In this document: in pieces, positions 1-64,000 of the stretch
Position numbering within the stretch: the first letter of the stretch is position 1
How the letters are laid out: every line of letters begins with the position of its first letter
Source: Streptomyces sp. TLI_105
GTDB lineage: Bacteria; Actinomycetota; Actinomycetes; Streptomycetales; Streptomycetaceae
DNA: 64,000 nt
Reading direction: 5' to 3'
Assembly (NCBI RefSeq): GCF_900105415.1
Contig: NZ_FNSM01000001.1
Location: 248,001 to 312,000 of the forward strand
Program-made: the position numbers and the translations under genes
The notes under the pieces: generated by a model
The model's database searches: none
What the model saw: only the letters and a program-made list of their open reading frames with translations
Told to the model about the DNA's origin: nothing

Positions 1-71
1 CCGGCCCCGGCAGGCACCCAACCACAGCGCCCCTCCCGCAGCACGGCGAGGCCACGCGGAGGTCGGAGGCC

Positions 72-149
72 ATGTCGCGGGCAAGGACCGACTCCGGCAC
101 GGTCCGGGAGGTGCTCCGGTACGCCCTGGACCCGTGGACCCAGAGGTGA
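72..149 (+). CDS. 25-codon ORF or tail of a gene cut by the left edge
   Basis: An ATG at 72 follows a GGAGG-type ribosome binding site and opens a 25-residue frame ending in ALDPWTQR. The same frame is open to the left edge, so this could equally be the C-terminus of a gene that starts outside the window. No family is recognised. Confidence is low because short open frames are common in GC-rich DNA. Confidence 0.2.
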   Translation: MSRARTDSGTVREVLRYALDPWTQR

Positions 150-248
150 CCCGGTCATGGTGCCTCGTACCGGAAGGGACAGGAGCACGTGAAGCATGGA
201 CGGGGTGGGGTGTCGGTTGTTCCGGCGCTCCGGTCGCGTCGTCCCGGT

Positions 249-1703
249 TCAGTCCCTGGCGGGCCGGAGGAAGTCGGCGCCGACGGACCGGGCCGTCTCC
301 TCGACCGCGTCGTGGTTCTTGTCCGCAGCCGTGAACAGGACCATGCCCATGCTGCCCTTGTCAGCCCACACGCACATCGCCCGGAGCGTGCCGGTGGTCA
401 CCTCGGTGTACCGCAGGCACCGCATCCAGCCCCCGTACGGGCCGGCCCCGGCCCCCCAGGTGTCGTGGACGATGCCGATCCCCTCCGTCTCCACGGGGAC
501 GGCCCCGCCGTCATACACGTACGACTCCCGCATCTCGTGGAAGTCTCCGGTCGTGACGGCCACCAGGTACTCGGCGGCGTCGTCCGCAGCGGCGTCTTCG
601 GCGACGTACACCCGGGCCGCCGACTCCTCCAGCTCACTGTCGGGCACCGCACCGAACGGATCGAACTCCTCGCGCAGGTCGAAGCCCTTCAAGCCCCGGA
701 AGGTGTCGTGGGCGACGATGTCGTAGCGGGGATAGGCGAGGGAGGAGACGTACGCCGTGACGCCGACGGTCAGCAGGAGGGCGAGGCCGGCTCCGGCAAA
801 GGCGTACTCGCGAGGAGCGACACGCGGCACGGGCGGCAGCTCGGGCGGCCCGACCTCGGCACCCCCGGCGCCCGCTTCGTCACCGGGTACGGCCTCGGTG
901 ACGGCTGCAGCCATCCGCTCGGCAGCTCGCTGACGGGCGGCCCGCAGCTGCTTGCGGAGACCGAGGAACGGCAGCCCCAGCAGCAGCCCCACGCCCGTCG
1001 CCACGCCGTAGGGCACCGTCGGCAGGACGGTGAGGCGCAGGACGATCAGCACAGCGGTGACCACACCGACGGCGAAGCGGTATTCGAGGCCCCGGCGCAG
1101 CAGCACGCGCGACCAGGTCCGGCCGGGGGCGGCGAGGGCGTCGGTCGTCTCGGCAAGCACGGCGAGACGCAGAACGCGCGGGGCTGCGGCGGCCCACTGT
1201 GCGGCCTGCACGGCAGCGGCTCGGGGCGTGGGTGCTTCGGCGAAGGAACGAGCCGCGTCGAAGGACTGTGTCCGGCGCGCCGAGACACTGTCCTTGGCGT
1301 TCGTGGGAACGGAGCTTCCTGCGGTTTCGGACCGCCGCAGCTCCGGCGAGTCCGGAGCGAGCTCTCGCAGACGGGCGAGGAGCACGGGGCCCCGGGCATG
1401 TCGCCCCGGCCGGTCCAGCGCGTCGGTGCGGGCGCAGAGTTCCGCGTACCCGGCGAGCAGACCGATGTCGTCCGGGAAGGCGTCCAGGCCCTCGCGGAAG
1501 ACCTGCTCGGCGGCGTCGTCGTGGTCGTCGTCGTCCTCGGCCATGTGTGCGTGGGCGAGTGCAAGGAGGAGCCCGGCGTCGGGCCCGTCTGCGTCGAGCG
1601 CGCCCCGTGCGGTGGCCCGTGCCTCGGCCGGCCGGCCGAGGGCGACAAGCGCGTCGACCCGCCCCCGTATGTCGTCACGCATGTTGTCATCGGTGTCGTT
1701 CAA
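249..1703 (-). CDS. TPR-like membrane protein with extracytoplasmic C-terminal domain
   Basis: 484 residues. The N-terminal ~110 residues form alanine-rich helical hairpins typical of TPR repeats (for example the stretch ALGRPAEARATARGALDAD). Hydrophobic segments lie at about 210-245 and 310-330, followed by a ~150-residue soluble domain rich in Asp, Tyr and Trp, so the C-terminus is probably outside the membrane. The start chosen is a TTG at 1703 behind GGGGTGGGG; an ATG at 1682 is seven codons in but has no clear ribosome binding site. Divergent from the ankyrin-type gene across 334 bp. Function unknown; a scaffold or sensor role is only a guess from architecture. Confidence 0.75.
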   Translation of the reverse strand: MNDTDDNMRDDIRGRVDALVALGRPAEARATARGALDADGPDAGLLLALAHAHMAEDDDDHDDAAEQVFREGLDAFPDDIGLLAGYAELCARTDALDRPGRHARGPVLLARLRELAPDSPELRRSETAGSSVPTNAKDSVSARRTQSFDAARSFAEAPTPRAAAVQAAQWAAAAPRVLRLAVLAETTDALAAPGRTWSRVLLRRGLEYRFAVGVVTAVLIVLRLTVLPTVPYGVATGVGLLLGLPFLGLRKQLRAARQRAAERMAAAVTEAVPGDEAGAGGAEVGPPELPPVPRVAPREYAFAGAGLALLLTVGVTAYVSSLAYPRYDIVAHDTFRGLKGFDLREEFDPFGAVPDSELEESAARVYVAEDAAADDAAEYLVAVTTGDFHEMRESYVYDGGAVPVETEGIGIVHDTWGAGAGPYGGWMRCLRYTEVTTGTLRAMCVWADKGSMGMVLFTAADKNHDAVEETARSVGADFLRPARD

Positions 1704-2037
1704 GAGTCCCCACCCCTGGTACAGCGGGCCGGACGAGCGCGGCCGCGAGCGCCACTATCGCCTGTACCGGAATTCCGGTCAACCAGAAACCTGTTGCTCT
1801 GACCTCCTGTTTTGCTGCACAGAGTCCTGCAATCGGACGCACCTCGGGTATCCGTGCCGTTTGAGCTCCGTCACGGCGGATGGCGGACAGGGTCACAGGT
1901 GGAGGTCGATGGTCCCTGGCTGGTGGAGCCGGAGTCGTACAGGCAGAGGGAGCAGTCGGCGGGCGGCGGGGTGTCAGAGCTGTGTGCGAGCGTGTGCCTG
2001 GCAGGAAGCCGTGCGATCGGGTGTTGAAGGGGGTTCG
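1704..2037. other. Divergent intergenic region
   Basis: Separates the TPR membrane protein and the ankyrin-type gene, so it should hold promoters for both. I see no clear palindrome, RNA or gene. A purine-rich AAGGGGG site just before 2038 is the ribosome binding site of the plus-strand gene. Confidence 0.4.
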
Positions 2038-2994
2038 GTGACAGCGGTGGATGACGGCTGGGCCGGTATGGGCTGGGACTGGACGGATCACAACGAAATT
2101 CGCCGACGCCTCGACGAAGGCGCCGATCCGGAAAGCTGCAACGGGGGCCGCCCCTTGCATCGCGCGGCGTTGTTCGGCTCTCCGGCGGTCGTCGCGGAGC
2201 TGGCCGACCGCGTGGCGGACGTGGACGCGCTGGAGAACGGGGTGACGGCCCTGTGGGAGGCCGTGCTCGGCAGGAAGCCTGAGAACGCGCGGGCCCTCGC
2301 CGCTGCCGGGGCCGATCCCTGGCGGCCGTCGATCGGAGGTTGGTCACCGGGACGGCTGAGTCTCGCGGGAGGGACGCCGGATCTCTTCCCGGTACCGGCG
2401 GGGGTGTGCCTGACCGCCGCGGAGCGTGCGGCAGCGCAGGAAGCCGATCGTCTCGTCACGGCACTGGGCGAGTTCCACTACGAGGGCACGGGGCTGGCCT
2501 GCGTGGCCGGGATCGACGCGGTCGAAGCGGTTCGCCGTCTGGAGGCGGTACCGGTGGAGGACGAGGTCCTCGACCAGTTGCTCGAAGCCCCGTACGAGTA
2601 CGACATGGACGAGAGCCTGCGGTTCATCGGTGTCACCTCCGTGCCGGGCGGCTGCGTCGTGACACAGCCCTGGGGGTACGCGCCGCAGATGCCAGGGGTG
2701 TTGGCCCGGCTGTCCGTCGACACCGTCTGCTACGGCCTGTACGCCAATCCGAAGAGCGGCAACCAGGGCAGCACCGCCCGTCACGGAAGCCTTGAGGGCT
2801 GGGACCTGCACCCGGGCGGCGGGCCGTACGAGGACGACACCTCCGAAGAAGTCCTGAACTCCTACCTCTACCAGCACAGGGCCGTGGCTTACGCCTGCGC
2901 CTTCGTGGGACTGCGCCCGACCGACGCGCGCGCCGTGGTGGGGCCTCCTGATGTGTGGATCGAGCTGCCCGACCGTGACTACTGGAGTGGCTAA
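2038..2994 (+). CDS. Ankyrin-repeat-type hypothetical protein
   Basis: 318 residues from a GTG at 2038 preceded by AAGGGGG. Residues ~15-95 match two to three ankyrin-type units: a DEGADPESCNGGRPLHRAAL segment, then DVDALENGVTALWEAV and ALAAAGADPW, each with the usual G-x-PLH or G-x-TAL turn. The remaining ~220 residues carry no motif I recognise but are acidic and aromatic. Ankyrin repeats mediate protein binding; in actinobacteria such proteins often sit in variable regions and some are immunity-like, but nothing here shows a partner toxin. Upstream open frame in the same phase is GC-driven and not believed to be coding. Confidence 0.8.
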   Translation: MTAVDDGWAGMGWDWTDHNEIRRRLDEGADPESCNGGRPLHRAALFGSPAVVAELADRVADVDALENGVTALWEAVLGRKPENARALAAAGADPWRPSIGGWSPGRLSLAGGTPDLFPVPAGVCLTAAERAAAQEADRLVTALGEFHYEGTGLACVAGIDAVEAVRRLEAVPVEDEVLDQLLEAPYEYDMDESLRFIGVTSVPGGCVVTQPWGYAPQMPGVLARLSVDTVCYGLYANPKSGNQGSTARHGSLEGWDLHPGGGPYEDDTSEEVLNSYLYQHRAVAYACAFVGLRPTDARAVVGPPDVWIELPDRDYWSG

Positions 2995-3183
2995 GGGCTC
3001 CTGACGGAATGACGCATGGACAAATCTGGGGTGGTGGCGGCGCGGGCGTAGGAGAGGTCGAAGGAGGCGCCGGTGAGGGTGGGGGCGATGGTTGCGGGCC
3101 TCGCTCCAGGTGCTGAACCGCCGTTCCTCCAGGCCGGCGGACCCATTGGGCGCTTTCCGGAGTCACCAAGAAGCGTTCTCGGT

Positions 3184-3213
3184 TTCTGGTTCTGGTTCTG
3201 GCTCTGGCTCTGG
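3184..3213. repeat. Five-unit hexanucleotide repeat YTCTGG
   Basis: Five tandem copies of a 6-base unit (three TTCTGG, two CTCTGG) between the convergent ankyrin and SUKH genes. Noncoding as far as I can tell; a simple-sequence tract that may vary in copy number. Confidence 0.8.
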
Positions 3214-3236
3214 CGCACGTCCTGTGAGGGCAGCGG

Positions 3237-3638
3237 TCAGGAGGGCGAGGGATCGGTGTCGTCCCACTTCCATCCGGTTCGGGGGAACTGCTCCAGGAGG
3301 GCAGAGAGGGACGCTGCCTGGTGGATGGCCGAGGACCAGTTCTCCGCGGAGACATCGAGTGTCACCAGGGGTGGGGTGTCCTGGCGAAAGTCGTAGGCAA
3401 GCAGCTCGCGGCTTCCGTCCCCTCCGATGACGATGGCACCGGGGAAGCGTTTCTGGAATTCACCGGCCTCGTTGATGCCGATGAGTTGGTCCAGAGCCTC
3501 GATCACCAGGAAGTCGTCAGCGGGAGGAACGAACCGACTCAGACTCCCTGTAGTGACCAGGAAGTCCCGGTAGTCCTGGGGAAACCGGACTCCGAAGCGG
3601 TGCTCCACCTGCACGATCTGGCCGTCCTTCGAACTCAT
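3237..3638 (-). CDS. SMI1/KNR4 (SUKH) family protein
   Basis: 133 residues. The pattern VEHRFGVRFPQDYRDFL near the N-terminus, followed by a loop with a hydrophobic strand (DDFLVIEALDQL) and FPGAIVIGGDGSRELLAYDF, is characteristic of the SUKH fold (SMI1/KNR4, PF09346). SUKH proteins are frequently immunity proteins against secreted nuclease toxins, but many are orphans. No toxin gene is adjacent. The gene converges on the ankyrin-type gene and abuts the ISL3 remnant upstream. Confidence 0.85.
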   Translation of the reverse strand: MSSKDGQIVQVEHRFGVRFPQDYRDFLVTTGSLSRFVPPADDFLVIEALDQLIGINEAGEFQKRFPGAIVIGGDGSRELLAYDFRQDTPPLVTLDVSAENWSSAIHQAASLSALLEQFPRTGWKWDDTDPSPS

Positions 3639-3639
3639 G

Positions 3640-4870
3640 ACGCAGTTCTGTCAAGGGCAGATTCGTCTGGTGGCGGTGGCCGTCTTGTGCCGTGGTGAGG
3701 AGGACGCGTTGACTGAGTGCGGGGGAGCATGGCTCGTCCGAGCATCTGGCGCTTGCTCATCTTGATGTGGTTGGACACGACCTTCCACCGGACCGGGGTT
3801 CCAGCGGGCGCTCAGGCCCTGGACGACAGGGTCCCGTTATTTCTCCAGAGCGGTGGCGAACGTGTGTTGTCGGGGCAGGTCCGCGGTGCGGGTGGCGGTG
3901 ATCCAGTCCTTGCCGTGCTGGCCGGAGTGGGTTTGGAGGATCTCGGCGAACGCGCGGATGTGTGTGGAGGGCGGCCAGTTCAGGGCAGTGGCCGAGGGCG
4001 TCGGCAAACTGCTCTCGTTCCTCATCGCGCGGACGCTCGGGGCGTCACATCATCCAGGCGGTGAGCCACGGACTCCCGGTGGTGTGGATGGGATGACCCG
4101 GATGCGGCGCCGACGCCTCGGTCGCAGGTAGTCGCTGGTGATCTGGCGGCTCCCGCAGTAGCCGAGTCCGCGGATGTCGTGTCCCTGGGCCGGCAGGGCG
4201 TGGATGGTCGCGTGCCGCTCTCTGATGCGGGCTTCGACGGGCGACATCGCCCTCGTGCCATCCGCGGGGTCGCTCTCGCCCCTTGGGGCATCGGGGCTGG
4301 TGACAGCCGCCTGGAGGCATTTGCCGTGGAGTCGGATGCCGACCTCGACGGCGGTGGCGAGGTTCTGCCAGAGGTGGAACCGGTCGGCCACTTGGACCGC
4401 CCCTGGGGCACCGGTGCGGGCACCATCGGCGTAGGAACCGGCCCGGCCCCGGCGGATGAGCTCGGGGCCGGGATGCTCGCGCAGCCAGCCCGCCAGGGTG
4501 GCGGCGCCCCGGCCGGTCAGCAGGTCGAGAGGCCGGCCCGTCTCGTAGTCGATGAGGACGGTCCCGTAGTGATGCCCGCGGCTGGGGGGCGAAGTCATCG
4601 ACCCCCAGCACTGTCGGGACGGCCCAGACGGGATCGGGCAGGGCCATGATCACGCGCAGGAGCGTTGCCCGGCTCATCCTTATGTGCAGAGCGGCAGCCA
4701 GACGGGCACCGGCGCGGCCGACGAGCGCGACGGCAACCGACTCCAGGAAACGTCGGGAGGGGGGTGTGTCCTCAAGACGCCTCGCGTACATGCTGTGGGC
4801 CCGCTCGGACACTGCCGCGCACTCGGAGCGAGCGACCCCGATCGGCTGCGTTCTCGCCACCAGGCGGAGG
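3640..4870 (-). pseudogene. Degenerate ISL3-family transposase
   Basis: Pieces of one ISL3-type transposase occur in order on the minus strand but in different frames. About 4860-4590 carries the N-terminal/middle part ending in VLGVDDFA, the start of the DDE domain. About 4598-4050 carries the next part (HYGTVLIDYETGRPLDLLTG, then QVADRFHLWQNL). About 4025-3837 carries IRAFAEILQTHSGQHGKDW, and about 3790-3720 matches the C-terminal NHIKMSKRQMLGRA segment. At least two frameshifts and one internal loss separate them, so the element is dead. Terminal inverted repeats were not located. Confidence 0.8.
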
Positions 4871-5068
4871 GCCTGAGCCTCCGGTCCGGGCTTCGGGAAG
4901 CTGCGCTCGCCGCGCCATCCGCATGCGCACCTTCCCTCAAGCCAGCCCCAGGATGCCCCTCCCGCACGTTGCTCCTGCGAAAGTCACATGACACCCCTGG
5001 ACAGCCCGTGGATCTGCCTCATTTTCCGCCGCTGCCTGGGTAGGGGCACGGAGAAAAGAGGAACGGAC

Positions 5069-5242
5069 ATGAGCGCCAGCGAGAAGATCAAGGCCAAGGC
5101 CGAACAAGTGGCCGGCAAGACCATAAGGAAGGCAGCGCATGCGGTGGGCAACCGCAGCGTCACGGTGAAAGGCGCCGCTCTGGAGACCCGCGGCAAGGCC
5201 CGCGAAGCGAAGGAGCGAGGCAAGGACGCCTTCAAACACTGA
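5069..5242 (+). CDS. CsbD-like stress protein
   Basis: 57 residues, highly charged and Lys/Ala/Glu rich (MSASEKIKAKAEQVAGK, ending AKERGKDAFKH), the composition and length of CsbD family proteins (PF05532). The ATG at 5069 follows AAAAGAGGAA. CsbD proteins are abundant under general or osmotic stress, with no known biochemical activity. A single gene between an IS remnant and the protease pair. Confidence 0.85.
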   Translation: MSASEKIKAKAEQVAGKTIRKAAHAVGNRSVTVKGAALETRGKAREAKERGKDAFKH

Positions 5243-5486
5243 GTCGGCAAGGGGCTCCCGGAGCGCCCGGGCATGAGGAACGGAGCGGCCAGCCCGGCCG
5301 GCCCCCGTCGGACAGCAGCGGGTGGCGTGTGTGCTCGGCGGCCGGAGATCACCGGAGCGAAGGGGCGCTACGGCACGAGGGTCGGCGTCCGCGCCCCACT
5401 GTTATCGCCTGTGGGGAGATTTCCGCCGCGCGGCCGACAGGCTCCTCCAGCAACCCGCCCGGAAAGCCTGGCCGGCGGATGGATTT

Positions 5487-5978
5487 CTACGATCCAGAAG
5501 TGTCGTCGCAGGGGGTCTCGACGAACTTCTTCGCGATCTCCGCCTTCCAGTGCGCGCCCACCGCATCTGCCGTCTCGCTCGCCGGCACGGCCCTCACGAA
5601 TCTCGTGAGCCACGTGCCGTCCTCCGGCCCGAGCACCGAAACCTCGTACCGGCTGCCCGCCTGGAGCTTCTCCGATGACGCCTCGGGCAGGGCGATCTCC
5701 GCTTCGTCCGGCAGCGACCCCTTGAACACGGCCTCCGTGCGCACTTTGAACACCTGGAGGCCGGCGCCCTCGCCCTTCGAGACGAACCGGCCGCGCTCCA
5801 CGACGCTCACCAGGGCCAGATTCTGGGCCCGTGCAGCCTCTGCGGCGTCGGACGTCGTTGCCGCGCAGAGCGACTCGGCGTGCGCCACGTCGTCGCCTTG
5901 CTGGACGTACACGAAGCCGCCGACCCCCGCAGCAGCGAGTACACCGAGGCCGACGGCCCCGAGCATGATGATCTTCAT
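5487..5978 (-). CDS. Secreted NTR/TIMP-like domain protein, coupled to a metalloprotease
   Basis: 163 residues. MKIIMLGAVGLGVLAAAGVG is an uncleaved anchor or signal peptide. The body has a single early Cys after the export segment (ESLCAATT), then a beta-rich pattern: ALVSVVERGRF, LQVFKVRTEAVFKGSLPDE, LQAGSRYEVSVLG, a late Cys (ETPCDD). The order 'val-rich strand, strand leading to V-x-KG-x-LP, AG-x-RY' is how bacterial NTR/TIMP-type OB folds look, but this assignment is by eye only. The ATG overlaps the stop of the upstream metalloprotease (ATGA), so both are made from one mRNA. A role as inhibitor, chaperone or partner of that protease is an inference from the pairing. Confidence 0.7.
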   Translation of the reverse strand: MKIIMLGAVGLGVLAAAGVGGFVYVQQGDDVAHAESLCAATTSDAAEAARAQNLALVSVVERGRFVSKGEGAGLQVFKVRTEAVFKGSLPDEAEIALPEASSEKLQAGSRYEVSVLGPEDGTWLTRFVRAVPASETADAVGAHWKAEIAKKFVETPCDDTSGS

Positions 5979-6541
5979 CAGCCCCACAACTTCCTGTAGT
6001 TCGCCTTGTCGATGTCCGGAATCCAGGTGATCTCGTAACCTGCGGAAGGCGCCACCTTCCACATCAGCGAGATCACCGTGTCCGCCTTGTGGCACAGGCC
6101 CAGCGCGTGCCCCAGCTCATGCAGCGCGACGTACCGCAGCAGCTCCTTGGACGCGCCTCGGAGCTTCTGCTTGTTGAACACGATGTAGTCGGTCGCACCG
6201 ATCGACCCATGCCGCTCGTACCGGCCCAAGGGGTCCTTCGGGCCGGTGCCCAGGTTGCCGTCCTTGAATTCGAGGTCGTTCGAGGTGATCGCGGAGTCCG
6301 CGACGATCTTGATCTTCGATCCGCTGTACTGCCACTTCGAAATCGCGTATTTGCGGGCGTCGTCATAGCCGGTGTTGTCGGTCCAGCGGATCTCCCCGTC
6401 GTCGACCGCGGACTTCCCACGGGACTCGGTCTCGCCGCCCACGCATCGAGCGGGGTCCGCGGCGTACGCCGGCACCGGCGGAGCCACGAGCGCCAGGCAC
6501 GCTGCCGCAGAGACGAGCAGGGGTAACTGTCGCGTGTTCAC
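5978..6541 (-). CDS. Secreted metzincin-type zinc metalloprotease
   Basis: 187 residues. A signal peptide of about 27 residues ends AYA. The zinc site HELGHALGLCH at 141-151 is the full metzincin consensus (HExxHxxGxxH), and SLMW about ten residues later is a plausible Met-turn. The upstream helix ARKYAISKW matches the first helix of matrixin-type catalytic domains. It is close to minimal for such a domain and lacks a propeptide or C-terminal domain. Predicted extracellular endopeptidase; substrates unknown. Its stop overlaps the start of the NTR-like gene, giving a two-gene operon. Divergent from the 7-kb operon. Confidence 0.85.
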   Translation of the reverse strand: MNTRQLPLLVSAAACLALVAPPVPAYAADPARCVGGETESRGKSAVDDGEIRWTDNTGYDDARKYAISKWQYSGSKIKIVADSAITSNDLEFKDGNLGTGPKDPLGRYERHGSIGATDYIVFNKQKLRGASKELLRYVALHELGHALGLCHKADTVISLMWKVAPSAGYEITWIPDIDKANYRKLWG

Positions 6542-7049
6542 GGTGCGTAGCGTAACGGTAACTGTACGCCCTTCGGTCTACTCTCCAGCGTTCTGACGGC
6601 GACAGCCGTGCTCGACGTACGCGCGCGAGGTGACGGCGGAGGCGGCACGGGGGCGGTCGGGCTCTGACGCCGCTGCTGGGCTTGCCCCTCGAAGTGCAGG
6701 GCAGGGACATGCCGGGATTCAGGGACGCCGACACTCCCGCCCGTCCCCCTTCCCGACCCCGACGCGTCAGCGCGTGGAGCCGCGCCCTGGAAGCCCCTGC
6801 TTTGCCGACATGGGGCTGCCGTCTCCTGCGAGGCCGAACTCCTTTGCAGGCTACTCGCCTTGGGTGTCGGCGTTTCGGCCATACCCGGCTTTCGCAAGGA
6901 CCCCCGTCCCGCACGGATCGATGCACACCGCACGAACGAGCTTTCGCCTGGTGCCGGGGTTCGAATGCCGTCCGAAACACGTGTGTTCGAGACGCAGGCC
7001 GACGTCGTTGAGCCATCCGACACCCCCGCTCGATCCATCGGAGACCGTG
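6542..7049. other. 508-bp divergent region upstream of the Nudix/kinase operon
   Basis: Lies between the metalloprotease gene and the 52-residue peptide gene. It must contain the promoters for both directions but no clear -10/-35 pair stands out. A TTCGAAT motif near 6957 looks like a tRNA T-loop but has no matching stems. Frames here are open only because of GC bias. Confidence 0.4.
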
Positions 7050-7208
7050 ATGTCCCCTCTCCCCACTCTTCTTGCCCAGGCCGATCGGTCCGGGCACGGA
7101 TTCTCCACGGCCACGGCCACGGCCACGACTTCGGCCATGGCCCCAGCCCCGCTCCTGGCCGACGCGTCCCCTCGCGCAGCACACCCGGATGCGAGGTGGG
7201 ACGCATGA
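7050..7208 (+). CDS. Candidate precursor or leader peptide heading the operon
   Basis: 52 residues from an ATG at 7050 with CGGAGA eight bases upstream. The stop overlaps the ABC transporter start (ATGA), so the two are translationally coupled. The middle is an alternating run, FSTATATATTSAMAP, encoded by near-perfect CCACGG repeats, and the tail is PDARWDA. Ser and Thr make up a large share of residues 19-29, which suits a modified core peptide. The presence of an exporter, kinase-fold proteins and a PIMT-like methyltransferase downstream is consistent with a RiPP precursor. Alternatives: a regulatory leader peptide, or a non-functional open frame. No homologue is known to me. Confidence 0.5.
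   Translation: MSPLPTLLAQADRSGHGFSTATATATTSAMAPAPLLADASPRAAHPDARWDA
7105..7127. repeat. CCACGG hexamer repeat inside the peptide gene
   Basis: Three exact CCACGG units and a fourth near-unit. In the peptide's frame they encode the alternating Thr-Ala run; copy-number change would lengthen or shorten the run in two-residue steps without a frameshift. Confidence 0.75.
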
Positions 7209-9223
7209 CGGGCAACGGTGACCCGCTGGCAGCCGCCGCGGAGAGCACGTCGGAATCCGAGCAGCTGCTGTTCGGTGGTGAGCTCACCTACGACTACGGG
7301 TGGGGAGCCCACGACGGTGCTTGGCTGAAGCTGGGGCTGCGCGCGATGGCCGGCTCGCTGCCGAGGCAGGTATCGGTGGCTGTCCGGCTGGCCCGCGAGG
7401 CCGACTCGCGGGCGTTCACCACGGTCGCCGTGAGCGAGATCGCCCGCGGCATCACTCAGGCCGTCTCCCTGATCGCGGTCAACACCCTGCTCGTCGAACT
7501 GCTCGCCGCGGGCGACATGACCGGTCGGCTGCGTGCGGCGCTGCCGTCGCTCGCGCTGGTGGCCGTCCTCGCGGTGATCGGCTCGGCGTGCCGGTCGGCC
7601 TCGTCCGCCGCGACGGGAATCCTGGAGCCGAAGGCCCAGCGGGTGGCGACCGAGCGGTATCTGGGCCTGGTGGCGCGGGTGGAACTGGAGGCGATCGAGG
7701 ACGACGCCTTCCACAAGCTGATGGACTCCGCCCAGTGGGGTGCGGACTCGGCGAGGCGGATGGTCGGCTACTGCACCGCCGTGGTCACCTCCGCCATCTC
7801 GCTGATCGCCGCCGCCGGTGTGCTCACCGTTCTGCACCCCGTCCTCCTGCCGCTCCTGGTTCTCATGGCACTGCCGAGCGCGTGGGGCTCGCTGTCCATG
7901 GCCCGGCACCGGTACATCAGCTGGCACCGCTTCGTGCAGCACGTGCGGGCCGCCAAGCTGATCAGCCAGCTCCTGATCAACCCGCAGGCCGCGGCCGAGA
8001 TCCGCGTCCACGACGCGGCCCCGTTCCTGCTCACGCACTTCCGTCAGATGGCAGAGACCAGCGAGCGGGAGCAGACCCGGCTCGCGCGGACCGGCGCCCG
8101 TACCAACCTGGTCGCGGACTCGACGCGCGGCATCGCGACCGTCGCCACCTACGGCGCTCTCGGGCTGCTGCTGTGGCACGGGCAGATGGGCCTGGCCGTC
8201 GCGGGCACGGCGGTGCTGGCGATCCGCTCCGGCGCGGCGAGCATCACGGACCTCGTCCTGCGCGTCACCGACGTCCAGGAGGAAGCCCTGTTCGTCGCCG
8301 ATCTGGAGAAGCTGTGCGAGGAGGCCGCCCGGCGTTCCATCCCCGTCGGCGGGGTCGACGTGCCCGAGGGCGTGCACGAGATCCGGTTCGAGAAAGTGAC
8401 CTTCACCTATCCCGGGGCCGACAAGCCGTCCCTGCACGAGGTCGACCTCGTCATCCCCCGGGGCAGGACCGTCGCCCTGGTCGGGAGGAACGGCTCGGGC
8501 AAGTCGACCCTCGTCCGTCTGTTGAGCGGATCCCGGCTTCCCGACTCCGGCCACGTCCTGTGGGGCGGCGTGAGCACGGCCGAAGCGGACCGCGCACAGG
8601 TCTTCGACCGGGTCGCGATGGTCGCCCAGGACTTCTTCCGCTGGCCCTTCACGGCGCGGGTGAACATCGGAATCGGCCGCAGCAGCGCCGCGATGGACGA
8701 CCAGAGCGTCGAGGCCGCAGCGGTCTACGCGGGTGCCGATGAGGTCGTCAAGGGTCTCCCCCGCGGCCTGGACAGCTTGCTCGTACGCGGTTACAAGGGC
8801 GGCCAGGAGATCTCCGGCGGACAGTGGCAGAAGATCGGCCTTGCCCGTGCCCGGCACCGCGACGGTGCGGTCCTGATCGTGGACGAGCCGACCAGCGCGC
8901 TCGATCCCGCTGCCGAGCAGCGGGTCTTCGACCAGATCCATCAGCTGGCCGGCTCGGGCCAGACCACAGTCCTGATCACCCACCGCCTCCACAGTGTCCG
9001 GACCGCGGACCTCATCTACGTGCTCGACGAGGGCAGGGTCGTCGAGCACGGCGCCTTCGCGGAACTCATGGACCCGGCCACCGGGGCCGGCGTGTTCCGG
9101 GAGATGTACGAACTGCAGGCGCGCCAGTTCCTCAACCCTTCGCTGCCGGCGCAGGCCGTCCCGGCGGAAGCGGCGCCGGGCAAACCGGCCGACGCCGTTG
9201 GCGAGGGGCAGGTGCTGTCATGA
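7205..9223 (+). CDS. ABC exporter (fused transmembrane and ATPase domains)
   Basis: 672 residues from the ATG at 7205, chosen for its GAGGTGGG ribosome binding site and its ATGA overlap with the peptide gene. Residues ~25-330 form an ABC exporter membrane domain with several hydrophobic helices. The ATPase follows: Walker A GRNGSGKST at ~426, signature ISGGQ at ~536, Walker B VLIVDEPTSALD at ~556-567, and ITHR H-loop at ~590. No N-terminal C39 peptidase is present, so it does not itself cleave a double-Gly leader. As a homodimer it would export the product, or the peptide, of this operon. The stop overlaps the next gene (ATGA). Confidence 0.92.
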   Translation: MTGNGDPLAAAAESTSESEQLLFGGELTYDYGWGAHDGAWLKLGLRAMAGSLPRQVSVAVRLAREADSRAFTTVAVSEIARGITQAVSLIAVNTLLVELLAAGDMTGRLRAALPSLALVAVLAVIGSACRSASSAATGILEPKAQRVATERYLGLVARVELEAIEDDAFHKLMDSAQWGADSARRMVGYCTAVVTSAISLIAAAGVLTVLHPVLLPLLVLMALPSAWGSLSMARHRYISWHRFVQHVRAAKLISQLLINPQAAAEIRVHDAAPFLLTHFRQMAETSEREQTRLARTGARTNLVADSTRGIATVATYGALGLLLWHGQMGLAVAGTAVLAIRSGAASITDLVLRVTDVQEEALFVADLEKLCEEAARRSIPVGGVDVPEGVHEIRFEKVTFTYPGADKPSLHEVDLVIPRGRTVALVGRNGSGKSTLVRLLSGSRLPDSGHVLWGGVSTAEADRAQVFDRVAMVAQDFFRWPFTARVNIGIGRSSAAMDDQSVEAAAVYAGADEVVKGLPRGLDSLLVRGYKGGQEISGGQWQKIGLARARHRDGAVLIVDEPTSALDPAAEQRVFDQIHQLAGSGQTTVLITHRLHSVRTADLIYVLDEGRVVEHGAFAELMDPATGAGVFREMYELQARQFLNPSLPAQAVPAEAAPGKPADAVGEGQVLS

Positions 9224-10266
9224 CACCGTCCGTCTTCGAGGCGCGGAGCTCGCCGGTGACGCTTCTGCTCACCGGCGGCTTCGGCATCGTCCCCGCCTCG
9301 ATCGAGCCGGGCCCGGCAGGAACCGCGACGCACAACTACATCGCCACCGAGGCCGACGGCTCTCAGTGGTTCGTCAAGACTTACCCGGTCGGCACCGCGC
9401 TGGGACCGGTCGACGCCGCCGCCCGGCTCGGCGAGTACGCGCGCCTGTGCCGGGTGCCGGTCGCCGCCGCCCGCCGCACGACGGACCAGGGCCGGCTCGT
9501 CGCCGCGCACCAGGGTCTGGTCATGACGGTGACCCGGTACGTCCCGGACGCGGTGACAGCGGACGGGCGGCTGACCGGGCGCCGTTGGGAGGCCGTCGGA
9601 GAGGCCGTCGGCTGTCTGCACCGGGGCTTCGCCCGGCACGAGTACGGGCCGCCCCGTCTCGGCCCGAGGGACAAGGCGATCGACCTCGCCCGGACCCTCG
9701 CCAGGCTGGAGCATCTCGTCTCCCGCTATGAGGCCACGCCGCCGGCCAGCGCGTTCGAGCGGTGGGCAGTCGAGACGGCCCGCGAGAAGCTGGCGCGGGC
9801 ACCGGAGGTCGAAGGGCTTCTGGGCAGGGTCCCTCGCACCATGGTGTCGCAACTGGTCCATGGCGATCTGTCCGGTCCGAACGTCCTGCTGCGCGGGGAC
9901 GCCGTGGCGGCGGTGATCGACTTCCACTCACCGATCCGCCGGGGTGCCGTCTGGGAGCTGGGCCGCCTCGCACTCGACCCGCGCACCGTCCTGACCCAGC
10001 CGGACTGGCCCGAAGGACTGGGCCGGCTGGCCGCCGTCTACCACTCCCTCCACCCGGCCGTAGGGGTGGAGGAACTGGCGAGCGTAGTACGGGTGACCGC
10101 CGTCGCCCTGGCGATGTCGGTGTACCCGCTCAACTCGGTCCTCGACGGCCTGGGTCCGGTCACTGCCTCGCTGGAGCGGTACGCCCGCGACCGCCACCAG
10201 GCCGCCGCCGTGCTGCGCGACCGGCTCGACGAGGCCGAGGAGGTCCTGCGTGACCACCTCGCCTGA
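9220..10266 (+). CDS. APH-fold phosphotransferase
   Basis: 348 residues; ATG overlaps the ABC transporter stop. Aminoglycoside phosphotransferase/kinase fold (PF01636): N-lobe lysine in WFVKTYP (~52), catalytic loop HGDLSGPNVLL at ~214, and metal-binding Asp in VIDFHS at ~233. The family phosphorylates small molecules such as aminoglycosides, choline or homoserine, and some members act on peptides in RiPP pathways. Nothing in the sequence fixes the substrate. It is the first of three APH-type domains in this operon. Confidence 0.88.
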   Translation: MTPSVFEARSSPVTLLLTGGFGIVPASIEPGPAGTATHNYIATEADGSQWFVKTYPVGTALGPVDAAARLGEYARLCRVPVAAARRTTDQGRLVAAHQGLVMTVTRYVPDAVTADGRLTGRRWEAVGEAVGCLHRGFARHEYGPPRLGPRDKAIDLARTLARLEHLVSRYEATPPASAFERWAVETAREKLARAPEVEGLLGRVPRTMVSQLVHGDLSGPNVLLRGDAVAAVIDFHSPIRRGAVWELGRLALDPRTVLTQPDWPEGLGRLAAVYHSLHPAVGVEELASVVRVTAVALAMSVYPLNSVLDGLGPVTASLERYARDRHQAAAVLRDRLDEAEEVLRDHLA

Positions 10267-10999
10267 GCCGCCCCCGTCCCTCCGTCCCGCGGCACTGGCC
10301 GCCGACCGTCCTTCCGCCGTCCGTTTCCCCAGTCCGCGAGGTCCTGACATGTCCCCCGCCCTCTCCCACATCCGCGCCCTGGTCGCCTTCCACCTCAGCG
10401 AAGGCGTGATGCTCGCGTGGGTGCGGCCCGAGAAGTTCCCGTACATGACGAGGCCGCCGTCGAGCAGGGTGCTGTGGGAGCGGCACGCTGCCGAACACCC
10501 CGCGCCCGCCGAGGGACCAACGGCGGCCGGCGGGACCACGCCGGCGAGGGCACCGTCCGGGACCGTGCCGAACGTGGTCGGTGTGCACCTCTACCTGGAG
10601 CGGGACGGCCAGGTTCTGTTGGGTCTGCGGCATCCGGACTCGGCGTACGCCGGCGGGTCCTGGCACGTGCTGGCGGGCCACTGCGAGGCGGAGTCCGCTA
10701 CCGCGTGCCTCGTGAGGGAGGCGTACGAGGAGGCGGGACTGGTGATCGACCCTGCCGACGTCGAGCTCGTCCACACGGTGCACATGGTGGACCGGCCCGA
10801 CGACCCGCCGCGTATCCAACTCTTCTTCCGTGCGCGCCGCTGGGAGGGCATCCCGAAGCTCCGGGAACCGGACAAGTGCGTCGCCTGGCAGTGGTGGAGC
10901 GCGAAGGACCTGCCCGAGCCGACCGTCCCCTACACCCGTGCGGCGATCCAGGGCATCCGGACGGGGCGTACCTACACGGAGCTGGGGTGGGGGCGATGA
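10250..10999 (+). CDS. Nudix hydrolase with N-terminal extension
   Basis: Up to 249 residues from a GTG at 10250 that has AGGAGG eight bases upstream and overlaps the kinase gene; an ATG at 10349 (217 residues, also with GAGG) is the alternative. The Nudix domain occupies roughly residues 105-240. Its box is AGHCEAESATACLVREAYEE followed by AGL: the REx2EE core is intact but the first loop is G-x4-E, one residue shorter than the canonical G-x5-E. The same short loop and the motif EPDKC recur in the Nudix half of the fusion protein starting at 13292, so the two are close paralogues. Hydrolysis of a nucleoside-diphosphate-linked compound is expected. Confidence 0.85.
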   Translation: MTTSPEPPPSLRPAALAADRPSAVRFPSPRGPDMSPALSHIRALVAFHLSEGVMLAWVRPEKFPYMTRPPSSRVLWERHAAEHPAPAEGPTAAGGTTPARAPSGTVPNVVGVHLYLERDGQVLLGLRHPDSAYAGGSWHVLAGHCEAESATACLVREAYEEAGLVIDPADVELVHTVHMVDRPDDPPRIQLFFRARRWEGIPKLREPDKCVAWQWWSAKDLPEPTVPYTRAAIQGIRTGRTYTELGWGR

Positions 11000-11775
11000 C
11001 CGGATTCGACGCGGTGGGCGCCGCATATGCCGCCCACTCCGACAGCGCGCGGGGCCGGCTCCGCCACGACCTGGTCGAGCGTCGGCTTCTCACCGAACTC
11101 CCGGTCCGTCCCGCCGCGGTTCTCGATGTCGGCTGCGGGAACGGCGAGATGGCCCTGCGCCTCGCCGCCGCCGGTCACCAGGTGACCGGCGCCGACCCGT
11201 CCGCCCGGATGCTGGCCGCCGCAGCCGACCGCCTCGCGGCCCGCCCCGAACTCGCCGACCGCGTCCGGCTGGTCGACGCCGGCCTCGAGTCCCTCCCCTT
11301 CGACGGGGAGCGGTTCGACGCGGTCTGCTGCCACGGCGTGCTGATGTACCTGGACGAGCCCAGTGAGGCGGTCGCCCGCCTGGCCGGACTCGTCGCGCCG
11401 GGCGGACTGCTGAGCATCCTCGCCAAGAACCGCCGGTCCATCGGCGTGCGCGAGGCACTGGGCGGCGACTACGCGACCGCGCGTCGGCTCATCGAGTCCG
11501 GAGCGGACAGAAGTGTCGGCAATCTCGGTCGGGAAACCCGCGGCGACACCGCGGAAGCCCTCGACCGGCTCGCGGCCGACCACGGGCTGACGCCACTGCC
11601 CTGGCAGGAGGTCCGGATCTTCCACGACCACCTCGACGGCACCTGGGCGCCGGAACCGATCGCGTACGCAGCGGCGCTGGAGCTGGAGTGGGCCGCGTCC
11701 TGGCGGGGCCCGTACCGGGACATGAGCCACCTCGTGCACACCCTGGCCCGCCGACCGGAGCGGAGTCGATCATGA
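10996..11775 (+). CDS. Class I SAM-dependent methyltransferase
   Basis: 259 residues, ATG overlapping the Nudix stop (ATGA). Rossmann-fold methyltransferase: motif I VLDVGCGNGEM at ~42, acidic motif II (VTGADPSARML), and motif IV/post-I region FDAVCCHGVLMYLDEP. The C-terminal third (RIFHDHLDG, then WAASWRGPYRDMSHLVH) resembles CmoM/SmtA-type methyltransferases. Substrate is unknown; in context it would be a tailoring enzyme. The stop overlaps an ATG at 11772. Confidence 0.87.
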   Translation: MTGFDAVGAAYAAHSDSARGRLRHDLVERRLLTELPVRPAAVLDVGCGNGEMALRLAAAGHQVTGADPSARMLAAAADRLAARPELADRVRLVDAGLESLPFDGERFDAVCCHGVLMYLDEPSEAVARLAGLVAPGGLLSILAKNRRSIGVREALGGDYATARRLIESGADRSVGNLGRETRGDTAEALDRLAADHGLTPLPWQEVRIFHDHLDGTWAPEPIAYAAALELEWAASWRGPYRDMSHLVHTLARRPERSRS

Positions 11776-13295
11776 CGCCCATCCGCACCGCTTTCTCGGC
11801 GCACGCGGCGCTGCTCGTCGGAACCGCGCCCCGCCTCGTCCCGGCCGGCCTTCCGGGGGCCCTCCCGTCTGCCGTCTCAGCACCATGCCCGCGACCGCTT
11901 GCTCACCCACGAAGGACGGCCGGCATGTCCCTTGATCTCCAGACCGCGACGAGCAGCCTGCGCGCCGCCATGGTCGACCGTCTCACCTCCGCAGACGTCC
12001 TGACCGATCCCCTGTTGCGCGACGCCCTGCTCCACGTGCGCCGCGAGGTGCTTCTGCCCCACGCGTACGTGCGGGTCAGCGGTCCGGGCGCCGATCCGAT
12101 CGAGTGGCGTCTCCTCGACGGTTCGCATCCGGACGACTGTCAGGAGTGGCTCGACCTGATCCACGGCGACGAGTCGATCCTCCTGCAACGCGACGGCGAG
12201 CAGTTGGACGCGCTGCCGCGCGGGCCGGTGACCGGCGGGCACATGACCTCGATGTCCACGTACTCCCCAGTCACCGTCGAAGTCCTTCAGGCCCTCCGGC
12301 TGGAACCCGGGCAGCGCTACCTTGAACTCGGCCCGGGCCCGGGGGTCTCTCTCGCTCTCGCCGCCGCCGTCACCGGCCCCCGCCTCGCCGTCGGAGTCGA
12401 GCGTGACGGCCACATGGCCGCCTTCGCCCGGCGCAATCTCGACCGGATCGGTCTGGGGGCCGCCGTCGTCGAGGGCGATGCCCTCGACGGGCACCCGGCA
12501 GGGGGGACGTTCGACCGGATCCACTCCGGCATCGGGGTCCCCGGCGTCCCGCAGGCGTGGGTGGAGCAGCTCGCGCCGGGTGGGCGGCTGCTGACGACGC
12601 TGGCGACCCGCACACCGAGCTGGCCCGGCCGGCTCGGTGTCACCCGCACCAGGACGGGCCTGGTCGAGGCGACCTTGCGGGGCGGGCCGCGCGGGTACCG
12701 GCCCATGCTCGGCCACCGGTGGCTCAACGCGATCGACCACCGTGCCCGCATCGAGGCGGATCCCGGCACACCGCGGGCTACCCGGCTCGCGCCGCCGCCG
12801 GACGAGGCGTACGGCTTCTGGTTGGCCGCCGCCTACCACGTGGGCGCGGTGGTAAGGGACTTCCAGGCGGAGACCATGACCCTCGTCGCCCCCGAGGAAG
12901 ACTCATGGGCCGTGGCCGGCCCCGGCGACGGCACCGTCCGCGTCCACGGGCCGCGTGACATCTGGGCCGAGCTCGAAGAGCTCCACACCCGCTGGGAACG
13001 GGCCGGCCGGCCGGAGGCATACCGGGTGGAGCTCGGCGACGGCACCGGTCCCCAGCACGTCACCTCCGGCACGGGGTCGAAAGCCCTCGCCTGGACGCTG
13101 CCGCCACTGCCCGCCGTCCCCCGTCAGGTGCCCCGTCCGGGGACCCCCGCCGATGCGGTACGGGACGTCGGCCTGCCGGTCCTGGAGGACGAAGCCCGAC
13201 AGCTGCCGGAGCAGCACAGCGAGGACGGCGGCGGGGGCGTCGAGGACCCTGCGTGCACGGTGCCGTGGGCCCGGCGACCGGGGGACGGCACGTGA
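11772..13295 (+). CDS. PIMT-like methyltransferase with long C-terminal region
   Basis: 507 residues if it starts at the ATGA overlap at 11772, or 456 from an ATG at 11925 that has GAAGGACGG at good spacing; the first 51 residues are low complexity, so 11925 may be right. From 11925, a REVLLPHAYVR segment and HMTSMSTYSPVTVEVLQALR precede SAM motif I LELGPGPGVSLA and the motif GDALDG. This order matches protein-L-isoaspartate methyltransferases and their RiPP-cluster relatives. The ~200 residues after the Rossmann domain are also found in FxLD-type methyltransferases as far as I recall. Such enzymes methylate Asp side chains to make succinimide or isoAsp. Its stop overlaps the next gene (GTGA). 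Confidence 0.8.
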   Translation: MTPIRTAFSAHAALLVGTAPRLVPAGLPGALPSAVSAPCPRPLAHPRRTAGMSLDLQTATSSLRAAMVDRLTSADVLTDPLLRDALLHVRREVLLPHAYVRVSGPGADPIEWRLLDGSHPDDCQEWLDLIHGDESILLQRDGEQLDALPRGPVTGGHMTSMSTYSPVTVEVLQALRLEPGQRYLELGPGPGVSLALAAAVTGPRLAVGVERDGHMAAFARRNLDRIGLGAAVVEGDALDGHPAGGTFDRIHSGIGVPGVPQAWVEQLAPGGRLLTTLATRTPSWPGRLGVTRTRTGLVEATLRGGPRGYRPMLGHRWLNAIDHRARIEADPGTPRATRLAPPPDEAYGFWLAAAYHVGAVVRDFQAETMTLVAPEEDSWAVAGPGDGTVRVHGPRDIWAELEELHTRWERAGRPEAYRVELGDGTGPQHVTSGTGSKALAWTLPPLPAVPRQVPRPGTPADAVRDVGLPVLEDEARQLPEQHSEDGGGGVEDPACTVPWARRPGDGT

Positions 13296-14701
13296 GCGGC
13301 GTGCGGCACACCGTGCCGGTGGACGTGCACCTGATCGCCGTCCGCGACGGGGAGCAGGGTCCGGAGGTGCTGTTGTCCCGGCGGGCCGGGGACGTGTACG
13401 CATCCGGTCTGTGGCACGCGCCGTCGGGTCACGTGGAGCGGGAGACCGTCGTGGACGCCGTCGTACGCGAGACGCTGGAGGAGACCGGCCTCGTCGTGGA
13501 TCCGGGGGATGTCCGTGCGGCCGTGATCGTGCACCATCGGCCGCCGGGCGGAGGGCGGGAGCGGGTCGGGTTCTTCTTCGAGGTCCGCCGCTGGCAGGGC
13601 GTCCCGCGGGTCGTCGAGCCGGACAAGTGTGACGCGATGGAGTGGTTCCCGCTCACGGCGCTTCCGGAGCCGATGGTCGCCTACTGCCGGGCCGGGCTCG
13701 ACGCCTACCGGGCCGGCGCACCGGTCGCTCTGCACTTCCATGCCCCCGACGACCCGATCGCCCACGACCCGTACGTCGACCGTCTCCGCCTCCTCCACGG
13801 GCCGGGGGCTGCGGATCCTGGACCGGAGCCGGGCGTGCGGGAGTTCGCCGAGCGCGCCGTCGGCCGCATCACCGCGTGGACGGATGTGTCCTGGGCCCGG
13901 GAGAACAGCCGCGTGTGGCGCGTGCGCGGGGCGGCGGGCGGCTCGTGGTTCGTGAAGGTCCACCAGAACGAGAAGTTCCACCGCCGCGAGACGACCGCGT
14001 TGCGTGGCTGGGTTCCCGGCCTGGGCGGCGCCGGGCCCCGCCTCGTGGCCGCAGACCCGGGCCTCCGGTCGGTCGTGGTGACCGCTGTCGAGGGCCGGTC
14101 CCTGCACGGCATGGTGCTGACCGGAGCCGAGGAGGGCGCGGTGTTCGAGGCGATCGGCGCGCTCGCGGCCCGCATCCACGCGAGCCCCCTCCCCGCGACG
14201 GCGTCCGGTACCGCGCCCGTGGGACCGTACGACCGAATGGAGCGGCATCTGGACGCGGCGCGGCCGCTGCTCGAACCAGGGGACGAGGAGTGCGTCCGCT
14301 CGGCCGTCGCCGCTGCGCAGGAGTTCGGGCCGCTCACGCCGGTGGTGACGCACGGCGACCTGCAGCTGCGCAATCTCCTGCTCGGCGCCGACGGCGCGGT
14401 GCGCTTCATCGACGTCGAGCGCAGTGAACTCCAGCCCCGGGTAAGGGACTTCGTCCGCATCCTCGACCACTTCGACGGCCGGGAGGACCTGGTCACGGCG
14501 TTCCTCGCCGGCTACGGCCGCCCACTGACCGGTGCGGAGGAGGCACATCTGGTCGCGAGCGTCGCCCTGGACTCGGTCTCCGGCGTCGCTTTCGGGACGC
14601 GGGCCGGGGACCCGGAGCTCGTCGAGCGCGGCCGCCGCGCCCTCGCCCGTCTGCGTACCGGCAGCGCATGGCCCTTCTTCCGTCAGCAAGGAGCCCCGTG
14701 A
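13292..14701 (+). CDS. Nudix hydrolase fused to APH-fold kinase
   Basis: 469 residues from a GTG at 13292 behind GGGGGA. Residues ~7-150 are a Nudix domain with box SGHVERETVVDAVVRETLEE, again with a G-x4-E loop, and EPDKCDAMEWF downstream. Residues ~180-460 are an APH kinase: FVKVHQNE lysine strand at ~220, HGDLQLRNLLL catalytic loop at ~354, FIDVERS metal site at ~372. Fusion of a phosphohydrolase and a kinase in one chain implies they act on the same or sequential substrates. The gene ends with tandem stops TGATGA. Confidence 0.88.
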   Translation: MSGVRHTVPVDVHLIAVRDGEQGPEVLLSRRAGDVYASGLWHAPSGHVERETVVDAVVRETLEETGLVVDPGDVRAAVIVHHRPPGGGRERVGFFFEVRRWQGVPRVVEPDKCDAMEWFPLTALPEPMVAYCRAGLDAYRAGAPVALHFHAPDDPIAHDPYVDRLRLLHGPGAADPGPEPGVREFAERAVGRITAWTDVSWARENSRVWRVRGAAGGSWFVKVHQNEKFHRRETTALRGWVPGLGGAGPRLVAADPGLRSVVVTAVEGRSLHGMVLTGAEEGAVFEAIGALAARIHASPLPATASGTAPVGPYDRMERHLDAARPLLEPGDEECVRSAVAAAQEFGPLTPVVTHGDLQLRNLLLGADGAVRFIDVERSELQPRVRDFVRILDHFDGREDLVTAFLAGYGRPLTGAEEAHLVASVALDSVSGVAFGTRAGDPELVERGRRALARLRTGSAWPFFRQQGAP

Positions 14702-14704
14702 TGA

Positions 14705-14940
14705 ATCCCGACGTGCGGCGGTCACACCGCGCCGTTCACCCGGCGCGACAACGACCGGGCCGCCGACCGGTTCGAGGCGCTGATCCGGCCGCCCGCCGAC
14801 GTGCACGTGACCACGAGGAACGTCCCTCCCGACGGCGCCACCCAGCAGGTGCTCGCCGCAGCGGCGCCGATCGCGGCGGTCGGCCGTGACACTCCCCTGC
14901 CCACGACCGTTGAGCAGGCCGACACGAATCGAGGAACCGA
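14705..14940 (+). other. Open frame with coding character but no start (possible degraded small gene)
   Basis: Directly after the TGATGA stops, the same frame continues without stops. It reads FTRRDNDRAADRFEALIRPP and then DVHVTTRNVPPDG, with natural protein composition, unlike the Arg-rich alternative frame opened by the ATG at 14701. No ATG or GTG precedes the coding-like part, so the start may lie in another frame before a frameshift. It could be a decayed gene or the relic of a small peptide gene between the two kinase genes. No family recognised. Confidence 0.3.
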
Positions 14941-14942
14941 CC

Positions 14943-15791
14943 ATGAGCACACCGGTGTTCACGGCGCCGGCCGCTGCCGAGGACGTTGCGCGGATGCGCC
15001 GCGCGTTCACCGCCGCGGCCCGCGGCCTGCAGGTCACCCCGACCGGCCCGGAGGTGTGGGGGTGGCGGGGCCGCACGCTCGGGCGCCGCGCCGGCACGAG
15101 CTGGCTGCGCGTCGTCTGCGTGCCGTCCGGGAAGGCAGGCGGACGGCTGTGGGAGGGCACTGCCCTCGCGGACGCGGCGGTCCCCCGGGCGGTGCCGCGC
15201 CCCCGGCTGCGTAACCTCCTGGACTGGACGGGTGGACCGTACGCCTACCGGGCCGAGCTCACCGAACTCGTCACCACACCGGCCGTCGTCGTCGGCAGTC
15301 CCGTGCTCGACCGCGATCCCGGGCTGCCGGACGCCTGGTGGCGAGAGCTGCGTGCCGCGTCGGCCGTGCTCGCCACGGTGCCCACCGATCGTGAGGCCGT
15401 GCGGCAGTCCTGGATCGACCGCACCCTCCGTACCTTCCTCGGCATCGACCCGCCGCGGATCAGCCACTGCACCACCGGACACGGCGACTTCCACTGGGCC
15501 AACGTCGCCGCACCGGCCCTCGTCGTCTTCGACTGGGAGTCATGGGGGCGGATGCCGGTGGGCTTCGATCAAGGGCTCCTCCACGCCTACGCCCTGACCG
15601 TGCCCGCCGTCGCGGCCCGCCTCCGGCGCGAGTTCGCCGACGTGCTCGACACGCCCGCCGGCCGAGCCGGGGAGCTCGTCGCCCTCGGCCAGCTCCTCCA
15701 GGCCTGCGGCCGAGGCGTCCATCCGCACCTGGCCCCGCTGATCGCCCAGCACGCCGAACACCTCACCGGTGTCCCGGTCCCCCGCCGCTGA
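14943..15791 (+). CDS. APH-fold phosphotransferase
   Basis: 282 residues, ATG at 14943 with GAGGAA upstream. Catalytic loop GHGDFHWANV at ~178 and metal site VVFDWESWG at ~194 mark the APH/choline-kinase fold. The N-lobe is short and its ATP-binding lysine is not obvious, so activity is less certain than for the first kinase. It is the third kinase-type domain of the operon. Confidence 0.82.
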   Translation: MSTPVFTAPAAAEDVARMRRAFTAAARGLQVTPTGPEVWGWRGRTLGRRAGTSWLRVVCVPSGKAGGRLWEGTALADAAVPRAVPRPRLRNLLDWTGGPYAYRAELTELVTTPAVVVGSPVLDRDPGLPDAWWRELRAASAVLATVPTDREAVRQSWIDRTLRTFLGIDPPRISHCTTGHGDFHWANVAAPALVVFDWESWGRMPVGFDQGLLHAYALTVPAVAARLRREFADVLDTPAGRAGELVALGQLLQACGRGVHPHLAPLIAQHAEHLTGVPVPRR

Positions 15792-15824
15792 CCCCTTTTC
15801 GTTCCTCGTCCCCGGAGGAAGCCC

Positions 15825-15959
15825 GTGCCCCCTCCACGCGTCGACGTCGTACTGCTCACCGCCGTCGGCCGGCCGCCGATCATCCGACCCGACCTCGGAA
15901 AGGACCACCGTGGCGAATCCGGGAATGCCGAGCCTCATGGGGGTCTTCGCCCATCCTGA
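15825..15959 (+). CDS. Possible 44-residue small ORF overlapping the PIG-L start
   Basis: A GTG at 15825 stands four bases behind a strong GGAGGAAG site and opens 44 codons that run into the PIG-L gene in another frame. The start PRVDVVLLTAVGRPP looks like a beta strand from a real protein, after which the frame becomes a shadow of PIG-L. It may be a small peptide gene, or the surviving start of a gene replaced by PIG-L. Low confidence. Confidence 0.25.
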   Translation: MPPPRVDVVLLTAVGRPPIIRPDLGKDHRGESGNAEPHGGLRPS

Positions 15960-16683
15960 CGACGAGGCTCTTCTCGCCGGCGGGGTCCTCGCCCAGCACG
16001 CCGCCGCGGGCGCCCGTACCGCTGTGGTCACCGCCACCTGGGCGCCGGACAGCCACCGGGCGCCCGAGCTCGCCGAGGCACTGGCCGTCCTCGGAGCCGG
16101 TACCCCACGTCTGCTCGGCTACGGCGACGCCCGCAACCCCGAAGCGGCTCCGGGGCAGGCCCGTCTCGTCGACGCGCCTCTCGACGAGGCCATCGGCCGT
16201 CTCGTCGCCCATCTCCGCGGCTTCAGGCCCGACATCGTCGTGACGCACGATGCGGTCGGGCAGCTGACGGGCCACCCCGACCATGTGCGGACGCACCAGA
16301 TCACCCTGCTCGCGGTCGAAGCGGCCGGCCATGCCCGCCTGCACCCTGAGGCGGGGCCGCCATGGTGGCCGGCCGCTCTGTACGCGGCCACTCACTCCGA
16401 GTCCGGTGTGGGCCTGCTCGGCCCGCTGATGGAGAGGGTGGGGAAGAGCGTGCTGACGGTTCCGGACGCGTACGTGACCACGAGCGTCGACGTCTCGCCG
16501 TGGGCCGACGTGAAGTGGCGCGCGATCCTCGCACACCGCGGCGAGGTCGCGCGCGAGCGGCCCCTGCCCGGTGTCCTCGCCCGCCTCCCCGAAGCCGACC
16601 GACACCGGATCATCCGGTCCGAGCAGTTCACCCGGCTCGGTCTCGGCCCCGCGCCGGCCGTAGCGGACCGGGTCACCGCCTGA
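15910..16683 (+). CDS. PIG-L family deacetylase
   Basis: 257 residues from GTG at 15910 behind GAAAGGA. Zinc-binding motif GVFAHPDDEALLAGG at ~12-26 and a second His pair in TGHPDHVRTHQ at ~120 are the hallmarks of the LmbE/PIG-L family (PF02585), which removes acetyl groups from N-acetylglucosamine-type amino sugars or related amides (MshB, Mca, BtrD, teicoplanin deacetylase). The enzyme suggests that an amino-sugar or acetylated amine passes through this pathway. Confidence 0.9.
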   Translation: MANPGMPSLMGVFAHPDDEALLAGGVLAQHAAAGARTAVVTATWAPDSHRAPELAEALAVLGAGTPRLLGYGDARNPEAAPGQARLVDAPLDEAIGRLVAHLRGFRPDIVVTHDAVGQLTGHPDHVRTHQITLLAVEAAGHARLHPEAGPPWWPAALYAATHSESGVGLLGPLMERVGKSVLTVPDAYVTTSVDVSPWADVKWRAILAHRGEVARERPLPGVLARLPEADRHRIIRSEQFTRLGLGPAPAVADRVTA

Positions 16684-16738
16684 CCCGCCCCCCTCACGTC
16701 CCTTCCCCCCGACACGAACTTCGCCGATCGGAGAAACT

Positions 16739-17830
16739 ATGACGACAAACACCGCTGATCAGCCGCCCTCGACGAAGATGACCGACGAGCAGTACGGGGC
16801 GTTGCGCGCGTCGGCGGCCCTGTGGGCCGGCACCTCCGTGTTGATCACCAACGAGCGGGGACAGGTCCTGGTCCAGAAGGTCGGCTACCGGCCCTTCCGC
16901 CTCCTGCCCGGCGGCGCCGTGGACAAGGGCGAGACCGCCGCCCAGGCCGCGGTCCGGGAAGTGGAAGAGGAACTCGGCGTCACCCTCACCGTCCGACGCG
17001 GCCTCGCGGTCGACTGGGTCTCCGCCGCCGCTGTCCAGGCACCTGAGGAGATGCGCTTCCCCGGCGAGATCCTGCACGTCTTCGACGGGGGCGTCTGGAG
17101 CGGGGAGCAGATCGCCGCGATCCGCCTGGCGGCGGACGAGATCCAGGCGGTCGAACTCGTCGAGCCCGCCGACCTGCCCACCCTCATGTCCCCGGGCGAC
17201 GCCCGCCGTGCCCTGTCCGCCCTCCGCGCCCGCGTCGACGACGCCGGTGTCGTCCTCCTGGAGGACGGCGTTCCGATCGCGCCGAGCGTCCTGGACCGGG
17301 CGGGCGTCCTGCGTACCGCCCGGGCACGGCACCACTTCCCCTTCCACGCCCACCCCGTCCCCGGCGATCTCGTGCTCCGGCAGGCCTGGTGCTGGGCCTT
17401 CGCCCCGGACGGCCGTGTCCTCGTGCTCCTCGAACCCGACACCGGAGCGGCCTGTCTGCCCGGCGGCACCCCGGAACCCGAGGACGGAGACGACCCCGAG
17501 GCCACGCTCGTCCGTGAAGCCCGAGAAGAGGCCGCGGCCGAACTGGCCGGCGCCGTGTATCTCGGATACCTGTCCGACCCCGACGAACCCTGCGCGCGCG
17601 TGCGCTACGCCGCGGCGCTCGCACGCGTCGGCGCGCCGCCGGTCGACCCGACCACCGGCCGCACGTACGTCCGCGTCCTGGCCACACCCGAGCAGGCGCT
17701 GGAGCTGTTCGACTGGGGCCCGGCCGCGACCGACCAGCTCGCGGCCGTCCACCGGGCCCGCGCCCTCCTTCACATCCCCCGGGCCGCCCGCCGGCCCGTC
17801 ACCGAGCTCCCCGGCCCCCACACCTGGTAG
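16739..17830 (+). CDS. Tandem Nudix protein (two Nudix domains)
   Basis: 363 residues, ATG with CGGAGAAA upstream. Domain 1 (~25-150) has a canonical Nudix box, GGAVDKGETAAQAAVREVEE followed by ELG, starting at ~58. Domain 2 (~200-330) has GGTPEPEDGD and LVREAREEAAAEL; the residue that should be the first Glu is Asp, so its activity is doubtful. Tandem Nudix proteins are unusual. This gene starts the last third of the operon, 55 bp after PIG-L. Confidence 0.87.
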   Translation: MTTNTADQPPSTKMTDEQYGALRASAALWAGTSVLITNERGQVLVQKVGYRPFRLLPGGAVDKGETAAQAAVREVEEELGVTLTVRRGLAVDWVSAAAVQAPEEMRFPGEILHVFDGGVWSGEQIAAIRLAADEIQAVELVEPADLPTLMSPGDARRALSALRARVDDAGVVLLEDGVPIAPSVLDRAGVLRTARARHHFPFHAHPVPGDLVLRQAWCWAFAPDGRVLVLLEPDTGAACLPGGTPEPEDGDDPEATLVREAREEAAAELAGAVYLGYLSDPDEPCARVRYAAALARVGAPPVDPTTGRTYVRVLATPEQALELFDWGPAATDQLAAVHRARALLHIPRAARRPVTELPGPHTW

Positions 17831-17857
17831 CCCCAGCCCGAAGAAGAGCGAGGAACC

Positions 17858-18724
17858 ATGACCAGCACTCCCGCCTCATCCCCTGTCTTCCCGAGCTCGT
17901 CCGACGAGCCCCTCGCCGTGCCCGCCTACCCCGACGCTCCGGCCCCGGTCCTCGTGAACCGCGCCGCCGACCTGTCCGAGCCGGAGGAGGTATCCGGGTC
18001 CACCCGGCCTCCGGTCGAGTTCCTCGATGCCCGCGTGCTGGTGTTCGCCGAGCAGGCGACGCCTGTCCTCTCCTCCTGGGAGGAACGTGAGGTGGACCGG
18101 CTCTGGGAGGAGACGACGGCCCGCAACCCCGCCGCGTTCGACGGCCCGCTGGTGGCCGCCCTCGGCCTCGACCGGCCCGGAGACGGAAGCCTGGTCGTGC
18201 GCTGGGCCCCGATGACGTACCGCTACCGTGCCCTCCGCCGGCTACGGCCGCCCGAGCAGGTCCCCGGGTCTGTGTTCGTCACCGTTCTCCTGCCCACCGA
18301 GAGGGGGCTCGTGGTCGGGCGCGGGTCTCCCGCCACAGCGGCGCCCGGCCGGTGGACCCTGCCGGGCGGCGCGGTCGAACCACCCTTGGCCGGCCAGGCC
18401 CTGAACACGGCAGAGCTGCGCCGGCACGCCGCCCGCGAGCTGGTCGAGGAGACCGGTGTGCGCGTCGCCGTCGAGGAGCTGCGGCTGTGGGCCCTCACCC
18501 GAGGGAGCCGGTTCGGCAGCCTCGGCTTCCACTTTCTCTGCCCGCCCGTCTCCGGGGCGCTCGTACGCCGCCTGCACGCGGACCTGTCTGTCGTGCAGAC
18601 CGGGGCCGGCACAGGGCCGGAACTCGACGAGATCGGCTTCGCACCCTCGCCGGCCGCAGCCGGTCGCCTCGGCTTGACGGCGGACTACCTGCCTCAGGTG
18701 TTCGACCGGTACTTCACCGTCTGA
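17858..18724 (+). CDS. Nudix hydrolase with N-terminal extension and expanded box
   Basis: 288 residues, ATG behind GAGCGAGGAA, 27 bp after the tandem Nudix gene. The first ~125 residues have no recognised domain. The Nudix domain follows: GGAVEPPLAGQALNTAELRR then HAARELVEETG, where about eight extra residues separate the first Gly from the REx2EE helix. LGFHFLCPP and the C-terminal DYLPQVFDRYF are typical Nudix strands and helix. It is the last recognisable gene of the operon and is followed by IS debris. Confidence 0.82.
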   Translation: MTSTPASSPVFPSSSDEPLAVPAYPDAPAPVLVNRAADLSEPEEVSGSTRPPVEFLDARVLVFAEQATPVLSSWEEREVDRLWEETTARNPAAFDGPLVAALGLDRPGDGSLVVRWAPMTYRYRALRRLRPPEQVPGSVFVTVLLPTERGLVVGRGSPATAAPGRWTLPGGAVEPPLAGQALNTAELRRHAARELVEETGVRVAVEELRLWALTRGSRFGSLGFHFLCPPVSGALVRRLHADLSVVQTGAGTGPELDEIGFAPSPAAAGRLGLTADYLPQVFDRYFTV

Positions 18725-18769
18725 CCTGGGCGACACCGTCTCCCCCGAATCTCCGCGCTCACGAAGGGA

Positions 18770-18950
18770 TGCCGTGCCGGATACCGGAGAAGCCGACGCC
18801 GGGCACCGGCGGGTGCGGACCCGGGTCGGGCACGCCTTCGCCCGCATGAAGCACTACGAGATCCTCCGCGACCGCCGTCAAGGAGGGAACGGCCGCCATC
18901 AGGCGGTCCAGACGGTCGCCCCCCTGCACAACCTCGCCCTCGCCGCATGA
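18770..18950 (+). pseudogene. C-terminal fragment of IS5-type transposase (fragment 1)
   Basis: The frame ending at 18950 reads VRTRVGHAFARMKHYEILRD, then HQAVQTVAPLHNLALAA, the C-terminus of DDE transposases of the IS5-like group. Nothing of the N-terminal half is present; the fragment begins abruptly after the Nudix gene. The last ~60 codons only. Confidence 0.75.
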
Positions 18951-19163
18951 CCAGACCGGCCACAAGCCGGGCCCCGACCTGCCCGGACGCAGCCTTCTGC
19001 AACACGCTTCAACGGCTCTCCCCCACGTAATCCTGCTGCGGCAAGATCTCGGTCGCGGCTGGTGTGATCACGGCGTCAGAACCGTTCTGGACAGCTCTCT
19101 TCACCGGGCTGAGCCCGCCTACTGCTCGACCTGTGCGCGGCACACGCTGGGATCGCCGCCTCC

Positions 19164-19514
19164 TTGCCGGCCGTACGGCTCCTGGGCCTGCCCGGCACGG
19201 CCAAGGACGGCCTCACCCTCAGCAGCCGCGGCATCGGACTGGGCCCGCCGAACAACCTCGTGGTCATGTACTGGCACGAGATCAAGGTCCTGGAACTGAC
19301 GCGGCACACCGGGGGGACAGAGCTGATCGTCCACCTCGACGTGGTGCGGCAGCTGCCCACGGGTTCCCACCACCCGACCCGGGTCCGCAGTGGCCGCGAC
19401 GGCGTCACCCGCATCCGTACGCGCAGACTCACCCCACTTGGCACCGCGCCCCGACTGCCCGACGCCGCCCACGCGTTCGCAAGGCCGCAGCGGATCCGGG
19501 TGAGTGAAGGCTGA
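19164..19514 (+). CDS. Hypothetical protein or fragment
   Basis: A 116-residue frame with TTG start and normal Streptomyces codon bias. The stretch LGPPNNLVVMYWHEIKVLEL, followed by ELIVHLDVVRQLP, looks like real protein, but no start with a ribosome binding site is evident and it lies between two transposase fragments. No family recognised; possibly a decayed gene. Confidence 0.3.
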   Translation: MPAVRLLGLPGTAKDGLTLSSRGIGLGPPNNLVVMYWHEIKVLELTRHTGGTELIVHLDVVRQLPTGSHHPTRVRSGRDGVTRIRTRRLTPLGTAPRLPDAAHAFARPQRIRVSEG

Positions 19515-19619
19515 ACGGACGGGTCCGGGCCGACCGGAGCTTCCGGGGGGGCGTCGGCAGGAGTCGAGGCATGCCGGGATGAGGGGCCGTGCGGAGCCGC
19601 CGGCTCTGCTGCCGCATCA

Positions 19620-20110
19620 CGGAGGGCCTTCCGCTGTCCGAGCCGCCCGCGTCGCCGCGTGCCCCGGCTCGCGAGGCGTTCCATCGTGTCCCGGGAACCA
19701 GTGGATCGCTCGTGTCTTCGGAGTGACGCCGACACCCGCCTGGTGGTCACGGTCGGTCGGCCGTTGCCGGGCAACTGCCATGACGCTCGGGCCTGGGCGG
19801 AACCCGGCGCCAAGGAAGCCGTCGGGAAGACGATGACCAGCGCAGACGGCGGCTATCGCGGACCGGGACTTGTGATCCCGTACCGACGGCACGGCAAGGA
19901 CGAAGAAATACCGGGCTGGAAGGCCTCCCACAGCAAGTCCCACAAGCAGGTCCGCGCCCGCGTCGAGCACGTCTTTGCCCGGATGAAGGCCTGGGAAGAT
20001 CCGGTGTGACTGCCGCCCGCGAGGCGCCGGCGGGCACCACGCGATGCATGGCATCGCCTGCCTGCACGACCTCGCCTCACCGAACAGCCCTGCCGCGCAG
20101 GGGATCGAGG
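19620..20110 (+). pseudogene. Central/C-terminal fragment of IS5-type transposase (fragment 2)
   Basis: Frame 19659-20009 reads DADTRLVVTVGRPLPGNCHD, TSADGGYRGPGLVIPYRR and HKQVRARVEHVFARMKAW, the catalytic core and C-terminal helix of an IS5-like DDE transposase. A frameshift near 19995 shifts the remaining C-terminus (HHAMHGIACLHDLA) into another frame. The N-terminal DNA-binding part is missing. Confidence 0.8.
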
Positions 20111-20317
20111 GCGAGGCACTGCGTTCCACGAAGGACGTCGTACGTCGATGGTCGATGAAGGTGGCGTTCCCACGGCTCGATGTCCGGTTTCCCTGGGCAC
20201 TGTCCGGGCGATCTTGGCTGTGGAAGGATGCTGCCGTGATCGACATTCGAAGGGGTCGCGCCGCGTAGAACGCCGGCTTCACTTCGGCGGCGGGAACATG
20301 GCTGGAAGAGCCCCTGG

Positions 20318-20667
20318 GTGCGTTATCGCGATGTTCCTGGCCTGTCGGGTGCGGCGAATGCAGCCGTCCGCGTGCTCGAGCGGGGCCGACTGGCGCCGGG
20401 TGTGGTGTCTGTCGCGCTGAGCGTATGGTCCGTACGCGTCCACGGCATCCCACGCCGGTGGAGGCGGTGGGAGGCCGAGTTCACCTGCCCGTGCTGCGGC
20501 GAGGGCTGGGGCCGCGACACGCTGCAAGAGGCTCTGTCCATGCTGCCGCCGAGGGCCGCCGACGAACTGCGGGTGCAGGTCGAGCGCCTGGACGAGGGCT
20601 CCTCAGACGAACACACCACGAACCCATGGCAGATCCGGAGTTGACATGGTGGCATCGCAGGTGGTGA
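20318..20667 (+). pseudogene. Small Zn-ribbon-like hypothetical with probable C-terminal frameshift
   Basis: From a GTG at 20318 the frame reads RYRDVPGLSGAANAAVRVL and EAEFTCPCCGEGWGRDTL; the CxxC resembles half of a zinc site. The frame ends at 20644 with an odd tail, while the overlapping frame ends at 20667 with ADPELTWWHRRW, which looks like the natural C-terminus. A single frameshift near 20590-20610 would join them. Could be a true mutation or a sequence error. Confidence 0.4.
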
Positions 20668-21347
20668 CCGTGCCGATGTCGTTCACTGCCCCTTTGGCCC
20701 GGGAACCCCGTTCGCGTGGACCTTCACCACGCCGTACCACACTTGCCGCTGCACGGCCCGGGGCAGCACCCGCAGCCTGGCTGTCAGCCGACCGGACAGG
20801 AACCGCGAGGTGCGGCTGGACAGATCGATCGAATGGGGTCTCCCCTGCTCGAGCGGAGCCGAGAGCTCGGGGAAGGGCGGGCAAGCACGCGAAGCTCCCG
20901 GCAGACACGGGCGATCTTGGTCGAGAACCCGTCCACCAGGAGCTTCGTCATTGCGCAGGACTGTCCGACTCGCGGTCAACACCGCCAGCTTGGAAAAGGC
21001 TCAGTACCTTCGGATCGACCTGCGGTATCTGGCACCGGACGCAGGCGTGATCGGTGCACACCGGGCCTGCACCGTGCTGTCCTCCAAGAGCACACCGGCC
21101 TTGCCCGCATGGCCTTCCGCCGCCTCCGGCTCCCCCGTAATCGGGTTTCCCCTTCCCCTGGCACAGACCTTCAGGGCGCCGACTTCGGTCTGGTCGACGG
21201 CGAGGGACAGTGCCGGTGGAGTGAAGCCGAGGCGGCATCGGCGCGGCGACGGTGCCGCGATGAGACCGGCTCGGAGAGGCTGTCCGCCGAAGATTGGATG
21301 CCGTCGAGAGGGACGGCATCCACTGGCACCATCAAGGAGACCGCTTC
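20668..21347. other. Degenerate region without a confident gene
   Basis: About 680 bp with no convincing coding frame. A minus-strand stretch near 20850-20750 (SIDLSSRTSRFLSGRL) faintly resembles the N-terminus of another transposase. The last ~40 bases carry the ribosome binding site of the SnoaL-like gene. Confidence 0.35.
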
Positions 21348-21764
21348 ATGTCCGTCGAGACCAACAAGGCGCTGGTACGCCGACTTTTCGAAGAAGTGCT
21401 CAACGGGCGGCGCGTGGAGGTCGTCGACGAGCTGGCCTCGACGGACTATCAGGAAAACGACCCGCTGCCCGGGCAGCGCGAGGGACGTGAGGGGCTGAAG
21501 GATCGAGTGACCATGCTCGTGGAAGGGCTGTCCCCCACCTTCAGCATCGAGGACCTCATCGCAGAGGGAGACCGCGTCGTGATCCGTTGGACCAACAACG
21601 CCACTCACTCCGGAACTTTCCTGGGCATTCCCCCGACAGGACGATCATGCCGCTTCGCCGGAATCGACATCTTCCGGCTGGAAGACGGTCGACTCGTCGA
21701 GCACTGGGACGTCGTCGACCAGCTCTCCATGCTCCAGCAACTGAATCTGCTGCCGTCATCCTGA
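21348..21764 (+). CDS. SnoaL-like/ester cyclase family protein
   Basis: 138 residues, ATG behind AAGGAG. Pattern NKALVRRLFEEVLNGRRVEV, then YQENDPLPGQREG, GDRVVIRWTNNATHSGTFLG and GIDIFRLEDGRLVEHWDVVD is the SnoaL-like polyketide cyclase/NTF2 fold (PF07366). Members range from polyketide aldol cyclases to proteins of unknown role; no polyketide genes are nearby. Converges on the XRE gene. Confidence 0.88.
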   Translation: MSVETNKALVRRLFEEVLNGRRVEVVDELASTDYQENDPLPGQREGREGLKDRVTMLVEGLSPTFSIEDLIAEGDRVVIRWTNNATHSGTFLGIPPTGRSCRFAGIDIFRLEDGRLVEHWDVVDQLSMLQQLNLLPSS

Positions 21765-22094
21765 GCCCGAGGGGCGAAGGTGACGGGGAGCTCGACGGAC
21801 CCGCACCGCACGTTCCCGGACCAGCGACTCCCCACACGCGAGCACACGGAACACGTCCGTCACCAGCCCTCCAGCGCGGCGACCGCAAGGGACGGACAGT
21901 CGGGCGAGCCTGGCTGCGGCAGGCCGGGCAACCGGGTGACCACGCGACGCGGCCGAGGGTACGGAGAGCCGTTTCCCACGGACCTTGAAACCCGCGCCGG
22001 GGTGAGACCCCCGTGGGTGCGGGGAGAAGGTGAACAGCCCGGCCTGGACCGACTTGCAGCGGGGGCCATCCTTGCGAGTGCCAGGAGCAGGTGA
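21765..22094. other. Intergenic region between convergent genes
   Basis: 330 bp between the SnoaL-like gene and the XRE gene. No gene or clear terminator seen; two TGATCA palindromes lie four bases apart at its right end near 22088. Confidence 0.35.
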
Positions 22095-23012
22095 TCAAAC
22101 CTGATCAAGCGCTGGTCGTACGGGCGGACGTCCTTCGCTCTCCATCGAATGCGGGGTGGCGGGGGCCGTGATCTCGGGTGCGGTCCAGCTGGCCAGGACC
22201 TGTAGGGCCTGGGCGGTTTCGGAGCCGGGTTCGACGTTGTAGACGCACAGGGTCTGTTCCGCGTCGCCGGGGGCCTGGAAGGACTCATAGGAGAAGTGCA
22301 GGTCTCCGACGAAGGGGTGGTGGTAGCGCTTGGTGCCGTGGGTGCGACGCAGCACCCGGTGGTCGTTCCACCAGGCGGTGAACTCGGTGCACTGGAGGGT
22401 GAGTTCACCGACGAGGTCGGCGAGCTGCCGGTCGTGGGGGTAGCGGCCCGCTTCCAGCCGGAGGATGGCCACCGTCTCCGCGGCGATCCGTTCCCAGTCG
22501 CCCACGCGCTCGCGGGCCTGGGGGTCCAGGAGGTAGTAGCGTGCCAGGTTGCGGCGGGTGGCGGGCAGGGCGTCGAAGTCGGTGAGGACCGCCCTGGCGA
22601 GCCGGTTGGAGGCCAGCACGTCGGTGCGCCGGCCCAGGATGAAGGCCGGCACGTGGCTGAGGGTCTCCAGCATCAGGTGCAGGCCCGGCCGGACCCGCTG
22701 GGCCCTGGCCGGCGCGCGGCGTGCAGTCCGGGCTCCGGACCGCAGAAGGTCGGTGAGGTGCTCGCGTTCGGTCTCGTCCAGCCGCAGCGCGCGGGCGATC
22801 GCTTCCACGACCTCGGTGGAGGGGTTGCCCGCCCGTCCTTGCTCCAGACGCGTGTAGTACTCGGTGCTGACGCCGGCCAAGCGGGCCGCCTCGTCCCTGC
22901 GCAGGCCGGGAACGCGACGGACCCGTCCGTCGGAGGGCAGTCCGGCCTCTTCGGCGGTGATTCGCGCGCGCCGTGAGCGCAGGAAGCCGGAGATTTCCTT
23001 GGTGCGGTCCAT
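22095..23012 (-). CDS. XRE-family regulator with MmyB-like ligand-binding domain
   Basis: 305 residues. N-terminal helix-turn-helix (~1-75: FLRSRRARITAEEAGLP, then LRRDEAARLAGVSTEYYTRL) and a C-terminal MmyB-type domain (~105-270) that includes ILGRRTDVLASNRLARAVLTD and QCTEFTAWWNDH. Such regulators usually control an adjacent divergent oxidoreductase; here an SDR gene starts 181 bp away on the other strand, the likely target. Confidence 0.92.
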   Translation of the reverse strand: MDRTKEISGFLRSRRARITAEEAGLPSDGRVRRVPGLRRDEAARLAGVSTEYYTRLEQGRAGNPSTEVVEAIARALRLDETEREHLTDLLRSGARTARRAPARAQRVRPGLHLMLETLSHVPAFILGRRTDVLASNRLARAVLTDFDALPATRRNLARYYLLDPQARERVGDWERIAAETVAILRLEAGRYPHDRQLADLVGELTLQCTEFTAWWNDHRVLRRTHGTKRYHHPFVGDLHFSYESFQAPGDAEQTLCVYNVEPGSETAQALQVLASWTAPEITAPATPHSMESEGRPPVRPALDQV

Positions 23013-23193
23013 GCCTCCAGTGTGAGCACGTCAGCGCTGCCTTGTCCGCTCCAAGGTGGCCCTGCGGGTACCAGTCTGGGCAGGGCCAGTCATGGCGTCC
23101 TGAGGGGCCCGTCCGGGTGGTGTGCTGGATGTGCGGTTGGCGGAGCCGGCCGCGACCTCACCCTCCTCACCTGCCCTTTGGAAGGTACGCATC

Positions 23194-23970
23194 ATGTCCA
23201 CGAACACCATGTCCCAGCCCCTGGCCGGTCGCGTCGCGGTCGTCACCGGCGCCTCCAGCGGCATCGGTGAGGCGTCCGCCGAGCGACTGGCGTCCCTGGG
23301 TGCCCGCGTCGTCGTCCTGGCGCGGCGTGCCGACCGGTTGGCGGACCTCGTCATCCGTATCGAGAAGAACGGCGGCAGGGCGGTGGCGATCGCTGCCGAC
23401 GTGACCGACGCCGTCGCTCTGCAGGGCGCCGCCGATCGGGTGGAGGCCGAGTTCGGCGGTGCCGACCTGCTCCTGAACAACGCCGGCGTCATGCTGCCCG
23501 CTCCGATCGAGGAGCTGGCGACGGACCAGTGGAAGCACCAGATCGACCTGAACATCACCGGTCTGATGAACGCGATCGGCGCGTTCACCCCGCAGCTGGT
23601 GAAGGCCGCTGCCGAACGCGGTGTGGCCGATCTGATCAACACCTCATCGATCGCGGCGCAGAACATCTTCCCGAACTTCGCGGTCTACTCCGGCACCAAG
23701 GCGTACGTGACCCACCTCTCCCGCCACCTCCGGGCCGAGCTGGGCCCGAAGAACGTGCGTGTCTCGGCGATCGAGCCGGGCATCGTCGGCACCGAGCTGC
23801 AGAGTCACGTCACCGACCAGGGCGCCCGGGACTGGCTGGCCGACTCCAGGGAGACCATGGAGTGGCTCACGGCTCAGGACATCGCAGAGACCGTCGGCTT
23901 CATCGCCACACTGCCGCCGCGGGTGAACCTCCAGCAGGTCACCATCATGCCCACCGGTCAGGCCGGCTGA
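23194..23970 (+). CDS. Short-chain dehydrogenase/reductase
   Basis: 258 residues, ATG behind GGAAGG. Cofactor motif TGASSGIG at 18-25, LLLNNAGV, catalytic Ser in INTSSIA and Tyr/Lys in YSGTKAYV. The ADVTD segment and an Arg-rich stretch after strand 2 (LARRADRL) suggest NADP(H). Similar SDRs in this arrangement are divergent from MmyB-type XRE regulators. Substrate unknown. Confidence 0.92.
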   Translation: MSTNTMSQPLAGRVAVVTGASSGIGEASAERLASLGARVVVLARRADRLADLVIRIEKNGGRAVAIAADVTDAVALQGAADRVEAEFGGADLLLNNAGVMLPAPIEELATDQWKHQIDLNITGLMNAIGAFTPQLVKAAAERGVADLINTSSIAAQNIFPNFAVYSGTKAYVTHLSRHLRAELGPKNVRVSAIEPGIVGTELQSHVTDQGARDWLADSRETMEWLTAQDIAETVGFIATLPPRVNLQQVTIMPTGQAG

Positions 23971-23986
23971 CCGACGGTTCATCGGC

Positions 23987-24013
23987 GCGGGCCCGCCGCC
24001 TGCGCGGGCCCGC
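23987..24013 (+). terminator. Hairpin after the SDR gene
   Basis: Two copies of GCGGGCCCGC, itself palindromic, separated by seven bases and able to form a 10-bp stem 16 bp downstream of the SDR stop. No T-run, as is common in Streptomyces. Confidence 0.6.
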
Positions 24014-24063
24014 ACGCCCGCAGGACTCCACCGGCGCATGAGCAGCTGCCGGTCCGGCCATCG

Positions 24064-24657
24064 GTGATCACCCGGTTCCTGGGTGCCGGCCACCACGCCT
24101 CTTGGGTGACCGGCGACGAGGTCTACAGCTGCAACCCGAGTCTGCGCGTCGCCCTGGAGACAGGCGGTACCGGCCACGTGCTCGCGGTAGCCCGTCACCA
24201 CGAACCCACCACCCAGGCCGGGAAGTCCCCTGCCGGTGCCCTCGCCAAGAAGTCCCCCAAGGAGGTCTGGCAGAAGCTGCTTGCCGAAGTCAGAGCCAGA
24301 GCCCAGGGGCAACGCTTCCGTGTCTGGGGCCACATCGACCCACCCAGCGCTCCCCAGGCCGCCGCCACCTGCTGATCCGTCGTTACGCGCCCTGGTCTCG
24401 CTGGGTGACCCTCGCCAGGCTCGCCCACGCCTTCCTCCCCGCCGTCCGCGCCGACGACCCCACCCGCTGGCACGCTCGGGACAAGCGGATCCCTCTCACC
24501 CTGCGACGAGATCGCCCGTTTGTTCATCGCCCTCGTTGCCCAGCGCGTCCACGACACGGTCCATCGGATCCGCTGGTCCCACTGGAGACACCGCCACCAG
24601 GCCCGATCTCAAGCGAGCCGCGGACCCGGCCGGCATCATCACGATCTACCGCGGGAG
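24064..24657 (+). pseudogene. Degenerate IS701-type transposase
   Basis: HHASWVTGDEVYSCNPSLRV and GTGHVLAVARHHE match the catalytic region of IS701-like DDE transposases. After 24375 the match moves to another frame (HLLIRRYAPWS), then to SLSPCDEIARLFIALV and RIRWSHWRHRHQARSQAS, the usual C-terminus. The N-terminal ~200 residues are absent. Inactive. Confidence 0.78.
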
Positions 24658-24675
24658 TACTAAGGTCTGGGATCC

Positions 24676-25233
24676 ATGCGACTGATCGAGATGGAGATCG
24701 CCCGGCAGGACTGGAAGAGCATGCTGTGCGGATGCGGCGACTCTGCAGAGCATCTTGCCGGGTATCTGATGCAGCTTGCGGGGCGTGGGCCCGAGCAGAG
24801 GCCGATCCATGTCAGCCTTGAAGGTCATGTCTGGTCGCCGGCGGTCCTGTGGGAACCGGCACCTGCGGTGACGTCCGTCGCTCTGGCGGCCCTCGCTGAC
24901 GAGACGGCGCCGCCGGCACGCACGTGGTTTCTCGACCTCCTCCAGCTCATGGTCGTAGGAGAGGCGACGGACTGGGAATCCGCCCGCAAGGGATTCGATC
25001 TTCCGGAACTGTGCAGGGCCCACGCTACGCAAGGCATTTGGCTCCTCTACGAGGAGGTGATGTCAAACCGGTCACTCGGCGCCGCCGACACCGCGTTCGA
25101 GATTCTGACAGTGATAGAGCCCGACAGAGCTCGCCTGCAGCGGCTTCGCGAGATCGCGGCCGAGTGGCTGCCTGTGTGCTGTCGAACCGGCCAATGCGAT
25201 GACGACTTCGATGATTCTGGTGGATCGTGTTGA
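24676..25233 (+). CDS. Conserved-looking hypothetical protein
   Basis: 185 residues, all-helical appearance, ending in a Cys-rich acidic tail (CCRTGQCDDDFDDSGGSC). No known domain; the helical-repeat look (LADETAPPARTWFLDLLQLM) recalls proteins that appear beside SUKH/immunity genes in Streptomyces, but that is only an impression. Weak ribosome binding site. Flanked by IS remnants on both sides. Confidence 0.65.
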   Translation: MRLIEMEIARQDWKSMLCGCGDSAEHLAGYLMQLAGRGPEQRPIHVSLEGHVWSPAVLWEPAPAVTSVALAALADETAPPARTWFLDLLQLMVVGEATDWESARKGFDLPELCRAHATQGIWLLYEEVMSNRSLGAADTAFEILTVIEPDRARLQRLREIAAEWLPVCCRTGQCDDDFDDSGGSC

Positions 25234-25339
25234 GACCGCGTCACCCCTCAAATCGCCGAACCCGCAGGAACCCAGTACTACGAGCGCCTGCGTCAGCTCG
25301 CCCCACTCGCGGCAAGGGCTCTCTCCAGCACCAAATGAA

Positions 25340-25451
25340 ACGGCCTCCACCACCCACGGTGGCAGTGAAATCCTGCTGCCGTCTCAAAGGTGACGGCTTC
25401 CCCCATGCCATGCTCGGCATCACCTGCCTGTACAACCTCACCGCCGGGTGA
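25340..25451 (+). pseudogene. C-terminal fragment of IS5-type transposase (fragment 3)
   Basis: The last codons before 25451 read CCRLKGDGFPHAMLGITCLY followed by NLTAG, the C-terminus of the same transposase group as fragments 1 and 2. Confidence 0.7.
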
Positions 25452-25503
25452 AGAAGAACAGGCAGGCCGACGAACGCCTCGTCGATCGTTCACGGGAGAG
25501 GGC

Positions 25504-25965
25504 TCAGGCGATGTCCCAGTCCCTCCACCGCTGCGAGGGTCCACCCGTGCACGTCGACAGTTGCACCCGGTCGTTGGCGTTCCTTGCCAGGCACGTGTTC
25601 GTCACCGAGTTCTTGATCAGCGCACCCACCGTGGCGTCCTTCTGCACCGACCAGTACGCCGCCTGGTCATCGGCCAGGCACTGCTTCATCGCGATCAACC
25701 CGTTTCGTGCCGTCAGGCACAGCCCCGTCGCCTTCTGCCGCAGCGCCGTTTTCGGGAGGCTGTTGTCCCAGTACCAGGTCTGGTAGTCGCCATAGTTGCA
25801 GCCGGTCACATACGGTCCGTAGTCCGCCCGGTAGTCCAGACATTTCCCTGTGTCCGGCATGCCCTCGAACACCGACTTCGCAGCTGCCGCGCTCGCTGAT
25901 GTCGCGTTCAGGCCGATCGTCATCCCGACAGCCGCAAAGATCACGGCCAGTCTCTTCCCCACCAT
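25504..25965 (-). CDS. Secreted ricin-type beta-trefoil lectin
   Basis: 153 residues, ATG at 25965 behind GGGAGG. Signal peptide ~1-27 ending ASAAA. Mature part has repeating CLDYRAD, CLTARNGLIAMKQC and CLARNANDRVQLSTC units, each with a conserved Cys pair and Q-x-W-like turns (QTWYW, QRWRDW), a complete RICIN/CBM13 domain of about 120 residues. Likely binds extracellular carbohydrate; with no catalytic domain attached it is a stand-alone lectin. Confidence 0.88.
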   Translation of the reverse strand: MVGKRLAVIFAAVGMTIGLNATSASAAAAKSVFEGMPDTGKCLDYRADYGPYVTGCNYGDYQTWYWDNSLPKTALRQKATGLCLTARNGLIAMKQCLADDQAAYWSVQKDATVGALIKNSVTNTCLARNANDRVQLSTCTGGPSQRWRDWDIA

Positions 25966-26024
25966 GAGAACCTCCCACCCGGCAGCACCGGGATACATGG
26001 ACAGAATCAGGTACAGGGCGATAC

Positions 26025-26095
26025 GAGCCTGCCGCAATGTGAGGTTCGGGCGCCAGTACGCGCTCACCAGCAACACCCGTTCCTTCGACGGCCGT
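26025..26095 (-). pseudogene. N-terminal fragment of IS5-type transposase (fragment 4)
   Basis: Minus-strand reading KERVLLVSAYWRPNLTLRQ matches the N-terminal motif of the transposase group whose C-termini are found at 18.9, 20.0 and 25.4 kb. Only ~24 codons remain. Confidence 0.6.
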
Positions 26096-26209
26096 CGGCG
26101 CGGCTGCGGCAGCAGTTCGAGGGAGTGATGTGACTGTTTCGAGCGGGCGGGCGGTCTCGGGAAACGCCCACCGAGTTCGATGCCCGGTCGACCGCCCACC
26201 ACCGTTTCC

Positions 26210-26410
26210 GGCAGTGGCCCGACCCAAGGCGCGCGTCCACGGGTCCGTCGGCCGTCCCCGCCCCGCCTGAACGCGGCCGCCGGGGAGGAGGCGTACTCGT
26301 CCCGCGGCGACCGCGCCCATCTGCGTAAGCGGGGCATCAAGGCCGTCGTCCCGAAGGGACGGGAGCAGATAGCCAACCGGAACCGGAAAGCCACCTTGCC
26401 GGGCTTCATC
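26210..26410 (+). pseudogene. Fragment of a second IS5-type transposase
   Basis: EEAYSSRGDRAHLRKRGIKA followed by VVPKGREQIANR matches the segment after the second catalytic Asp in a different IS5-family transposase. No remaining start or end. Embedded in about 500 bp of otherwise unassigned sequence (25966-26612). Confidence 0.65.
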
Positions 26411-26612
26411 TGCATGCCTCGGCGATCTGGGCCAAAGGCCCCACCCGCACCAGAGCCGAGAGCCGCGCAGGTCATCGTGGGGCGCGGCTTGCCCCGATGA
26501 CAGGCGCGGGCTCTCGGCGGCAGCTGCGTTCCCGGAGGTCGGGATTTCGGTGGCCCGCTGCCGCCCGGGGAGTGGAGATGGTGCGCCACCGGCACGGTGT
26601 CGGCCCGTGGGC

Positions 26613-27059
26613 TCAGGTGAGGGCGGTGGCCAGGAGGGTGAAGGCGGCGATGATGACGGCGACGCGGACGTAGTGGAAGCGGTCCCAGCGGTTCATCTGC
26701 TGCTTCCAGTCGGCGGGCCGGTTCTCGGGGGTCCACGTCTTGCTCCGGTTGTTGATCGGGACGAGCAGCAGGACCGACATGATCACGCTCAGGATCAGCA
26801 GCGCGGCGGCGATGACGACGAGGCCGGCGCCGGGGCGGTGCCATCCGGCGATGGCCCAGACCGCGCTCAGGACGAGCGAGCCGATGTACCAGACCGGCAT
26901 CAGGGCGCCGAGCATCCGGCCCCCGTGGGCGCGGCCGAGCTGGCCGCTGTCCTCGGGGAGTGCGTCGAGGATCCGGTTGATGACGAAGGCGACGGAGAAC
27001 TCCACCCCCACCATCAGGCCGACGATCACGGTGGTGAAGACCTCGAGTGCGTTGAGCAT
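26613..27059 (-). CDS. DUF1772 family membrane protein
   Basis: 148 residues with four hydrophobic helices (TTVIVGLMVGVEFSVAFVI; MPVWYIGSLVLSAVWAIAG; LVVIAAALLILSVIMSVLLL; VAVIIAAFTLLATAL). Length and layout fit DUF1772, whose characterised relatives include anthrone oxygenases. ATG at 27059 behind GGAGGGG. Divergent from a TetR gene with operator sites between, so very likely its regulatory target. Confidence 0.87.
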   Translation of the reverse strand: MLNALEVFTTVIVGLMVGVEFSVAFVINRILDALPEDSGQLGRAHGGRMLGALMPVWYIGSLVLSAVWAIAGWHRPGAGLVVIAAALLILSVIMSVLLLVPINNRSKTWTPENRPADWKQQMNRWDRFHYVRVAVIIAAFTLLATALT

Positions 27060-27077
27060 GACAGCCCCTCCAGGGAT

Positions 27078-27141
27078 CTAGCACTGCTAGCGGATGAGGC
27101 AACGCTAGTGCTACTGCCGCTCGATTGTCTAGCGGTGCTAG
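27078..27141. promoter_or_regulatory. Two TetR-type operators between DUF1772 and TetR genes
   Basis: CTAGCACTGCTAG at 27078-27090 and CTAGCGGTGCTAG at 27129-27141 are 13-bp palindromes of consensus CTAGCR-N-YGCTAG. A partial copy (GCTAGTGCTA) lies between them at 27104-27113. The second site ends 9 bp before the TetR ATG, so binding would block its translation start or promoter; the first lies 18 bp from the DUF1772 start. Confidence 0.75.
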
Positions 27142-27150
27142 GATCGAATC

Positions 27151-27729
27151 ATGTCGGTACAGGAACGCAAGCAGCGCGAACGGGCGGACCGCGAGCGCCT
27201 CATCGTGGCGACGGCCCGCGAACTCGCCGAGCAGCAGGGCTGGGACGCGGTCACCACCCGCCGGCTCGCCGAGCGCATCGAATACAGCCAGCCCGTCCTC
27301 TACAGCCATTTCCGCGGCAAGCGCGAGATCATCGGCGCCGTCGCCCTCGAGGGTGCCGCCGAGATGGCCGCGGCGCTGCGGGCCGCGACCTCCGCCGCGG
27401 ACGGCCCGCGCAGCCGGGTCACCGCCCTCGCCCGCACGTACCTCGACTTCGCCGAGCGCAACCCGGCGGTCTACGACGCCATGTTCCAGCTCGACGGCGG
27501 CCTGGCGTTCGCGCACGAGGACACCCCGGAGCCGCTGAAGGACGCCTTCGCCGCCCTGCTGGAAAGCCTCGGCGAGGTCGCCGGGGACGGCGTCCACCCG
27601 GGACTGTTCACCGAGACGTTCTGGGCGGCCCTGCACGGGCTGGCCACCCTGACGCGGGCGGGACGACTGCCACCGGAGGACACCGAGCGGAGGGTGGAAC
27701 TGCTGGTGGACCGGCTCGCCATGGCCTGA
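27151..27729 (+). CDS. TetR-family repressor
   Basis: 192 residues. Helix-turn-helix at ~15-60 (TTRRLAERIEYSQPVLYSHF), followed by a helical ligand domain of the TetR_C type (RTYLDFAERNPAVYDAMFQL; FWAALHGLATLTRAGRLP). Divergent from the DUF1772 gene across 91 bp containing two palindromes, so it most likely represses both. Confidence 0.9.
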   Translation: MSVQERKQRERADRERLIVATARELAEQQGWDAVTTRRLAERIEYSQPVLYSHFRGKREIIGAVALEGAAEMAAALRAATSAADGPRSRVTALARTYLDFAERNPAVYDAMFQLDGGLAFAHEDTPEPLKDAFAALLESLGEVAGDGVHPGLFTETFWAALHGLATLTRAGRLPPEDTERRVELLVDRLAMA

Positions 27730-27749
27730 CCCACCGCCCCGGCGAACAC

Positions 27750-27775
27750 GCAGCGGGGCCCCGAGGCCCCGCTGC
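27750..27775 (+). terminator. Perfect 11-bp hairpin after TetR
   Basis: GCAGCGGGGCC and GGCCCCGCTGC flank a CCGA tetraloop, 20 bp after the TetR stop. Strong GC stem without a T-run. Confidence 0.8.
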
Positions 27776-27859
27776 CGCCTGCCTGCGGCACCGCTTCCGC
27801 TCGCTCGCCCCCGCGCGGCGCAGCCGCAGGTCGCCGGCCCCGTACTCCAGTCGGGGCAC

Positions 27860-27980
27860 CCGCCTCCGCCGCCGACTTCGAGACCCCGAACAGCGGGGCG
27901 AGCTGCCGCATCGGCACGTTGGTTCGCCAGTACGCGGCGGCCGGCAGTGGCCTGTCCTCAGCGGAAGGCTCCACTGCCGG
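27860..27980 (-). pseudogene. N-terminal fragment of IS5-type transposase (fragment 5)
   Basis: Minus-strand frame reads EDRPLPAAAYWRTNVPMRQL then APLFGVSKSAAEA, the N-terminal helix-turn-helix of the same transposase as fragment 4. The rest of 27776-28166 holds nothing I can identify. Confidence 0.65.
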
Positions 27981-28166
27981 CCTTGTAGACCACGTCCGCA
28001 CCTGCGCGACGCAGCACCCGCCGCCGGCTTCCCGAAGGCACGTGGGCTCAGCCCGGAGAACGGGATCCTCCAGGGCCGCTCTGACCCCGTGATCACACCA
28101 GCCACATCAAGATCGCCTCTTCCATCACGGCTACTCCCGGTAGGGCCCGTGGTCGAGGATCCCGCC

Positions 28167-28682
28167 ATGACCGAAGGCGACGGCCACGAGGCCTCAACAC
28201 GCTCATTCCTTGCATGCGCGATCGAAGTGGCTCGCCTGCTGGGCCTTGGGGACGCGGCCGACGTGCCCGACGACCGACGCGCGCGGCACCTCGCCGGAGC
28301 CGTACGAAAGCCACTGTTGGAACGCGCCGGCCTGGCCGAAGAGTTCTTCGATCCGCTGATGACCGCTGCTGTCTACGACCCGGACCCAAGCTTCTGCCGC
28401 CGGTTCGTCGAGCCTGCGCTCTACGCCTTCGGGCGCCGCAGGGTCATGACAGCATTGCTCGGCTATCTCCGTACGGGCACGACGGCAGAGAGAGCAGGTG
28501 CCCGGCGAGCCTGGTACTGCGCGCACTTGCCACTGCGCGCTGATCGTTCACCGGCCTACGCGCCCAGCGGGAGCCGTGATCCGGCCCTGGATGAAGCCGA
28601 CGACATGGTGGACCAGTGGCTGGAGTCATCCAGCGCCCAGCAGCGTGCTCGCAGTGCCTCAGAGGGTCAAGAACAGGCCTGA
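28167..28682 (+). CDS. Hypothetical protein
   Basis: 171 residues from the ATG at 28167. The helical pattern FLACAIEVARLLGLGD, YDPDPSFCRRFVEPALYAFG and VMTALLGYLRTGTTAERAG looks like a HEAT-type repeat protein, and similar small proteins occur in Streptomyces arms. No catalytic motif. It is 27 bp upstream of an Imm1-type gene and could be co-transcribed with it. Confidence 0.65.
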   Translation: MTEGDGHEASTRSFLACAIEVARLLGLGDAADVPDDRRARHLAGAVRKPLLERAGLAEEFFDPLMTAAVYDPDPSFCRRFVEPALYAFGRRRVMTALLGYLRTGTTAERAGARRAWYCAHLPLRADRSPAYAPSGSRDPALDEADDMVDQWLESSSAQQRARSASEGQEQA

Positions 28683-28709
28683 GACTCTCGTGGCCAGAAG
28701 GTCTCCGAG

Positions 28710-29033
28710 GTGGTGCTGGAGGCTCTTCGAGCAAGGGTCGACAGCGGACAGTTCGAGACGTGGCTGACCAGTTCGTCCGGGCGGTCGCTGGCCTTCGTGA
28801 CGAATACCGAGCGCGCGATGGTGATGCTGCTCGAAGAAGAGGGTGATCCCGGTGAGCATGCCGTGGACCCTGGGGCCGAGGGATCGAGCAGCGGGTTCGT
28901 CCTCTCCGGTGGGCAGGACGACGAGTACCCGGATGAGGACACCGTTCCCATCGATGAGGCGTTCGTGCTCGTGGAGCACATCGTCGGCACCGGATCCTGG
29001 CCTGCGGACGCGTCGTGGGTGGTCGATCGCTGA
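28710..29033 (+). CDS. Imm1-like immunity protein (orphan)
   Basis: 107 residues from GTG 28710. TWLTSSSGRSLAFVTNTERA, a glycine/aspartate-rich loop, GGQDDEYPDEDTVPIDEAFV and the C-terminal GTGSWPADASWVVDR follow the layout of Imm1 immunity proteins (PF14430), which neutralise deaminase-type polymorphic toxins in characterised cases. There is no toxin gene in this window. The family call is by pattern only. Confidence 0.6.
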   Translation: MVLEALRARVDSGQFETWLTSSSGRSLAFVTNTERAMVMLLEEEGDPGEHAVDPGAEGSSSGFVLSGGQDDEYPDEDTVPIDEAFVLVEHIVGTGSWPADASWVVDR

Positions 29034-29043
29034 CAGCGGTCCA

Positions 29044-29600
29044 TCACCGGGCCCAGATGAGGATGGCGTCGCGGATCACCTGGCGTTCCGCCGCGACGCT
29101 CGCGCCGTCGGGGAGGTCGGGGGAGGCGAGGCGCCACAGGTTGTCCGGCTGCCCGTCGTCGGTGAGACGACTCAGGGCCGCGTCCGTGCCGGGGGGCCAG
29201 GTCCAGGATCGCGAGCAGGTACGTCGTACTGAGGCCCTCTTCGGGGCCCACGCTCACGGCGTCGGCGCTCCAGTGACCCGTTCCCTCTGTGCTGTCCTGC
29301 CGGGCCCGGCCGACCAGGCAGTACGCGCCCTCCATGTGGACGGCGATCCAGAGGTGCTGTCCCTCGGCGGGCCTGCCCGTACCGGCGGCGGTGATGCAGC
29401 GTGAGACGACTCCCGTGGCCGCGGGCTTGTCGATGTGGACGCTGTGATCGGGGTCCCGGGGCAGGGGTGCCTTCACGCCGACGACGGCTCCGCTCACCAT
29501 GCTGAGCGCCGCGGCCACGGACACCACACCCCGCAGGGTGGTACGGGACAGGGAGCGCAGCAGTCGGCCGAGGCGGAGCCATGGTCCGGTCGTTCGTTGG
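29044..29600 (-). pseudogene. Secreted or membrane protein interrupted in a C-run
   Basis: Reading leftwards, an N-terminal basic stretch and hydrophobic helix (GVVSVAAALSMVSGAVVG) are followed by GQHLWIAVHMEGAYCLVG and TTYLLAILDLAP. There the frame is lost at a run of six C near 29200. One extra base restores a good C-terminus (ALSRLTDDGQPDNLWRLASP, then RDAILIWAR and a stop at 29044). The start is unclear because the same frame is open to about 29767. Either a frameshift mutation or a homopolymer sequencing error. Confidence 0.55.
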
Positions 29601-29939
29601 CCTGTGTCTTCAAGCGGTGCTTGCAGAGCGCCGCCTTCTTGCGCCCCGCCCTGACGCACCCCTGGTTCGGACACCGCTCCCCCACACCCGTCAGTCGCCC
29701 CCGCCGCCGACTGGCGGCCCCGGCGCACCGCGCGGATCGCCGCCGCCGGCTCTCCTGCCGTCCTCACCAGTCCGTCGCATCGTCACACACCAGCCGGGCC
29801 CGGCGTTTTGTCGACGATCACGTCTGCCAGGGCCCACGGCCCTCGCCCGTCTCGCGCCGACCGGGCCGGCTCCGGCGGGCTACGCACCATCGGCGTCGGT
29901 CATGGCGGCGTTCGTGTGGAACCACGGCCCGAGGGTCAG
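29601..29939. other. Unassigned region
   Basis: About 340 bp between the interrupted gene and the uracil-DNA glycosylase. A minus-strand stretch near 29685-29590 contains a two-Cys cluster (CPNQGCVRAGRKKAALCKH), but I cannot tie it to a gene. Confidence 0.3.
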
Positions 29940-30707
29940 CTACCCGTCCCGTCGTTCGACCGGCAGGCCGGCGGTGTGTGCCGCCTCGGCGAGGACCCGG
30001 CTCAGCATTTCCGGCGTCAGTCTGCCGGTGAAGACGTTGCGCTGGCTCACGTGGTAGCAGCCGAAGAGCGTGAGCGAGCCGCTCGTCCCCTCCTCGGTGG
30101 TCAGGGGCACCCGCGCACCGTGCCCGAACGCCGGCCGCGGCCGGGGCACGCTCCACCCGGCCTCGCCCAGCGCCGCCAGAGCGGCCTGCCAGCCGAAGGC
30201 GCCCAGGGCGACGACCGCGCGCAGGGTCGGTCGCAGCAGCTGCGTCTCGCGGGTCAGCCACGGGCGGCAGGTGTCACGTTCGCCGGGCGTGGGGCGGTTG
30301 TCCGGCGGTGCGCAGTGCACCGGGGCCGTGACCCGCACGCCGGTGAGCTCCAGCCCGTCATCGGGACCGGTCACAGTCGCCCGGGAGGCCAGCCCCAGCT
30401 CGTACAGGGTCGCGAACAGCAGGTCACCGGCCCGGTCGCCGGTGAACATCCGCCCGGTCCGGTTCGCGCCGTGCGCCGCGGGCGCGAGTCCGGTGATCAG
30501 CAGGGCGGCGTCCGCGGGCCCGAACCCGGGTACCGGGCGGCCCCAGTACTCCCAGTCCCGGAACGCCGCTCGCTTTTCGAGGGCGATCTCCTCCCGCCAC
30601 GCCACCAACCGCGGGCACGCCCGGCACTCCACGAGTCGGGCGTCCATGTCGGCCAGCGTGCGGGCCTGGGCTGCGGCACGCACCGGATACCCCTCGGCAG
30701 TCGACAT
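29940..30707 (-). CDS. Family 5 uracil-DNA glycosylase (UdgB-type)
   Basis: 255 residues from ATG 30707. VECRACPRLVAWREE holds the first Cys pair of the Fe-S cluster. GLAPAAHGANRTGRMFTGD is the family 5 active-site motif A with Ala in place of the usual catalytic residue of other families, and CYHVSQRNVFTGRLT is motif B. It removes uracil, hypoxanthine and similar deaminated bases from DNA. Followed 19 bp upstream by the FUSC gene in the same direction. Confidence 0.93.
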   Translation of the reverse strand: MSTAEGYPVRAAAQARTLADMDARLVECRACPRLVAWREEIALEKRAAFRDWEYWGRPVPGFGPADAALLITGLAPAAHGANRTGRMFTGDRAGDLLFATLYELGLASRATVTGPDDGLELTGVRVTAPVHCAPPDNRPTPGERDTCRPWLTRETQLLRPTLRAVVALGAFGWQAALAALGEAGWSVPRPRPAFGHGARVPLTTEEGTSGSLTLFGCYHVSQRNVFTGRLTPEMLSRVLAEAAHTAGLPVERRDG

Positions 30708-30726
30708 CCTCGACCCACTTCCACCA

Positions 30727-33105
30727 TCACGGTCGGTTCCGACGGTCGACTTCATCGTGGCAGCCGGCCGTCGGTGCCGCTCCCGGACCCCCCGCCCGGT
30801 GCGAACGCCGCTTGCCGACGGGCGCGTCGGCACCGGTGCCGGCACCGGCACCGGTGCCGGTGCCGCCTGCCAGCCGTACGAGGTCCGTCGTCAGCGAGGC
30901 CAGCCAGGACACCGTCGCGTAGTACAGGCGCGGTGCGCCGGGCGGGTCGGCGGCGATGGTGGTGGCGGAGGCCGTCGGTGCGTGGAGCGGTACGGGTGTT
31001 TCCACGGTGTCCCCGGTGGGGTCGATGCGGGCGGAAGTCAGCAGCATGTCCGCCGCGACCCGGTCTCCCGTGCGGATGGCGGACTCCGCGGCTTCTCTTC
31101 CCAGCGGCGGAACCACGACCGGTTCGGGAGGTACGAGAAGCCGGTCGGCGCCCCACAGGGCATGGTGGCCGGCGATGAGCGCGGCCTGCCAGTCCTGACC
31201 GACCGGCGGTGGAGTGGGTCCCTTCGGTTCGCTCTGGTACTGCGCGTACGCCGACTCCGCCATGACCAGGGCGTGCTGCAGCGAACGGTGGCCCGGCGCG
31301 GTGACCACCGGCACGCGCCGTCCGCCCGCCGCGATCTGCGCCGTCGTGGCCACCACGATCTCCGCGGCGATCCTCAGCAGCACCGCGACCGACCGCCGCA
31401 ACTCGTCATGGGCGCCGCGCGGCCAGGCCAGCAGCCCGAACACGGCGCCGATCGCGCTGCCGGTCAGCACGTCGAGCAGCCGGAACTCGGCGAGCTGCCA
31501 GGTGGCCGGCGCCAGCTGTGCGAAGACCAGGGCGACCACCACCGTGAACAGCGCCTGCGCCCACCCGACGCCCTTCACCGGCCCCAGCGTGAAGGTGACC
31601 AGCATCAGCGGCGGCAGTGCCACCGCGTAGACCTCGATGTCGGTACCGACCAGCGCCAGCGACGCCGCCGCGACCAGCGCGCCGACGAGCGTGCCGGTCA
31701 GCGCGATCCGCTCCGTCTTCCGGGTCTCCCGTACCGTCGTGCGCGTCAGCGTCAGGGTGGCCAGCAGCACCCAGAAGCCGTGCGGGAGGGTGTCGATGCC
31801 CGCGATCAACCGGGCCGCCGCCAGGGCCAGACTGATCCGTACGGCGTTCTGGAAGAACACCGACCGGCTGCCGACGTGGCCCGACAGGCGCCGCCACCAC
31901 AGCCGTGGTGCCCGCATCCGCGCGTACCAGAACGGGCCGGGCTCCGGTGTGTCGGCCGCTCGGCCCCGTACGGCGATGTCGGCCGCGGTGGACATCGCGA
32001 GCGCCACGTTCACCAGTTCCAGGAGCGCGGCATCGCGGCGCAGCACAGCGGGAGAGCCGTCCTCGGCCGCCGTCAGTGTCTGCCGGATCTGCCGCAGACG
32101 GGCATGCGCCCGGCCGTCGGGCATTCCGCCCCGTAGCCGGGCGGCGGTCTCCCTCGCCACGCCCGCGACCGCCCGCAGCGGGTCCGGGAGCCTTGCCCCG
32201 GACACCTCGGCCGCCCTGGTCCGGGCTTCCTGGCCCGTGCTTCCCGCTTGCGCACCCCTCTCTGCTCCGGCTCCCCCTGCCGTCCACGCCTCGGCTCCGG
32301 TCCCAGCTTCTGTCCCGGCTTCGGCTTCCCGGGGCGGGGCCGTGGCCGGGGGAGGCGGCGGCAACGACGTCAGCCGGCCGAGCAGGGTGCGTGTCGCCAG
32401 GCCCGTGTGGGCCAGCGCCCTCGGCCGCACGCCCGCTCCGGCCGGGCGTTCCGCCTCCGGGACCTGGGAGGAACGGAGCCCCGTGCTCAAGGCCCGGGCG
32501 GTGTGCAGCATGGCGTCCGGCAGTGTGTACGGGGCGGAACGCAGCCGGTCCGCGCAGCGCGCCGCGCCGTCGGCGGCCCGGGCGGCCCGTTCACGGTAGG
32601 GCAGGGCCGCCGGCTCGGGCAGCAGCGTCATCTCCGCGAGGGTCAGCAGGACGAGCCCGAAGGTCGCCCCCGCCAGCCGCTCGCCCAGCGAACCGGGGTC
32701 GTAGGGCGGGAACGACGGCAGGATGTACATCAGCTGCAGCCCCGTGGCCGCGCCGGCGAATCGTGGTCCTCCAACGGCCATGAACGCCAGCACGAACCCG
32801 ACCACGAGCATGCCGACCACGGCACTCCACGTCCGTACGGACAGGTATGTGCCGAGCGTGATCAACACCCAGCACACCGGCACCACGTCCACCAGGAGCA
32901 CGGCCCGCTGGCGCCCGGAGCCGGGGAGGTGCGAGAGCCCGGCCATGGCGATCGCGCCGAACAGGGCGTACGTCGCGCCGACCGCCGAGTCGAAGCCGTG
33001 GAGAAGCACGTAGAACCCGGCCGTGGCCGCGATCGTGACGCGCAGAGCCCTCCGCGCCGCCGCCCGGTAGGCGGGCGACGGCCGCCGTGGGAACGCGCCA
33101 CCCAT
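30727..33105 (-). CDS. FUSC-family inner-membrane transporter
   Basis: 792 residues from ATG 33105. Two hydrophobic blocks, ~18-160 and ~430-560, each with about six helices, are separated by a soluble ~270-residue domain containing Pro/Ala/Glu-rich low complexity, and a further soluble domain ends the protein. This is the FUSC/aromatic acid exporter AaeB-like layout. The C-terminus has GTGAGAGTGAD encoded by six YRCCGG hexamers at 30831-30866, a variable-looking tail. Divergent from the MFS/TetR operon; may share the operator at 33211-33249. Confidence 0.85.
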   Translation of the reverse strand: MGGAFPRRPSPAYRAAARRALRVTIAATAGFYVLLHGFDSAVGATYALFGAIAMAGLSHLPGSGRQRAVLLVDVVPVCWVLITLGTYLSVRTWSAVVGMLVVGFVLAFMAVGGPRFAGAATGLQLMYILPSFPPYDPGSLGERLAGATFGLVLLTLAEMTLLPEPAALPYRERAARAADGAARCADRLRSAPYTLPDAMLHTARALSTGLRSSQVPEAERPAGAGVRPRALAHTGLATRTLLGRLTSLPPPPPATAPPREAEAGTEAGTGAEAWTAGGAGAERGAQAGSTGQEARTRAAEVSGARLPDPLRAVAGVARETAARLRGGMPDGRAHARLRQIRQTLTAAEDGSPAVLRRDAALLELVNVALAMSTAADIAVRGRAADTPEPGPFWYARMRAPRLWWRRLSGHVGSRSVFFQNAVRISLALAAARLIAGIDTLPHGFWVLLATLTLTRTTVRETRKTERIALTGTLVGALVAAASLALVGTDIEVYAVALPPLMLVTFTLGPVKGVGWAQALFTVVVALVFAQLAPATWQLAEFRLLDVLTGSAIGAVFGLLAWPRGAHDELRRSVAVLLRIAAEIVVATTAQIAAGGRRVPVVTAPGHRSLQHALVMAESAYAQYQSEPKGPTPPPVGQDWQAALIAGHHALWGADRLLVPPEPVVVPPLGREAAESAIRTGDRVAADMLLTSARIDPTGDTVETPVPLHAPTASATTIAADPPGAPRLYYATVSWLASLTTDLVRLAGGTGTGAGAGTGADAPVGKRRSHRAGGPGAAPTAGCHDEVDRRNRP

Positions 33106-33210
33106 GTCCCCAGCATCACCCGCCCCGCCGCACCCGGCACGAGGGAGGGCTCGCCCCCGCCCGGCAGCGGGTCCGTGAGGAGCTGGGCCGGGCGCCGGCC
33201 TTGGCAGGGG

Positions 33211-33249
33211 GTGCACACCTGTTTACCCTGGGGGTGAACACATGTACAC
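33211..33249. promoter_or_regulatory. Inverted repeat upstream of MFS/TetR operon
   Basis: GTGCACACCTGTTTACC and its imperfect complement (GGGTGAACACATGTACAC) face each other around CTGG. The inner core TGTTTACCC ... GGGTGAACA is nearly perfect. It lies 36 bp before the MFS start and 105 bp from the FUSC start, a natural operator for the TetR encoded at 34782. Confidence 0.75.
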
Positions 33250-33285
33250 CCCTGTCCTTCCCGGCTCTCGCACCGCCTCTGGAGC

Positions 33286-34785
33286 ATGATGACCTCCGCC
33301 GAACCCGTGCCCGGCACGACGTCCGGGCCCGCCCGTTCCCGGCTCGTCGTCCCCGTCCTCGCCTTCTGCGGCATGGTCGTCGCCGTCATGCAGACCCTCG
33401 TCGTGCCGCTGCTGCCGCACATCCCCGAGCTGACCGGAGCGAGCGCGGGCGCGGCGGGCTGGCTCGTGACCGTCACCCTCCTCACCGGCGCGGTGTTCAC
33501 TCCGGTACTCGGCCGGGTCGGCGACATGTACGGCAAGCGGCGGGTCCTCCTCGCGTCGCTCGGGGTGCTCACCCTCGGTTCCGCCCTCTGCGCGGTCAGC
33601 TCCGACATCGGCGTACTGATCGCCGGACGGGCCCTCCAGGGCACGGCCCTCGCCGTGATCCCGCTCGGCATCAGCATCATCCGCGACGAGCTCCCCGCCG
33701 AGCGCGTCCTGCCGTCGATCGCGCTCATGAGCTCCACCCTCGGCATCGGCGCGGCGATCGGACTCCCCCTGGCCGCCGTCGTGACGGACAACTTCGACTG
33801 GCACACCATGTTCTGGGCATCCGCCGCACTCGGCCTGCTCGACCTCCTGCTCGTGCTGTGGATCGTGCCGGAGTCGGCCGTGCGCTCCCGGGGACGCTTC
33901 GACGTGCCGGGCACGCTGGGCCTCGCCGCCCTGCTGGCCGGTGTGCTCCTGGCGATCACCCAGGGCTCCGGCTGGGGCTGGACCTCCGCGCTGACGCTCG
34001 GCCTGCTCGGCGCCTCGGGGGCCGTGGGCCTGCTCTGGGGCTGGTACGAACTGCGCACCCCGTCCCCGATCACGGACCTCAGGGTGTCCGCCCGGCCCGC
34101 CGTGCTGCTGACCAACGTCGCGGCCCTGCTCGTCGGCTTCTCGTTCTACGCCAACTCCCTGGTCACCGCCCAGCTCGTCCAGGAGCCCACGAGCACCGGC
34201 TACGGCCTCGGCGCCTCCATCGTCGTCAGCGGAGTCTGCCTGCTGCCCGGCGGACTCGCGATGGTGGCCCTGTCTCCGCTCTCGGCGCGGATCTCCGCCA
34301 CGTACGGGCCCCGCACCGCGCTCGCCGTCGGGGCGGTCGTCATGACGCTGGGCTACGTGGTGCGCTTCTTCACCAGCCACAGCCTCTGGCTGATCGTCGC
34401 CGGCGCCACCGTGGTCGCCTGCGGCACCGCCATCGCCTACTCGGCGTTGCCCGCCCTCGTCATGCGGGCCGTGCCGGTGAGCGAGACCGCGTCGGCCAAC
34501 GGCCTCAACACCCTGATGCGTTCCGTAGGACAGGCCTGCTGCAGCGCCGTGGTCACCGCCGTGCTGGCCCGTGTGACCTTCGTGGCCGACGGCCGGACCG
34601 CACCGACGCTCCACGCCTACCTGCTGATCTTCCTGATCGCCGCCGGAGCGGCCCTCGCCGCCCTCGTCGCCACCCTCCTCCTGCCGTCCGACCGGCCGGG
34701 CCGGGACGCCCCGCGCGACGGCGCCCGGCCGGGCGGTACGGTCACGGTGCCACCGCCCACCAGCGCCGCCCGAGGGAACGCATGA
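33286..34785 (+). CDS. MFS transporter, EmrB/QacA type
   Basis: 499 residues with about 14 hydrophobic helices. Loop 2-3 carries GRVGDMYGKRRVLL, the MFS motif A, and helix 4-5 has LQGTALAVIPLGISIIRDE, as in drug:H+ antiporters of the DHA2 type. ATG behind CTGGAG. Its stop overlaps the TetR start, so expression of pump and repressor is coupled. Predicted efflux of a toxic compound sensed by TetR. Confidence 0.92.
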   Translation: MMTSAEPVPGTTSGPARSRLVVPVLAFCGMVVAVMQTLVVPLLPHIPELTGASAGAAGWLVTVTLLTGAVFTPVLGRVGDMYGKRRVLLASLGVLTLGSALCAVSSDIGVLIAGRALQGTALAVIPLGISIIRDELPAERVLPSIALMSSTLGIGAAIGLPLAAVVTDNFDWHTMFWASAALGLLDLLLVLWIVPESAVRSRGRFDVPGTLGLAALLAGVLLAITQGSGWGWTSALTLGLLGASGAVGLLWGWYELRTPSPITDLRVSARPAVLLTNVAALLVGFSFYANSLVTAQLVQEPTSTGYGLGASIVVSGVCLLPGGLAMVALSPLSARISATYGPRTALAVGAVVMTLGYVVRFFTSHSLWLIVAGATVVACGTAIAYSALPALVMRAVPVSETASANGLNTLMRSVGQACCSAVVTAVLARVTFVADGRTAPTLHAYLLIFLIAAGAALAALVATLLLPSDRPGRDAPRDGARPGGTVTVPPPTSAARGNA

Positions 34786-35435
34786 GCACCGCCGACGAAC
34801 CCACCTCCCCGGCCACGGCCGACGCGGAGCGAACCGCCCGCCAGGAAGCCGGGAACTCCCCCACGGACGCAGGAGAAGCGGGTCCGGAGACCGGACGCGA
34901 GGCGATCATCCGCGCCGCACGGAGGGCGTTCACGCTCAAGCCGTACGCCGAGGTCACCATGCGGGGCATCGCCGCGGCGGCCGGGGTGAGCCCGTCTTTG
35001 ATCGTCAAACGTTTCGGCAGCAAGGAAGCCCTGTTCAACACGGTCGTCGACTTCCGCCCCGCTGCCGCCGAGCTCTTCGCCGCCCCGCTGCCCGACCTCG
35101 GCCGGCACCTCGTCCTGACCATGGTCGACCTGCGCGACCGGCTCCGCGGCGACCCGCTCCTTCGGGTGGTCTTCTCCCTAGGCATCGAGGACGAACGCAC
35201 CCTGCTGCGCGCCCACTTCCGCGAGCAGATCACCGACCGTCTCACGGACCTCCTCACCGGCCCCGACGCCCGACTGCGCGCCGAACTCGTCGCCGGCCAA
35301 CTCCTGGGCCTGGGCGCCACCCTGAGCCTCCACCGTCCCGACGGCGCCACCGCCCACACCACCACCGAACGGCTCGCGGAGCTCTACGCCCCCGGCATCC
35401 AGCACCTGGTCGACGGGGGTGCCTCCCGGGCGTAG
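34782..35435 (+). CDS. TetR-family repressor of the MFS pump
   Basis: 217 residues; ATG overlaps the MFS stop (ATGA). A 35-residue flexible acidic tail precedes the helix-turn-helix (REAIIRAARRAFTLKPYAEV, then MRGIAAAAGVSPSLIVKRFG), followed by a helical C-terminal domain. Autoregulation through the inverted repeat at 33211-33249 is inferred. Confidence 0.92.
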   Translation: MSTADEPTSPATADAERTARQEAGNSPTDAGEAGPETGREAIIRAARRAFTLKPYAEVTMRGIAAAAGVSPSLIVKRFGSKEALFNTVVDFRPAAAELFAAPLPDLGRHLVLTMVDLRDRLRGDPLLRVVFSLGIEDERTLLRAHFREQITDRLTDLLTGPDARLRAELVAGQLLGLGATLSLHRPDGATAHTTTERLAELYAPGIQHLVDGGASRA

Positions 35436-35519
35436 TGCGTCGGCCCGGGGCGGCTTCCCCTGCGTGCGGGCCGCGCCCGAGGCGGGTGCGTACGGCCTCG
35501 GGGGCAGCGACGCGGTGAC

Positions 35520-35903
35520 TCAGTCCCCGTGGCCCGTTCCGCCGCTGCCGAAGCCGCCGCTGGAGATGCCGCGCCACTTGCGCTTCTCCTCGCTCTGCGG
35601 TTCGGAGTCGGCCTCGCCCGAGTTCTTCAGGTTGTAGGGCCTGAGCCGGTGCTCGCCGTCGGTCTGCGGCATCTCCGAGGGCCTTCGGTACTCGGACACC
35701 TCACCGGGCAGCTGCTCCGTGTCGGGCCGCTGGGGCTGCGACTCCGGCTCCGGCGGCGGAAGCTCGCGGTTCTTGACCCGAATGCCCAACACGAAGGCTC
35801 CGATCAGAACCGCGACCACAAGCAGCCCGCCCAGCACCTGGGCCAGACCGGACTGCCAGACTCCGGCCGCGAGTACCGGCTCTTGCAAAACGTACGCGTG
35901 CAT
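35520..35903 (-). CDS. DUF6479 family membrane protein
   Basis: 127 residues: a short N-terminus, one transmembrane helix (VLGGLLVVAVLIGAFVLGIR), then a disordered Pro/Glu/Gln-rich cytoplasmic tail. This is the layout of DUF6479, common in Streptomyces and of unknown role. The ATG at 35903 was chosen because the upstream residues in the same frame are Arg-rich and unlike the family. Confidence 0.82.
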   Translation of the reverse strand: MHAYVLQEPVLAAGVWQSGLAQVLGGLLVVAVLIGAFVLGIRVKNRELPPPEPESQPQRPDTEQLPGEVSEYRRPSEMPQTDGEHRLRPYNLKNSGEADSEPQSEEKRKWRGISSGGFGSGGTGHGD

Positions 35904-36030
35904 GGACGTACCTCGCTCGTCTCTCCGTGGGCCGAACGCCGGGTCGGAAGTTCGGCCACGTCGTGTGTTTTTCCGCTCGTGCACCCACCGCGGATGCGCA
36001 GGCGATCGTGGAGCGGTCGTGTTCGTTCCG

Positions 36031-37524
36031 TCAGGTGCGGGTCGGCTCCGCCTCGTCGTGGGCCGCGGACAGGGGCTCGGCGATGTCCTCCAGGGAGCGG
36101 CGTTCCGCCTTCACCGCGAGGAAGGCGGCCACGAGTCCGGCCGCGCACATCAGGCCGGCGCCGATCTGGAAGGCGAGGACCGTCTCGGACGGCACGCCGG
36201 ATTCGGTGAGGTCGGCGAAGATCAGGGGGCCGCTGATGCCGCCGGCGGCCGTACCGATCGCGTAGAAGAAGGCGATGGCCATGGCCCGGGTCTCCATCGG
36301 GAAGACCTCGGAGACGGTGAGGTACGCGCTCGACGCGCCGGCCGACGCGAAGAACAGCACGACGCACCAGCAGGCCGTGAGGGTGGTGGCGCTGAGCACG
36401 CCGCTGCCGAACAGCCAGGCCGTGCCGAACAGCAGCAGGCCCGACAGCAGGTAGGTCGACGAGATCATGATGCGGCGACCGACGGTGTCGAAGAGCTTGC
36501 CGAGCAGCAGCGGGCCGAGGAAGTTGCCGGCGGCGATGACGGCGAAGTAGTAGCCCGTGCGGCCGGTGGGCACGTCGAAGAACGTGGTGAGGATCGTGCC
36601 GAAGCCGAAGGTGATGGCGTTGTAGAGGAACGCCTGGCCGATGAAGAGCGACAGGCCGAGGACGGCGCGGCGCGGATAGCGGCGGAAGACCGTCTTCGCG
36701 ATCAGGCCGAAGCCGATGCTCCGGCGCTGATGGATGGTGATCTCGCCCGCCGGCGCCGGCAGTGGACGGCCGTGTTCCCGCTCGACCTCGCGCTCGACGG
36801 ACGAGACCAGCTGATCGGCGTCCTCGCCGTGACCGTGGATGAACTGCCATCGTGGGCTCTCCGGCACGTGCCTTCGGACCAGGAGGATCACCAGGCCGAG
36901 GACCACGCCGAGGGCGAAGCTGAGCCGCCAACCGACATTGGCGGCGAAGATGTTCGTGTCCAGCATGACGATGGAGAGCAGGGCCCCGCCGATCGCTCCG
37001 AGCCAGTAGCTGCCGTTGATGATCAGGTCGACCCGGCCCCGGTACAGGGACGGGATCAGTTCGTCGATCGCCGAGTTGATGGCCGCGTACTCCCCGCCGA
37101 TGCCGAAGCCGGTGAGGAAGCGGAAGAGGAAGAACCACCAGGATTCCATCGACAGGGCGGTGAGTGCCGTGGCTCCGAGATAGACGGCCAGCGTCACCAT
37201 GAAGAGCTTCTTGCGGCCGTAACGGTCGGTCAGCCACCCGAAGAACAGTGCTCCGGAACAGGCGCCCGCGACGTACAGGGCGGCCGCGGTTCCGGTCACT
37301 TGGGCGGCGGTGATGTCGAGGCCGCTGCCGTCCTCGGCGAGGCGGCCGGCGATGTTGCCGACGATCGTCACCTCGAGGCCGTCCAGGATCCAGACGGTTC
37401 CGAGGCCGATCACGATCATCCAGTGCCAGCGTGACCAGGGCAGGCGGTCCAGTCGGGCCGGTACGGCCGTGGTCACGGTTCCTGTGGTCGCGGGCACGGC
37501 GGCCCGGGTCGATTCTCTCGTCAT
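36031..37524 (-). CDS. MFS metabolite:H+ symporter
   Basis: 497 residues, ATG at 37524 behind GGAGAGGGAG. Twelve helices in the sugar-porter/MHS layout: GWLTDRYGRKKLFM (motif A), FRFLTGFGIGGEYAAINS (motif with GGE after helix 4), VPESPRW after helix 6, and LFDTVGRRIM in the second half. Typical substrates are sugars, organic acids or aromatic acids. No catabolic gene nearby indicates the substrate. Confidence 0.9.
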   Translation of the reverse strand: MTRESTRAAVPATTGTVTTAVPARLDRLPWSRWHWMIVIGLGTVWILDGLEVTIVGNIAGRLAEDGSGLDITAAQVTGTAAALYVAGACSGALFFGWLTDRYGRKKLFMVTLAVYLGATALTALSMESWWFFLFRFLTGFGIGGEYAAINSAIDELIPSLYRGRVDLIINGSYWLGAIGGALLSIVMLDTNIFAANVGWRLSFALGVVLGLVILLVRRHVPESPRWQFIHGHGEDADQLVSSVEREVEREHGRPLPAPAGEITIHQRRSIGFGLIAKTVFRRYPRRAVLGLSLFIGQAFLYNAITFGFGTILTTFFDVPTGRTGYYFAVIAAGNFLGPLLLGKLFDTVGRRIMISSTYLLSGLLLFGTAWLFGSGVLSATTLTACWCVVLFFASAGASSAYLTVSEVFPMETRAMAIAFFYAIGTAAGGISGPLIFADLTESGVPSETVLAFQIGAGLMCAAGLVAAFLAVKAERRSLEDIAEPLSAAHDEAEPTRT

Positions 37525-37679
37525 GACTCCCTCTCCGTCAGGCACCCTCCTGCGAGTGCCCCGCTCGGGAGCAGTCATGTCTTGCGCAGATCCTGGACGC
37601 CATGTCCAGCATGTGGCCACCACGGTGGCCGCACCACGTCATCAGCCGCCGTCCGGGGGACGCGTGTCGGGTCCTACGG

Positions 37680-38108
37680 TCAGTCCAGGATGGTGGCGAT
37701 GCCCTGGCGGCGCAGTTCGGCCAGCCCTTCCAGCATGGCCTGGATCCTTTGCGGCGAGTGCCCGCACCAGCCCTCCAGCTCGGACAGGACGCGCACGGGC
37801 TGACGCGTGCGGTAGGAACGGGTGGGGTTGCCCGGGAACTTCTTGTCGGTGACGTTGGGGTCGTCCTCCAGGTCACCGGTCGGTTCCACCACGTAGATCC
37901 GTCCCCGCCCGTCGCCGGCGGCGAGCTCCGCGCCCCAGGCGGCAGCGTCCAGGGTCTCGGAGACGTAGACGTGGCGGGACACGCGCCCTTCCTCGAAATT
38001 GGATGCGTGGCCCGGACTCAACAGGTCTCCCGGAACCAGGCACGCCTTCGTCCCGTGCAGATAGGTTCCCGCCTCGTACACCTGAAAGGGTACGGGTTCA
38101 CTGGTCAT
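37680..38108 (-). CDS. arr: Arr, NAD-dependent rifampin ADP-ribosyltransferase
   Basis: 142 residues. TYLHGTKACLVPGDLLSPGH near residue 15, ASNFEEGRVSRHVYVSETLD, IYVVEPTGDLEDDPNVTDKK and PTRSYRTRQPVRVLSELEGW follow the Arr family along its full length. The His of the first strand and Tyr/Asp residues used by the family are present. It transfers ADP-ribose from NAD to rifamycin O-23, inactivating it. ATG at 38108 with GGAGG upstream. Divergent from a GNAT gene, 121 bp apart. Confidence 0.93.
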   Translation of the reverse strand: MTSEPVPFQVYEAGTYLHGTKACLVPGDLLSPGHASNFEEGRVSRHVYVSETLDAAAWGAELAAGDGRGRIYVVEPTGDLEDDPNVTDKKFPGNPTRSYRTRQPVRVLSELEGWCGHSPQRIQAMLEGLAELRRQGIATILD

Positions 38109-38229
38109 GGGTCCTCCGTGTGTTCCAGGCGGCCCGAGGAAGGGGCCGGATGCCGCTGAGGGGATTTTGCCAGTCCCGGCTCCGAAGAATCGGCTTTCCC
38201 CTGCCCGGCCCTCGGGGCAGGCTGTACGC

Positions 38230-38742
38230 ATGAACGAGTTGCGCGGTTCGGTCGTCGTCCTGCGTCCTTCCGGCCCCGGGGACGTTCCGGCCCTGGCAGC
38301 CGTCCGCGCCACCCCCGAGGTCCGGGCCCGGTGGCGTGGCGGGGACGACATGACGGCAGAGGTGCTCTCCGACCTGGAGGACTCCGCCACCCACTGCCTG
38401 ACGGTCCTTCACCACGACCGGATCGTCGGAATGATCCAGTGGTACTCCGAGGAAGAACCGGACTACCGGCACGCCGGGATCGACCTGTTTCTCGACCCTT
38501 CCGTACACGGCAAGGGTCTCGGCACCGACGCCGTCCGGACCCTCGCCCGCCACCTGGTCGACGACCTGGGCCACCACCGGCTCATCATCGACCCGGCGGC
38601 CGACAACGGTGCGGCGATCCGCTGCTACGAGAAGGTGGGGTTCCGGCGCGTCGGCGTGATGCGGCAGTACGAGCGGGGCGAGGACGGCACCTGGCACGAC
38701 GGACTGCTCATGGACCTGCTGGCGTCCGAGCTGGTGCGGTGA
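38230..38742 (+). CDS. GNAT acetyltransferase, AAC(6')-like
   Basis: 170 residues. RATPEVRARWRGGDD and MIQWYSEEEPDYRHAGIDLF in the N-lobe and GKGLGTDAVRTL as the acetyl-CoA loop, then NGAAIRCYEKVGFRRVGVM match the AAC(6')-I/II subgroup of aminoglycoside acetyltransferases. Many chromosomal members have no proven drug substrate. Convergent with the 1187-residue gene. Confidence 0.85.
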   Translation: MNELRGSVVVLRPSGPGDVPALAAVRATPEVRARWRGGDDMTAEVLSDLEDSATHCLTVLHHDRIVGMIQWYSEEEPDYRHAGIDLFLDPSVHGKGLGTDAVRTLARHLVDDLGHHRLIIDPAADNGAAIRCYEKVGFRRVGVMRQYERGEDGTWHDGLLMDLLASELVR

Positions 38743-38803
38743 TCCCTGTCCGTACGCCTCGATGGACCGGTCCGGTGTCAGGATCGAACCGGTCCCCGTC
38801 GCA

Positions 38804-41800
38804 TCAGCGATCACTCACCGGACGGACATGTCCGATCGGCTCCCTCTGGTCGGTGAGCAGCGCCTCCACCGTCGAGACCGGATCCCACTCGGGGTCGAGG
38901 CCGGTCAGCCGCTCGGTGACCCTGTGCCAGGCAGCCGGGTCCGTGCCGAGTCCGGAGTGCACGAGGTCGGCGAGGACGGTGCGGGCCACGGCGGCCTCGG
39001 GTGGCGCGTCCGTGCGGCGGGCGGCGGCGCCCAGGTAGGCGAGCAGCCTCGCGGCCGGGGCCGCGAGGCGTACCAGGTCCGCGCCGTCGAGGAGCCGCGC
39101 CGTGAGCAGTCCGTCCAGCTGGGTGGACGGCGCGCAGTGGAACAGGCCGGCCAGACCGTGCCGGGCCCGCTCCCGGGTGAGTCGCGCGCTGCCGGGTATG
39201 CCGTCGGGGCCCGGCTCGGGCAGGAGCGCCGCATGCCGCAGTCGTACGTCCTCGGGGACGCCGTCCAGGCGGACGATGTTCCGCCAGTACGGGAGCGGTT
39301 CCTGGGCGTGGGCGGCTTCGAGAGCGGTCCAGTCCACGGGCTCGCCCGGCGGGAGGGACTCGATGAGGTCCCGTGCGTGCGGGGCGGCAGGGGCGCGCCG
39401 CAGCTTCCGGACGAGCTTCTCCGGCGCCAGTTCGCGGTCGAGCCGGGCGCGGAGGACGGCGGCGGGGTCGGCGGACGCGAGGGCCTTGGCGCACAGGGTG
39501 GTGGCGGAGCGCCCCAGCACGTCCCGCCCCGCGAGCCGCGCCAGCCGGTGGGCGCCGCCGTGCTCGAACAGCCTGAGGCAACCGAGAAGTTGGTGGCCGA
39601 GGCCAAGCCGCGAGCCGTGCTTTTCGAGCAACTCCTCCACGAGGTCGGGTTCGGCGGAGCACAGCCACGTCAGGCCGCCGGCCGGCCACGCGGAGCCCCC
39701 GGCACGCCAGTCGGCCAGCACCCGGGCGCCGAGGGACGGCCGCCCGGCGCCGGGACGCGACCGGGTCACGATCCGGTGGACGATCGACCGAGGGTTCCAG
39801 TGTCGCAGCAGGGCGAGGTCCACCTCGAGGTCGACGAGGCGCTCCACCGCGCCGCTCCGCTTCAGCCAGCGGGACTGGACGGCGAGGACCCGCAGGGCGG
39901 CGGGGTCGCGGTCCGCGAGCAGCCGGTCGAAGACGGCGCGCGGTGTGCGCTCGTGGCGCAGCAGGTACGCGGCGAGCAGCCATGGCCCGTCGGGACCGAG
40001 CCGGGGCAGTACGGCGTCGACCACCTGTGCGTCGGCGAGGCAGAGCAGGGTGCCCTCCGGCCAGGCCCACAGATGGTCGCCGTGCTCCAGCAGCTCGATC
40101 GCCTCGTCCGGCGTGCCCGGCCTGGTCCTGCCGATGGGCTTCTCGACGCCGGCCGCCGGGTGGGCACCGGACTGCGCGCGCTCCAGCAACTCCGCCCAGG
40201 CCAGCCCCTCCGAGGCGGCTTCGGACGCCGTCACGGTCGCGGCCAGGCGGATCCAGGCGTCCGGGTCGGTGCCGAGTTCGGCGCGCAGCCGACGGGCGAG
40301 CGCGGCCCGCCAGGCGTCGGCGAACGCGAGCCGCCGCCAGTCGTAGGGCAGCCGGAGCAGACGCCGTGCGGGCAGCAGGGTGAGCAGCTCCTCGGCGGGC
40401 AACACGCCCTGAGCGTAGGCCTGTTCGATGTGCTGCGCACCGGATCCGTACGTCTCAGGGGGTTGGGCACGCACCTGCCGGGGGCTGGGTGCCTCATACG
40501 CGAAGCCGCTCTCGGAGGCGGGGATGCCGTGGACCGCGCAGGCGGCGGTGAACCACTGCGGGGTGGCGAGGCCGGGGGCGGTCGCCTGCTCGTGGACGGC
40601 CAGCGCCCGCAGTATTTCGGGATCCTTCGGACGGGGTGCATCGTCCGGGGCGAGGGAGTACAGCAGGTCGAGCGCGGCCAGTGCGTGCACACGCTCGCTT
40701 CGAGGGAGGGTGTGCCGGGGGGCGGGTTCCGCGGCCGACGGTTCGGGGTCGGCGTGCGGTTCGGGCTGGGCAGCGCCCTCGACAAGTGGCTCGGGCTCCG
40801 CAGGGGTCTCGTCCGGGGCCTTCCCCGCCTCGATGATCAGCTCCGCGACCGTGCCTCCGTGTTCGGGCAGCAGGACATCGAGCGCCTCCCAGGCTCGCCC
40901 CCGTTCCCCGAGGTTCGCCTCCGTCGATGCGTGCAGCCGGGCGACCGCCGCCGGGCCCAGCAGGTGCCGTTCGGCGAGGCGGGCGAGCGCGGCCAAGGCG
41001 TGGGCGGCGGGGCGCGCGGTGTCGATCAGGTCGACCGGGTCGAGGAGTCCCGCCGCCGCCATGCCCTCCGCCCAGACGGCGGCGCTGTCGTCGAGTTCCT
41101 CCTCCGCGAGGCGCCGCGCGGGCGGGGTGGTGTTCCCCGCGCGACGGCCCCCGGCCCGCCACGGCTCGTTGAGGACGCTCAGCCGGAACGCGTGGCGCTG
41201 CGCATCGCTCGCCGCCTCGTGGCGGGCCAGCTCCTCGCAGGCCTTGGGCATGAACGGGGTCGCCGCATGGGCCGCCGCGAGGGCGTCGAGATCATGGGCG
41301 TACGGCTCGGACAGCAGGTCCCGCAGGGTGCTGGTGCCCCGGGCCTCGGCGAGCAGCGCGGGCAGCCGGGCCGGGTCCTCGTACGCCTCGCCCTGCGCGC
41401 GCAGTCGGTGTGGGCCCTCGCCTTCCGGGGCGGCCAGGGCTTCGGTGACCCTGTCCACGACGGCTCGGTTCAGCCAGGCGGCTGTGGCGGGGTCGTCGAG
41501 CAGGTTGCGTACGGCATCCGGGCCGGTCCGCTCCCAGATCCTCGACAGGGCGTACTGCTGGGCGACCTGGCGCACGCCCCACCGCAGTGCCGGCACCACG
41601 AGCTGCGGGTCGCCCGTGGCGAGCAGCGGGGCGAGCCAGGTGCGCGGGACCCGGCCGTGCGGGGCCGTCAGCTCGGCGCGTAGCCCGTCGTCGAGCGGAA
41701 CGGTGTCGAGCCGCTCCGCGACGGTGCGGCGCAGGGACTGGGTGGCGCGCGGGTTGCGATAGACGGCCGCGGCGACCTGGGCGTCGCCGACCGCGACCAG

Positions 41801-42367
41801 CCGGGCCAGGACCCGCGTGTCGAGCCGGGGATGACGGGCCAGGGCCGCCCGGGTGCGGGTGTGGCCGTGGTCGACGACCGCGGTCACGAGGGCGGGCGCC
41901 GGCAGAGTCCCGCCGGCGAGCAACTCCGTCGTCACCCGCTCCGGCAGGGCGGCGAGCGCGGCCGCGGCATGCTGCGGCTCCGCGTGTTCGAGGAGCAGGC
42001 CGAGCGTGCGGTGGACACTGCGGGGCACGGGTGGGCGGAGCGTGCCGTCGGGCACCGACGGAACCGGCAGCACGGCAAGCAGCTCGGGCAGACCGCCGCG
42101 GTAGTCGGCCAGCGTGTCGTGCAGCCCGCGCCAACGGGCTGCGTCCGCGCCGAGGTGGCGTGCCGTCAGCTCCGCGAGGAGGGCGGCCGCCTCGTCGTCG
42201 ATTCCCCCCGCGGCGGCGACCTCGGCCGCCAGCGAGCGCGCGGGCCGTGCCCGCTCCACCGCCCGCAGCGCGCCCCCGCGCGCCACGCCCGCGCCCGCCG
42301 CGTTCCGACCGCCCTCGATCATCTCGCGCAGCAGCCGCCCGACCGCCCCCACCTGCGTCTTCATCAT
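38804..42367 (-). CDS. Very large helical repeat protein
   Basis: 1187 residues, no signal peptide or membrane helix. Composition is Leu/Ala/Arg rich with short helical units such as ARHPRLDTRVLARLVAVGD and VYRNPRATQSLRRTVAERLD, resembling leucine-rich-variant (LRV) or HEAT-like repeats. A Pro/Glu-rich linker near residue 555 splits it into two halves. No catalytic motif. Large stand-alone proteins of this kind are common in Streptomyces and their role is unknown. Confidence 0.85.
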   Translation of the reverse strand: MMKTQVGAVGRLLREMIEGGRNAAGAGVARGGALRAVERARPARSLAAEVAAAGGIDDEAAALLAELTARHLGADAARWRGLHDTLADYRGGLPELLAVLPVPSVPDGTLRPPVPRSVHRTLGLLLEHAEPQHAAAALAALPERVTTELLAGGTLPAPALVTAVVDHGHTRTRAALARHPRLDTRVLARLVAVGDAQVAAAVYRNPRATQSLRRTVAERLDTVPLDDGLRAELTAPHGRVPRTWLAPLLATGDPQLVVPALRWGVRQVAQQYALSRIWERTGPDAVRNLLDDPATAAWLNRAVVDRVTEALAAPEGEGPHRLRAQGEAYEDPARLPALLAEARGTSTLRDLLSEPYAHDLDALAAAHAATPFMPKACEELARHEAASDAQRHAFRLSVLNEPWRAGGRRAGNTTPPARRLAEEELDDSAAVWAEGMAAAGLLDPVDLIDTARPAAHALAALARLAERHLLGPAAVARLHASTEANLGERGRAWEALDVLLPEHGGTVAELIIEAGKAPDETPAEPEPLVEGAAQPEPHADPEPSAAEPAPRHTLPRSERVHALAALDLLYSLAPDDAPRPKDPEILRALAVHEQATAPGLATPQWFTAACAVHGIPASESGFAYEAPSPRQVRAQPPETYGSGAQHIEQAYAQGVLPAEELLTLLPARRLLRLPYDWRRLAFADAWRAALARRLRAELGTDPDAWIRLAATVTASEAASEGLAWAELLERAQSGAHPAAGVEKPIGRTRPGTPDEAIELLEHGDHLWAWPEGTLLCLADAQVVDAVLPRLGPDGPWLLAAYLLRHERTPRAVFDRLLADRDPAALRVLAVQSRWLKRSGAVERLVDLEVDLALLRHWNPRSIVHRIVTRSRPGAGRPSLGARVLADWRAGGSAWPAGGLTWLCSAEPDLVEELLEKHGSRLGLGHQLLGCLRLFEHGGAHRLARLAGRDVLGRSATTLCAKALASADPAAVLRARLDRELAPEKLVRKLRRAPAAPHARDLIESLPPGEPVDWTALEAAHAQEPLPYWRNIVRLDGVPEDVRLRHAALLPEPGPDGIPGSARLTRERARHGLAGLFHCAPSTQLDGLLTARLLDGADLVRLAAPAARLLAYLGAAARRTDAPPEAAVARTVLADLVHSGLGTDPAAWHRVTERLTGLDPEWDPVSTVEALLTDQREPIGHVRPVSDR

Positions 42368-42451
42368 GAGTCGCCATGCTAGAGGCGGCCACTGACAATC
42401 GCGGTCGGCGACGGTCGAAGGTCCACGGTGCTGCTGTGCTTCCCTCCCCGC

Positions 42452-43048
42452 TCAGCGAAGACCGCGCTTCTCTCGTTCGGCTTCGATCAGTTTCTCCATG
42501 AGTTCCTCCGGGGCCACCCTGTACTCGGTGTCGTCCAGGGCGTCGTACTCCTGGGTGCTGAGCGGTAGGCCGAGCTCGGCGAGGTCGGCGGCCAGTCGTG
42601 TGAACGCGATTCGCTCGTCGGGATCGTCCTGGCGGCTTGCCTGCTCGGCTGCGGCCCCCTCGGTCAGGGTGCGGCCGAGCAGGGTCCAGAAGGTGAACTC
42701 GGTGTCCAGCTCCATGAGGCGCCAGGCGCCGTCCGCGGGTTCGTCGGGGTGCAGCCAGTAGCCGATCCACCCCTTTCCGCCCTTGGCCACGAGCTTGACG
42801 TACTCGGCCATCTCCGCGGCTCCGGCGTTGACGGCCTGCATCTCCGGGTCCGCGAGTTCCTTTTCGCTCAGATAGCTGGTGTCCAGGAGCGGGTGGACCT
42901 CTCCCGCCTCGAAGAAGACGAGGTCGAGGAGGCGGGTGAAGTCGGTGCGGCCCTCCCACTGCGCCACCAGCAGCACGCGCAGATCGTCGGGTACTGGACG
43001 GCCGCCCAGTCGCTCGCGGGAGAACTCGGCGAGCCGTTCGTCGTACAT
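42452..43048 (-). CDS. Hypothetical protein, possibly SUKH-like
   Basis: 198 residues from ATG 43048. An acidic, aromatic protein: GGKGWIGYWLHPDEPADGAW and WRLMELDTEFTFWTLLG resemble a SUKH-like core, but the typical N-terminal signature is missing. No operon partners; it lies 84 bp upstream of the large repeat gene on the same strand. Confidence 0.65.
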   Translation of the reverse strand: MYDERLAEFSRERLGGRPVPDDLRVLLVAQWEGRTDFTRLLDLVFFEAGEVHPLLDTSYLSEKELADPEMQAVNAGAAEMAEYVKLVAKGGKGWIGYWLHPDEPADGAWRLMELDTEFTFWTLLGRTLTEGAAAEQASRQDDPDERIAFTRLAADLAELGLPLSTQEYDALDDTEYRVAPEELMEKLIEAEREKRGLR

Positions 43049-43180
43049 ACGCACTCTCCAGAGGCCGAAGCCAGGGGTCGATGCAAAGAGGTCGAAGCCA
43101 GATCCTCGCTCGACGTGACAGCGGCGTCTGGCAAAGGGACGGGTACGCGGGCGACTCCCCACCACCCCTGCGATCCGGAC

Positions 43181-44284
43181 TCAGAGCAGGCCCTGGCCCT
43201 CCTGGTCGACCGCCGTGCGGATCACCGCCGCCACGTCAGCGGCGGTGGTGGCGGCGGGGCCGCCGGTCAGGAGGCTGTGGGTGAAGGCGAAGGACAGGCC
43301 GCGGCGGTGGTCGGCGAAGGCGATGCTGCCGCCGCTGCCGTTGTGGCCGAAGGCCGGCTCGCCGCCCATCGCCGGCAGATCGAGGAAGTAGCCCATGCCC
43401 TTGGCGATCGGCGCGCCGAGGATGCGGTCCGGCTCCGACGTCTGGAGCTCGTACAGGCGGGGCAGCGCCTCCGCCGGGAGCAGTCGGACGCCGTCCACCT
43501 CGCCGAGCAGGGCCGCGTACATCCGGGCCGCCGCTCGGGCGGACACGGTCGCGGCGGCGGGGAGGTCCGCGCGCAGGTAGTCGGGGCGGTTGGCGTTGTC
43601 GGCGGCGGGCCACACACCGCGGTTGGGCAGGGCCAGGAAGAAGGGCGCCTCGGCCGGGATCGTCGCGAGGCCCTTCTCCCAGGAGCCCGCCACCAGCGGA
43701 ACCACACGGTCCGCGTGCTCCTCGGGGACGCCGTAGAGGAGCGAGTCGGCGATCCCGAGCGGCTCGGCGACGTGGGTCCGCAGGGCCTCCGCGGCGGAAA
43801 GGCCGGTGACGCGGCGCACGAGCTCGCCGAGGATCCAGCCGAAGGTCCAGCCGTGGTAGCCGGTGGCGGTCCCGGGCTCCCACAGCGGCTCCTGGCCGGC
43901 GACGAGCGTGGCCATGCCGTCGAAGTCGCACAGCTCCTCGATGGTGATGGCCGGCGGCAGCTGCGGCACGCCCGTGCGGTGCGCCAGCGCGTCGCGGACG
44001 GTGGCGCGGTCCTTGCCGTGGGCGCCGAACTCGGGCCAGTAGACGGCGATCGGGGTGTCGTAGTCGAGCAGGCCGCGCTCCGCGAGGACGTGGACGAGGG
44101 TCGCCGTCACCCCCTTGCCCGTGGAGAAGCCGTGGAAGAGGGAGTCGGAGTCGACGCCGTCGCCCGCGTGGGCGTCGACGATCAGCTCGCCGTGCAGGTA
44201 CGCGGCGACCTGCGCGCCCGTCTCCCGGCCGGAGTCGACCAGCGACCGGAGGATGTTCTCGACCTGTGCCTGTATGTCCGCCAT
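43181..44284 (-). CDS. Serine beta-lactamase-fold hydrolase (EstB/family VIII type)
   Basis: 367 residues, no signal peptide, so cytoplasmic. The active Ser-x-x-Lys is FSTGKG (Ser54, Lys57). The Tyr motif is GYHGW, in place of Y-x-N, and the third motif is HNGSGG. These are features of class C beta-lactamase-like esterases rather than true beta-lactamases. Divergent from a TetR gene with three operator boxes between, so expression is probably inducible by the substrate or product. Confidence 0.9.
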   Translation of the reverse strand: MADIQAQVENILRSLVDSGRETGAQVAAYLHGELIVDAHAGDGVDSDSLFHGFSTGKGVTATLVHVLAERGLLDYDTPIAVYWPEFGAHGKDRATVRDALAHRTGVPQLPPAITIEELCDFDGMATLVAGQEPLWEPGTATGYHGWTFGWILGELVRRVTGLSAAEALRTHVAEPLGIADSLLYGVPEEHADRVVPLVAGSWEKGLATIPAEAPFFLALPNRGVWPAADNANRPDYLRADLPAAATVSARAAARMYAALLGEVDGVRLLPAEALPRLYELQTSEPDRILGAPIAKGMGYFLDLPAMGGEPAFGHNGSGGSIAFADHRRGLSFAFTHSLLTGGPAATTAADVAAVIRTAVDQEGQGLL

Positions 44285-44312
44285 CGGGGTTCCCCTTTAC
44301 CCGTAAGCTGTC

Positions 44313-44365
44313 CTGAACACTGCTCAAGTTGAACAGCGCTCAAGCTAACCTGAGCACTGTTCAAG
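44313..44365. promoter_or_regulatory. Three tandem 16-bp TetR operator boxes
   Basis: CTGAACACTGCTCAAG (44313-44328), TTGAACAGCGCTCAAG (44329-44344) and CTGAGCACTGTTCAAG (44350-44365) share the palindromic consensus YTGARCANYGYTCAAG. The first two are directly adjacent. They fill the 115 bp between the hydrolase and TetR genes. Confidence 0.85.
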
Positions 44366-44399
44366 CGTCAAGCGCTCAGGGAAGCAGAGAGGCGGACAC

Positions 44400-45053
44400 A
44401 TGCCGGTACGACGGGCCGACGTGATCGACGCGGCCATGGAACTGCTCGACGAGAGCGGCCTCGACCAGCTCTCGACCCGCCGGATCGCCGATCGGCTCGG
44501 CGTCCGCGTCGGCGCCATCTACTGGCACGTGAAGGACAAGGACGAGCTCCTCGCCGAACTCGCGGACAGGGTCGTCGGCTCCTGCCTGGGCAGGGTCCCC
44601 GTCCCGGACGGAAGAGCGGAGCCGCCCGCAGACCCGGTCTCACGGCTGACGGCCGCCGCCCACGCCGTACGGGACACGATGCTCGCCCACCCGGACGGCG
44701 CCGCCCTCGTCGCCGGCCACGCCGTGCCGGGGCCGAACTCCCTCGTCCTCGCCGACCGCCTGTGCGGCATCGCCCGCGAGGCCGGCCTGCCCCTCCCGCT
44801 CGCCGCCATCGCCGGGGACACCCTGCTCAGCTACGTCACCGGCTTCGTCCTCCAGGAACAGCGCCGCGGGGACCCGCTCCACCACCACGTGGACACCCCC
44901 GTCCCCGCCCCCGACTTCGACCCGCACCGGCTCCCCCACCTGGCGGCGGCCCTGGCCGAAGGCCTCCCCGACGACGACACCGCCTTCGCCGCCGGAATCG
45001 ACCTCCTCGTCACCGCCGTCACGAGCCGGGCCCGGCCCCGCCGACCCCGGTGA
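44400..45053 (+). CDS. TetR repressor of the TetR_C/GntR-type ligand class
   Basis: 217 residues. Helix-turn-helix ~5-50: VIDAAMELLDESGLDQLSTR then RIADRLGVRVGAIYWHV. The second half (VRDTMLAHPDGAALVAGHAV; GDTLLSYVTGFVLQEQRRGD) is the tetracycline-repressor-like C-terminal domain. Its likely targets are the three boxes upstream and therefore its own gene and the divergent hydrolase. Confidence 0.92.
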   Translation: MPVRRADVIDAAMELLDESGLDQLSTRRIADRLGVRVGAIYWHVKDKDELLAELADRVVGSCLGRVPVPDGRAEPPADPVSRLTAAAHAVRDTMLAHPDGAALVAGHAVPGPNSLVLADRLCGIAREAGLPLPLAAIAGDTLLSYVTGFVLQEQRRGDPLHHHVDTPVPAPDFDPHRLPHLAAALAEGLPDDDTAFAAGIDLLVTAVTSRARPRRPR

Positions 45054-45154
45054 CGACGGCAGCAGCCCCCGAGGGGCATGACCCGCAGGGTCGTCGGCAC
45101 GGCTGCTCCGCGCACCACTGCCGCCCCACCGGTCGATACGGAGGACAGGTCCGG

Positions 45155-46144
45155 CTAGGGCGTCCCGAGTATCGGAGCGAGGGCCGCCAGGAGACGGGTT
45201 CCGAGGTCCCGTCCGGTGGCCTCGGTGCCCGGGTGGGCGTCGTCGAAGCCCGTCCGGTCGACCTCGCGGACGGCGTTCTCGAACATGCCGAGGTGCAGCG
45301 GCTCGTTCGGGCGGCCCGGCCACTCGTCCGCCTCGCGCAGCACCGACTCCAGGAGGGCGAGCGGCAGGGCGCAGCTCTCGGCGAGGAGGACCGCGTCGTA
45401 CAGGTCCTTGGCCTGGGGGTACATGTCGCAGCTCAGCCACATGAGCTTCCAGGCCAGGGAAGATTCCCGGTCCGCGGCCATCAGGTGCGCGCCGGCGACC
45501 CGGGTCGGGCGGGGCGGGGTGGGGAGGCGTTCCTGGAAGACGAAGTCGAGCTGGACCTGGCCGCCGGGCAGTCCGGGGGCCGTCCAGGGCAGGACCAGTC
45601 GGTGACCGGGCACCCGCTCGTACGTCCAGATGTACTCGGAGACGGCGCCCGCCGCCGAGACCGACAGGTCCGTACCCCTCTCCTCGGCAAGGCGCTCCGC
45701 CGCCTCGGCGATGCCGTCGAGCATGGTGCGGGTACGCGGCTCCTCGATGTGCCAGGTCTCGGGGACGACCACGAAGTCGATGTCCTTGGGGGCGCGGGCG
45801 GCCTCTCCGAACCAGGCGGACATCAGCATGCTGCCCCGCAGCACGAGGGAGTCGGCCCACGGCGAGGCGGCGACGGCCGCGAGAACGAGCTCCAGGGCCG
45901 CACGCCGGGCCGTCTGCCAGCGGGCTCGCAGCTCCGGGTCCTCCACGACGCCGTCACCGGGCCGGTAGGCCTCGTCGAAGTGCTTGAGAGCCGGGTCGAA
46001 GACCCGGTGCCGGACGGCCGCGTCACCGATGCCGGCGGTCAGGGTGTGCGGGAGCTCGGCCTTGCGGCGTACGTAGGCGGCGCGGGGTTCCGTGCCGGTG
46101 CCCGGTCCGTCCGGGATCTGCGGCATCCACGGCTTGTCGTTCAT
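45155..46144 (-). CDS. AbiEii-like nucleotidyltransferase
   Basis: 329 residues. The segment LRGSMLMSAWFGEAARAPKD continues to IDFVV, which supplies a nucleotidyltransferase G-S-x-n-D-x-D core (LRGS ... KDIDFVV). VQLDFVFQERLP gives the third acidic residue and WKLMWLSCDMYPQAKDLYDA the conserved K/D helix of AbiEii/DUF1814 proteins. Characterised AbiEii toxins modify tRNA. The ATG overlaps the stop of the preceding minus-strand gene (ATGA), so the two form an operon. The partner is not an AbiEi repressor. Confidence 0.8.
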   Translation of the reverse strand: MNDKPWMPQIPDGPGTGTEPRAAYVRRKAELPHTLTAGIGDAAVRHRVFDPALKHFDEAYRPGDGVVEDPELRARWQTARRAALELVLAAVAASPWADSLVLRGSMLMSAWFGEAARAPKDIDFVVVPETWHIEEPRTRTMLDGIAEAAERLAEERGTDLSVSAAGAVSEYIWTYERVPGHRLVLPWTAPGLPGGQVQLDFVFQERLPTPPRPTRVAGAHLMAADRESSLAWKLMWLSCDMYPQAKDLYDAVLLAESCALPLALLESVLREADEWPGRPNEPLHLGMFENAVREVDRTGFDDAHPGTEATGRDLGTRLLAALAPILGTP

Positions 46145-46752
46145 ACGGCCTCCTCCAGCCAGCCCTCGTCCAGTGACAGGTCGCTGTCGGAGAGGACGAA
46201 CTCCCTTTCCTGTGCGACCAGTTCGTGCCCGGCGGCGAACAGCGCGGCGGCGAGCGCGTCGCAGGCGCGTCCTGCCGCGTCCGCGGGCCCCGGGTGCCGC
46301 TGGGTCACGAAACGTTCGTGCCGTCCTCCGGGGCCCGGCAGGACCCGGCGGGCGTTCCACGAGACGTGGGCGCCGTGCGGCACGACGAGGGCCTCCAGTG
46401 CGGCCCGGTCGTACGCGGCGGGCAGCGCCAGCTTGAGGTGGTGCTCGTAGTAGCCCCCACCGGGGCCCACGGGCTCTGCGCTCCACGGCACCGTCTCGAC
46501 CTTGACCCGCACCGGCTCGAAACCGGCCTCCCGCAGCCCGGCCACGACCGCCGGGTGACCGGTCCGGTCGGGCAGCGTCAGCATCGGCTGGACCGGCGTG
46601 CGGCCCCGGGCGAGGACGATGGTGGTGACCTCCAGCCCCCGCTCCGCCGCCCAGGCACCGAGTCGGGCCCGCTCCCCCTCGGTCCGGCACCGGACCGTCA
46701 CATGCGTCTCGTAGACGGCGTCGACCTCGTACACCTCGAACTCTTCGTACAC
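46141..46752 (-). CDS. Unknown partner of the nucleotidyltransferase
   Basis: 203 residues, translated just before and coupled to the nucleotidyltransferase. TVRCRTEGERARLGAWAAER and LEVTTIVLARGRTPVQPMLT in the N-terminal half, and GGYYEHHLKLALP with conserved-looking His pair in the centre. No helix-turn-helix, so not an AbiEi-type antitoxin. Function unknown; possible neutraliser, substrate-binding or adaptor subunit. Confidence 0.7.
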   Translation of the reverse strand: MYEEFEVYEVDAVYETHVTVRCRTEGERARLGAWAAERGLEVTTIVLARGRTPVQPMLTLPDRTGHPAVVAGLREAGFEPVRVKVETVPWSAEPVGPGGGYYEHHLKLALPAAYDRAALEALVVPHGAHVSWNARRVLPGPGGRHERFVTQRHPGPADAAGRACDALAAALFAAGHELVAQEREFVLSDSDLSLDEGWLEEAV

Positions 46753-46845
46753 CGCAGCGAGTCTGGCAGACAGGAGGGCGGGGGCTCATCCGGGTTTCGG
46801 ACCGGGCGCCCGTAGGCTCACAGCCGACGACGACAGGAGATCGGC

Positions 46846-47769
46846 ATGTGGAAGCGGGCCCTCGACCGGGCCGGGGTCAGGGAGCCACGGCTGCGGCGGG
46901 ACTACACGGAGCAGCGGCGGGCGGCGCGGAAGTACAGGACGGCCGAGTACGCGGCCGCGCGGCTGCTGCTCCCCACCGCGCTGCTGCCGCACGTCGTGGC
47001 CGCCGTCGCGTTCATGCACGACACCGACGACCGGATCGACCGCGGGACCCCGGACGAACGGGCGGCCGCGCTCGCGGAGTGGGACGGGCTCGTACGGAAG
47101 GCCTTCGCCGAAGGCGACTCCGGGCTGCCCGTGCTGCGTTGCCTGGTGCGCACCTCCGAGAACCACCCGGACATGCGCGCCCACGTGGAGGAGTTCCTGC
47201 GGGGCTGCGAACGCGAGGTAGCGTGGCGGACCATCGCGGACGACGAGGAGTTGGAACGGTACGTACGGGAGTACTCCCTGCCCGCCCTGATGCTCACGGC
47301 CTGTCTGTTCGCCCCCGGCGACAGGGCGGCGCGGGCGGCGTTCACGGACGGCTGCCACCGGCTCATCCGCGCCATGCAGCGCATCGACTTCCTGGAGGAC
47401 CTGCCCGAGGACGTGCGCGCGGGGCGGGCGGGTGTCCCCTCCGACGCGGTGGCACGCCACGGGGCGGACCTCACCCGGCCCGACGCGGCGCTGGGTCGGC
47501 TGGTCGAGGAGCAGGCGGACCGGGCCGCCGCCGACTTGGCCGCCGTCTCCCTCGTGGGCGTGGTGGCTCCTTCGTACCGGCCCTTCGTGCGGGCCCTCGT
47601 CGGGGTCCAGCGCCTCCGTCTCGACGCGGTGCGCCGCGCGGGCGCGTCCCTGGCGACGCGGACCTCCGGCCCGCCGGCGCCTGCGGCCGCCGTACTGCTG
47701 CTGCGGGAGACGGCGGCACGGGCCCGGCGGTCCCCAGGGGCCGGTTCCTGGGGGGTGCCCGGAAAGTAG
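46846..47769 (+). CDS. Squalene/phytoene synthase family protein
   Basis: 307 residues. First Asp-rich motif HDTDDRID at 58-65 and second motif QRIDFLEDLPEDVRAGRAGV at ~183-202, with YTEQRRAARKYRTAEYAAAR before them: the trans-isoprenyl synthase pattern for head-to-head condensation. No carotenoid, hopanoid or desaturase gene adjoins it, so it may be an orphan with a different prenyl substrate. ATG preceded by GACAGGAG. Confidence 0.87.
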   Translation: MWKRALDRAGVREPRLRRDYTEQRRAARKYRTAEYAAARLLLPTALLPHVVAAVAFMHDTDDRIDRGTPDERAAALAEWDGLVRKAFAEGDSGLPVLRCLVRTSENHPDMRAHVEEFLRGCEREVAWRTIADDEELERYVREYSLPALMLTACLFAPGDRAARAAFTDGCHRLIRAMQRIDFLEDLPEDVRAGRAGVPSDAVARHGADLTRPDAALGRLVEEQADRAAADLAAVSLVGVVAPSYRPFVRALVGVQRLRLDAVRRAGASLATRTSGPPAPAAAVLLLRETAARARRSPGAGSWGVPGK

Positions 47770-47800
47770 CGCCGTCCGCCCCGCTCGTTCCGCGAGGGGT

Positions 47801-48613
47801 TCAGTCGGCGGCCTCGATCGCGAAGGCGTCCAGCATCCCGTTCCTGCCCGCCTCGGTGAGATGGACGACGCGCGGCGAGACGCCGTACCGCAGCCAGTCC
47901 AGGCCGAAGAGCCTGGAGGCGAGTGCTGCGCCCAGCGCACCGGCGAGGTGATGGCTCCGCTCGCTCCAGTCGACGCAGTAGCGCACCACAGGGCGTCGCC
48001 CTCGGAGCAGTACGCCCACGTCGATGCCGAACCCGGTGAAGCGCTCGGCGCCTTGAGGGGTGAGGTGGTACGCAGTCTGCCTGCCGTAGGAAGCGGGCCG
48101 GTCGGGGTGCCGGTCGGATGCGAGGTCGTTCTCCTCCCGCCGCAGCAGCCCCTGGTCGAGGAGGCCTTCCATGAGCGCCACGCCCAGGGACCCCGCGAGG
48201 TGGTCGTAACAGGTGCGCGACCGCCGCAACGCGTTGTGCCGGCTGTGGGCGCGCAGTGTGGTCACCGGGGTGGGGTCGGGCGGCGCGATGACCGCCAGCG
48301 CCTCCAGGGCGGTGACGACGTCGGGCCCGGCCAGGCGGAAGTACCGGTGACGTCCCGAGTGTTCGGCCCGTACGAACCCCGCCTCGGCCAACTGCGCCAG
48401 GTGCACGCTCGCCGTCGGCACGCTCACCCCGGCTTCGGCCGCCAGGACCGTGACGGTCAGCGGTCGGCCGTCGCACAGCGCCTTGAGCATCCGGGCCCGG
48501 GAAGCGCCGGCCAGCAGGCGAGCGGCGCGCGCCAGCTCCGGTTCCGGTTCCCATTCCGTTCTGTCCGTGGCCCGGTCGCCTGCCCGGTCTGCGGCTTCGT
48601 CCATGGGCGCCAT
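47801..48613 (-). CDS. ArsR/SmtB-type regulator with extended C-terminus
   Basis: 270 residues from ATG 48613 (or 48604); neither has a ribosome binding site, so translation may be leaderless. Winged helix at ~25-95: RAARLLAGASRARMLKALCD, LTVTVLAAEAGVSVPTASVH. The C-terminal ~150 residues occur in the subgroup of ArsR proteins that sit next to MFS pumps. No CxC or CxxC metal site is apparent, so an organic ligand is likelier than a metal. Divergent from the MFS gene. Confidence 0.85.
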   Translation of the reverse strand: MAPMDEAADRAGDRATDRTEWEPEPELARAARLLAGASRARMLKALCDGRPLTVTVLAAEAGVSVPTASVHLAQLAEAGFVRAEHSGRHRYFRLAGPDVVTALEALAVIAPPDPTPVTTLRAHSRHNALRRSRTCYDHLAGSLGVALMEGLLDQGLLRREENDLASDRHPDRPASYGRQTAYHLTPQGAERFTGFGIDVGVLLRGRRPVVRYCVDWSERSHHLAGALGAALASRLFGLDWLRYGVSPRVVHLTEAGRNGMLDAFAIEAAD

Positions 48614-48664
48614 ACAAGCACGGTTTGACGAACGGCTAAGTGTCGGGAGTCGAGGATCACCGGT

Positions 48665-50098
48665 ATGAGTACGACAACCGGAACAGCAGCAGCGAACGAG
48701 ACATCGGCCCCCACCACCGGGCGGCTGTCGTGGCCCCCGCTCGTCGCCCTCAGCCTGGGCTATTTCCTGGTGATGCTGGACGTCACCGTCGTCACCGTGG
48801 CCGTCCCCGTCATCCGTGACTCGGTCGGCGCCGGCGCCTCGGCGACGGCCTGGATCGTCGACGGCTACAGCGCCGTCTTCGGCGGTCTGCTGCTCGTGGG
48901 CGGTGGCTTCGGTGACCGGCTCGGGCACCGGAAGGTGTTCCTCACCGGCCTCGGTGTCTTCGCCCTCGCCTCGGCGGGCTGCGCCTTGGCCACCACCCCG
49001 GCGGCGCTCATCGCCGGGCGCCTCGCGCAGGGCGCCGGCGCCGCCCTGCTGGTGCCCACCTCCCTGGCCCTGCTGACCGCGGCCCACCCGACGGCGGCGG
49101 TGCGGGCCAAGGCGCTCGGCGTCTGGGCCGGCGTCTCCGGCATCGCGTTCGCGGCGGGCCCCCTCGTGGGCGGTCTGTTGGTCGCGGGCCTGAGCTGGCG
49201 CGCCGCCTTCTGGATCAACGTTCCCCTCGCGCTGCTGGCCGTCCGGCTGACCCGCGCGACCGTCCCCTCGCCGGCCGGCCGGGCGGGGGCACGCGGCCTG
49301 GACCCGCTCGGCCAGGCCCTGGGCATCGTCGGCGTCCTGGCGCCGGCCGGCATGCTCAACGAGGCCGGCACCCAGGGCTGGACCTCGCCGGTGGTACTGG
49401 GCACCGGTGCCCTCGGCGCGGTGGCGCTCGCCCTGTTCGTCCTGGTCGAGCGGCGGACGGAGGCACGCGGCCTCGCCGAGAAACCGCCGCTGCTGCCCCT
49501 GTCGCTCTTCCGGTCGCCCGGCTTCTCCCCCACCACCGCGGTGGGCGTCCTGCTCAACCTCGGTTACTACGGCATGCTCTACCTGTCCACGCTCTATGTG
49601 CAGAACGAGCGCGGCTACGGCGCGCTGGGCACCGGCCTCGCCCTGCTGCCGACGGTGTGCATGGCCCTCGTCGCAGCTCCGCTCTCCGGCCGTCTGACCG
49701 CCCGCTACGGCCCGTACGTAGCGATGACGGGGGCTCTGCTGCTCGGTGCGGCCGGGTTCACCGGCTGGCTGCTCGTCGGCCCCGACACCCCGTACTGGGC
49801 GCTGCTGCCCGCCCTCGTCGCGACCGGCCTCGCCACCCCCGGTACGGTTCTGGCGGCCACCGCCGCCATCGTGCAGGCCGCGCCCGCCGAGAACGCCGGT
49901 GTGGCGTCAGCGGTGTTCAACGTGGCCCGCCAGATCGGCAACTCGCTCGGCGTCGCTCTCTTCGCGTCCCTCATCACAGGCGGGGACCTGGTCTCGGGCC
50001 TGCACATCTCGGCTCTCGTCGCCTCGGCGGCCTTCTTCACCGCGGCGCTGCTCGCCCTGTCCTGCCGGCTCGGGACAAAGGCGCGCGCCGCGTCCTGA
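48665..50098 (+). CDS. MFS drug:H+ antiporter, DHA2 (EmrB/QacA) type
   Basis: 477 residues, about 14 helices. LGYFLVMLDVTVVTVAVPVI in helix 1 is the DHA2 signature, GDRLGHRKVFL is motif A, and RLAQGAGAALLVPTSLALLT is motif C-like. Divergent from an ArsR-type regulator, 51 bp apart, with a TTGACG -35-like element at 48623. Confidence 0.92.
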   Translation: MSTTTGTAAANETSAPTTGRLSWPPLVALSLGYFLVMLDVTVVTVAVPVIRDSVGAGASATAWIVDGYSAVFGGLLLVGGGFGDRLGHRKVFLTGLGVFALASAGCALATTPAALIAGRLAQGAGAALLVPTSLALLTAAHPTAAVRAKALGVWAGVSGIAFAAGPLVGGLLVAGLSWRAAFWINVPLALLAVRLTRATVPSPAGRAGARGLDPLGQALGIVGVLAPAGMLNEAGTQGWTSPVVLGTGALGAVALALFVLVERRTEARGLAEKPPLLPLSLFRSPGFSPTTAVGVLLNLGYYGMLYLSTLYVQNERGYGALGTGLALLPTVCMALVAAPLSGRLTARYGPYVAMTGALLLGAAGFTGWLLVGPDTPYWALLPALVATGLATPGTVLAATAAIVQAAPAENAGVASAVFNVARQIGNSLGVALFASLITGGDLVSGLHISALVASAAFFTAALLALSCRLGTKARAAS

Positions 50099-50267
50099 TC
50101 TTCGCACCGGCCACGGCAACTTCGACGACGCTCCAGGGCTCCGGTGCGTTCGCGCGTGCGAGGAAGACAGGCTGACCATCTGGTCCGGCCGGTGGCGGTG
50201 GCGGTGAGACCGACGTTGTCCACCGGCGCCCGAGGACGCCCGTCGGGGTTCCCGTAGCGTTCGCCCC

Positions 50268-50831
50268 ATGTCCGTCCTCGATGCCCTCGTCCGCCTCTGC
50301 CCGCCGCCCGCCGATCCACCGCCCGCGGTGGACTGGGGGCAGGCCGAACGTTCCCTGGGTACGGCTCTGCCCGCCGACTACAAGCAGCTCGTCGACACGT
50401 ACGGCGACGGCATCTTCGACGACACGATCTGGCTGCTCGTCCCCGATTCCGCCTACGACGACTGCGACCTGCACGCACAGGCGACGGAACGAGCCGAGAT
50501 CTTGACCGACCTGTGGGAGTTCGAGGCGAAGCCCGCCGAACTGCTGGAGGCGGGGGCGAGGGTCGTACCGTGGGCCTTCGAGGAGGGCACCGGGGCGTTC
50601 CTGTACTGGCTGACGCGGCCCGGTCAGCAGCCCGACGAATGGACCGTGCTCTACAACGAGGGGCGCGGACCGCTGTGGGAGCACCACGACATGGGGTGCT
50701 CGGCCTTCCTGTGGGCGGCGCTCACCGGAACGGCGGACACGGCGTACTTCGGCTCCCTCCACGAAGCACCGAAGCCGACGCGGCACCGCTTCGCGACGGC
50801 CGACCAGACCCTCGGAGTGTCCCGGAGCTGA
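50268..50831 (+). CDS. SMI1/KNR4 (SUKH) family protein
   Basis: 187 residues. PAVDWGQAERSLGTALPADY then KQLVDTYGDGIFDDTIWLL is the SUKH entry motif; RVVPWAFEEGTGAFLYWLTR and PDEWTVLYNEGRGPLWEHHD complete the fold. Possibly an orphan immunity protein; no toxin nearby. Overlaps a reverse-strand gene remnant near its end. Confidence 0.88.
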   Translation: MSVLDALVRLCPPPADPPPAVDWGQAERSLGTALPADYKQLVDTYGDGIFDDTIWLLVPDSAYDDCDLHAQATERAEILTDLWEFEAKPAELLEAGARVVPWAFEEGTGAFLYWLTRPGQQPDEWTVLYNEGRGPLWEHHDMGCSAFLWAALTGTADTAYFGSLHEAPKPTRHRFATADQTLGVSRS

Positions 50832-50899
50832 CACCGTCCGGGAATCGGCCCCCGCCGGAGCCTGTTTCGACCGCGGCAGGCCGAGGGGCGATGCCGACG

Positions 50900-51018
50900 T
50901 GGACGTTTCGTCGCCGGGTCCTCCGCTCTGCGCGCATCGGCGAGTACGCGTCCCGTGCCGCGGTGAACTCCGCCGGCTTCAGCCCGTACAGCTCCTCGGC
51001 GATCCGCTCCACATCCAC
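50900..51018 (-). pseudogene. N-terminal remnant of a Streptomyces hypothetical
   Basis: From the ATG at 51018 the reading MDVERIAEELYGLKPAEFTA followed by ARDAY looks like the start of a widespread Streptomyces protein that normally continues for hundreds of residues. Here the frame quickly becomes Arg/Ser-rich shadow of the opposite strand, so only ~35 codons survive. Confidence 0.45.
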
Positions 51019-51214
51019 ACGCCCACTCCCCCACTCCCCCGCCGCCGGCGCACGGAGGGCAGCCGCAGTGCGACGGCTCGGCCGGATGTCGGCTCAGGCC
51101 ACCCGCTCGACGCAGAGGGAACCGACGTGACGGCCGCTCAGTCGGCGTGGCGGCCCGGGCGTGGGCGTTCGAATCCGGATGCGCTGGGCTGCGGGGCAGT
51201 CGCATACTCACCGC

Positions 51215-51721
51215 ATGGCTTCACTCTCCGACCGGTTCCGGGATCCACGTAGCACCGAGTACGACTTCATCAGCTCGATCATGGTGCGATGCCCCGGCTG
51301 CACGAAGGCCGCTCGTGTCATTCCCGCGCCCGAGGAAGGCTCTGCCCCCGGCGGCCGGGTGCTGTTCAGGCCACGACGTCTGGTCTGCCGTGGCTGCGGA
51401 CTGTCACGGGTGTGGAGCGGCCGTCTTGTCGCGCTCTCCCCTGGCACGGCTCACCCCGCGACGGATCCGTACTTCGGCATGCCCCTGTGGCTCCAGGTGG
51501 AGACCCGGCACGGCCGGTTGTGGGCGTACAACCTCGAACATCTCGACCTGATCCGCCGTTTCGTCCAGGCGTCGCTGCGGGAACGAGCGCCCTGGTACGA
51601 CACCGGACAGAAGATGACTCTGGTGGCCCGCCTTCCGGTATGGATCAAGCGAGCGAAGAACCGGGACGAGATCCTGCGTGCCGTCAGCCGGATCCACGCT
51701 TCGTCGGCTGCTGCCGCCTGA
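51215..51721 (+). CDS. Zinc-ribbon hypothetical protein
   Basis: 168 residues from ATG 51215. CPGCTKAARVIPAP and RRLVCRGCGLSRVWSG form a complete CxxC...CxxC zinc ribbon near the N-terminus. The second half (YFGMPLWLQVETRHGRLWAY; NLEHLDLIRRFVQASLRER) is conserved-looking. Common as a small orphan in Streptomyces; function unknown. Confidence 0.75.
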   Translation: MASLSDRFRDPRSTEYDFISSIMVRCPGCTKAARVIPAPEEGSAPGGRVLFRPRRLVCRGCGLSRVWSGRLVALSPGTAHPATDPYFGMPLWLQVETRHGRLWAYNLEHLDLIRRFVQASLRERAPWYDTGQKMTLVARLPVWIKRAKNRDEILRAVSRIHASSAAAA

Positions 51722-51802
51722 GCTGCTTATCGGCGTTCGAGCGGGGGCCGGTCTCCTTGATCCGCGCGGTCGGGTCGGAGTCGGGGTAGATAAATTGATC
51801 GG

Positions 51803-52285
51803 ATGTTCGAGAGGGTGAGTGCTGAAGAGTCCGAGCACCAGGAGGCGCTCGCGTCGAAGGTGCGCAATGAGCTGGCCGCCGCCGGCCTTCCCGTGCTCAC
51901 GCCCGGCCTGGATCGCCTTCTGGCCGGCGGTGCGGAGGTGGAAGTCGACCATGGGGCCGATGCGGCCGGCGGTGTGTACGTGGGCTGGTCGATCAGCCCA
52001 CGCCTGCAGGAGTGCACGCGTCGCGCCTTCCGTCTTCGGCTGCTGGACGATCCCCTCCTGCGTCACTCCAGCGAGATCGCGACCGCGATGATGCAATCGA
52101 TGGCCGCGATCCTCGCCTCTGCCGGGTTCACCGTCGAGGACGCGAATGACGAGTACCGACCTCACCAGCTACGGGTGGTCGACGGGCCCGCCCGCCCCGC
52201 ACCCCTGTGGACATTGCGCGACGAGGAAGTGACCATGCCCGGCTGGCAGGCAGCCAGTACGGGCGAGGGCGACAGTGCCGACTGA
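51803..52285 (+). CDS. Hypothetical protein
   Basis: 160 residues, acidic. EVEVDHGADAAGGVYVGWSI and SSEIATAMMQSMAAILASAG are the most ordered parts. No ribosome binding site; an AT-rich TAGATAAATTGATC lies immediately upstream, so the mRNA may be leaderless. No family recognised. Confidence 0.6.
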   Translation: MFERVSAEESEHQEALASKVRNELAAAGLPVLTPGLDRLLAGGAEVEVDHGADAAGGVYVGWSISPRLQECTRRAFRLRLLDDPLLRHSSEIATAMMQSMAAILASAGFTVEDANDEYRPHQLRVVDGPARPAPLWTLRDEEVTMPGWQAASTGEGDSAD

Positions 52286-52439
52286 CTTGCGCAGCATGCG
52301 GGCCGCGCTCGGTGGGTCGGGGGGGGGTGATGCTGTGGTGGAGCCTGCGCCAGGCCGTACCGAGGACAACGGACCCCCGATCCGGACCCCTGACCCCTGA
52401 CTCCTGAACTCCTGGTTGAGCGCGGCGTCGATGCGGATC

Positions 52440-52860
52440 ATCGAGGTCGGAGTTCTCGCCGCGCCGTTGCCCCCGTGCGAGGCTCCCGTCAGGGAAAGCG
52501 GCTTCGCGGGCCGTCTCGGCCAGCGGGATCGGCTCGGCCATCGCGGGGTTGACCTTGGCGCCGGTCAGCTCCGGGGTGACGACGTGCACGTCGAGCCGCA
52601 TCAGGGCGGAGAGGGCCTTCTCCAGGAACGGCGCGGCGAAGTCCGCGCCTTCAAGGTCGACGGGATCGACACGTTGTACATGGGGGCGCCCATCAGGACG
52701 AGGTCCGCGTTCTCCGGCTCGGTGGCGAGCTCGTTGCGCAGGGCCATGACCGCCTTCTGCGCGTCGTCGTGACGTGGCCAGAGCCGCGGAGCGGTTGGCA
52801 CAGCCTCGGGCGTGGGCCCCTCCCGCAGGGTCCTTCGTTGTCGCTCGGCGCATGGTTCGT
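52440..52860 (-). pseudogene. Degenerate flavodoxin-fold azoreductase/NAD(P)H oxidoreductase
   Basis: Minus-strand frames give, in order, MALRNELATEPENADLVLMG then APMYNVSIPSTLKA, the FMN-binding core of azoreductases. After a frameshift and lost bases near 52640 comes DVHVVTPELTGAKVNPAMAE and PIPLAETAREAAF, the C-terminus. The N-terminal phosphate loop and the catalytic middle are missing. Confidence 0.65.
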
Positions 52861-53033
52861 ACCGGCGGAGTCGATCACCCGAATGCCGCATTCCCTTTTT
52901 CGGCGCAGATCGTTGGTCGGGGTGCGACAGGAACGACCCTGTTTAATTTCGAATTTGACGACTTTCTGGGACCCCATCCGGGCACCCGCCCTGGTGCGAC
53001 ACGGGGCGGGGCGACGTACGGAACGAGGAGAAG

Positions 53034-53348
53034 ATGTACGAAGGAAGCATTCCGCTCGAGGACTTCCTCCACACCATGGACGCACTGCAGGCCGATTTCG
53101 AGCAGCGCCTCAAGGGGATCGAACGCACGATGCCCCTGAAGCACTCCGTAGAGCAGAAACGTTCCAGCTTGCCCACGGTGCGGGCGCACGAGGAAACGTA
53201 TCCTCCCATCGGGCTCGAGGCGATCTGGACCGCTCCTCGCCGCTCCTCGGATCAGCGGATGCGCGATGACGGGGAGTCGTTCTCCTTCCACCGTCAAGAC
53301 GCCTTCGTCGAGACGATCGAAGAAGAAACGTTCATTTCAAGCCGCTAG
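53034..53348 (+). CDS. Small hypothetical protein
   Basis: 104 residues with an excellent ribosome binding site (GAGGAGA) before ATG 53034. MYEGSIPLEDFLHTMDALQA then DFEQRLKGIERTM suggests an N-terminal coiled-coil helix; the C-terminal half is polar. GC content is lower than that of its neighbours and upstream sequence is AT-rich, hinting at acquisition. No homologue recognised. Confidence 0.55.
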   Translation: MYEGSIPLEDFLHTMDALQADFEQRLKGIERTMPLKHSVEQKRSSLPTVRAHEETYPPIGLEAIWTAPRRSSDQRMRDDGESFSFHRQDAFVETIEEETFISSR

Positions 53349-53579
53349 CGGATCCCGGCCGGAGAGGACGGCCGCCCTCTCCGGCCGGGGCGCAGGACCA
53401 CGGTGTGCCGCACTGCGGGCTCCTCCTACCTGGTCTGGCCCGCGGAGAAATGCCCGCACAGGCGGGAAGGTGTGCGCGAGGTTCCACCCATGCCCTCCCG
53501 TCGACTTGCGCGGCCGGGTCGGGTAGACGTCGGCGCTGTTCACCGTGGCCTGAGCCCCTTGCTCAGAGGCTGAACCGGA

Positions 53580-54002
53580 TCAGAGCTTCAGGGGCTTATA
53601 GGTGCCGTCTTGGAAGGTGAAGACGGTCGCCTCGGCGTCGAACTCCTCGCGGAAGTACCCGCCGTAGCCGACTTCCGCGACGTGGGGTGCGATCAGGTCC
53701 AGGATGGTGACGAGGTCACCCATCATGTCGTCGAGCCAGAGGTTGCGGCTGAACAGCCCCCAGGCGTGGCATTCACCGCCGGCCGTGAAGCCTCGGGACT
53801 GACGGCGGAGGGATGCGAAGTCGCCTCCGGGCAGGCGGCTGTCCGGGTCCGGATCGAGCAGTGGATACGCGTACTCCTCCTCGTCGAGCTCCGCCGGGCG
53901 CTCGGAGGCGAGACCAAGGTGCCATCGCAGGGCCGCGAGGACCGTCTCAGGCGTGTCTTCCTGGAGGAAGCAGGTGAAGACGACTTCGTAGTGGAGGCTC
54001 AC
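53580..54002 (-). CDS. Conserved hypothetical protein
   Basis: 140 residues: LHYEVVFTCFLQEDTPETVL, YPLLDPDPDSRLPGGDFASL and LVTILDLIAPHVAEVGYGGY. The regular alternation of strands and helices looks like a complete small alpha/beta protein and similar sequences exist in Streptomyces, but I cannot assign a fold or function. Confidence 0.75.
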   Translation of the reverse strand: MSLHYEVVFTCFLQEDTPETVLAALRWHLGLASERPAELDEEEYAYPLLDPDPDSRLPGGDFASLRRQSRGFTAGGECHAWGLFSRNLWLDDMMGDLVTILDLIAPHVAEVGYGGYFREEFDAEATVFTFQDGTYKPLKL

Positions 54003-54050
54003 GGGGCCGTATTCTCCCCGGCGCCACCGACAACGTTCAGTCCGGCTCGA

Positions 54051-54260
54051 TCACGTTCCGGCTCGATCACGTTCGATCAAGCTCTCCGGGCGTCTGACGG
54101 TCTTACCCACGTCGTAGTGGACGGCGGGCCGCTTGTTCTTGGAGCCGAGGGGTCGACCCGGCCCCGGGCGCGAGGGGCCCGGCCCACGGGCCGGACATCG
54201 CAAGGTGGGGCAGAGGTTCCGGAACCACCGCCGGACGAGGGTCGGTGTGAGCCCACGAAG
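54051..54260 (-). pseudogene. C-terminal fragment of a Streptomyces transposase (NF041680-like)
   Basis: Minus-strand reading VRRWFRNLCPTLRCPARGP then GRPLGSKNKRPAVHYDVGKT and VRRPESLIERDRAGT is the basic C-terminus of a widespread Streptomyces transposase. Its N-terminal half is found on the opposite strand at 54805-55340, implying an inversion between them. Confidence 0.6.
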
Positions 54261-54458
54261 GGCAGCCTGGTCACCGACGGGGACGGCCGGCGCGCTGCGC
54301 GAGGACTCCGCGCCGATCCCGAGGTGCAGGCCGCCGGGAACTGCTCGGCGGCGGTGGCAGGGGACGCCCACCCCGGTGCGGGGACGACCATCGACCCCGC
54401 GATGGCCTTCGCCTGGGCTACGGTCAGCGCCATCGCGGACGAGCGGAGCCGCCCCTGA
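54258..54458 (+). pseudogene. C-terminal remnant of a KstD-like FAD dehydrogenase
   Basis: The frame ending at 54458 reads VQAAGNCSAAVAGDAHPGAG followed by TTIDPAMAFAWATVSAI. This matches the FAD-binding C-terminus of 3-ketosteroid dehydrogenase-type flavoproteins (AGNxSA...YPGAGATIGPAM). The remaining ~500 residues are absent. Confidence 0.6.
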
Positions 54459-54525
54459 CGGAGCCATGTGTTCCACCGCCGCGCCCCGGGCACCACACCG
54501 GATACGAAGGTGACGGGGGTGGAGC

Positions 54526-54804
54526 ATGAGCCGGGAAGATCGCTGGATCGCGGTCAGTGGGGGCCTGTCCGTCGTGGTGTGGGGGGCGCTCGGCTGGATC
54601 CTGCTGGATCCGGACCTCCAGGGCGTCCGGGAAGGCATCGGCGGGTGGATGATCGCCATCGCCGTCGCGCCCCTCCTGATCATGGGCGTGGGCATGGCCG
54701 TCCTCGACGAGTCCGAGGACGGCGATCGCGTCTCCTCGGCCGAGGCCGACGATCACGACAGTGGCTGGCTGGGCGAGTACAAGTGCGGAGGGTGCGGGGG
54801 CTGA
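54526..54804 (+). CDS. Small two-helix membrane protein
   Basis: 92 residues with two hydrophobic segments (VSGGLSVVVWGALGWILL; GWMIAIAVAPLLIMGVGMAV) and a short acidic tail ending CGGCGG. Ribosome binding site GGGGGTGGAG. The frame ends exactly where the transposase fragment begins, so the C-terminus may be truncated. Confidence 0.55.
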   Translation: MSREDRWIAVSGGLSVVVWGALGWILLDPDLQGVREGIGGWMIAIAVAPLLIMGVGMAVLDESEDGDRVSSAEADDHDSGWLGEYKCGGCGG

Positions 54805-55340
54805 GTTTGCCGCATCACGATGCCCGTCTGGGCGCGTTCGACTGCGCGTCACACCTTCGGAAAGACTTCTACGCCTGCCTGTCCCGGCGCGCGATGGCAC
54901 CCTGTTCGAGGTGTGCGACGCGATGCTCCGCCAGGACGGGCCGGTGACCTCGCCGGTCGATCCGACGTGGTTGGCCGAGCACCGCCGCGACCATGGTGCG
55001 TCGCACGACACGCTGAATTGCGGCCGCATCGACGTGGCCCGGCTGCGGCGGGCCCTGGCGGCGCTGCCGCAGCCCACTGCCACCGGCGGAAGCTCGTCCT
55101 CACGGTCGATGCGACCAACCGACTGGGATCCGGTGCTCCGTGCAGCCCGGACCGCCTGTTCTGCCAGGTCTGCCGACGCGGCGGACGCTCCAGCGACCAG
55201 TTCGCCCCGGGCCGGCCGTACTCGTTCGTCACCGCTCTGGAGGCGGGTCGCACCTCCTGGTGCGGGCTGCTTGACGCTGCCCGGATCGGCCCGGACACGG
55301 CGTCGCCGAGGTCACCGGCCGGTGGGCGTGGCTCGTGCGG
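54805..55340 (+). pseudogene. N-terminal fragment of a Streptomyces transposase (NF041680-like)
   Basis: LPHHDARLGAFDCASHLRKD then DGTLFEVCDAMLRQDGPVTS and RIDVARLRRALAALPQP, and in another frame KLVLTVDATNRLGSGAPCSP and GRPYSFVTALEAGRTSW, reconstruct the first ~170 residues with two frameshifts. It stops before the catalytic core. Partner half at 54051-54260 in the opposite direction. Confidence 0.7.
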
Positions 55341-55710
55341 TCAATCGCCAGGAGCGCTGATGGTCGACCCATTGCCAGGTCTCGTCGGCGGCGATCGCCT
55401 GCGTGATCCATGCGTGGAGTTGCGGAAGGGCCTGCGCTCGGAGAACAGCTCGGGTGGCAGCACGATCCGTGGCCTCGACCGGGTGGACATCTATACGGAA
55501 GCCGACCGTGTCCGGGTGGATGCTGCGGCCGTAGTCACGGCGGTTCGGAGCGACCCATGCCGCTCCCAGAACGATGGTTCCGCTGTCATGCCCCGTGAGG
55601 AACCGCAGGTCCGTGACGCGGCTCATGTGAGGCCCGAGGCATTCGTCGATGTCGGTGGTGGTCAGGGGCCACGCACGGTGCCGGGGCAGTCTTCGATTTC
55701 GTGCGGACAT
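55312..55710 (-). CDS. Conserved hypothetical protein
   Basis: 132 residues from ATG 55710 (an earlier ATG at 55722 is possible). ECLGPHMSRVTDLRFLTGHD, IVLGAAWVAPNRRDYGRSIH, VGFRIDVHPVEATDRAATR and LHAWITQAIAADETWQW form a compact protein similar to a Streptomyces family often found near transposases. Function unknown. Confidence 0.7.
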   Translation of the reverse strand: MSARNRRLPRHRAWPLTTTDIDECLGPHMSRVTDLRFLTGHDSGTIVLGAAWVAPNRRDYGRSIHPDTVGFRIDVHPVEATDRAATRAVLRAQALPQLHAWITQAIAADETWQWVDHQRSWRLTARATPTGR

Positions 55711-55722
55711 GACAGGCAGCAT

Positions 55723-56125
55723 GGCAGAAGTGCAGCACTGCTTCGGTCTGGGTGCCGACGCCGACCGCCTCGTCGTCCCCATGGCGGGAGGACGGGTTCT
55801 GCCCCTTCCGCTCGGAGTCCACGAGGTTCTCCGGGGTGGCCGGGCCACCGTCGGGGCAGACCGTCAGGGTGCCGCCCTCGGCCAGGGCGTCCGCGTGCAG
55901 CTCGGCGAGGGGCCTGCTCTCTTCACGGGGCACGGATCCTCTCCTCGGGGCGAAGGCGTCCGCGGGGCGAGTACGAGACGGCGGGACGCGAGGCCTGTAC
56001 CCGCCCTTCTGCCCCCGAGGGGTGAAGGCGCCCCTCTCCCGCACAGATGCCCGGCCCGCCCCGGAGAAGGGCCGGGCACCGTGCGGGAGCGGCGCCCGCG
56101 TGGGGTCCTGGCGCACACTGGAGGG
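55723..56125. other. Unassigned region
   Basis: About 400 bp between the hypothetical gene and the DUF2236 gene. A minus-strand stretch (LAELHADALAEGGTLTVCPD) near 55880 looks somewhat protein-like, but no start or stop supports a gene. Confidence 0.3.
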
Positions 56126-57055
56126 GTGCTCTGGACCCCACCGCGTCTCGGCGAGCTGCGGGAGCGGGCCGGTGAGGCGCTGCTGCACCGGGTCGCGGGC
56201 CCCACCGCGCACGAGAAGCGGGCCCGCATCCACGGGACGCCGGGGCCGCGCTGGTTCGGTCCCGACCGTCCGGTGCGCCTCGTGCACACGGACGCGGCGA
56301 TGTACGTCGGCGGGCTCGCCGCGCTGCTCCTCCAGTCGCTGCACCCCGTCGCGATGGCGGCGGTCGCCGCGCACTCCGGGTTCGAGAGCGACCCCTGGGG
56401 GCGGCTCCAGCGCACCAGCACCTTCCTGGCGACCACGACGTTCGGTACGGCGCAGGACGCGGAGCGCGCGGTGCTCCGGGTACGTCGGGTGCACGACTCG
56501 GTGCGGGGGCGGACCCCGGAGGGCGCGCCGTACCGGGCCTCCGATCCGCATCTGCTCGCCTGGGTGCACGCGGCCGAGACCGCCTGTTTCCTCAGGGCCC
56601 ACCAGCGGTACGGAAGGCATCCGCTGGATCCCCGCGCGGCGGACGGCTACGTCGCCGACATGGCTCGGGTCGCGCGCCGGCTCGGGGTCGTGGACCCACC
56701 GGAGAGCACCGCGGAACTGGCGGCGCGGCTCGCGGAGTACCGCCCGGAGCTGCGCGCCACCGCGCAGTCGCGCGCCGCGGCGCGCTATCTGCTCTCCCGG
56801 CCTCCGCTGCCGTGGCCCGCGCGGCTGCCCTACGCGTTCCTGGCGGCCGCCGCGGTCGAGCTGCTGCCCCCGTGGGTCCGGGCCCGCCTCGACCTGCCGT
56901 ACGCCACGCGCCTGCTGCTGCCGCTCGCCCGCCCCGGCGGACGCGCCGTCGTCGCGGCGATCCGCTGGATCATGCCCTCTGCGCCCCGGCGGACGCGTGC
57001 TCCCGGAGCCGGCTCCCGAGAGCACGAGCCGTCTTCGTCCGGTCCACAGGGGTGA
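56126..57055 (+). CDS. DUF2236 (MpaB-type oxygenase-like) protein
   Basis: 309 residues from GTG 56126 with GGAGG very close upstream. LLLQSLHPVAMAAVAAHSGF holds the conserved His, followed by LQRTSTFLATTTFG and LLAWVHAAETACFLRAHQRY. These match DUF2236 proteins related to the rubber oxygenase Lcp and MpaB, which bind haem b. Substrate unknown. The next 600 bp carry a terminator and a promoter region. Confidence 0.87.
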   Translation: MLWTPPRLGELRERAGEALLHRVAGPTAHEKRARIHGTPGPRWFGPDRPVRLVHTDAAMYVGGLAALLLQSLHPVAMAAVAAHSGFESDPWGRLQRTSTFLATTTFGTAQDAERAVLRVRRVHDSVRGRTPEGAPYRASDPHLLAWVHAAETACFLRAHQRYGRHPLDPRAADGYVADMARVARRLGVVDPPESTAELAARLAEYRPELRATAQSRAAARYLLSRPPLPWPARLPYAFLAAAAVELLPPWVRARLDLPYATRLLLPLARPGGRAVVAAIRWIMPSAPRRTRAPGAGSREHEPSSSGPQG

Positions 57056-57670
57056 TCCGGGAGAACGCCCTGGCGGCCCCGGCCCGCATTCCCCACATGC
57101 GCTGCCTCGACTGATCCGGGGGAGCAGCCTTCGGCGCTGAGAGCGTGGGGAGGGCCGGGCATCGGCCGTCCCTCCCCAGGCCCCTTGCCGTCGTCCGCTC
57201 GCCGATCGTGTCCTCCGTGCGCCACGCGGCAGAACGGGCGGGCGCCCCTCGGCGACCTCATTCGGGGACGTCGTTCCGGGACGTCGTTCGACGACGTCAT
57301 GAGGTGCCGGGCCAGGGCTTGTCGAACAGTTGGAGACGCCCTCGACCGTGCTCCCCGCCGCCACGCGCGTCTCGGCATCCCCGGGGACGGCAGTCTCTGC
57401 CGTCCCCGGGGATGCCTGAGGGTGGTGCGGGGCTTCTTTCACGTGTGTTGCGGGTTGTTGTGACACCTGTGTCCGCGTGTATCGGGCTCTTGTTCTTCCG
57501 ATGAAAGGACGGGCCGCATTTCGGGCGTGAGCTTCTCAACCCCCTTTTATGACGCGTGACATGTGCGCGGCGGGCTGGGAGTGTCCCTGGCCATCGAGGC
57601 AGTCCCCCCTTGGCCGGGTGGGCGGCGGCGATCCCGTCCCACTCCCCCCATGACTTTCTGGAGAAACCAC
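57056..57670. other. Intergenic region before the M4 protease
   Basis: 615 bp with no gene. It holds the strong hairpin at 57374-57416 and, to its right, a T-rich stretch (57420-57560, including CTTCTTTCACG and TCTTGTTCTTCC) that should contain the protease promoter. Confidence 0.5.
57374..57416. terminator. Perfect 20-bp stem-loop
   Basis: The left arm begins GGCATCCCCG and ends GGCAG; the right arm is its exact complement with a TCT loop. CTC/GAG just outside can extend the stem around one bulged T. Probably terminates the DUF2236 transcript and insulates the protease promoter. Confidence 0.85.
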
Positions 57671-59347
57671 ATGTCCACGTTTTCCTCTGCCGGCAGCAGG
57701 GCACGTCGTCTCGCGCTCACGTCGGGGGCGGTCGTTCTCACCGGCGGTCTGCTGGCCGTCGGCGCCACCACCGCGGCGGCGGGTCCCGCTCCGGTCCACG
57801 AGGGCACGCCCGTCGCGGTCACCGCTCAGTCCCTCGGCCTCGGCGCCAAGGAGAAGCTGGTCGTCAAGGACGTGATCAAGGACGCCGACGGCACGGTCCA
57901 CACCCGCTACGACCGTACCTACGCCGGTCTCCCGGTGCTGGGCGGCGACCTGATCGTCCATCGTGCCGCCGACGGGGCGGTCAAGGACGTCACCAAGGCC
58001 GTCCAGGCCGCCATCGAGGTCGACTCGCTCACCCCGAAGCTCACCGCGACCGCCGCCGAGTCCGCCGCGGTCAGGGCGGCGCGGGCCGCGAAGACCGCGG
58101 GGGCCGCCACCGGCGAAGCCCCCCGCAAGGTCATCTGGGCCGCCGCCGGCACGCCCGTCCTCGCCTACGAGACCGTCGTCACCGGCACCCAGCAGGACGG
58201 CGTCACCCCGAGCCTGCTGCGTGTCGTCACCGACGCCGACACCGGCAAGAAGCTGTACGAGAACCAGCTGATCGACGGCATAGCCGACGGCGTCACCGGT
58301 ACCACCGGCAAGATCGGCGGCTCCGCCGCCGGCAAGCCGGGCAGCCCCCGGACCGGGGCGGTCGGCACCGGCGTCAGCCAGTACAGCGGCGCCGTCAGCC
58401 TCAACACCACCGCGTCGTCGAAGGGTTACGACCTCGTCGACAACGAGCGCGGCGGCTCCAGCACCGTCGACCTCCAGCACCGCACGGGCGGCAAGGGAAC
58501 CCTGTTCACCGACGCCGACAACGCATGGGGTGACGGCACCCCCGCCCACAACCAGACCGCCGCCGTGGACGCCGCCTACGGCGCCGCCCAGACCTGGGAC
58601 TTCTACAAGAACGTCCTGCACCGCAATGGCATCAAGAACGACGGCCGGGCCCCGGTCTCCAAGGTCCACTACGGCAACGCCTACCAGAACGCCTTCTGGG
58701 ACGACCGGTCCTTCACCATCACCTACGGCGACGGCGCGAACAACCAGCACCCGCTGACCCAGCTCGACGTGGCCGGCCACGAGTTCAGCCACGGCGTCAC
58801 GTCCGCCACCGCCAACCTGCAGTACTCCGGCGAGTCCGGCGGCCTGAACGAGGCCACCTCGGACATCTTCGGCACCGCGGTGGAGTGGAACGCGAACAAC
58901 GCCCAGGACCCGGGCGACTACCTCCTCGGCGAGAAGATCGACATCTTCGGCAACGGCAAGCCGCTGCGCCACCAGGACCAGCCCAGCAAGGACGGCCGCG
59001 GCTCGGCCGACTACTGGAGCGCCGGCGTCGGCAACCTCGACGTGCACTACTCCTCCGGTGTCGCCAACCACTTCTTCTACCTGCTGTCCGAAGGCAGCGG
59101 CGCGAAGGACATCAACGGCGTGCACTACGACAGCCCGACCGTGGACGGTTCCACGGTCACCGGCATCGGCCGCGACAAGGCCGTGCAGATCTGGTACAAG
59201 GCGCTGACCGCCTACTTCACCTCCACCACCGACTACCACGGCGCCCGCGAGGGCAGCCTGAAGGCGGCCTCCGACCTCTACGGCGCCGACAGCGCCGAGG
59301 TCAAGGCCGTGGACGCCGCCTGGGCGGCGGTGAACGTCAAGGCCTGA
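57671..59347 (+). CDS. Secreted M4 neutral metalloprotease (thermolysin family)
   Basis: 558 residues, ATG behind TGGAGAAA. Signal peptide ~1-37. An FTP propeptide domain (VVKDVIKDADGTVHTRYDRT, YAGLPVLGGDLIVHR) precedes the catalytic domain: zinc motif VAGHEFSHGV at ~370 and GGLNEATSDIFGT with the third ligand at ~391, active-site His in VHYSSGVANHFFY. No C-terminal PPC domain. Extracellular endopeptidase, self-activated by propeptide removal. Confidence 0.95.
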   Translation: MSTFSSAGSRARRLALTSGAVVLTGGLLAVGATTAAAGPAPVHEGTPVAVTAQSLGLGAKEKLVVKDVIKDADGTVHTRYDRTYAGLPVLGGDLIVHRAADGAVKDVTKAVQAAIEVDSLTPKLTATAAESAAVRAARAAKTAGAATGEAPRKVIWAAAGTPVLAYETVVTGTQQDGVTPSLLRVVTDADTGKKLYENQLIDGIADGVTGTTGKIGGSAAGKPGSPRTGAVGTGVSQYSGAVSLNTTASSKGYDLVDNERGGSSTVDLQHRTGGKGTLFTDADNAWGDGTPAHNQTAAVDAAYGAAQTWDFYKNVLHRNGIKNDGRAPVSKVHYGNAYQNAFWDDRSFTITYGDGANNQHPLTQLDVAGHEFSHGVTSATANLQYSGESGGLNEATSDIFGTAVEWNANNAQDPGDYLLGEKIDIFGNGKPLRHQDQPSKDGRGSADYWSAGVGNLDVHYSSGVANHFFYLLSEGSGAKDINGVHYDSPTVDGSTVTGIGRDKAVQIWYKALTAYFTSTTDYHGAREGSLKAASDLYGADSAEVKAVDAAWAAVNVKA

Positions 59348-59530
59348 CCCGTACGACGGTGAACGAGGGTGCTCAAGGGGCGGTGTCCGGGTTGCCGGGC
59401 ACCGCCCCCGCGCGTGCCACGCGGCGGGCGGCGGCGCCCTGCCACGGGACAATGCGGCACGGTGCGGTGCGGTGCGAAACCATCGTCCCTCCTCCCTCCC
59501 CCTCCCCCTCCGTCCCCACCCTTGCCCCAT

Positions 59531-59568
59531 CTATCGAAATTCGATAGATTCCCATCGCAACTCGATGG
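59531..59568. promoter_or_regulatory. Two palindromes 21 bp apart upstream of DUF2975/XRE
   Basis: CTATCGAAATTCGATAG (59531-59547) is a perfect palindrome. CCATCGCAACTCGATGG (59552-59568) is a relaxed copy whose centre is two helical turns away. The second ends 11 bp before the DUF2975 start. A fitting operator for the XRE protein encoded at the end of the operon. Confidence 0.8.
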
Positions 59569-59579
59569 AAGGACGGGTC

Positions 59580-60065
59580 ATGGGAAAGCTGACAGTGGGC
59601 GCGCTGCGCGTCGTGCTCGTGGTGGTGCTCACCGGCACCGTGTTCGTACAGGCGTCGATGGTGTGGGCGCTGGCCACCGACCCCGAGGACGGGTCGCTCC
59701 CGCTGACGCCCCTGCGCCTGATCACGATCCTGGGCATGGTGTCCGCCCAGGTCGCCCTGGTCTGCGTCTGGCGGCTGGTGACGATGGTGCGACGCGGAAC
59801 CGTGTTCTCCCACACCGCCTTCCGGTACGTGGACGGTGTGATCGGCGCGATCGTGGCGGCGGCCCTCCTGTGGTTCGCGGTCACGGCCCTCAATGCGCCG
59901 GGCCAGCGGGAGGACCCGGGCATCACCGTCATCATGGGCGGGGTCGGCGTGGCCATCCTGGGAGTCGCGCTCATCGTGCTGCTGCTGCGGATGCTGCTCG
60001 CCCAGGCCGTCGCGCGCGACGTCGAAGCGACGCAGATGCAGGCCGAGCTGGACGAGGTGATCTGA
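59580..60065 (+). CDS. DUF2975 membrane protein
   Basis: 161 residues with four helices (ALRVVLVVVLTGTVFVQASM; ITILGMVSAQVALVCVWRL; VIGAIVAAALLWFAVTAL; GVGVAILGVALIVLLLRML). DUF2975 proteins are nearly always encoded with a small XRE regulator, as here. Start ATG 59580 with GGAAGGA. Function unknown. Confidence 0.9.
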   Translation: MGKLTVGALRVVLVVVLTGTVFVQASMVWALATDPEDGSLPLTPLRLITILGMVSAQVALVCVWRLVTMVRRGTVFSHTAFRYVDGVIGAIVAAALLWFAVTALNAPGQREDPGITVIMGGVGVAILGVALIVLLLRMLLAQAVARDVEATQMQAELDEVI

Positions 60066-60286
60066 TGCCGATCGCCGTCGACATCGACGTGATGCTGGCC
60101 AGGCGGAAGATGTCCGTGGGCGAGCTCGCGGACCGCGTGGGGATCACGCCCGCCAACCTGGCGGTCCTCAAGAACGGCCGCGCCAAGGCGGTGCGCTTCG
60201 CGACGCTCGCCGCGCTCTGCGAGGTGCTCGAGTGCCAGCCGGGCGACCTGCTGCGCTGGGAGGCCGAGGACGCCACGGACGGATGA
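60065..60286 (+). CDS. Small XRE-family regulator (YozG-like)
   Basis: 73 residues, essentially a single helix-turn-helix: MSVGELADRVGITPANLAVL then KNGRAKAVRFATLAALCEVL. ATG overlaps the DUF2975 stop (TGATG). Typical of the partner of DUF2975 proteins. Probably binds the tandem palindromes upstream of the operon. Confidence 0.92.
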   Translation: MPIAVDIDVMLARRKMSVGELADRVGITPANLAVLKNGRAKAVRFATLAALCEVLECQPGDLLRWEAEDATDG

Positions 60287-60326
60287 CGCGCCCGCTGCGG
60301 ACCCGAAAGCACCTGGCACCACCGGC

Positions 60327-60361
60327 ACTTCGACTCCAGGTCGGCGACCTGGAGTCGAAGT
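60327..60361. terminator. 16-bp perfect stem-loop after the XRE gene
   Basis: ACTTCGACTCCAGGTC and its exact complement surround a GGC loop, with one further C-G pair outside. Between convergent XRE and UvrA-like genes, so it may serve both directions. Confidence 0.85.
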
Positions 60362-60362
60362 G

Positions 60363-60765
60363 TGTCGGCGAGCACCGGATCGCGGGCCTGTTTCTCGGCG
60401 GTGAGCCGCAGCGGGTTCGGGACCCCGGCGGATTCCGGGCGCAGATCGTGAAGTCGGCCTCGTGCCCCGGAGCCACGCGCCCACCGGTGCCGGCCTGTCC
60501 GGCGGAGCGCGGCCCCGGCCATGGCACGAAAGGCAGGCTCTGGGCCGTGTCCCAAAAATGGATCTTGAGCTGCGAATGATCACGGTTCATGGGGCGGGGA
60601 GATCTCACAGACGAGCATGCGCCACGTCGCCGAACTCATCGTGTAGTGGACCCAGACAAGTCACCTCGGGGGCCATGTCCGTCACAGGCTGGAACGCGGC
60701 ATGGCGACGCGCGCGACCCTGCGTCCCGAAGCCGGATGACCGGCAATCAGCCCCTCGCGCTGTCG
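60363..60765. other. Unassigned region between convergent genes
   Basis: About 400 bp. No gene supported. A short AT-richer patch near 60545-60590 stands out but has no recognisable motif. Confidence 0.35.
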
Positions 60766-63234
60766 TCAGGAGCGCGCGAGCCGGGCCGCCAGATAGGGCG
60801 CGGTGGCGCTGCGGCGGGCCCTCGCCACCTTGGCCGGCGGCCCCGCCGCGACCACCCGCCCGCCCGCGTCGCCGCCGCCGGGACCGAGGTCGATGACCCA
60901 GTCGGCGGTGGCGATCGTGTCCAGGTCGTGCTCGACGAGGACGACCGTGTTGCCGGCGTCGACGAGCCGGTGCAGCTGTCGCAGCAGGAGCGCGATGTCC
61001 GAGGGGTGCAGCCCCGCCGTCGGCTCGTCGAGCAGGTAGAGCGCGTGCCCGCGGCGGGCTCGCTGCAGTTCGGTGGCCAGCTTGATGCGTTGCGCCTCGC
61101 CGCCGCTGAGTTCCGTCGCGGGCTGGCCCAGCCGCAGGTAGCCCAGTCCCACCTCGCGCAACGTCTCCAGACTGCGGGAAGCAGCCGGGACGGCGGACAG
61201 GAACTCGGCGGCGGCGTCGACGGACAGTGCCAGCACTTCCGCGATGTTCTTGCCGCGGTAGGTGACTTCCAGCGTTTCGGCGTTGTACCGGGCGCCTTCG
61301 CAGGTCGGGCACGGGGCGTAGGTACCGGGCAGGAACAGCAGTTCCACCGCGACGAATCCTTCGCCCTGGCAGGTCTCGCACCGGCCTTCGGGCACGTTGA
61401 AGGAGAACCGCCCAATCGAGTAGCCGCGCGCCCTGGCTTCGTCCGTCGCCGCGTACAGCTTGCGCACCGCGTCGAACATCCCGGTGTACGTGGCCAGGTT
61501 GGACCGGGGCGTTCGGCCGATGGGCCGTTGGTCGACCCGGACCAGCCGGTCGAACGACTCGACCCCCGACGCGTCCTGGACGTCGACCTCCAGCTGCGCC
61601 TCGTCGGGCTCCTCGGGTACGAGTCCGAGGTGGGCGCGGACGACCTCGGCGAGCACCTGCGTCACCAGCGTCGACTTCCCGGAACCGGAGACGCCCGTCA
61701 CCGCCGTCAGTACGCAGAGCGGTACGTCGACGGACACGTCGTGCAGATTGTGGCGGGAGACGCCGCGCAGGTGCAACCAGCCGTGTGGTGTGCGCGGGCG
61801 GTGATCGAGCGGCTGGGCGCGCCCGAACAGGTACTGGCTCGTGGCCGACTCCCTGACCCGCTCAAGACCGGCGACCGGGCCACTGTACAGCACGCGTCCG
61901 CCGCCCTCGCCCGCACCGGGTCCGATGTCCACCACCCAGTCCGCCCGCCGTACGACGTCCATGTCGTGCTCCACGACGAACAGCGAGTTGCCCGCCGCCT
62001 TGAGGCGGTCCAGCACGTCCAGCAGCGGTTCCGCGTCAGCCGGGTGCAGGCCCGCGGAGGGTTCGTCGAGGACGTAGACGACGCCGAACAGCCCCGAGCG
62101 CAGCTGGGTGGCGATCCGCAGGCGCTGCGCCTCGCCCGGCGACAGGGTCGTCGAGCGGCGCCCGAGGCTGAGGTATCCGAGGCCCAGGTCGAGCAGTACG
62201 TCGACCCGCGCGACCAGATCGCCGCAGATCCGGACCGCGGCCTCGGTCGTCTCCCCGGATCGGGCGGTCGACGTGGTGGCGCCGGCCTCGGACCGTCCCG
62301 CGACGGGCCGCAGCAGCGCCACGACCTCGGTGAGCGGCATCGCGTTGATCTCGGCGATGGAACGTCCGGCGAAGGTCACGGCGAGCGCCTCGGGCCGCAG
62401 TCCGCTGCCGTGGCACTCGGGGCAGGGCACGCTCCGGACGAACCGGAGCGCCCGGTCGCGCGTCTTCTCGCTCTTGGAGTCGGCGAGGACGTGCATGACG
62501 TGCTTGCGGGCGCTCCAGAACTTGCCCTGGTAGCCGTAGTCGACGCGGTCCTCCTCCGGCTCGATGTACACGGAGGGCTGCTCGTCCGTGTACAGCAGCC
62601 AGTCCCGGTCCTTCTTCCTGAGCCTGCGCCACGGCCGGTCGATGTCGATGCCCAGGCCGCTCACGACACTGCGCAGGTTGGCGCCCTGCCAGGCGCCCGG
62701 CCAGGCGGCGATCGCCCCCTCGCGGATGCTCAGCGAGGGGTCCGGGACGAGCAGGTCCTCGGCGACGTCGTGCACGACGCCCAGTCCGTGGCACTCCGGG
62801 CAGGCGCCGGCCGCGGTGTTGGGTGAGAACGACTCGGCCTCCAGCCGTGCGGCCCGGGGCGGATAGGTGCCGGCGCGGGAGTACAGCATGCGCAGCAGAT
62901 TGGACAGCGTGGTGAGGGTGCCGACCGTCGAGCGCGAGCTGGGCGATCCGCGTCGCTGCTGCAGGGCCACGGCCGGTGGCAGTCCGGTGATTTCCTGCAC
63001 GTGCGGTGCGCCGACCTGTTGCAACAGCCTTCGGGCGTACGGTGCCACGGACTCGAAGTAGCGCCGCTGGGCCTCCGCGTAGAGCGTGCCGAACGCGAGC
63101 GAGGACTTGCCCGAACCGGAGACGCCGGTGAAAGCGACCAGCGCGTCCCGCGGAACGTCGACATCGACGTTCCGCAGGTTGTTCTCACCGGCACCCCGGA
63201 CATGCACGAAGGGGTCGGTCGCGTCCTTGTCCAC
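60766..63234 (-). CDS. Class II UvrA paralogue (drug-resistance/ABC excinuclease-like)
   Basis: 822 residues from GTG 63234 behind AGGAAC. Two ABC modules: Walker A GVSGSGKSS at ~38 and GVSGSGKST at ~514, signatures LSPGEAQ at ~366 and LSGGEAQ at ~720. Zinc clusters CPECHGLG, CPECHGSG, CETCQGEG and CPTCEGAR are present. It is 100-150 residues shorter than housekeeping UvrA and lacks the UvrB-binding insertion, which places it with class II UvrAs such as DrrC-like self-resistance proteins for DNA-binding antibiotics. No biosynthetic genes adjoin it. Confidence 0.92.
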   Translation of the reverse strand: MDKDATDPFVHVRGAGENNLRNVDVDVPRDALVAFTGVSGSGKSSLAFGTLYAEAQRRYFESVAPYARRLLQQVGAPHVQEITGLPPAVALQQRRGSPSSRSTVGTLTTLSNLLRMLYSRAGTYPPRAARLEAESFSPNTAAGACPECHGLGVVHDVAEDLLVPDPSLSIREGAIAAWPGAWQGANLRSVVSGLGIDIDRPWRRLRKKDRDWLLYTDEQPSVYIEPEEDRVDYGYQGKFWSARKHVMHVLADSKSEKTRDRALRFVRSVPCPECHGSGLRPEALAVTFAGRSIAEINAMPLTEVVALLRPVAGRSEAGATTSTARSGETTEAAVRICGDLVARVDVLLDLGLGYLSLGRRSTTLSPGEAQRLRIATQLRSGLFGVVYVLDEPSAGLHPADAEPLLDVLDRLKAAGNSLFVVEHDMDVVRRADWVVDIGPGAGEGGGRVLYSGPVAGLERVRESATSQYLFGRAQPLDHRPRTPHGWLHLRGVSRHNLHDVSVDVPLCVLTAVTGVSGSGKSTLVTQVLAEVVRAHLGLVPEEPDEAQLEVDVQDASGVESFDRLVRVDQRPIGRTPRSNLATYTGMFDAVRKLYAATDEARARGYSIGRFSFNVPEGRCETCQGEGFVAVELLFLPGTYAPCPTCEGARYNAETLEVTYRGKNIAEVLALSVDAAAEFLSAVPAASRSLETLREVGLGYLRLGQPATELSGGEAQRIKLATELQRARRGHALYLLDEPTAGLHPSDIALLLRQLHRLVDAGNTVVLVEHDLDTIATADWVIDLGPGGGDAGGRVVAAGPPAKVARARRSATAPYLAARLARS

Positions 63235-63763
63235 CGTTCCTGATTACCTGATCGCGCCGGGAAACGCGCGACGGGCGCCGTCACCGGGTCCCGCTCACAC
63301 GAGCCCTCGGAGCCGGTGCAAGACGCTCCCGGGGAACGTTCGAGAGTGCCTGGCCGTTGAACCGTATGTGGGCGTGAAGGGAACTGTGTCCCCGGGCCTC
63401 GCCCTTGCCCATGACGACGATCGTTCGGCTGAAGCCTCATGGAGCCCCCACCGCGAGGCGGCCGCCCTTCGCGTCCACTCTCGACCGGAGACCTGGGCTC
63501 CAGCAGCGGCAGGGCCTTGACGTTCGACACCTGCCTACGTCGACACATGTCGAACCGGCGCGGAGCTGGTGTGCGCGGTGGCGCACGCAACCTTGTGGCC
63601 CGGTGACGGTGCAGGTCCTGCAAGGAGAGCACGGAGCACGAGGAGATCCGACCGTACCGCCTGCACCTGCCGGCAGGGCCCAGCGTGTCATACGGCGTCG
63701 GCGTCAGCTCGGGGGCATCCTGTGGCCACGGGCGATCGCGGGGGCAGCCGACGAGAGGGAGTC
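63235..63763. other. Divergent intergenic region
   Basis: About 530 bp between the UvrA paralogue and the last gene. No gene or repeat is convincing; it should contain promoters in both directions. Confidence 0.4.
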
Positions 63764-64000
63764 ATGCGGGTGTCGTCTCAGGACGTTACGGTCGTGGCTC
63801 TTCTGGCGGATCCGGATGCGCCGACGGAGATCGCGCAGCGCATGGCCCGGACGCTTCCCGATCGGCTCGCCGACAGGTCGGGCCAGGGACGACGGTTCGA
63901 CGTCGAGGTGGTCAGTGAGCCCTTCACCGCAGGTGCCGAGGACCCACCCACCTTGATGCACCGGATCATGAACCGCGGAAGTGAGGGGAACTGGGACATC
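63764..64000 (+). CDS. Start of a hypothetical protein cut by the right edge
   Basis: 79 codons from ATG 63764, behind GAGGGAG. VTVVALLADPDAPTEIAQRM and DVEVVSEPFTAGAEDPPTLM are typical of a Streptomyces membrane protein with a soluble N-terminal domain followed by helices, which would lie beyond the window. Incomplete. Confidence 0.7.
   Translation, partial: MRVSSQDVTVVALLADPDAPTEIAQRMARTLPDRLADRSGQGRRFDVEVVSEPFTAGAEDPPTLMHRIMNRGSEGNWDI

Follow-up and report, generated by a model that had tools for sequence, protein, structure and literature searches.

A recurrent Nudix, kinase and methyltransferase operon behind a conserved non-coding element in Streptomyces

We found that an exporter-led operon in the window (the whole 64-kb stretch of Streptomyces DNA analysed here) is real, and that homologous clusters are patchy within Streptomyces. 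These clusters repeatedly combine a conserved element with an ABC gene and a variable selection of Nudix, APH, methyltransferase, PIMT and PIG-L genes. In the accessible parts of the literature searched, no description of such a cluster was found. Our preferred though tentative reading is that the operon modifies, trims and exports a small molecule bearing phosphate or nucleotide, for detoxification, self-protection or tailoring, and is not a complete pathway.

Gene content of the operon

Every gene at 7050-18724 is on the plus strand. Ten enzyme and transport genes (7205-18724) lie behind a 52-aa small ORF (7050..7208), so the total is 11 ORFs; the earlier note had counted twelve genes, and a twelfth was not found. 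The stop of the small ORF overlaps the start of the first gene (ATGA), which encodes an ABC half-exporter of 672 aa (7205..9223; Walker A GRNGSGKS, signature ISGGQ). It is followed by APH-type kinase 1 (348 aa, 9220..10266; PF01636 at 51.5 bits, motif HGDLSGPN), a Nudix hydrolase (216 aa, 10349..10999; PF00293 at 61 bits), for which an alternative start at 10250 would give 249 aa, a class I SAM methyltransferase (259 aa, 10996..11775; Methyltransf_11 at 80.8 bits) and a PIMT-like aspartyl methyltransferase (456 aa, 11925..13295). The next genes encode a Nudix-APH fusion (469 aa, 13292..14701; PF00293 and PF01636) and an APH-like protein (282 aa, 14943..15791) that is recognised by the motifs HGDFHWAN and FDWE alone and for which searches of Pfam, NCBIfam and PDB sequences were negative. 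The last three encode a PIG-L deacetylase (252 aa, 15925..16683; HPDDE and HPDH), which is closest to MshB, a protein with two Nudix domains (363 aa, 16739..17830) and a Nudix protein (288 aa, 17858..18724) with a weak PF00293 match (28.1 bits) and an insertion in the Nudix box. The earlier tally of three APH, five Nudix, two methyltransferase and one PIG-L domains was borne out. In addition, the catalytic motifs checked in these enzymes were present, and every Nudix domain of the operon carries REx2EE.

Four of the five 4-base overlaps that had been claimed are firm (at 7205, 9220, 10996 and 13292). The fifth, an ATGA at 11772, is an overlap only if the PIMT gene started there, adding 51 residues; this start is supported neither by the closest homolog (P0121, 455 aa), which covers the form starting at 11925 over 100%, nor by the relatives of 403-405 aa. 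The one transcription unit that had been proposed may hold, but three intergenic gaps of 149, 241 and 133 nt make internal promoters possible and allow more than one transcript.

Recurrence of the gene set in Streptomyces

The Nudix-APH fusion had a full or partial match in 55 of 392 Streptomyces genomes (E<=1e-60), and 45 of its 63 match places were longer than 1 kb. The PIMT-like gene was found in 53 of the 392 genomes at 1e-30, and 25 of its 49 stronger places were within 10 kb of Nudix-APH on the same strand. Both genes were present in 28 genomes, one alone in 27 and 16, and neither in 321; this count used 49 of 60 PIMT rows (the 11 weakest, E > 1e-50, were dropped by hand) and 63 Nudix-APH rows with partial matches included, and the Fisher test for co-occurrence ignores phylogeny. 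The suspicion that the operon might be a chance assembly was therefore not upheld by the neighbourhood check: Nudix-APH and PIMT genes co-occur, and of the 33 Nudix domain matches in this 8.88-Mb genome, 5 lie together here within 7.9 kb.

We compared 54 loci selected by the Nudix-APH fusion (two duplicates removed) and 40 high-scoring element matches, and the fractions given hold for those samples only. Among the 54 loci, Nudix C was present in 38, ABC in 33, the FxlM family in 31, PIMT in 29, the methyltransferase family f6 in 26 and PIG-L in 24, several neighbour families being named by eye or by their NCBI name. The element was detected in 25 of the 54, partly because the fetched stretches ended early. 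Meanwhile, 12 of the 40 element-selected loci had an ABC gene but none of the other families that were tabulated (one of these loci, L168, is just 4.7 kb). No scaffold enzyme conserved across loci was recognised in the fetched stretches, and precursor or scaffold genes beyond these stretches would escape. Because no such enzyme was recognised and the gene content is cassette-like, detoxification, self-protection or tailoring is likelier than a complete pathway.

Furthermore, the Nudix domain recurs as a fusion partner of APH, MT, GNAT, ASCH and PIMT domains. Many relatives of the Nudix protein at 10349-10999 have two or three Nudix domains, and the fusions confirmed by Pfam are MT-Nudix-PCMT, triple Nudix, GNAT-Nudix, MT-Nudix and ASCH-Nudix. 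HIT, 3'-5' exonuclease and GNAT genes are also present in related loci.

These loci could be resistance or house-cleaning islands, in which every gene would deal with its own toxic or damaged compound and the genes would be linked only by shared control and mobility. The gene content differs among loci, the sites include plasmids and are often chromosome ends, and the enzyme classes (APH, GNAT, MT, M15 peptidase, PIG-L and exporters) fit known types of inactivation; in addition, HIT hydrolases are reported to confer resistance to peptide-nucleotide antibiotics (PMC7157772). However, the tight 4-base overlaps and the fused domains (Nudix-APH, MT-Nudix-PIMT) suggest that one substrate class is processed in sequence, and we regard such an island as improbable. 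As for anti-phage defence, this candidate was rejected, as PADLOC gave matches to parts of models only, the best being mad3 with the ABC protein.

The conserved element and the exporter

A conserved non-coding element of ~160 bp (6864..7023, plus strand) precedes the first gene; it starts GTGTCGGCGTTTCGGCCA and finishes near GTCGTTGA...CGAC. It was found by a motif scan and alignments and was described by profile model R1, whose E-values are rough (shortened calibration). On this genome the model had a sole match at E<=1e-3 (E 8.7e-28), and with the same threshold the element scores in 183 of the 392 Streptomyces genomes. In an order-level sample (197 genomes, six genera), all 80 element matches were in one genus, Streptomyces. 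The internal spacing of the element is nearly fixed. Its identity is 61% where the ABC proteins share 25-35%, compared with 43% for four-fold sites and 28% for shuffled sequence; its conservation thus exceeds that of four-fold coding sites.

In the loci examined, the most frequent first partner of the element was the ABC gene. The ABC start lies within 450 nt of the element in 49 of 63 unique elements and within 60 nt in 28 of 63, fractions that describe this selected sample alone. A structured RNA leader (riboswitch) was ruled out, as an Rfam search of window positions 5500-20500 had no match at the element and no covarying helix appeared in a pairwise scan of the 63 sequences, a scan that is not phylogeny-aware; RNAalifold gave a covariation of -0.12. 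A sigma-70 promoter scan of the element found nothing. A LexA-type box and an ECF-type promoter within the element are candidates weighed by eye alone.

The best-scoring solved relatives of the ABC protein are ABCB-type exporters, then MsbA. It resembles these drug-type half-exporters in sequence and motifs, whereas its gene is preceded by the conserved element, which in this study was confined to Streptomyces. In three loci (L028, L029 and L103, not taken as a rule), one exporter gene was swapped for another behind the same element. The small ORFs of these loci are 54-70% identical to the N-terminus of a different ABC type, which shows them, at the level of sequence, to be remnants of the replaced exporter gene.

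The PIMT-like methyltransferase and the small ORF

The PIMT-like protein has a PCMT match of 71 bits and a C-terminal extension of more than 100 aa beyond the PIMT domain. Its scores are below the curated cut-offs of the ATP-grasp peptide maturase methyltransferase model TIGR04188 (192.5 bits against 380) and TIGR04364, FxlM (87.5 bits against 320). The motif WxxxGxP, known from lasso, graspetide and imiditide enzymes, is found in 28 of 31 family members of the fetched loci and reads WERAGRP in the window protein; in 27 of the 31 it lies no more than 110 residues from the C-terminus. The best PDB match to its AlphaFold model (mean pLDDT 80.9) is 1DL5, which spans both parts; with TM 0.42/0.59 and rmsd 10, the domain orientation differs. 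Judged by motif and predicted fold, the enzyme is of the RiPP-associated type.

The RiPP-associated PAMT enzymes (of pamtides/imiditides, graspimiditides and lassimiditides) thus share with it the PIMT domain, the C-terminal extension, WxxxGxP and the 1DL5 match. However, its TIGR04188 score reaches roughly half of the cut-off, none of the ten operon proteins had an ATP-grasp match, and its companions are Nudix, APH and exporter genes. An adjacent conserved small precursor with a conserved Asp, as in pamtide/imiditide clusters, was not found in the loci compared. Relatives of ~770-790 aa in homologous clusters are named fxlM by NCBI, which recalls the FxLD lanthipeptide system (TIGR04364). In contrast to that system, the FxlM relative scanned has an MT-Nudix-PCMT architecture, the annotation of the 25-kb stretches around the FxlM-bearing clusters shows no lanthionine genes, and the window operon has no FxlM-type protein.

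These likenesses bear on a RiPP pathway, in which the PIMT-like enzyme would convert an Asp of a ribosomal peptide, either the product of the 52-aa ORF or one not seen here, to aspartimide or isoaspartate, with further modification by the kinases and the other methyltransferase. Besides the motif and the two-domain fold, the FxlM proteins of related clusters add a second PIMT domain, Lee et al. gave no assignment for 3653 enzymes of the PIMT clade, and one plasmid has a lantibiotic dehydratase gene ~27 kb upstream of the cluster. Furthermore, some sequence (MNPVL..HQP.GFE, RPDTRW) is common to the small ORFs before ABC in L040, L042, L082 and L166.

The precursor, however, is what this pathway loses, as coding constraint on the small ORF is slight, six clusters lack it and in three loci it is an exporter remnant. 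Its GC content at codon positions 1/2/3 is 0.69/0.71/0.75, and in 22 pairs the mismatches were mostly spread across codon positions with no third-position excess, the exceptions being the window with L023 (8/11/15) and L042 with L082 (3/14/16). The middle of the peptide is not conserved, there is no conserved core, and an NCBIfam search had no match at E<=10. The earlier note asked if a small ORF always precedes the ABC gene. It does not: six clusters (L030, L039, L041, L078, L081 and L086) keep the PIMT gene without it, and there the ABC gene itself begins at the place of the peptide. Among 852 small ORFs in the gaps of 31 PIMT loci, the coupled leader ORF occurred in 8 loci, and the other families found in at least 4 of the 31 were two antisense reads of the element. 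In the tally of 28 small ORFs in 62 loci, one locus is a duplicate and several ORFs do no more than overlap the element; 13 begin 27-61 nt past it.

Thus, of the earlier proposal of a RiPP acting on the 52-aa peptide, the RiPP-type motif and fold of the enzyme stand and the precursor does not. The clear scaffold enzyme that was expected in clusters lacking the peptide was not found either. We consider a RiPP pathway distinctly improbable here. The 52-aa ORF looks more like a translation relay or coupling cistron than a product; it would hand ribosomes on to the start codon of the ABC gene and would not itself be a substrate.

Relation to nucleoside antibiotic clusters

Nudix hydrolases take part in nucleoside antibiotic pathways (tubercidin TubG, puromycin Pur7 and cystocin CstH). 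Those clusters resemble the operon in combining a Nudix enzyme with exporter, kinase or methyltransferase genes, whereas the operon has no base- or sugar-assembly enzymes and has five Nudix domains instead of one. The earlier suggestion of a nucleotide- or aminosugar-linked metabolite, with the exporter giving self-protection, is compatible with the enzyme set and, by analogy, with Nudix steps of the tubercidin and puromycin type.

A stronger form of this suggestion is a complete antibiotic pathway of nucleoside or aminosugar type, whose scaffold would come from elsewhere or from primary metabolism, be phosphorylated during assembly and be unmasked last. Besides those known Nudix steps and the HIT, exonuclease and GNAT genes of relatives, three plasmids have nucleoside-type gene sets adjoining the element. 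In pFRL3 and NBC_00582, QueD/QueE/FolE, phosphoribosyltransferase, thymidylate kinase, rSAM, aminotransferase and PurC-like genes lie directly upstream of it, and a related set with dTMP kinase, rSAM, aminotransferase and HAD phosphatase lies beside it in the S. longwoodensis plasmid. However, at least three of nine pFRL3-type genes were found together in none of 97 other sequences (single matches were QueE in L042 and PurC in L167), which is a weak negative, as 39 element loci of those 97 have just ~3 kb upstream of the element. A search of the 64-kb window for homologs of 13 pFRL3 gene products, limited to assembly genes of this type, found none. A general link to nucleoside biosynthesis was rejected on this count, with the same reservation about short flanks. 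As no conserved scaffold enzyme was recognised, a complete pathway is possible but doubtful.

Discussion

Under our preferred reading of a modifying and exporting operon, the enzymes would act on one class of small molecules carrying phosphate or nucleotide. The APH proteins would phosphorylate the molecule, the Nudix proteins might hydrolyse its phosphoanhydride or nucleotidyl forms, the methyltransferases and PIG-L could mask or free its carboxyl and amino groups, and its export would fall to the ABC protein. The element at 6864-7023 is a putative promoter or control region for this exporter-led operon. The PIMT-like enzyme fits a small-molecule role poorly, since the substrates described for PIMT-type methyltransferases with WxxxGxP are peptides or proteins.

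A wider and more speculative proposal, which we think unlikely to hold as a whole, is a modular system of small-molecule handling in Streptomyces. Here, the element would be an expression slot for exchanged exporters and Nudix a shared module in fused enzymes; the substrates would be nucleotide-conjugated, possibly aspartyl- or peptidyl-nucleotides. Such substrates would give the HIT, GNAT, Nudix and aspartyl-methyltransferase activities a common target.

The gene set, whole or in part, is present in about one-seventh of the 392 Streptomyces genomes, and the element in nearly half. A RiPP-type aspartyl methyltransferase is found here among genes where no precursor can be recognised, and Nudix domains are suggested to serve as reusable building blocks in modifying enzymes. 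Should the substrate be a nucleotide conjugate, the operon may point to a new class of antibiotics or a resistance route, and the conserved element gives a direct handle to find and induce these operons.

Gene content and layout of the operon

The window covers positions 248001-312000 of an 8.59-Mb contig and carries a plus-strand series of genes at 7050-18724. The earlier note had described this series as twelve genes joined by five 4-base overlaps. The plus-strand arrangement was confirmed, but the series comprises a 52-aa ORF followed by ten larger genes, and its intergenic gaps (-4, -4, 82, -4, 149, -4, 241, 133, 55, and 27 nt, in order) include four of -4 nt. According to Pfam and NCBIfam, the genes after the ORF encode an ABC exporter, an APH kinase, a Nudix protein, a class I methyltransferase, a PIMT-like methyltransferase, a Nudix-APH fusion, an unmatched protein, a PIG-L protein, a double Nudix protein, and a Nudix protein. 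In the unmatched protein, HGDFHWAN and FDWE correspond to APH motifs. All of the Nudix, kinase, PIG-L, SAM, and ABC motifs tested were found in the operon proteins, and the last Nudix protein has an insertion in its box. Furthermore, of the genome's 33 Nudix domain matches, 5 lie in a 7.9-kb stretch here.

Elsewhere in the window, the minus strand carries genes for a small protein that combines a ricin-B-type lectin domain with a weaker match to the CDtoxinA family (25504-26076), an AbiEii-type nucleotidyltransferase (45155-46144), and a UvrA-like ABC ATPase (60766-63234). In addition, ARAGORN placed a tRNA-Ala (cgc) at 22929-23022, overlapping a gene for an MmyB-type regulator on the opposite strand; this tRNA is probably spurious.

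Recurrence in other Streptomyces

The Nudix-APH fusion was matched, fully or partly, in 55 of 392 Streptomyces genomes (E <= 1e-60), with 45 of 63 places longer than 1 kb, and in 19 plasmid records with at least 80% query coverage. The PIMT-like protein was matched in 53 of the 392 genomes (threshold 1e-30). Co-occurrence of these genes, which the earlier note had proposed to check, was borne out: 25 of the 49 stronger PIMT places have the fusion within 10 kb and in the same orientation. Of the remaining 24, at least 9 sit downstream of the conserved element described below, at a distance of a few kb (coordinates compared by eye). Among the 54 loci selected by the fusion, the commonest tabulated neighbours were the first Nudix gene (38), the ABC gene (33), and the FxlM family (31), followed by the PIMT-like gene (29), the methyltransferase family f6 (26), and PIG-L (24).

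The relatives' clusters also encode MFS, HIT, M15, GNAT-Nudix, MT-Nudix, ASCH-Nudix, and MT-Nudix-PCMT proteins; thus, the Nudix domain has repeatedly been joined to other modifying domains. In the closest fuller relative (L069), window genes A-H are all present and are interleaved with MFS, LuxR-type, HIT-MT, GNAT, methyltransferase, exonuclease, T5orf172, transposase, and glycosyltransferase genes. This locus is one of three such clusters (L025, L069, and L078) on a single 1.8-Mb contig (G394, C2). On the plasmids of S. longwoodensis (L183) and S. nojiriensis (L186), integrase gene sets directly follow the MFS gene and apparently interrupt the cluster. In another plasmid locus, L191 (NZ_CP117710.1, record 153551-156691), a gene annotated as a lantibiotic dehydratase lies upstream of the cluster, at a distance of about 27 kb.

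A conserved element with a probable control role

The first gene is preceded by an element of about 160 bp (6864-7023) with nearly fixed internal spacing, the only match in this genome. It was found in 183 of the 392 Streptomyces genomes (sequence-only model, E <= 1e-3). In an order-wide sample it scored in 80 of 197 genomes, all from one genus of six (the genus split of the 197 is not given). Among 63 unique elements of the selected loci, an ABC-family gene starts within 450 nt in 49 and within 60 nt in 28; at other elements the first gene encodes a Nudix protein or the fusion. Moreover, 12 of 40 element-selected loci have the ABC gene and no other tabulated family. In the 160 of 325 pairs whose ABC proteins are 25-35% identical, element identity was 61%, compared with 43% for four-fold sites in coding sequence and 28% after shuffling of the letters. 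Neither RNAalifold nor a covariation scan supported an RNA structure; therefore, we infer that the element acts as a promoter/operator.

A second, distinct conserved leader, which includes CGTTCTTAGAGCACCAGT...GGAGGAC..ATG, precedes ABC-family genes in L040, L042, L082, L090, L091, and L092. The leader of L166 looks chimeric, its 5' part resembling that of the first element and its 3' part that of the second.

The small ORF and the PIMT-like enzyme

In L039, L078, L153, and similar loci, the ABC gene itself begins at the start codon about 28 nt past the element; the earlier note's question whether a small ORF always precedes that gene is thus answered in the negative. In the lineage to which the window belongs, an ORF of 31-57 aa begins at this position instead; in the window and in those relatives that have the ABC gene, its end overlaps the ABC start. 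The middle and length of this ORF vary between relatives, GC by codon position is flat, and an excess of third-position mismatches is absent in most of 22 pairs (exceptions, by codon position: window-L023, 8/11/15; L042-L082, 3/14/16). Over 40-69 residues, the small ORFs of L028, L029, and L103 are 54-70% identical to the N-terminal part of an ABC protein of another type, and then switch to different sequence. These ORFs are remnants of an exporter gene that has been replaced; no such match was seen for the 52-aa ORF of the window. We conclude that the frame is probably kept mainly for translational coupling.

A RiPP pathway acting on the 52-residue peptide, as suggested earlier, thus finds no support for its precursor and is an unlikely rival. 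The small ORFs before the ABC genes of L040, L042, L082, and L166 have some sequence in common, which mildly favours a real peptide there. When 31 PIMT loci were searched for other small ORFs that are conserved, three families were present in at least four loci, all from leader regions.

The predicted model of the PIMT-like enzyme (mean pLDDT 80.9; residues 400-456 of low confidence) best matches 1DL5, the two-domain PIMT of T. maritima. The enzyme also contains WERAGRP, which fits WxxxGxP, a motif of RiPP-associated enzymes (PMC13001092; PMC10787088). Structure and motif therefore place it in the PAMT type, although its TIGR04188 score is under the cut-off.

Possible function

Besides a multi-purpose resistance island, a full nucleoside-type pathway remains a rival. 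Nudix steps occur in the biosynthesis of tubercidin (TubG; PMC6112128) and of puromycin/cystocin (Pur7 and CstH; PMC11641026), and three plasmids carry an apparent nucleoside-type cluster directly upstream of the element. In L181 (pFRL3) and L184 (NBC_00582) this set comprises QueD/QueE/FolE, phosphoribosyltransferase, thymidylate kinase, rSAM, aminotransferase, and PurC-like genes; L183 has a shorter, related set. However, at least three of nine such genes were found together in none of 97 other sequences, whose upstream flanks are short in part.

No conserved scaffold enzyme was recognised among the families common to at least four loci, some of them named by eye or by NCBI annotation alone. 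The exporter and the element are the most constant part of the clusters, and the other content is variable and cassette-like. For these three reasons, we tentatively favour a reading that we hold at somewhat below even chances: the operon may modify and export a compound that carries phosphate or a nucleotide, serving either protection or tailoring.
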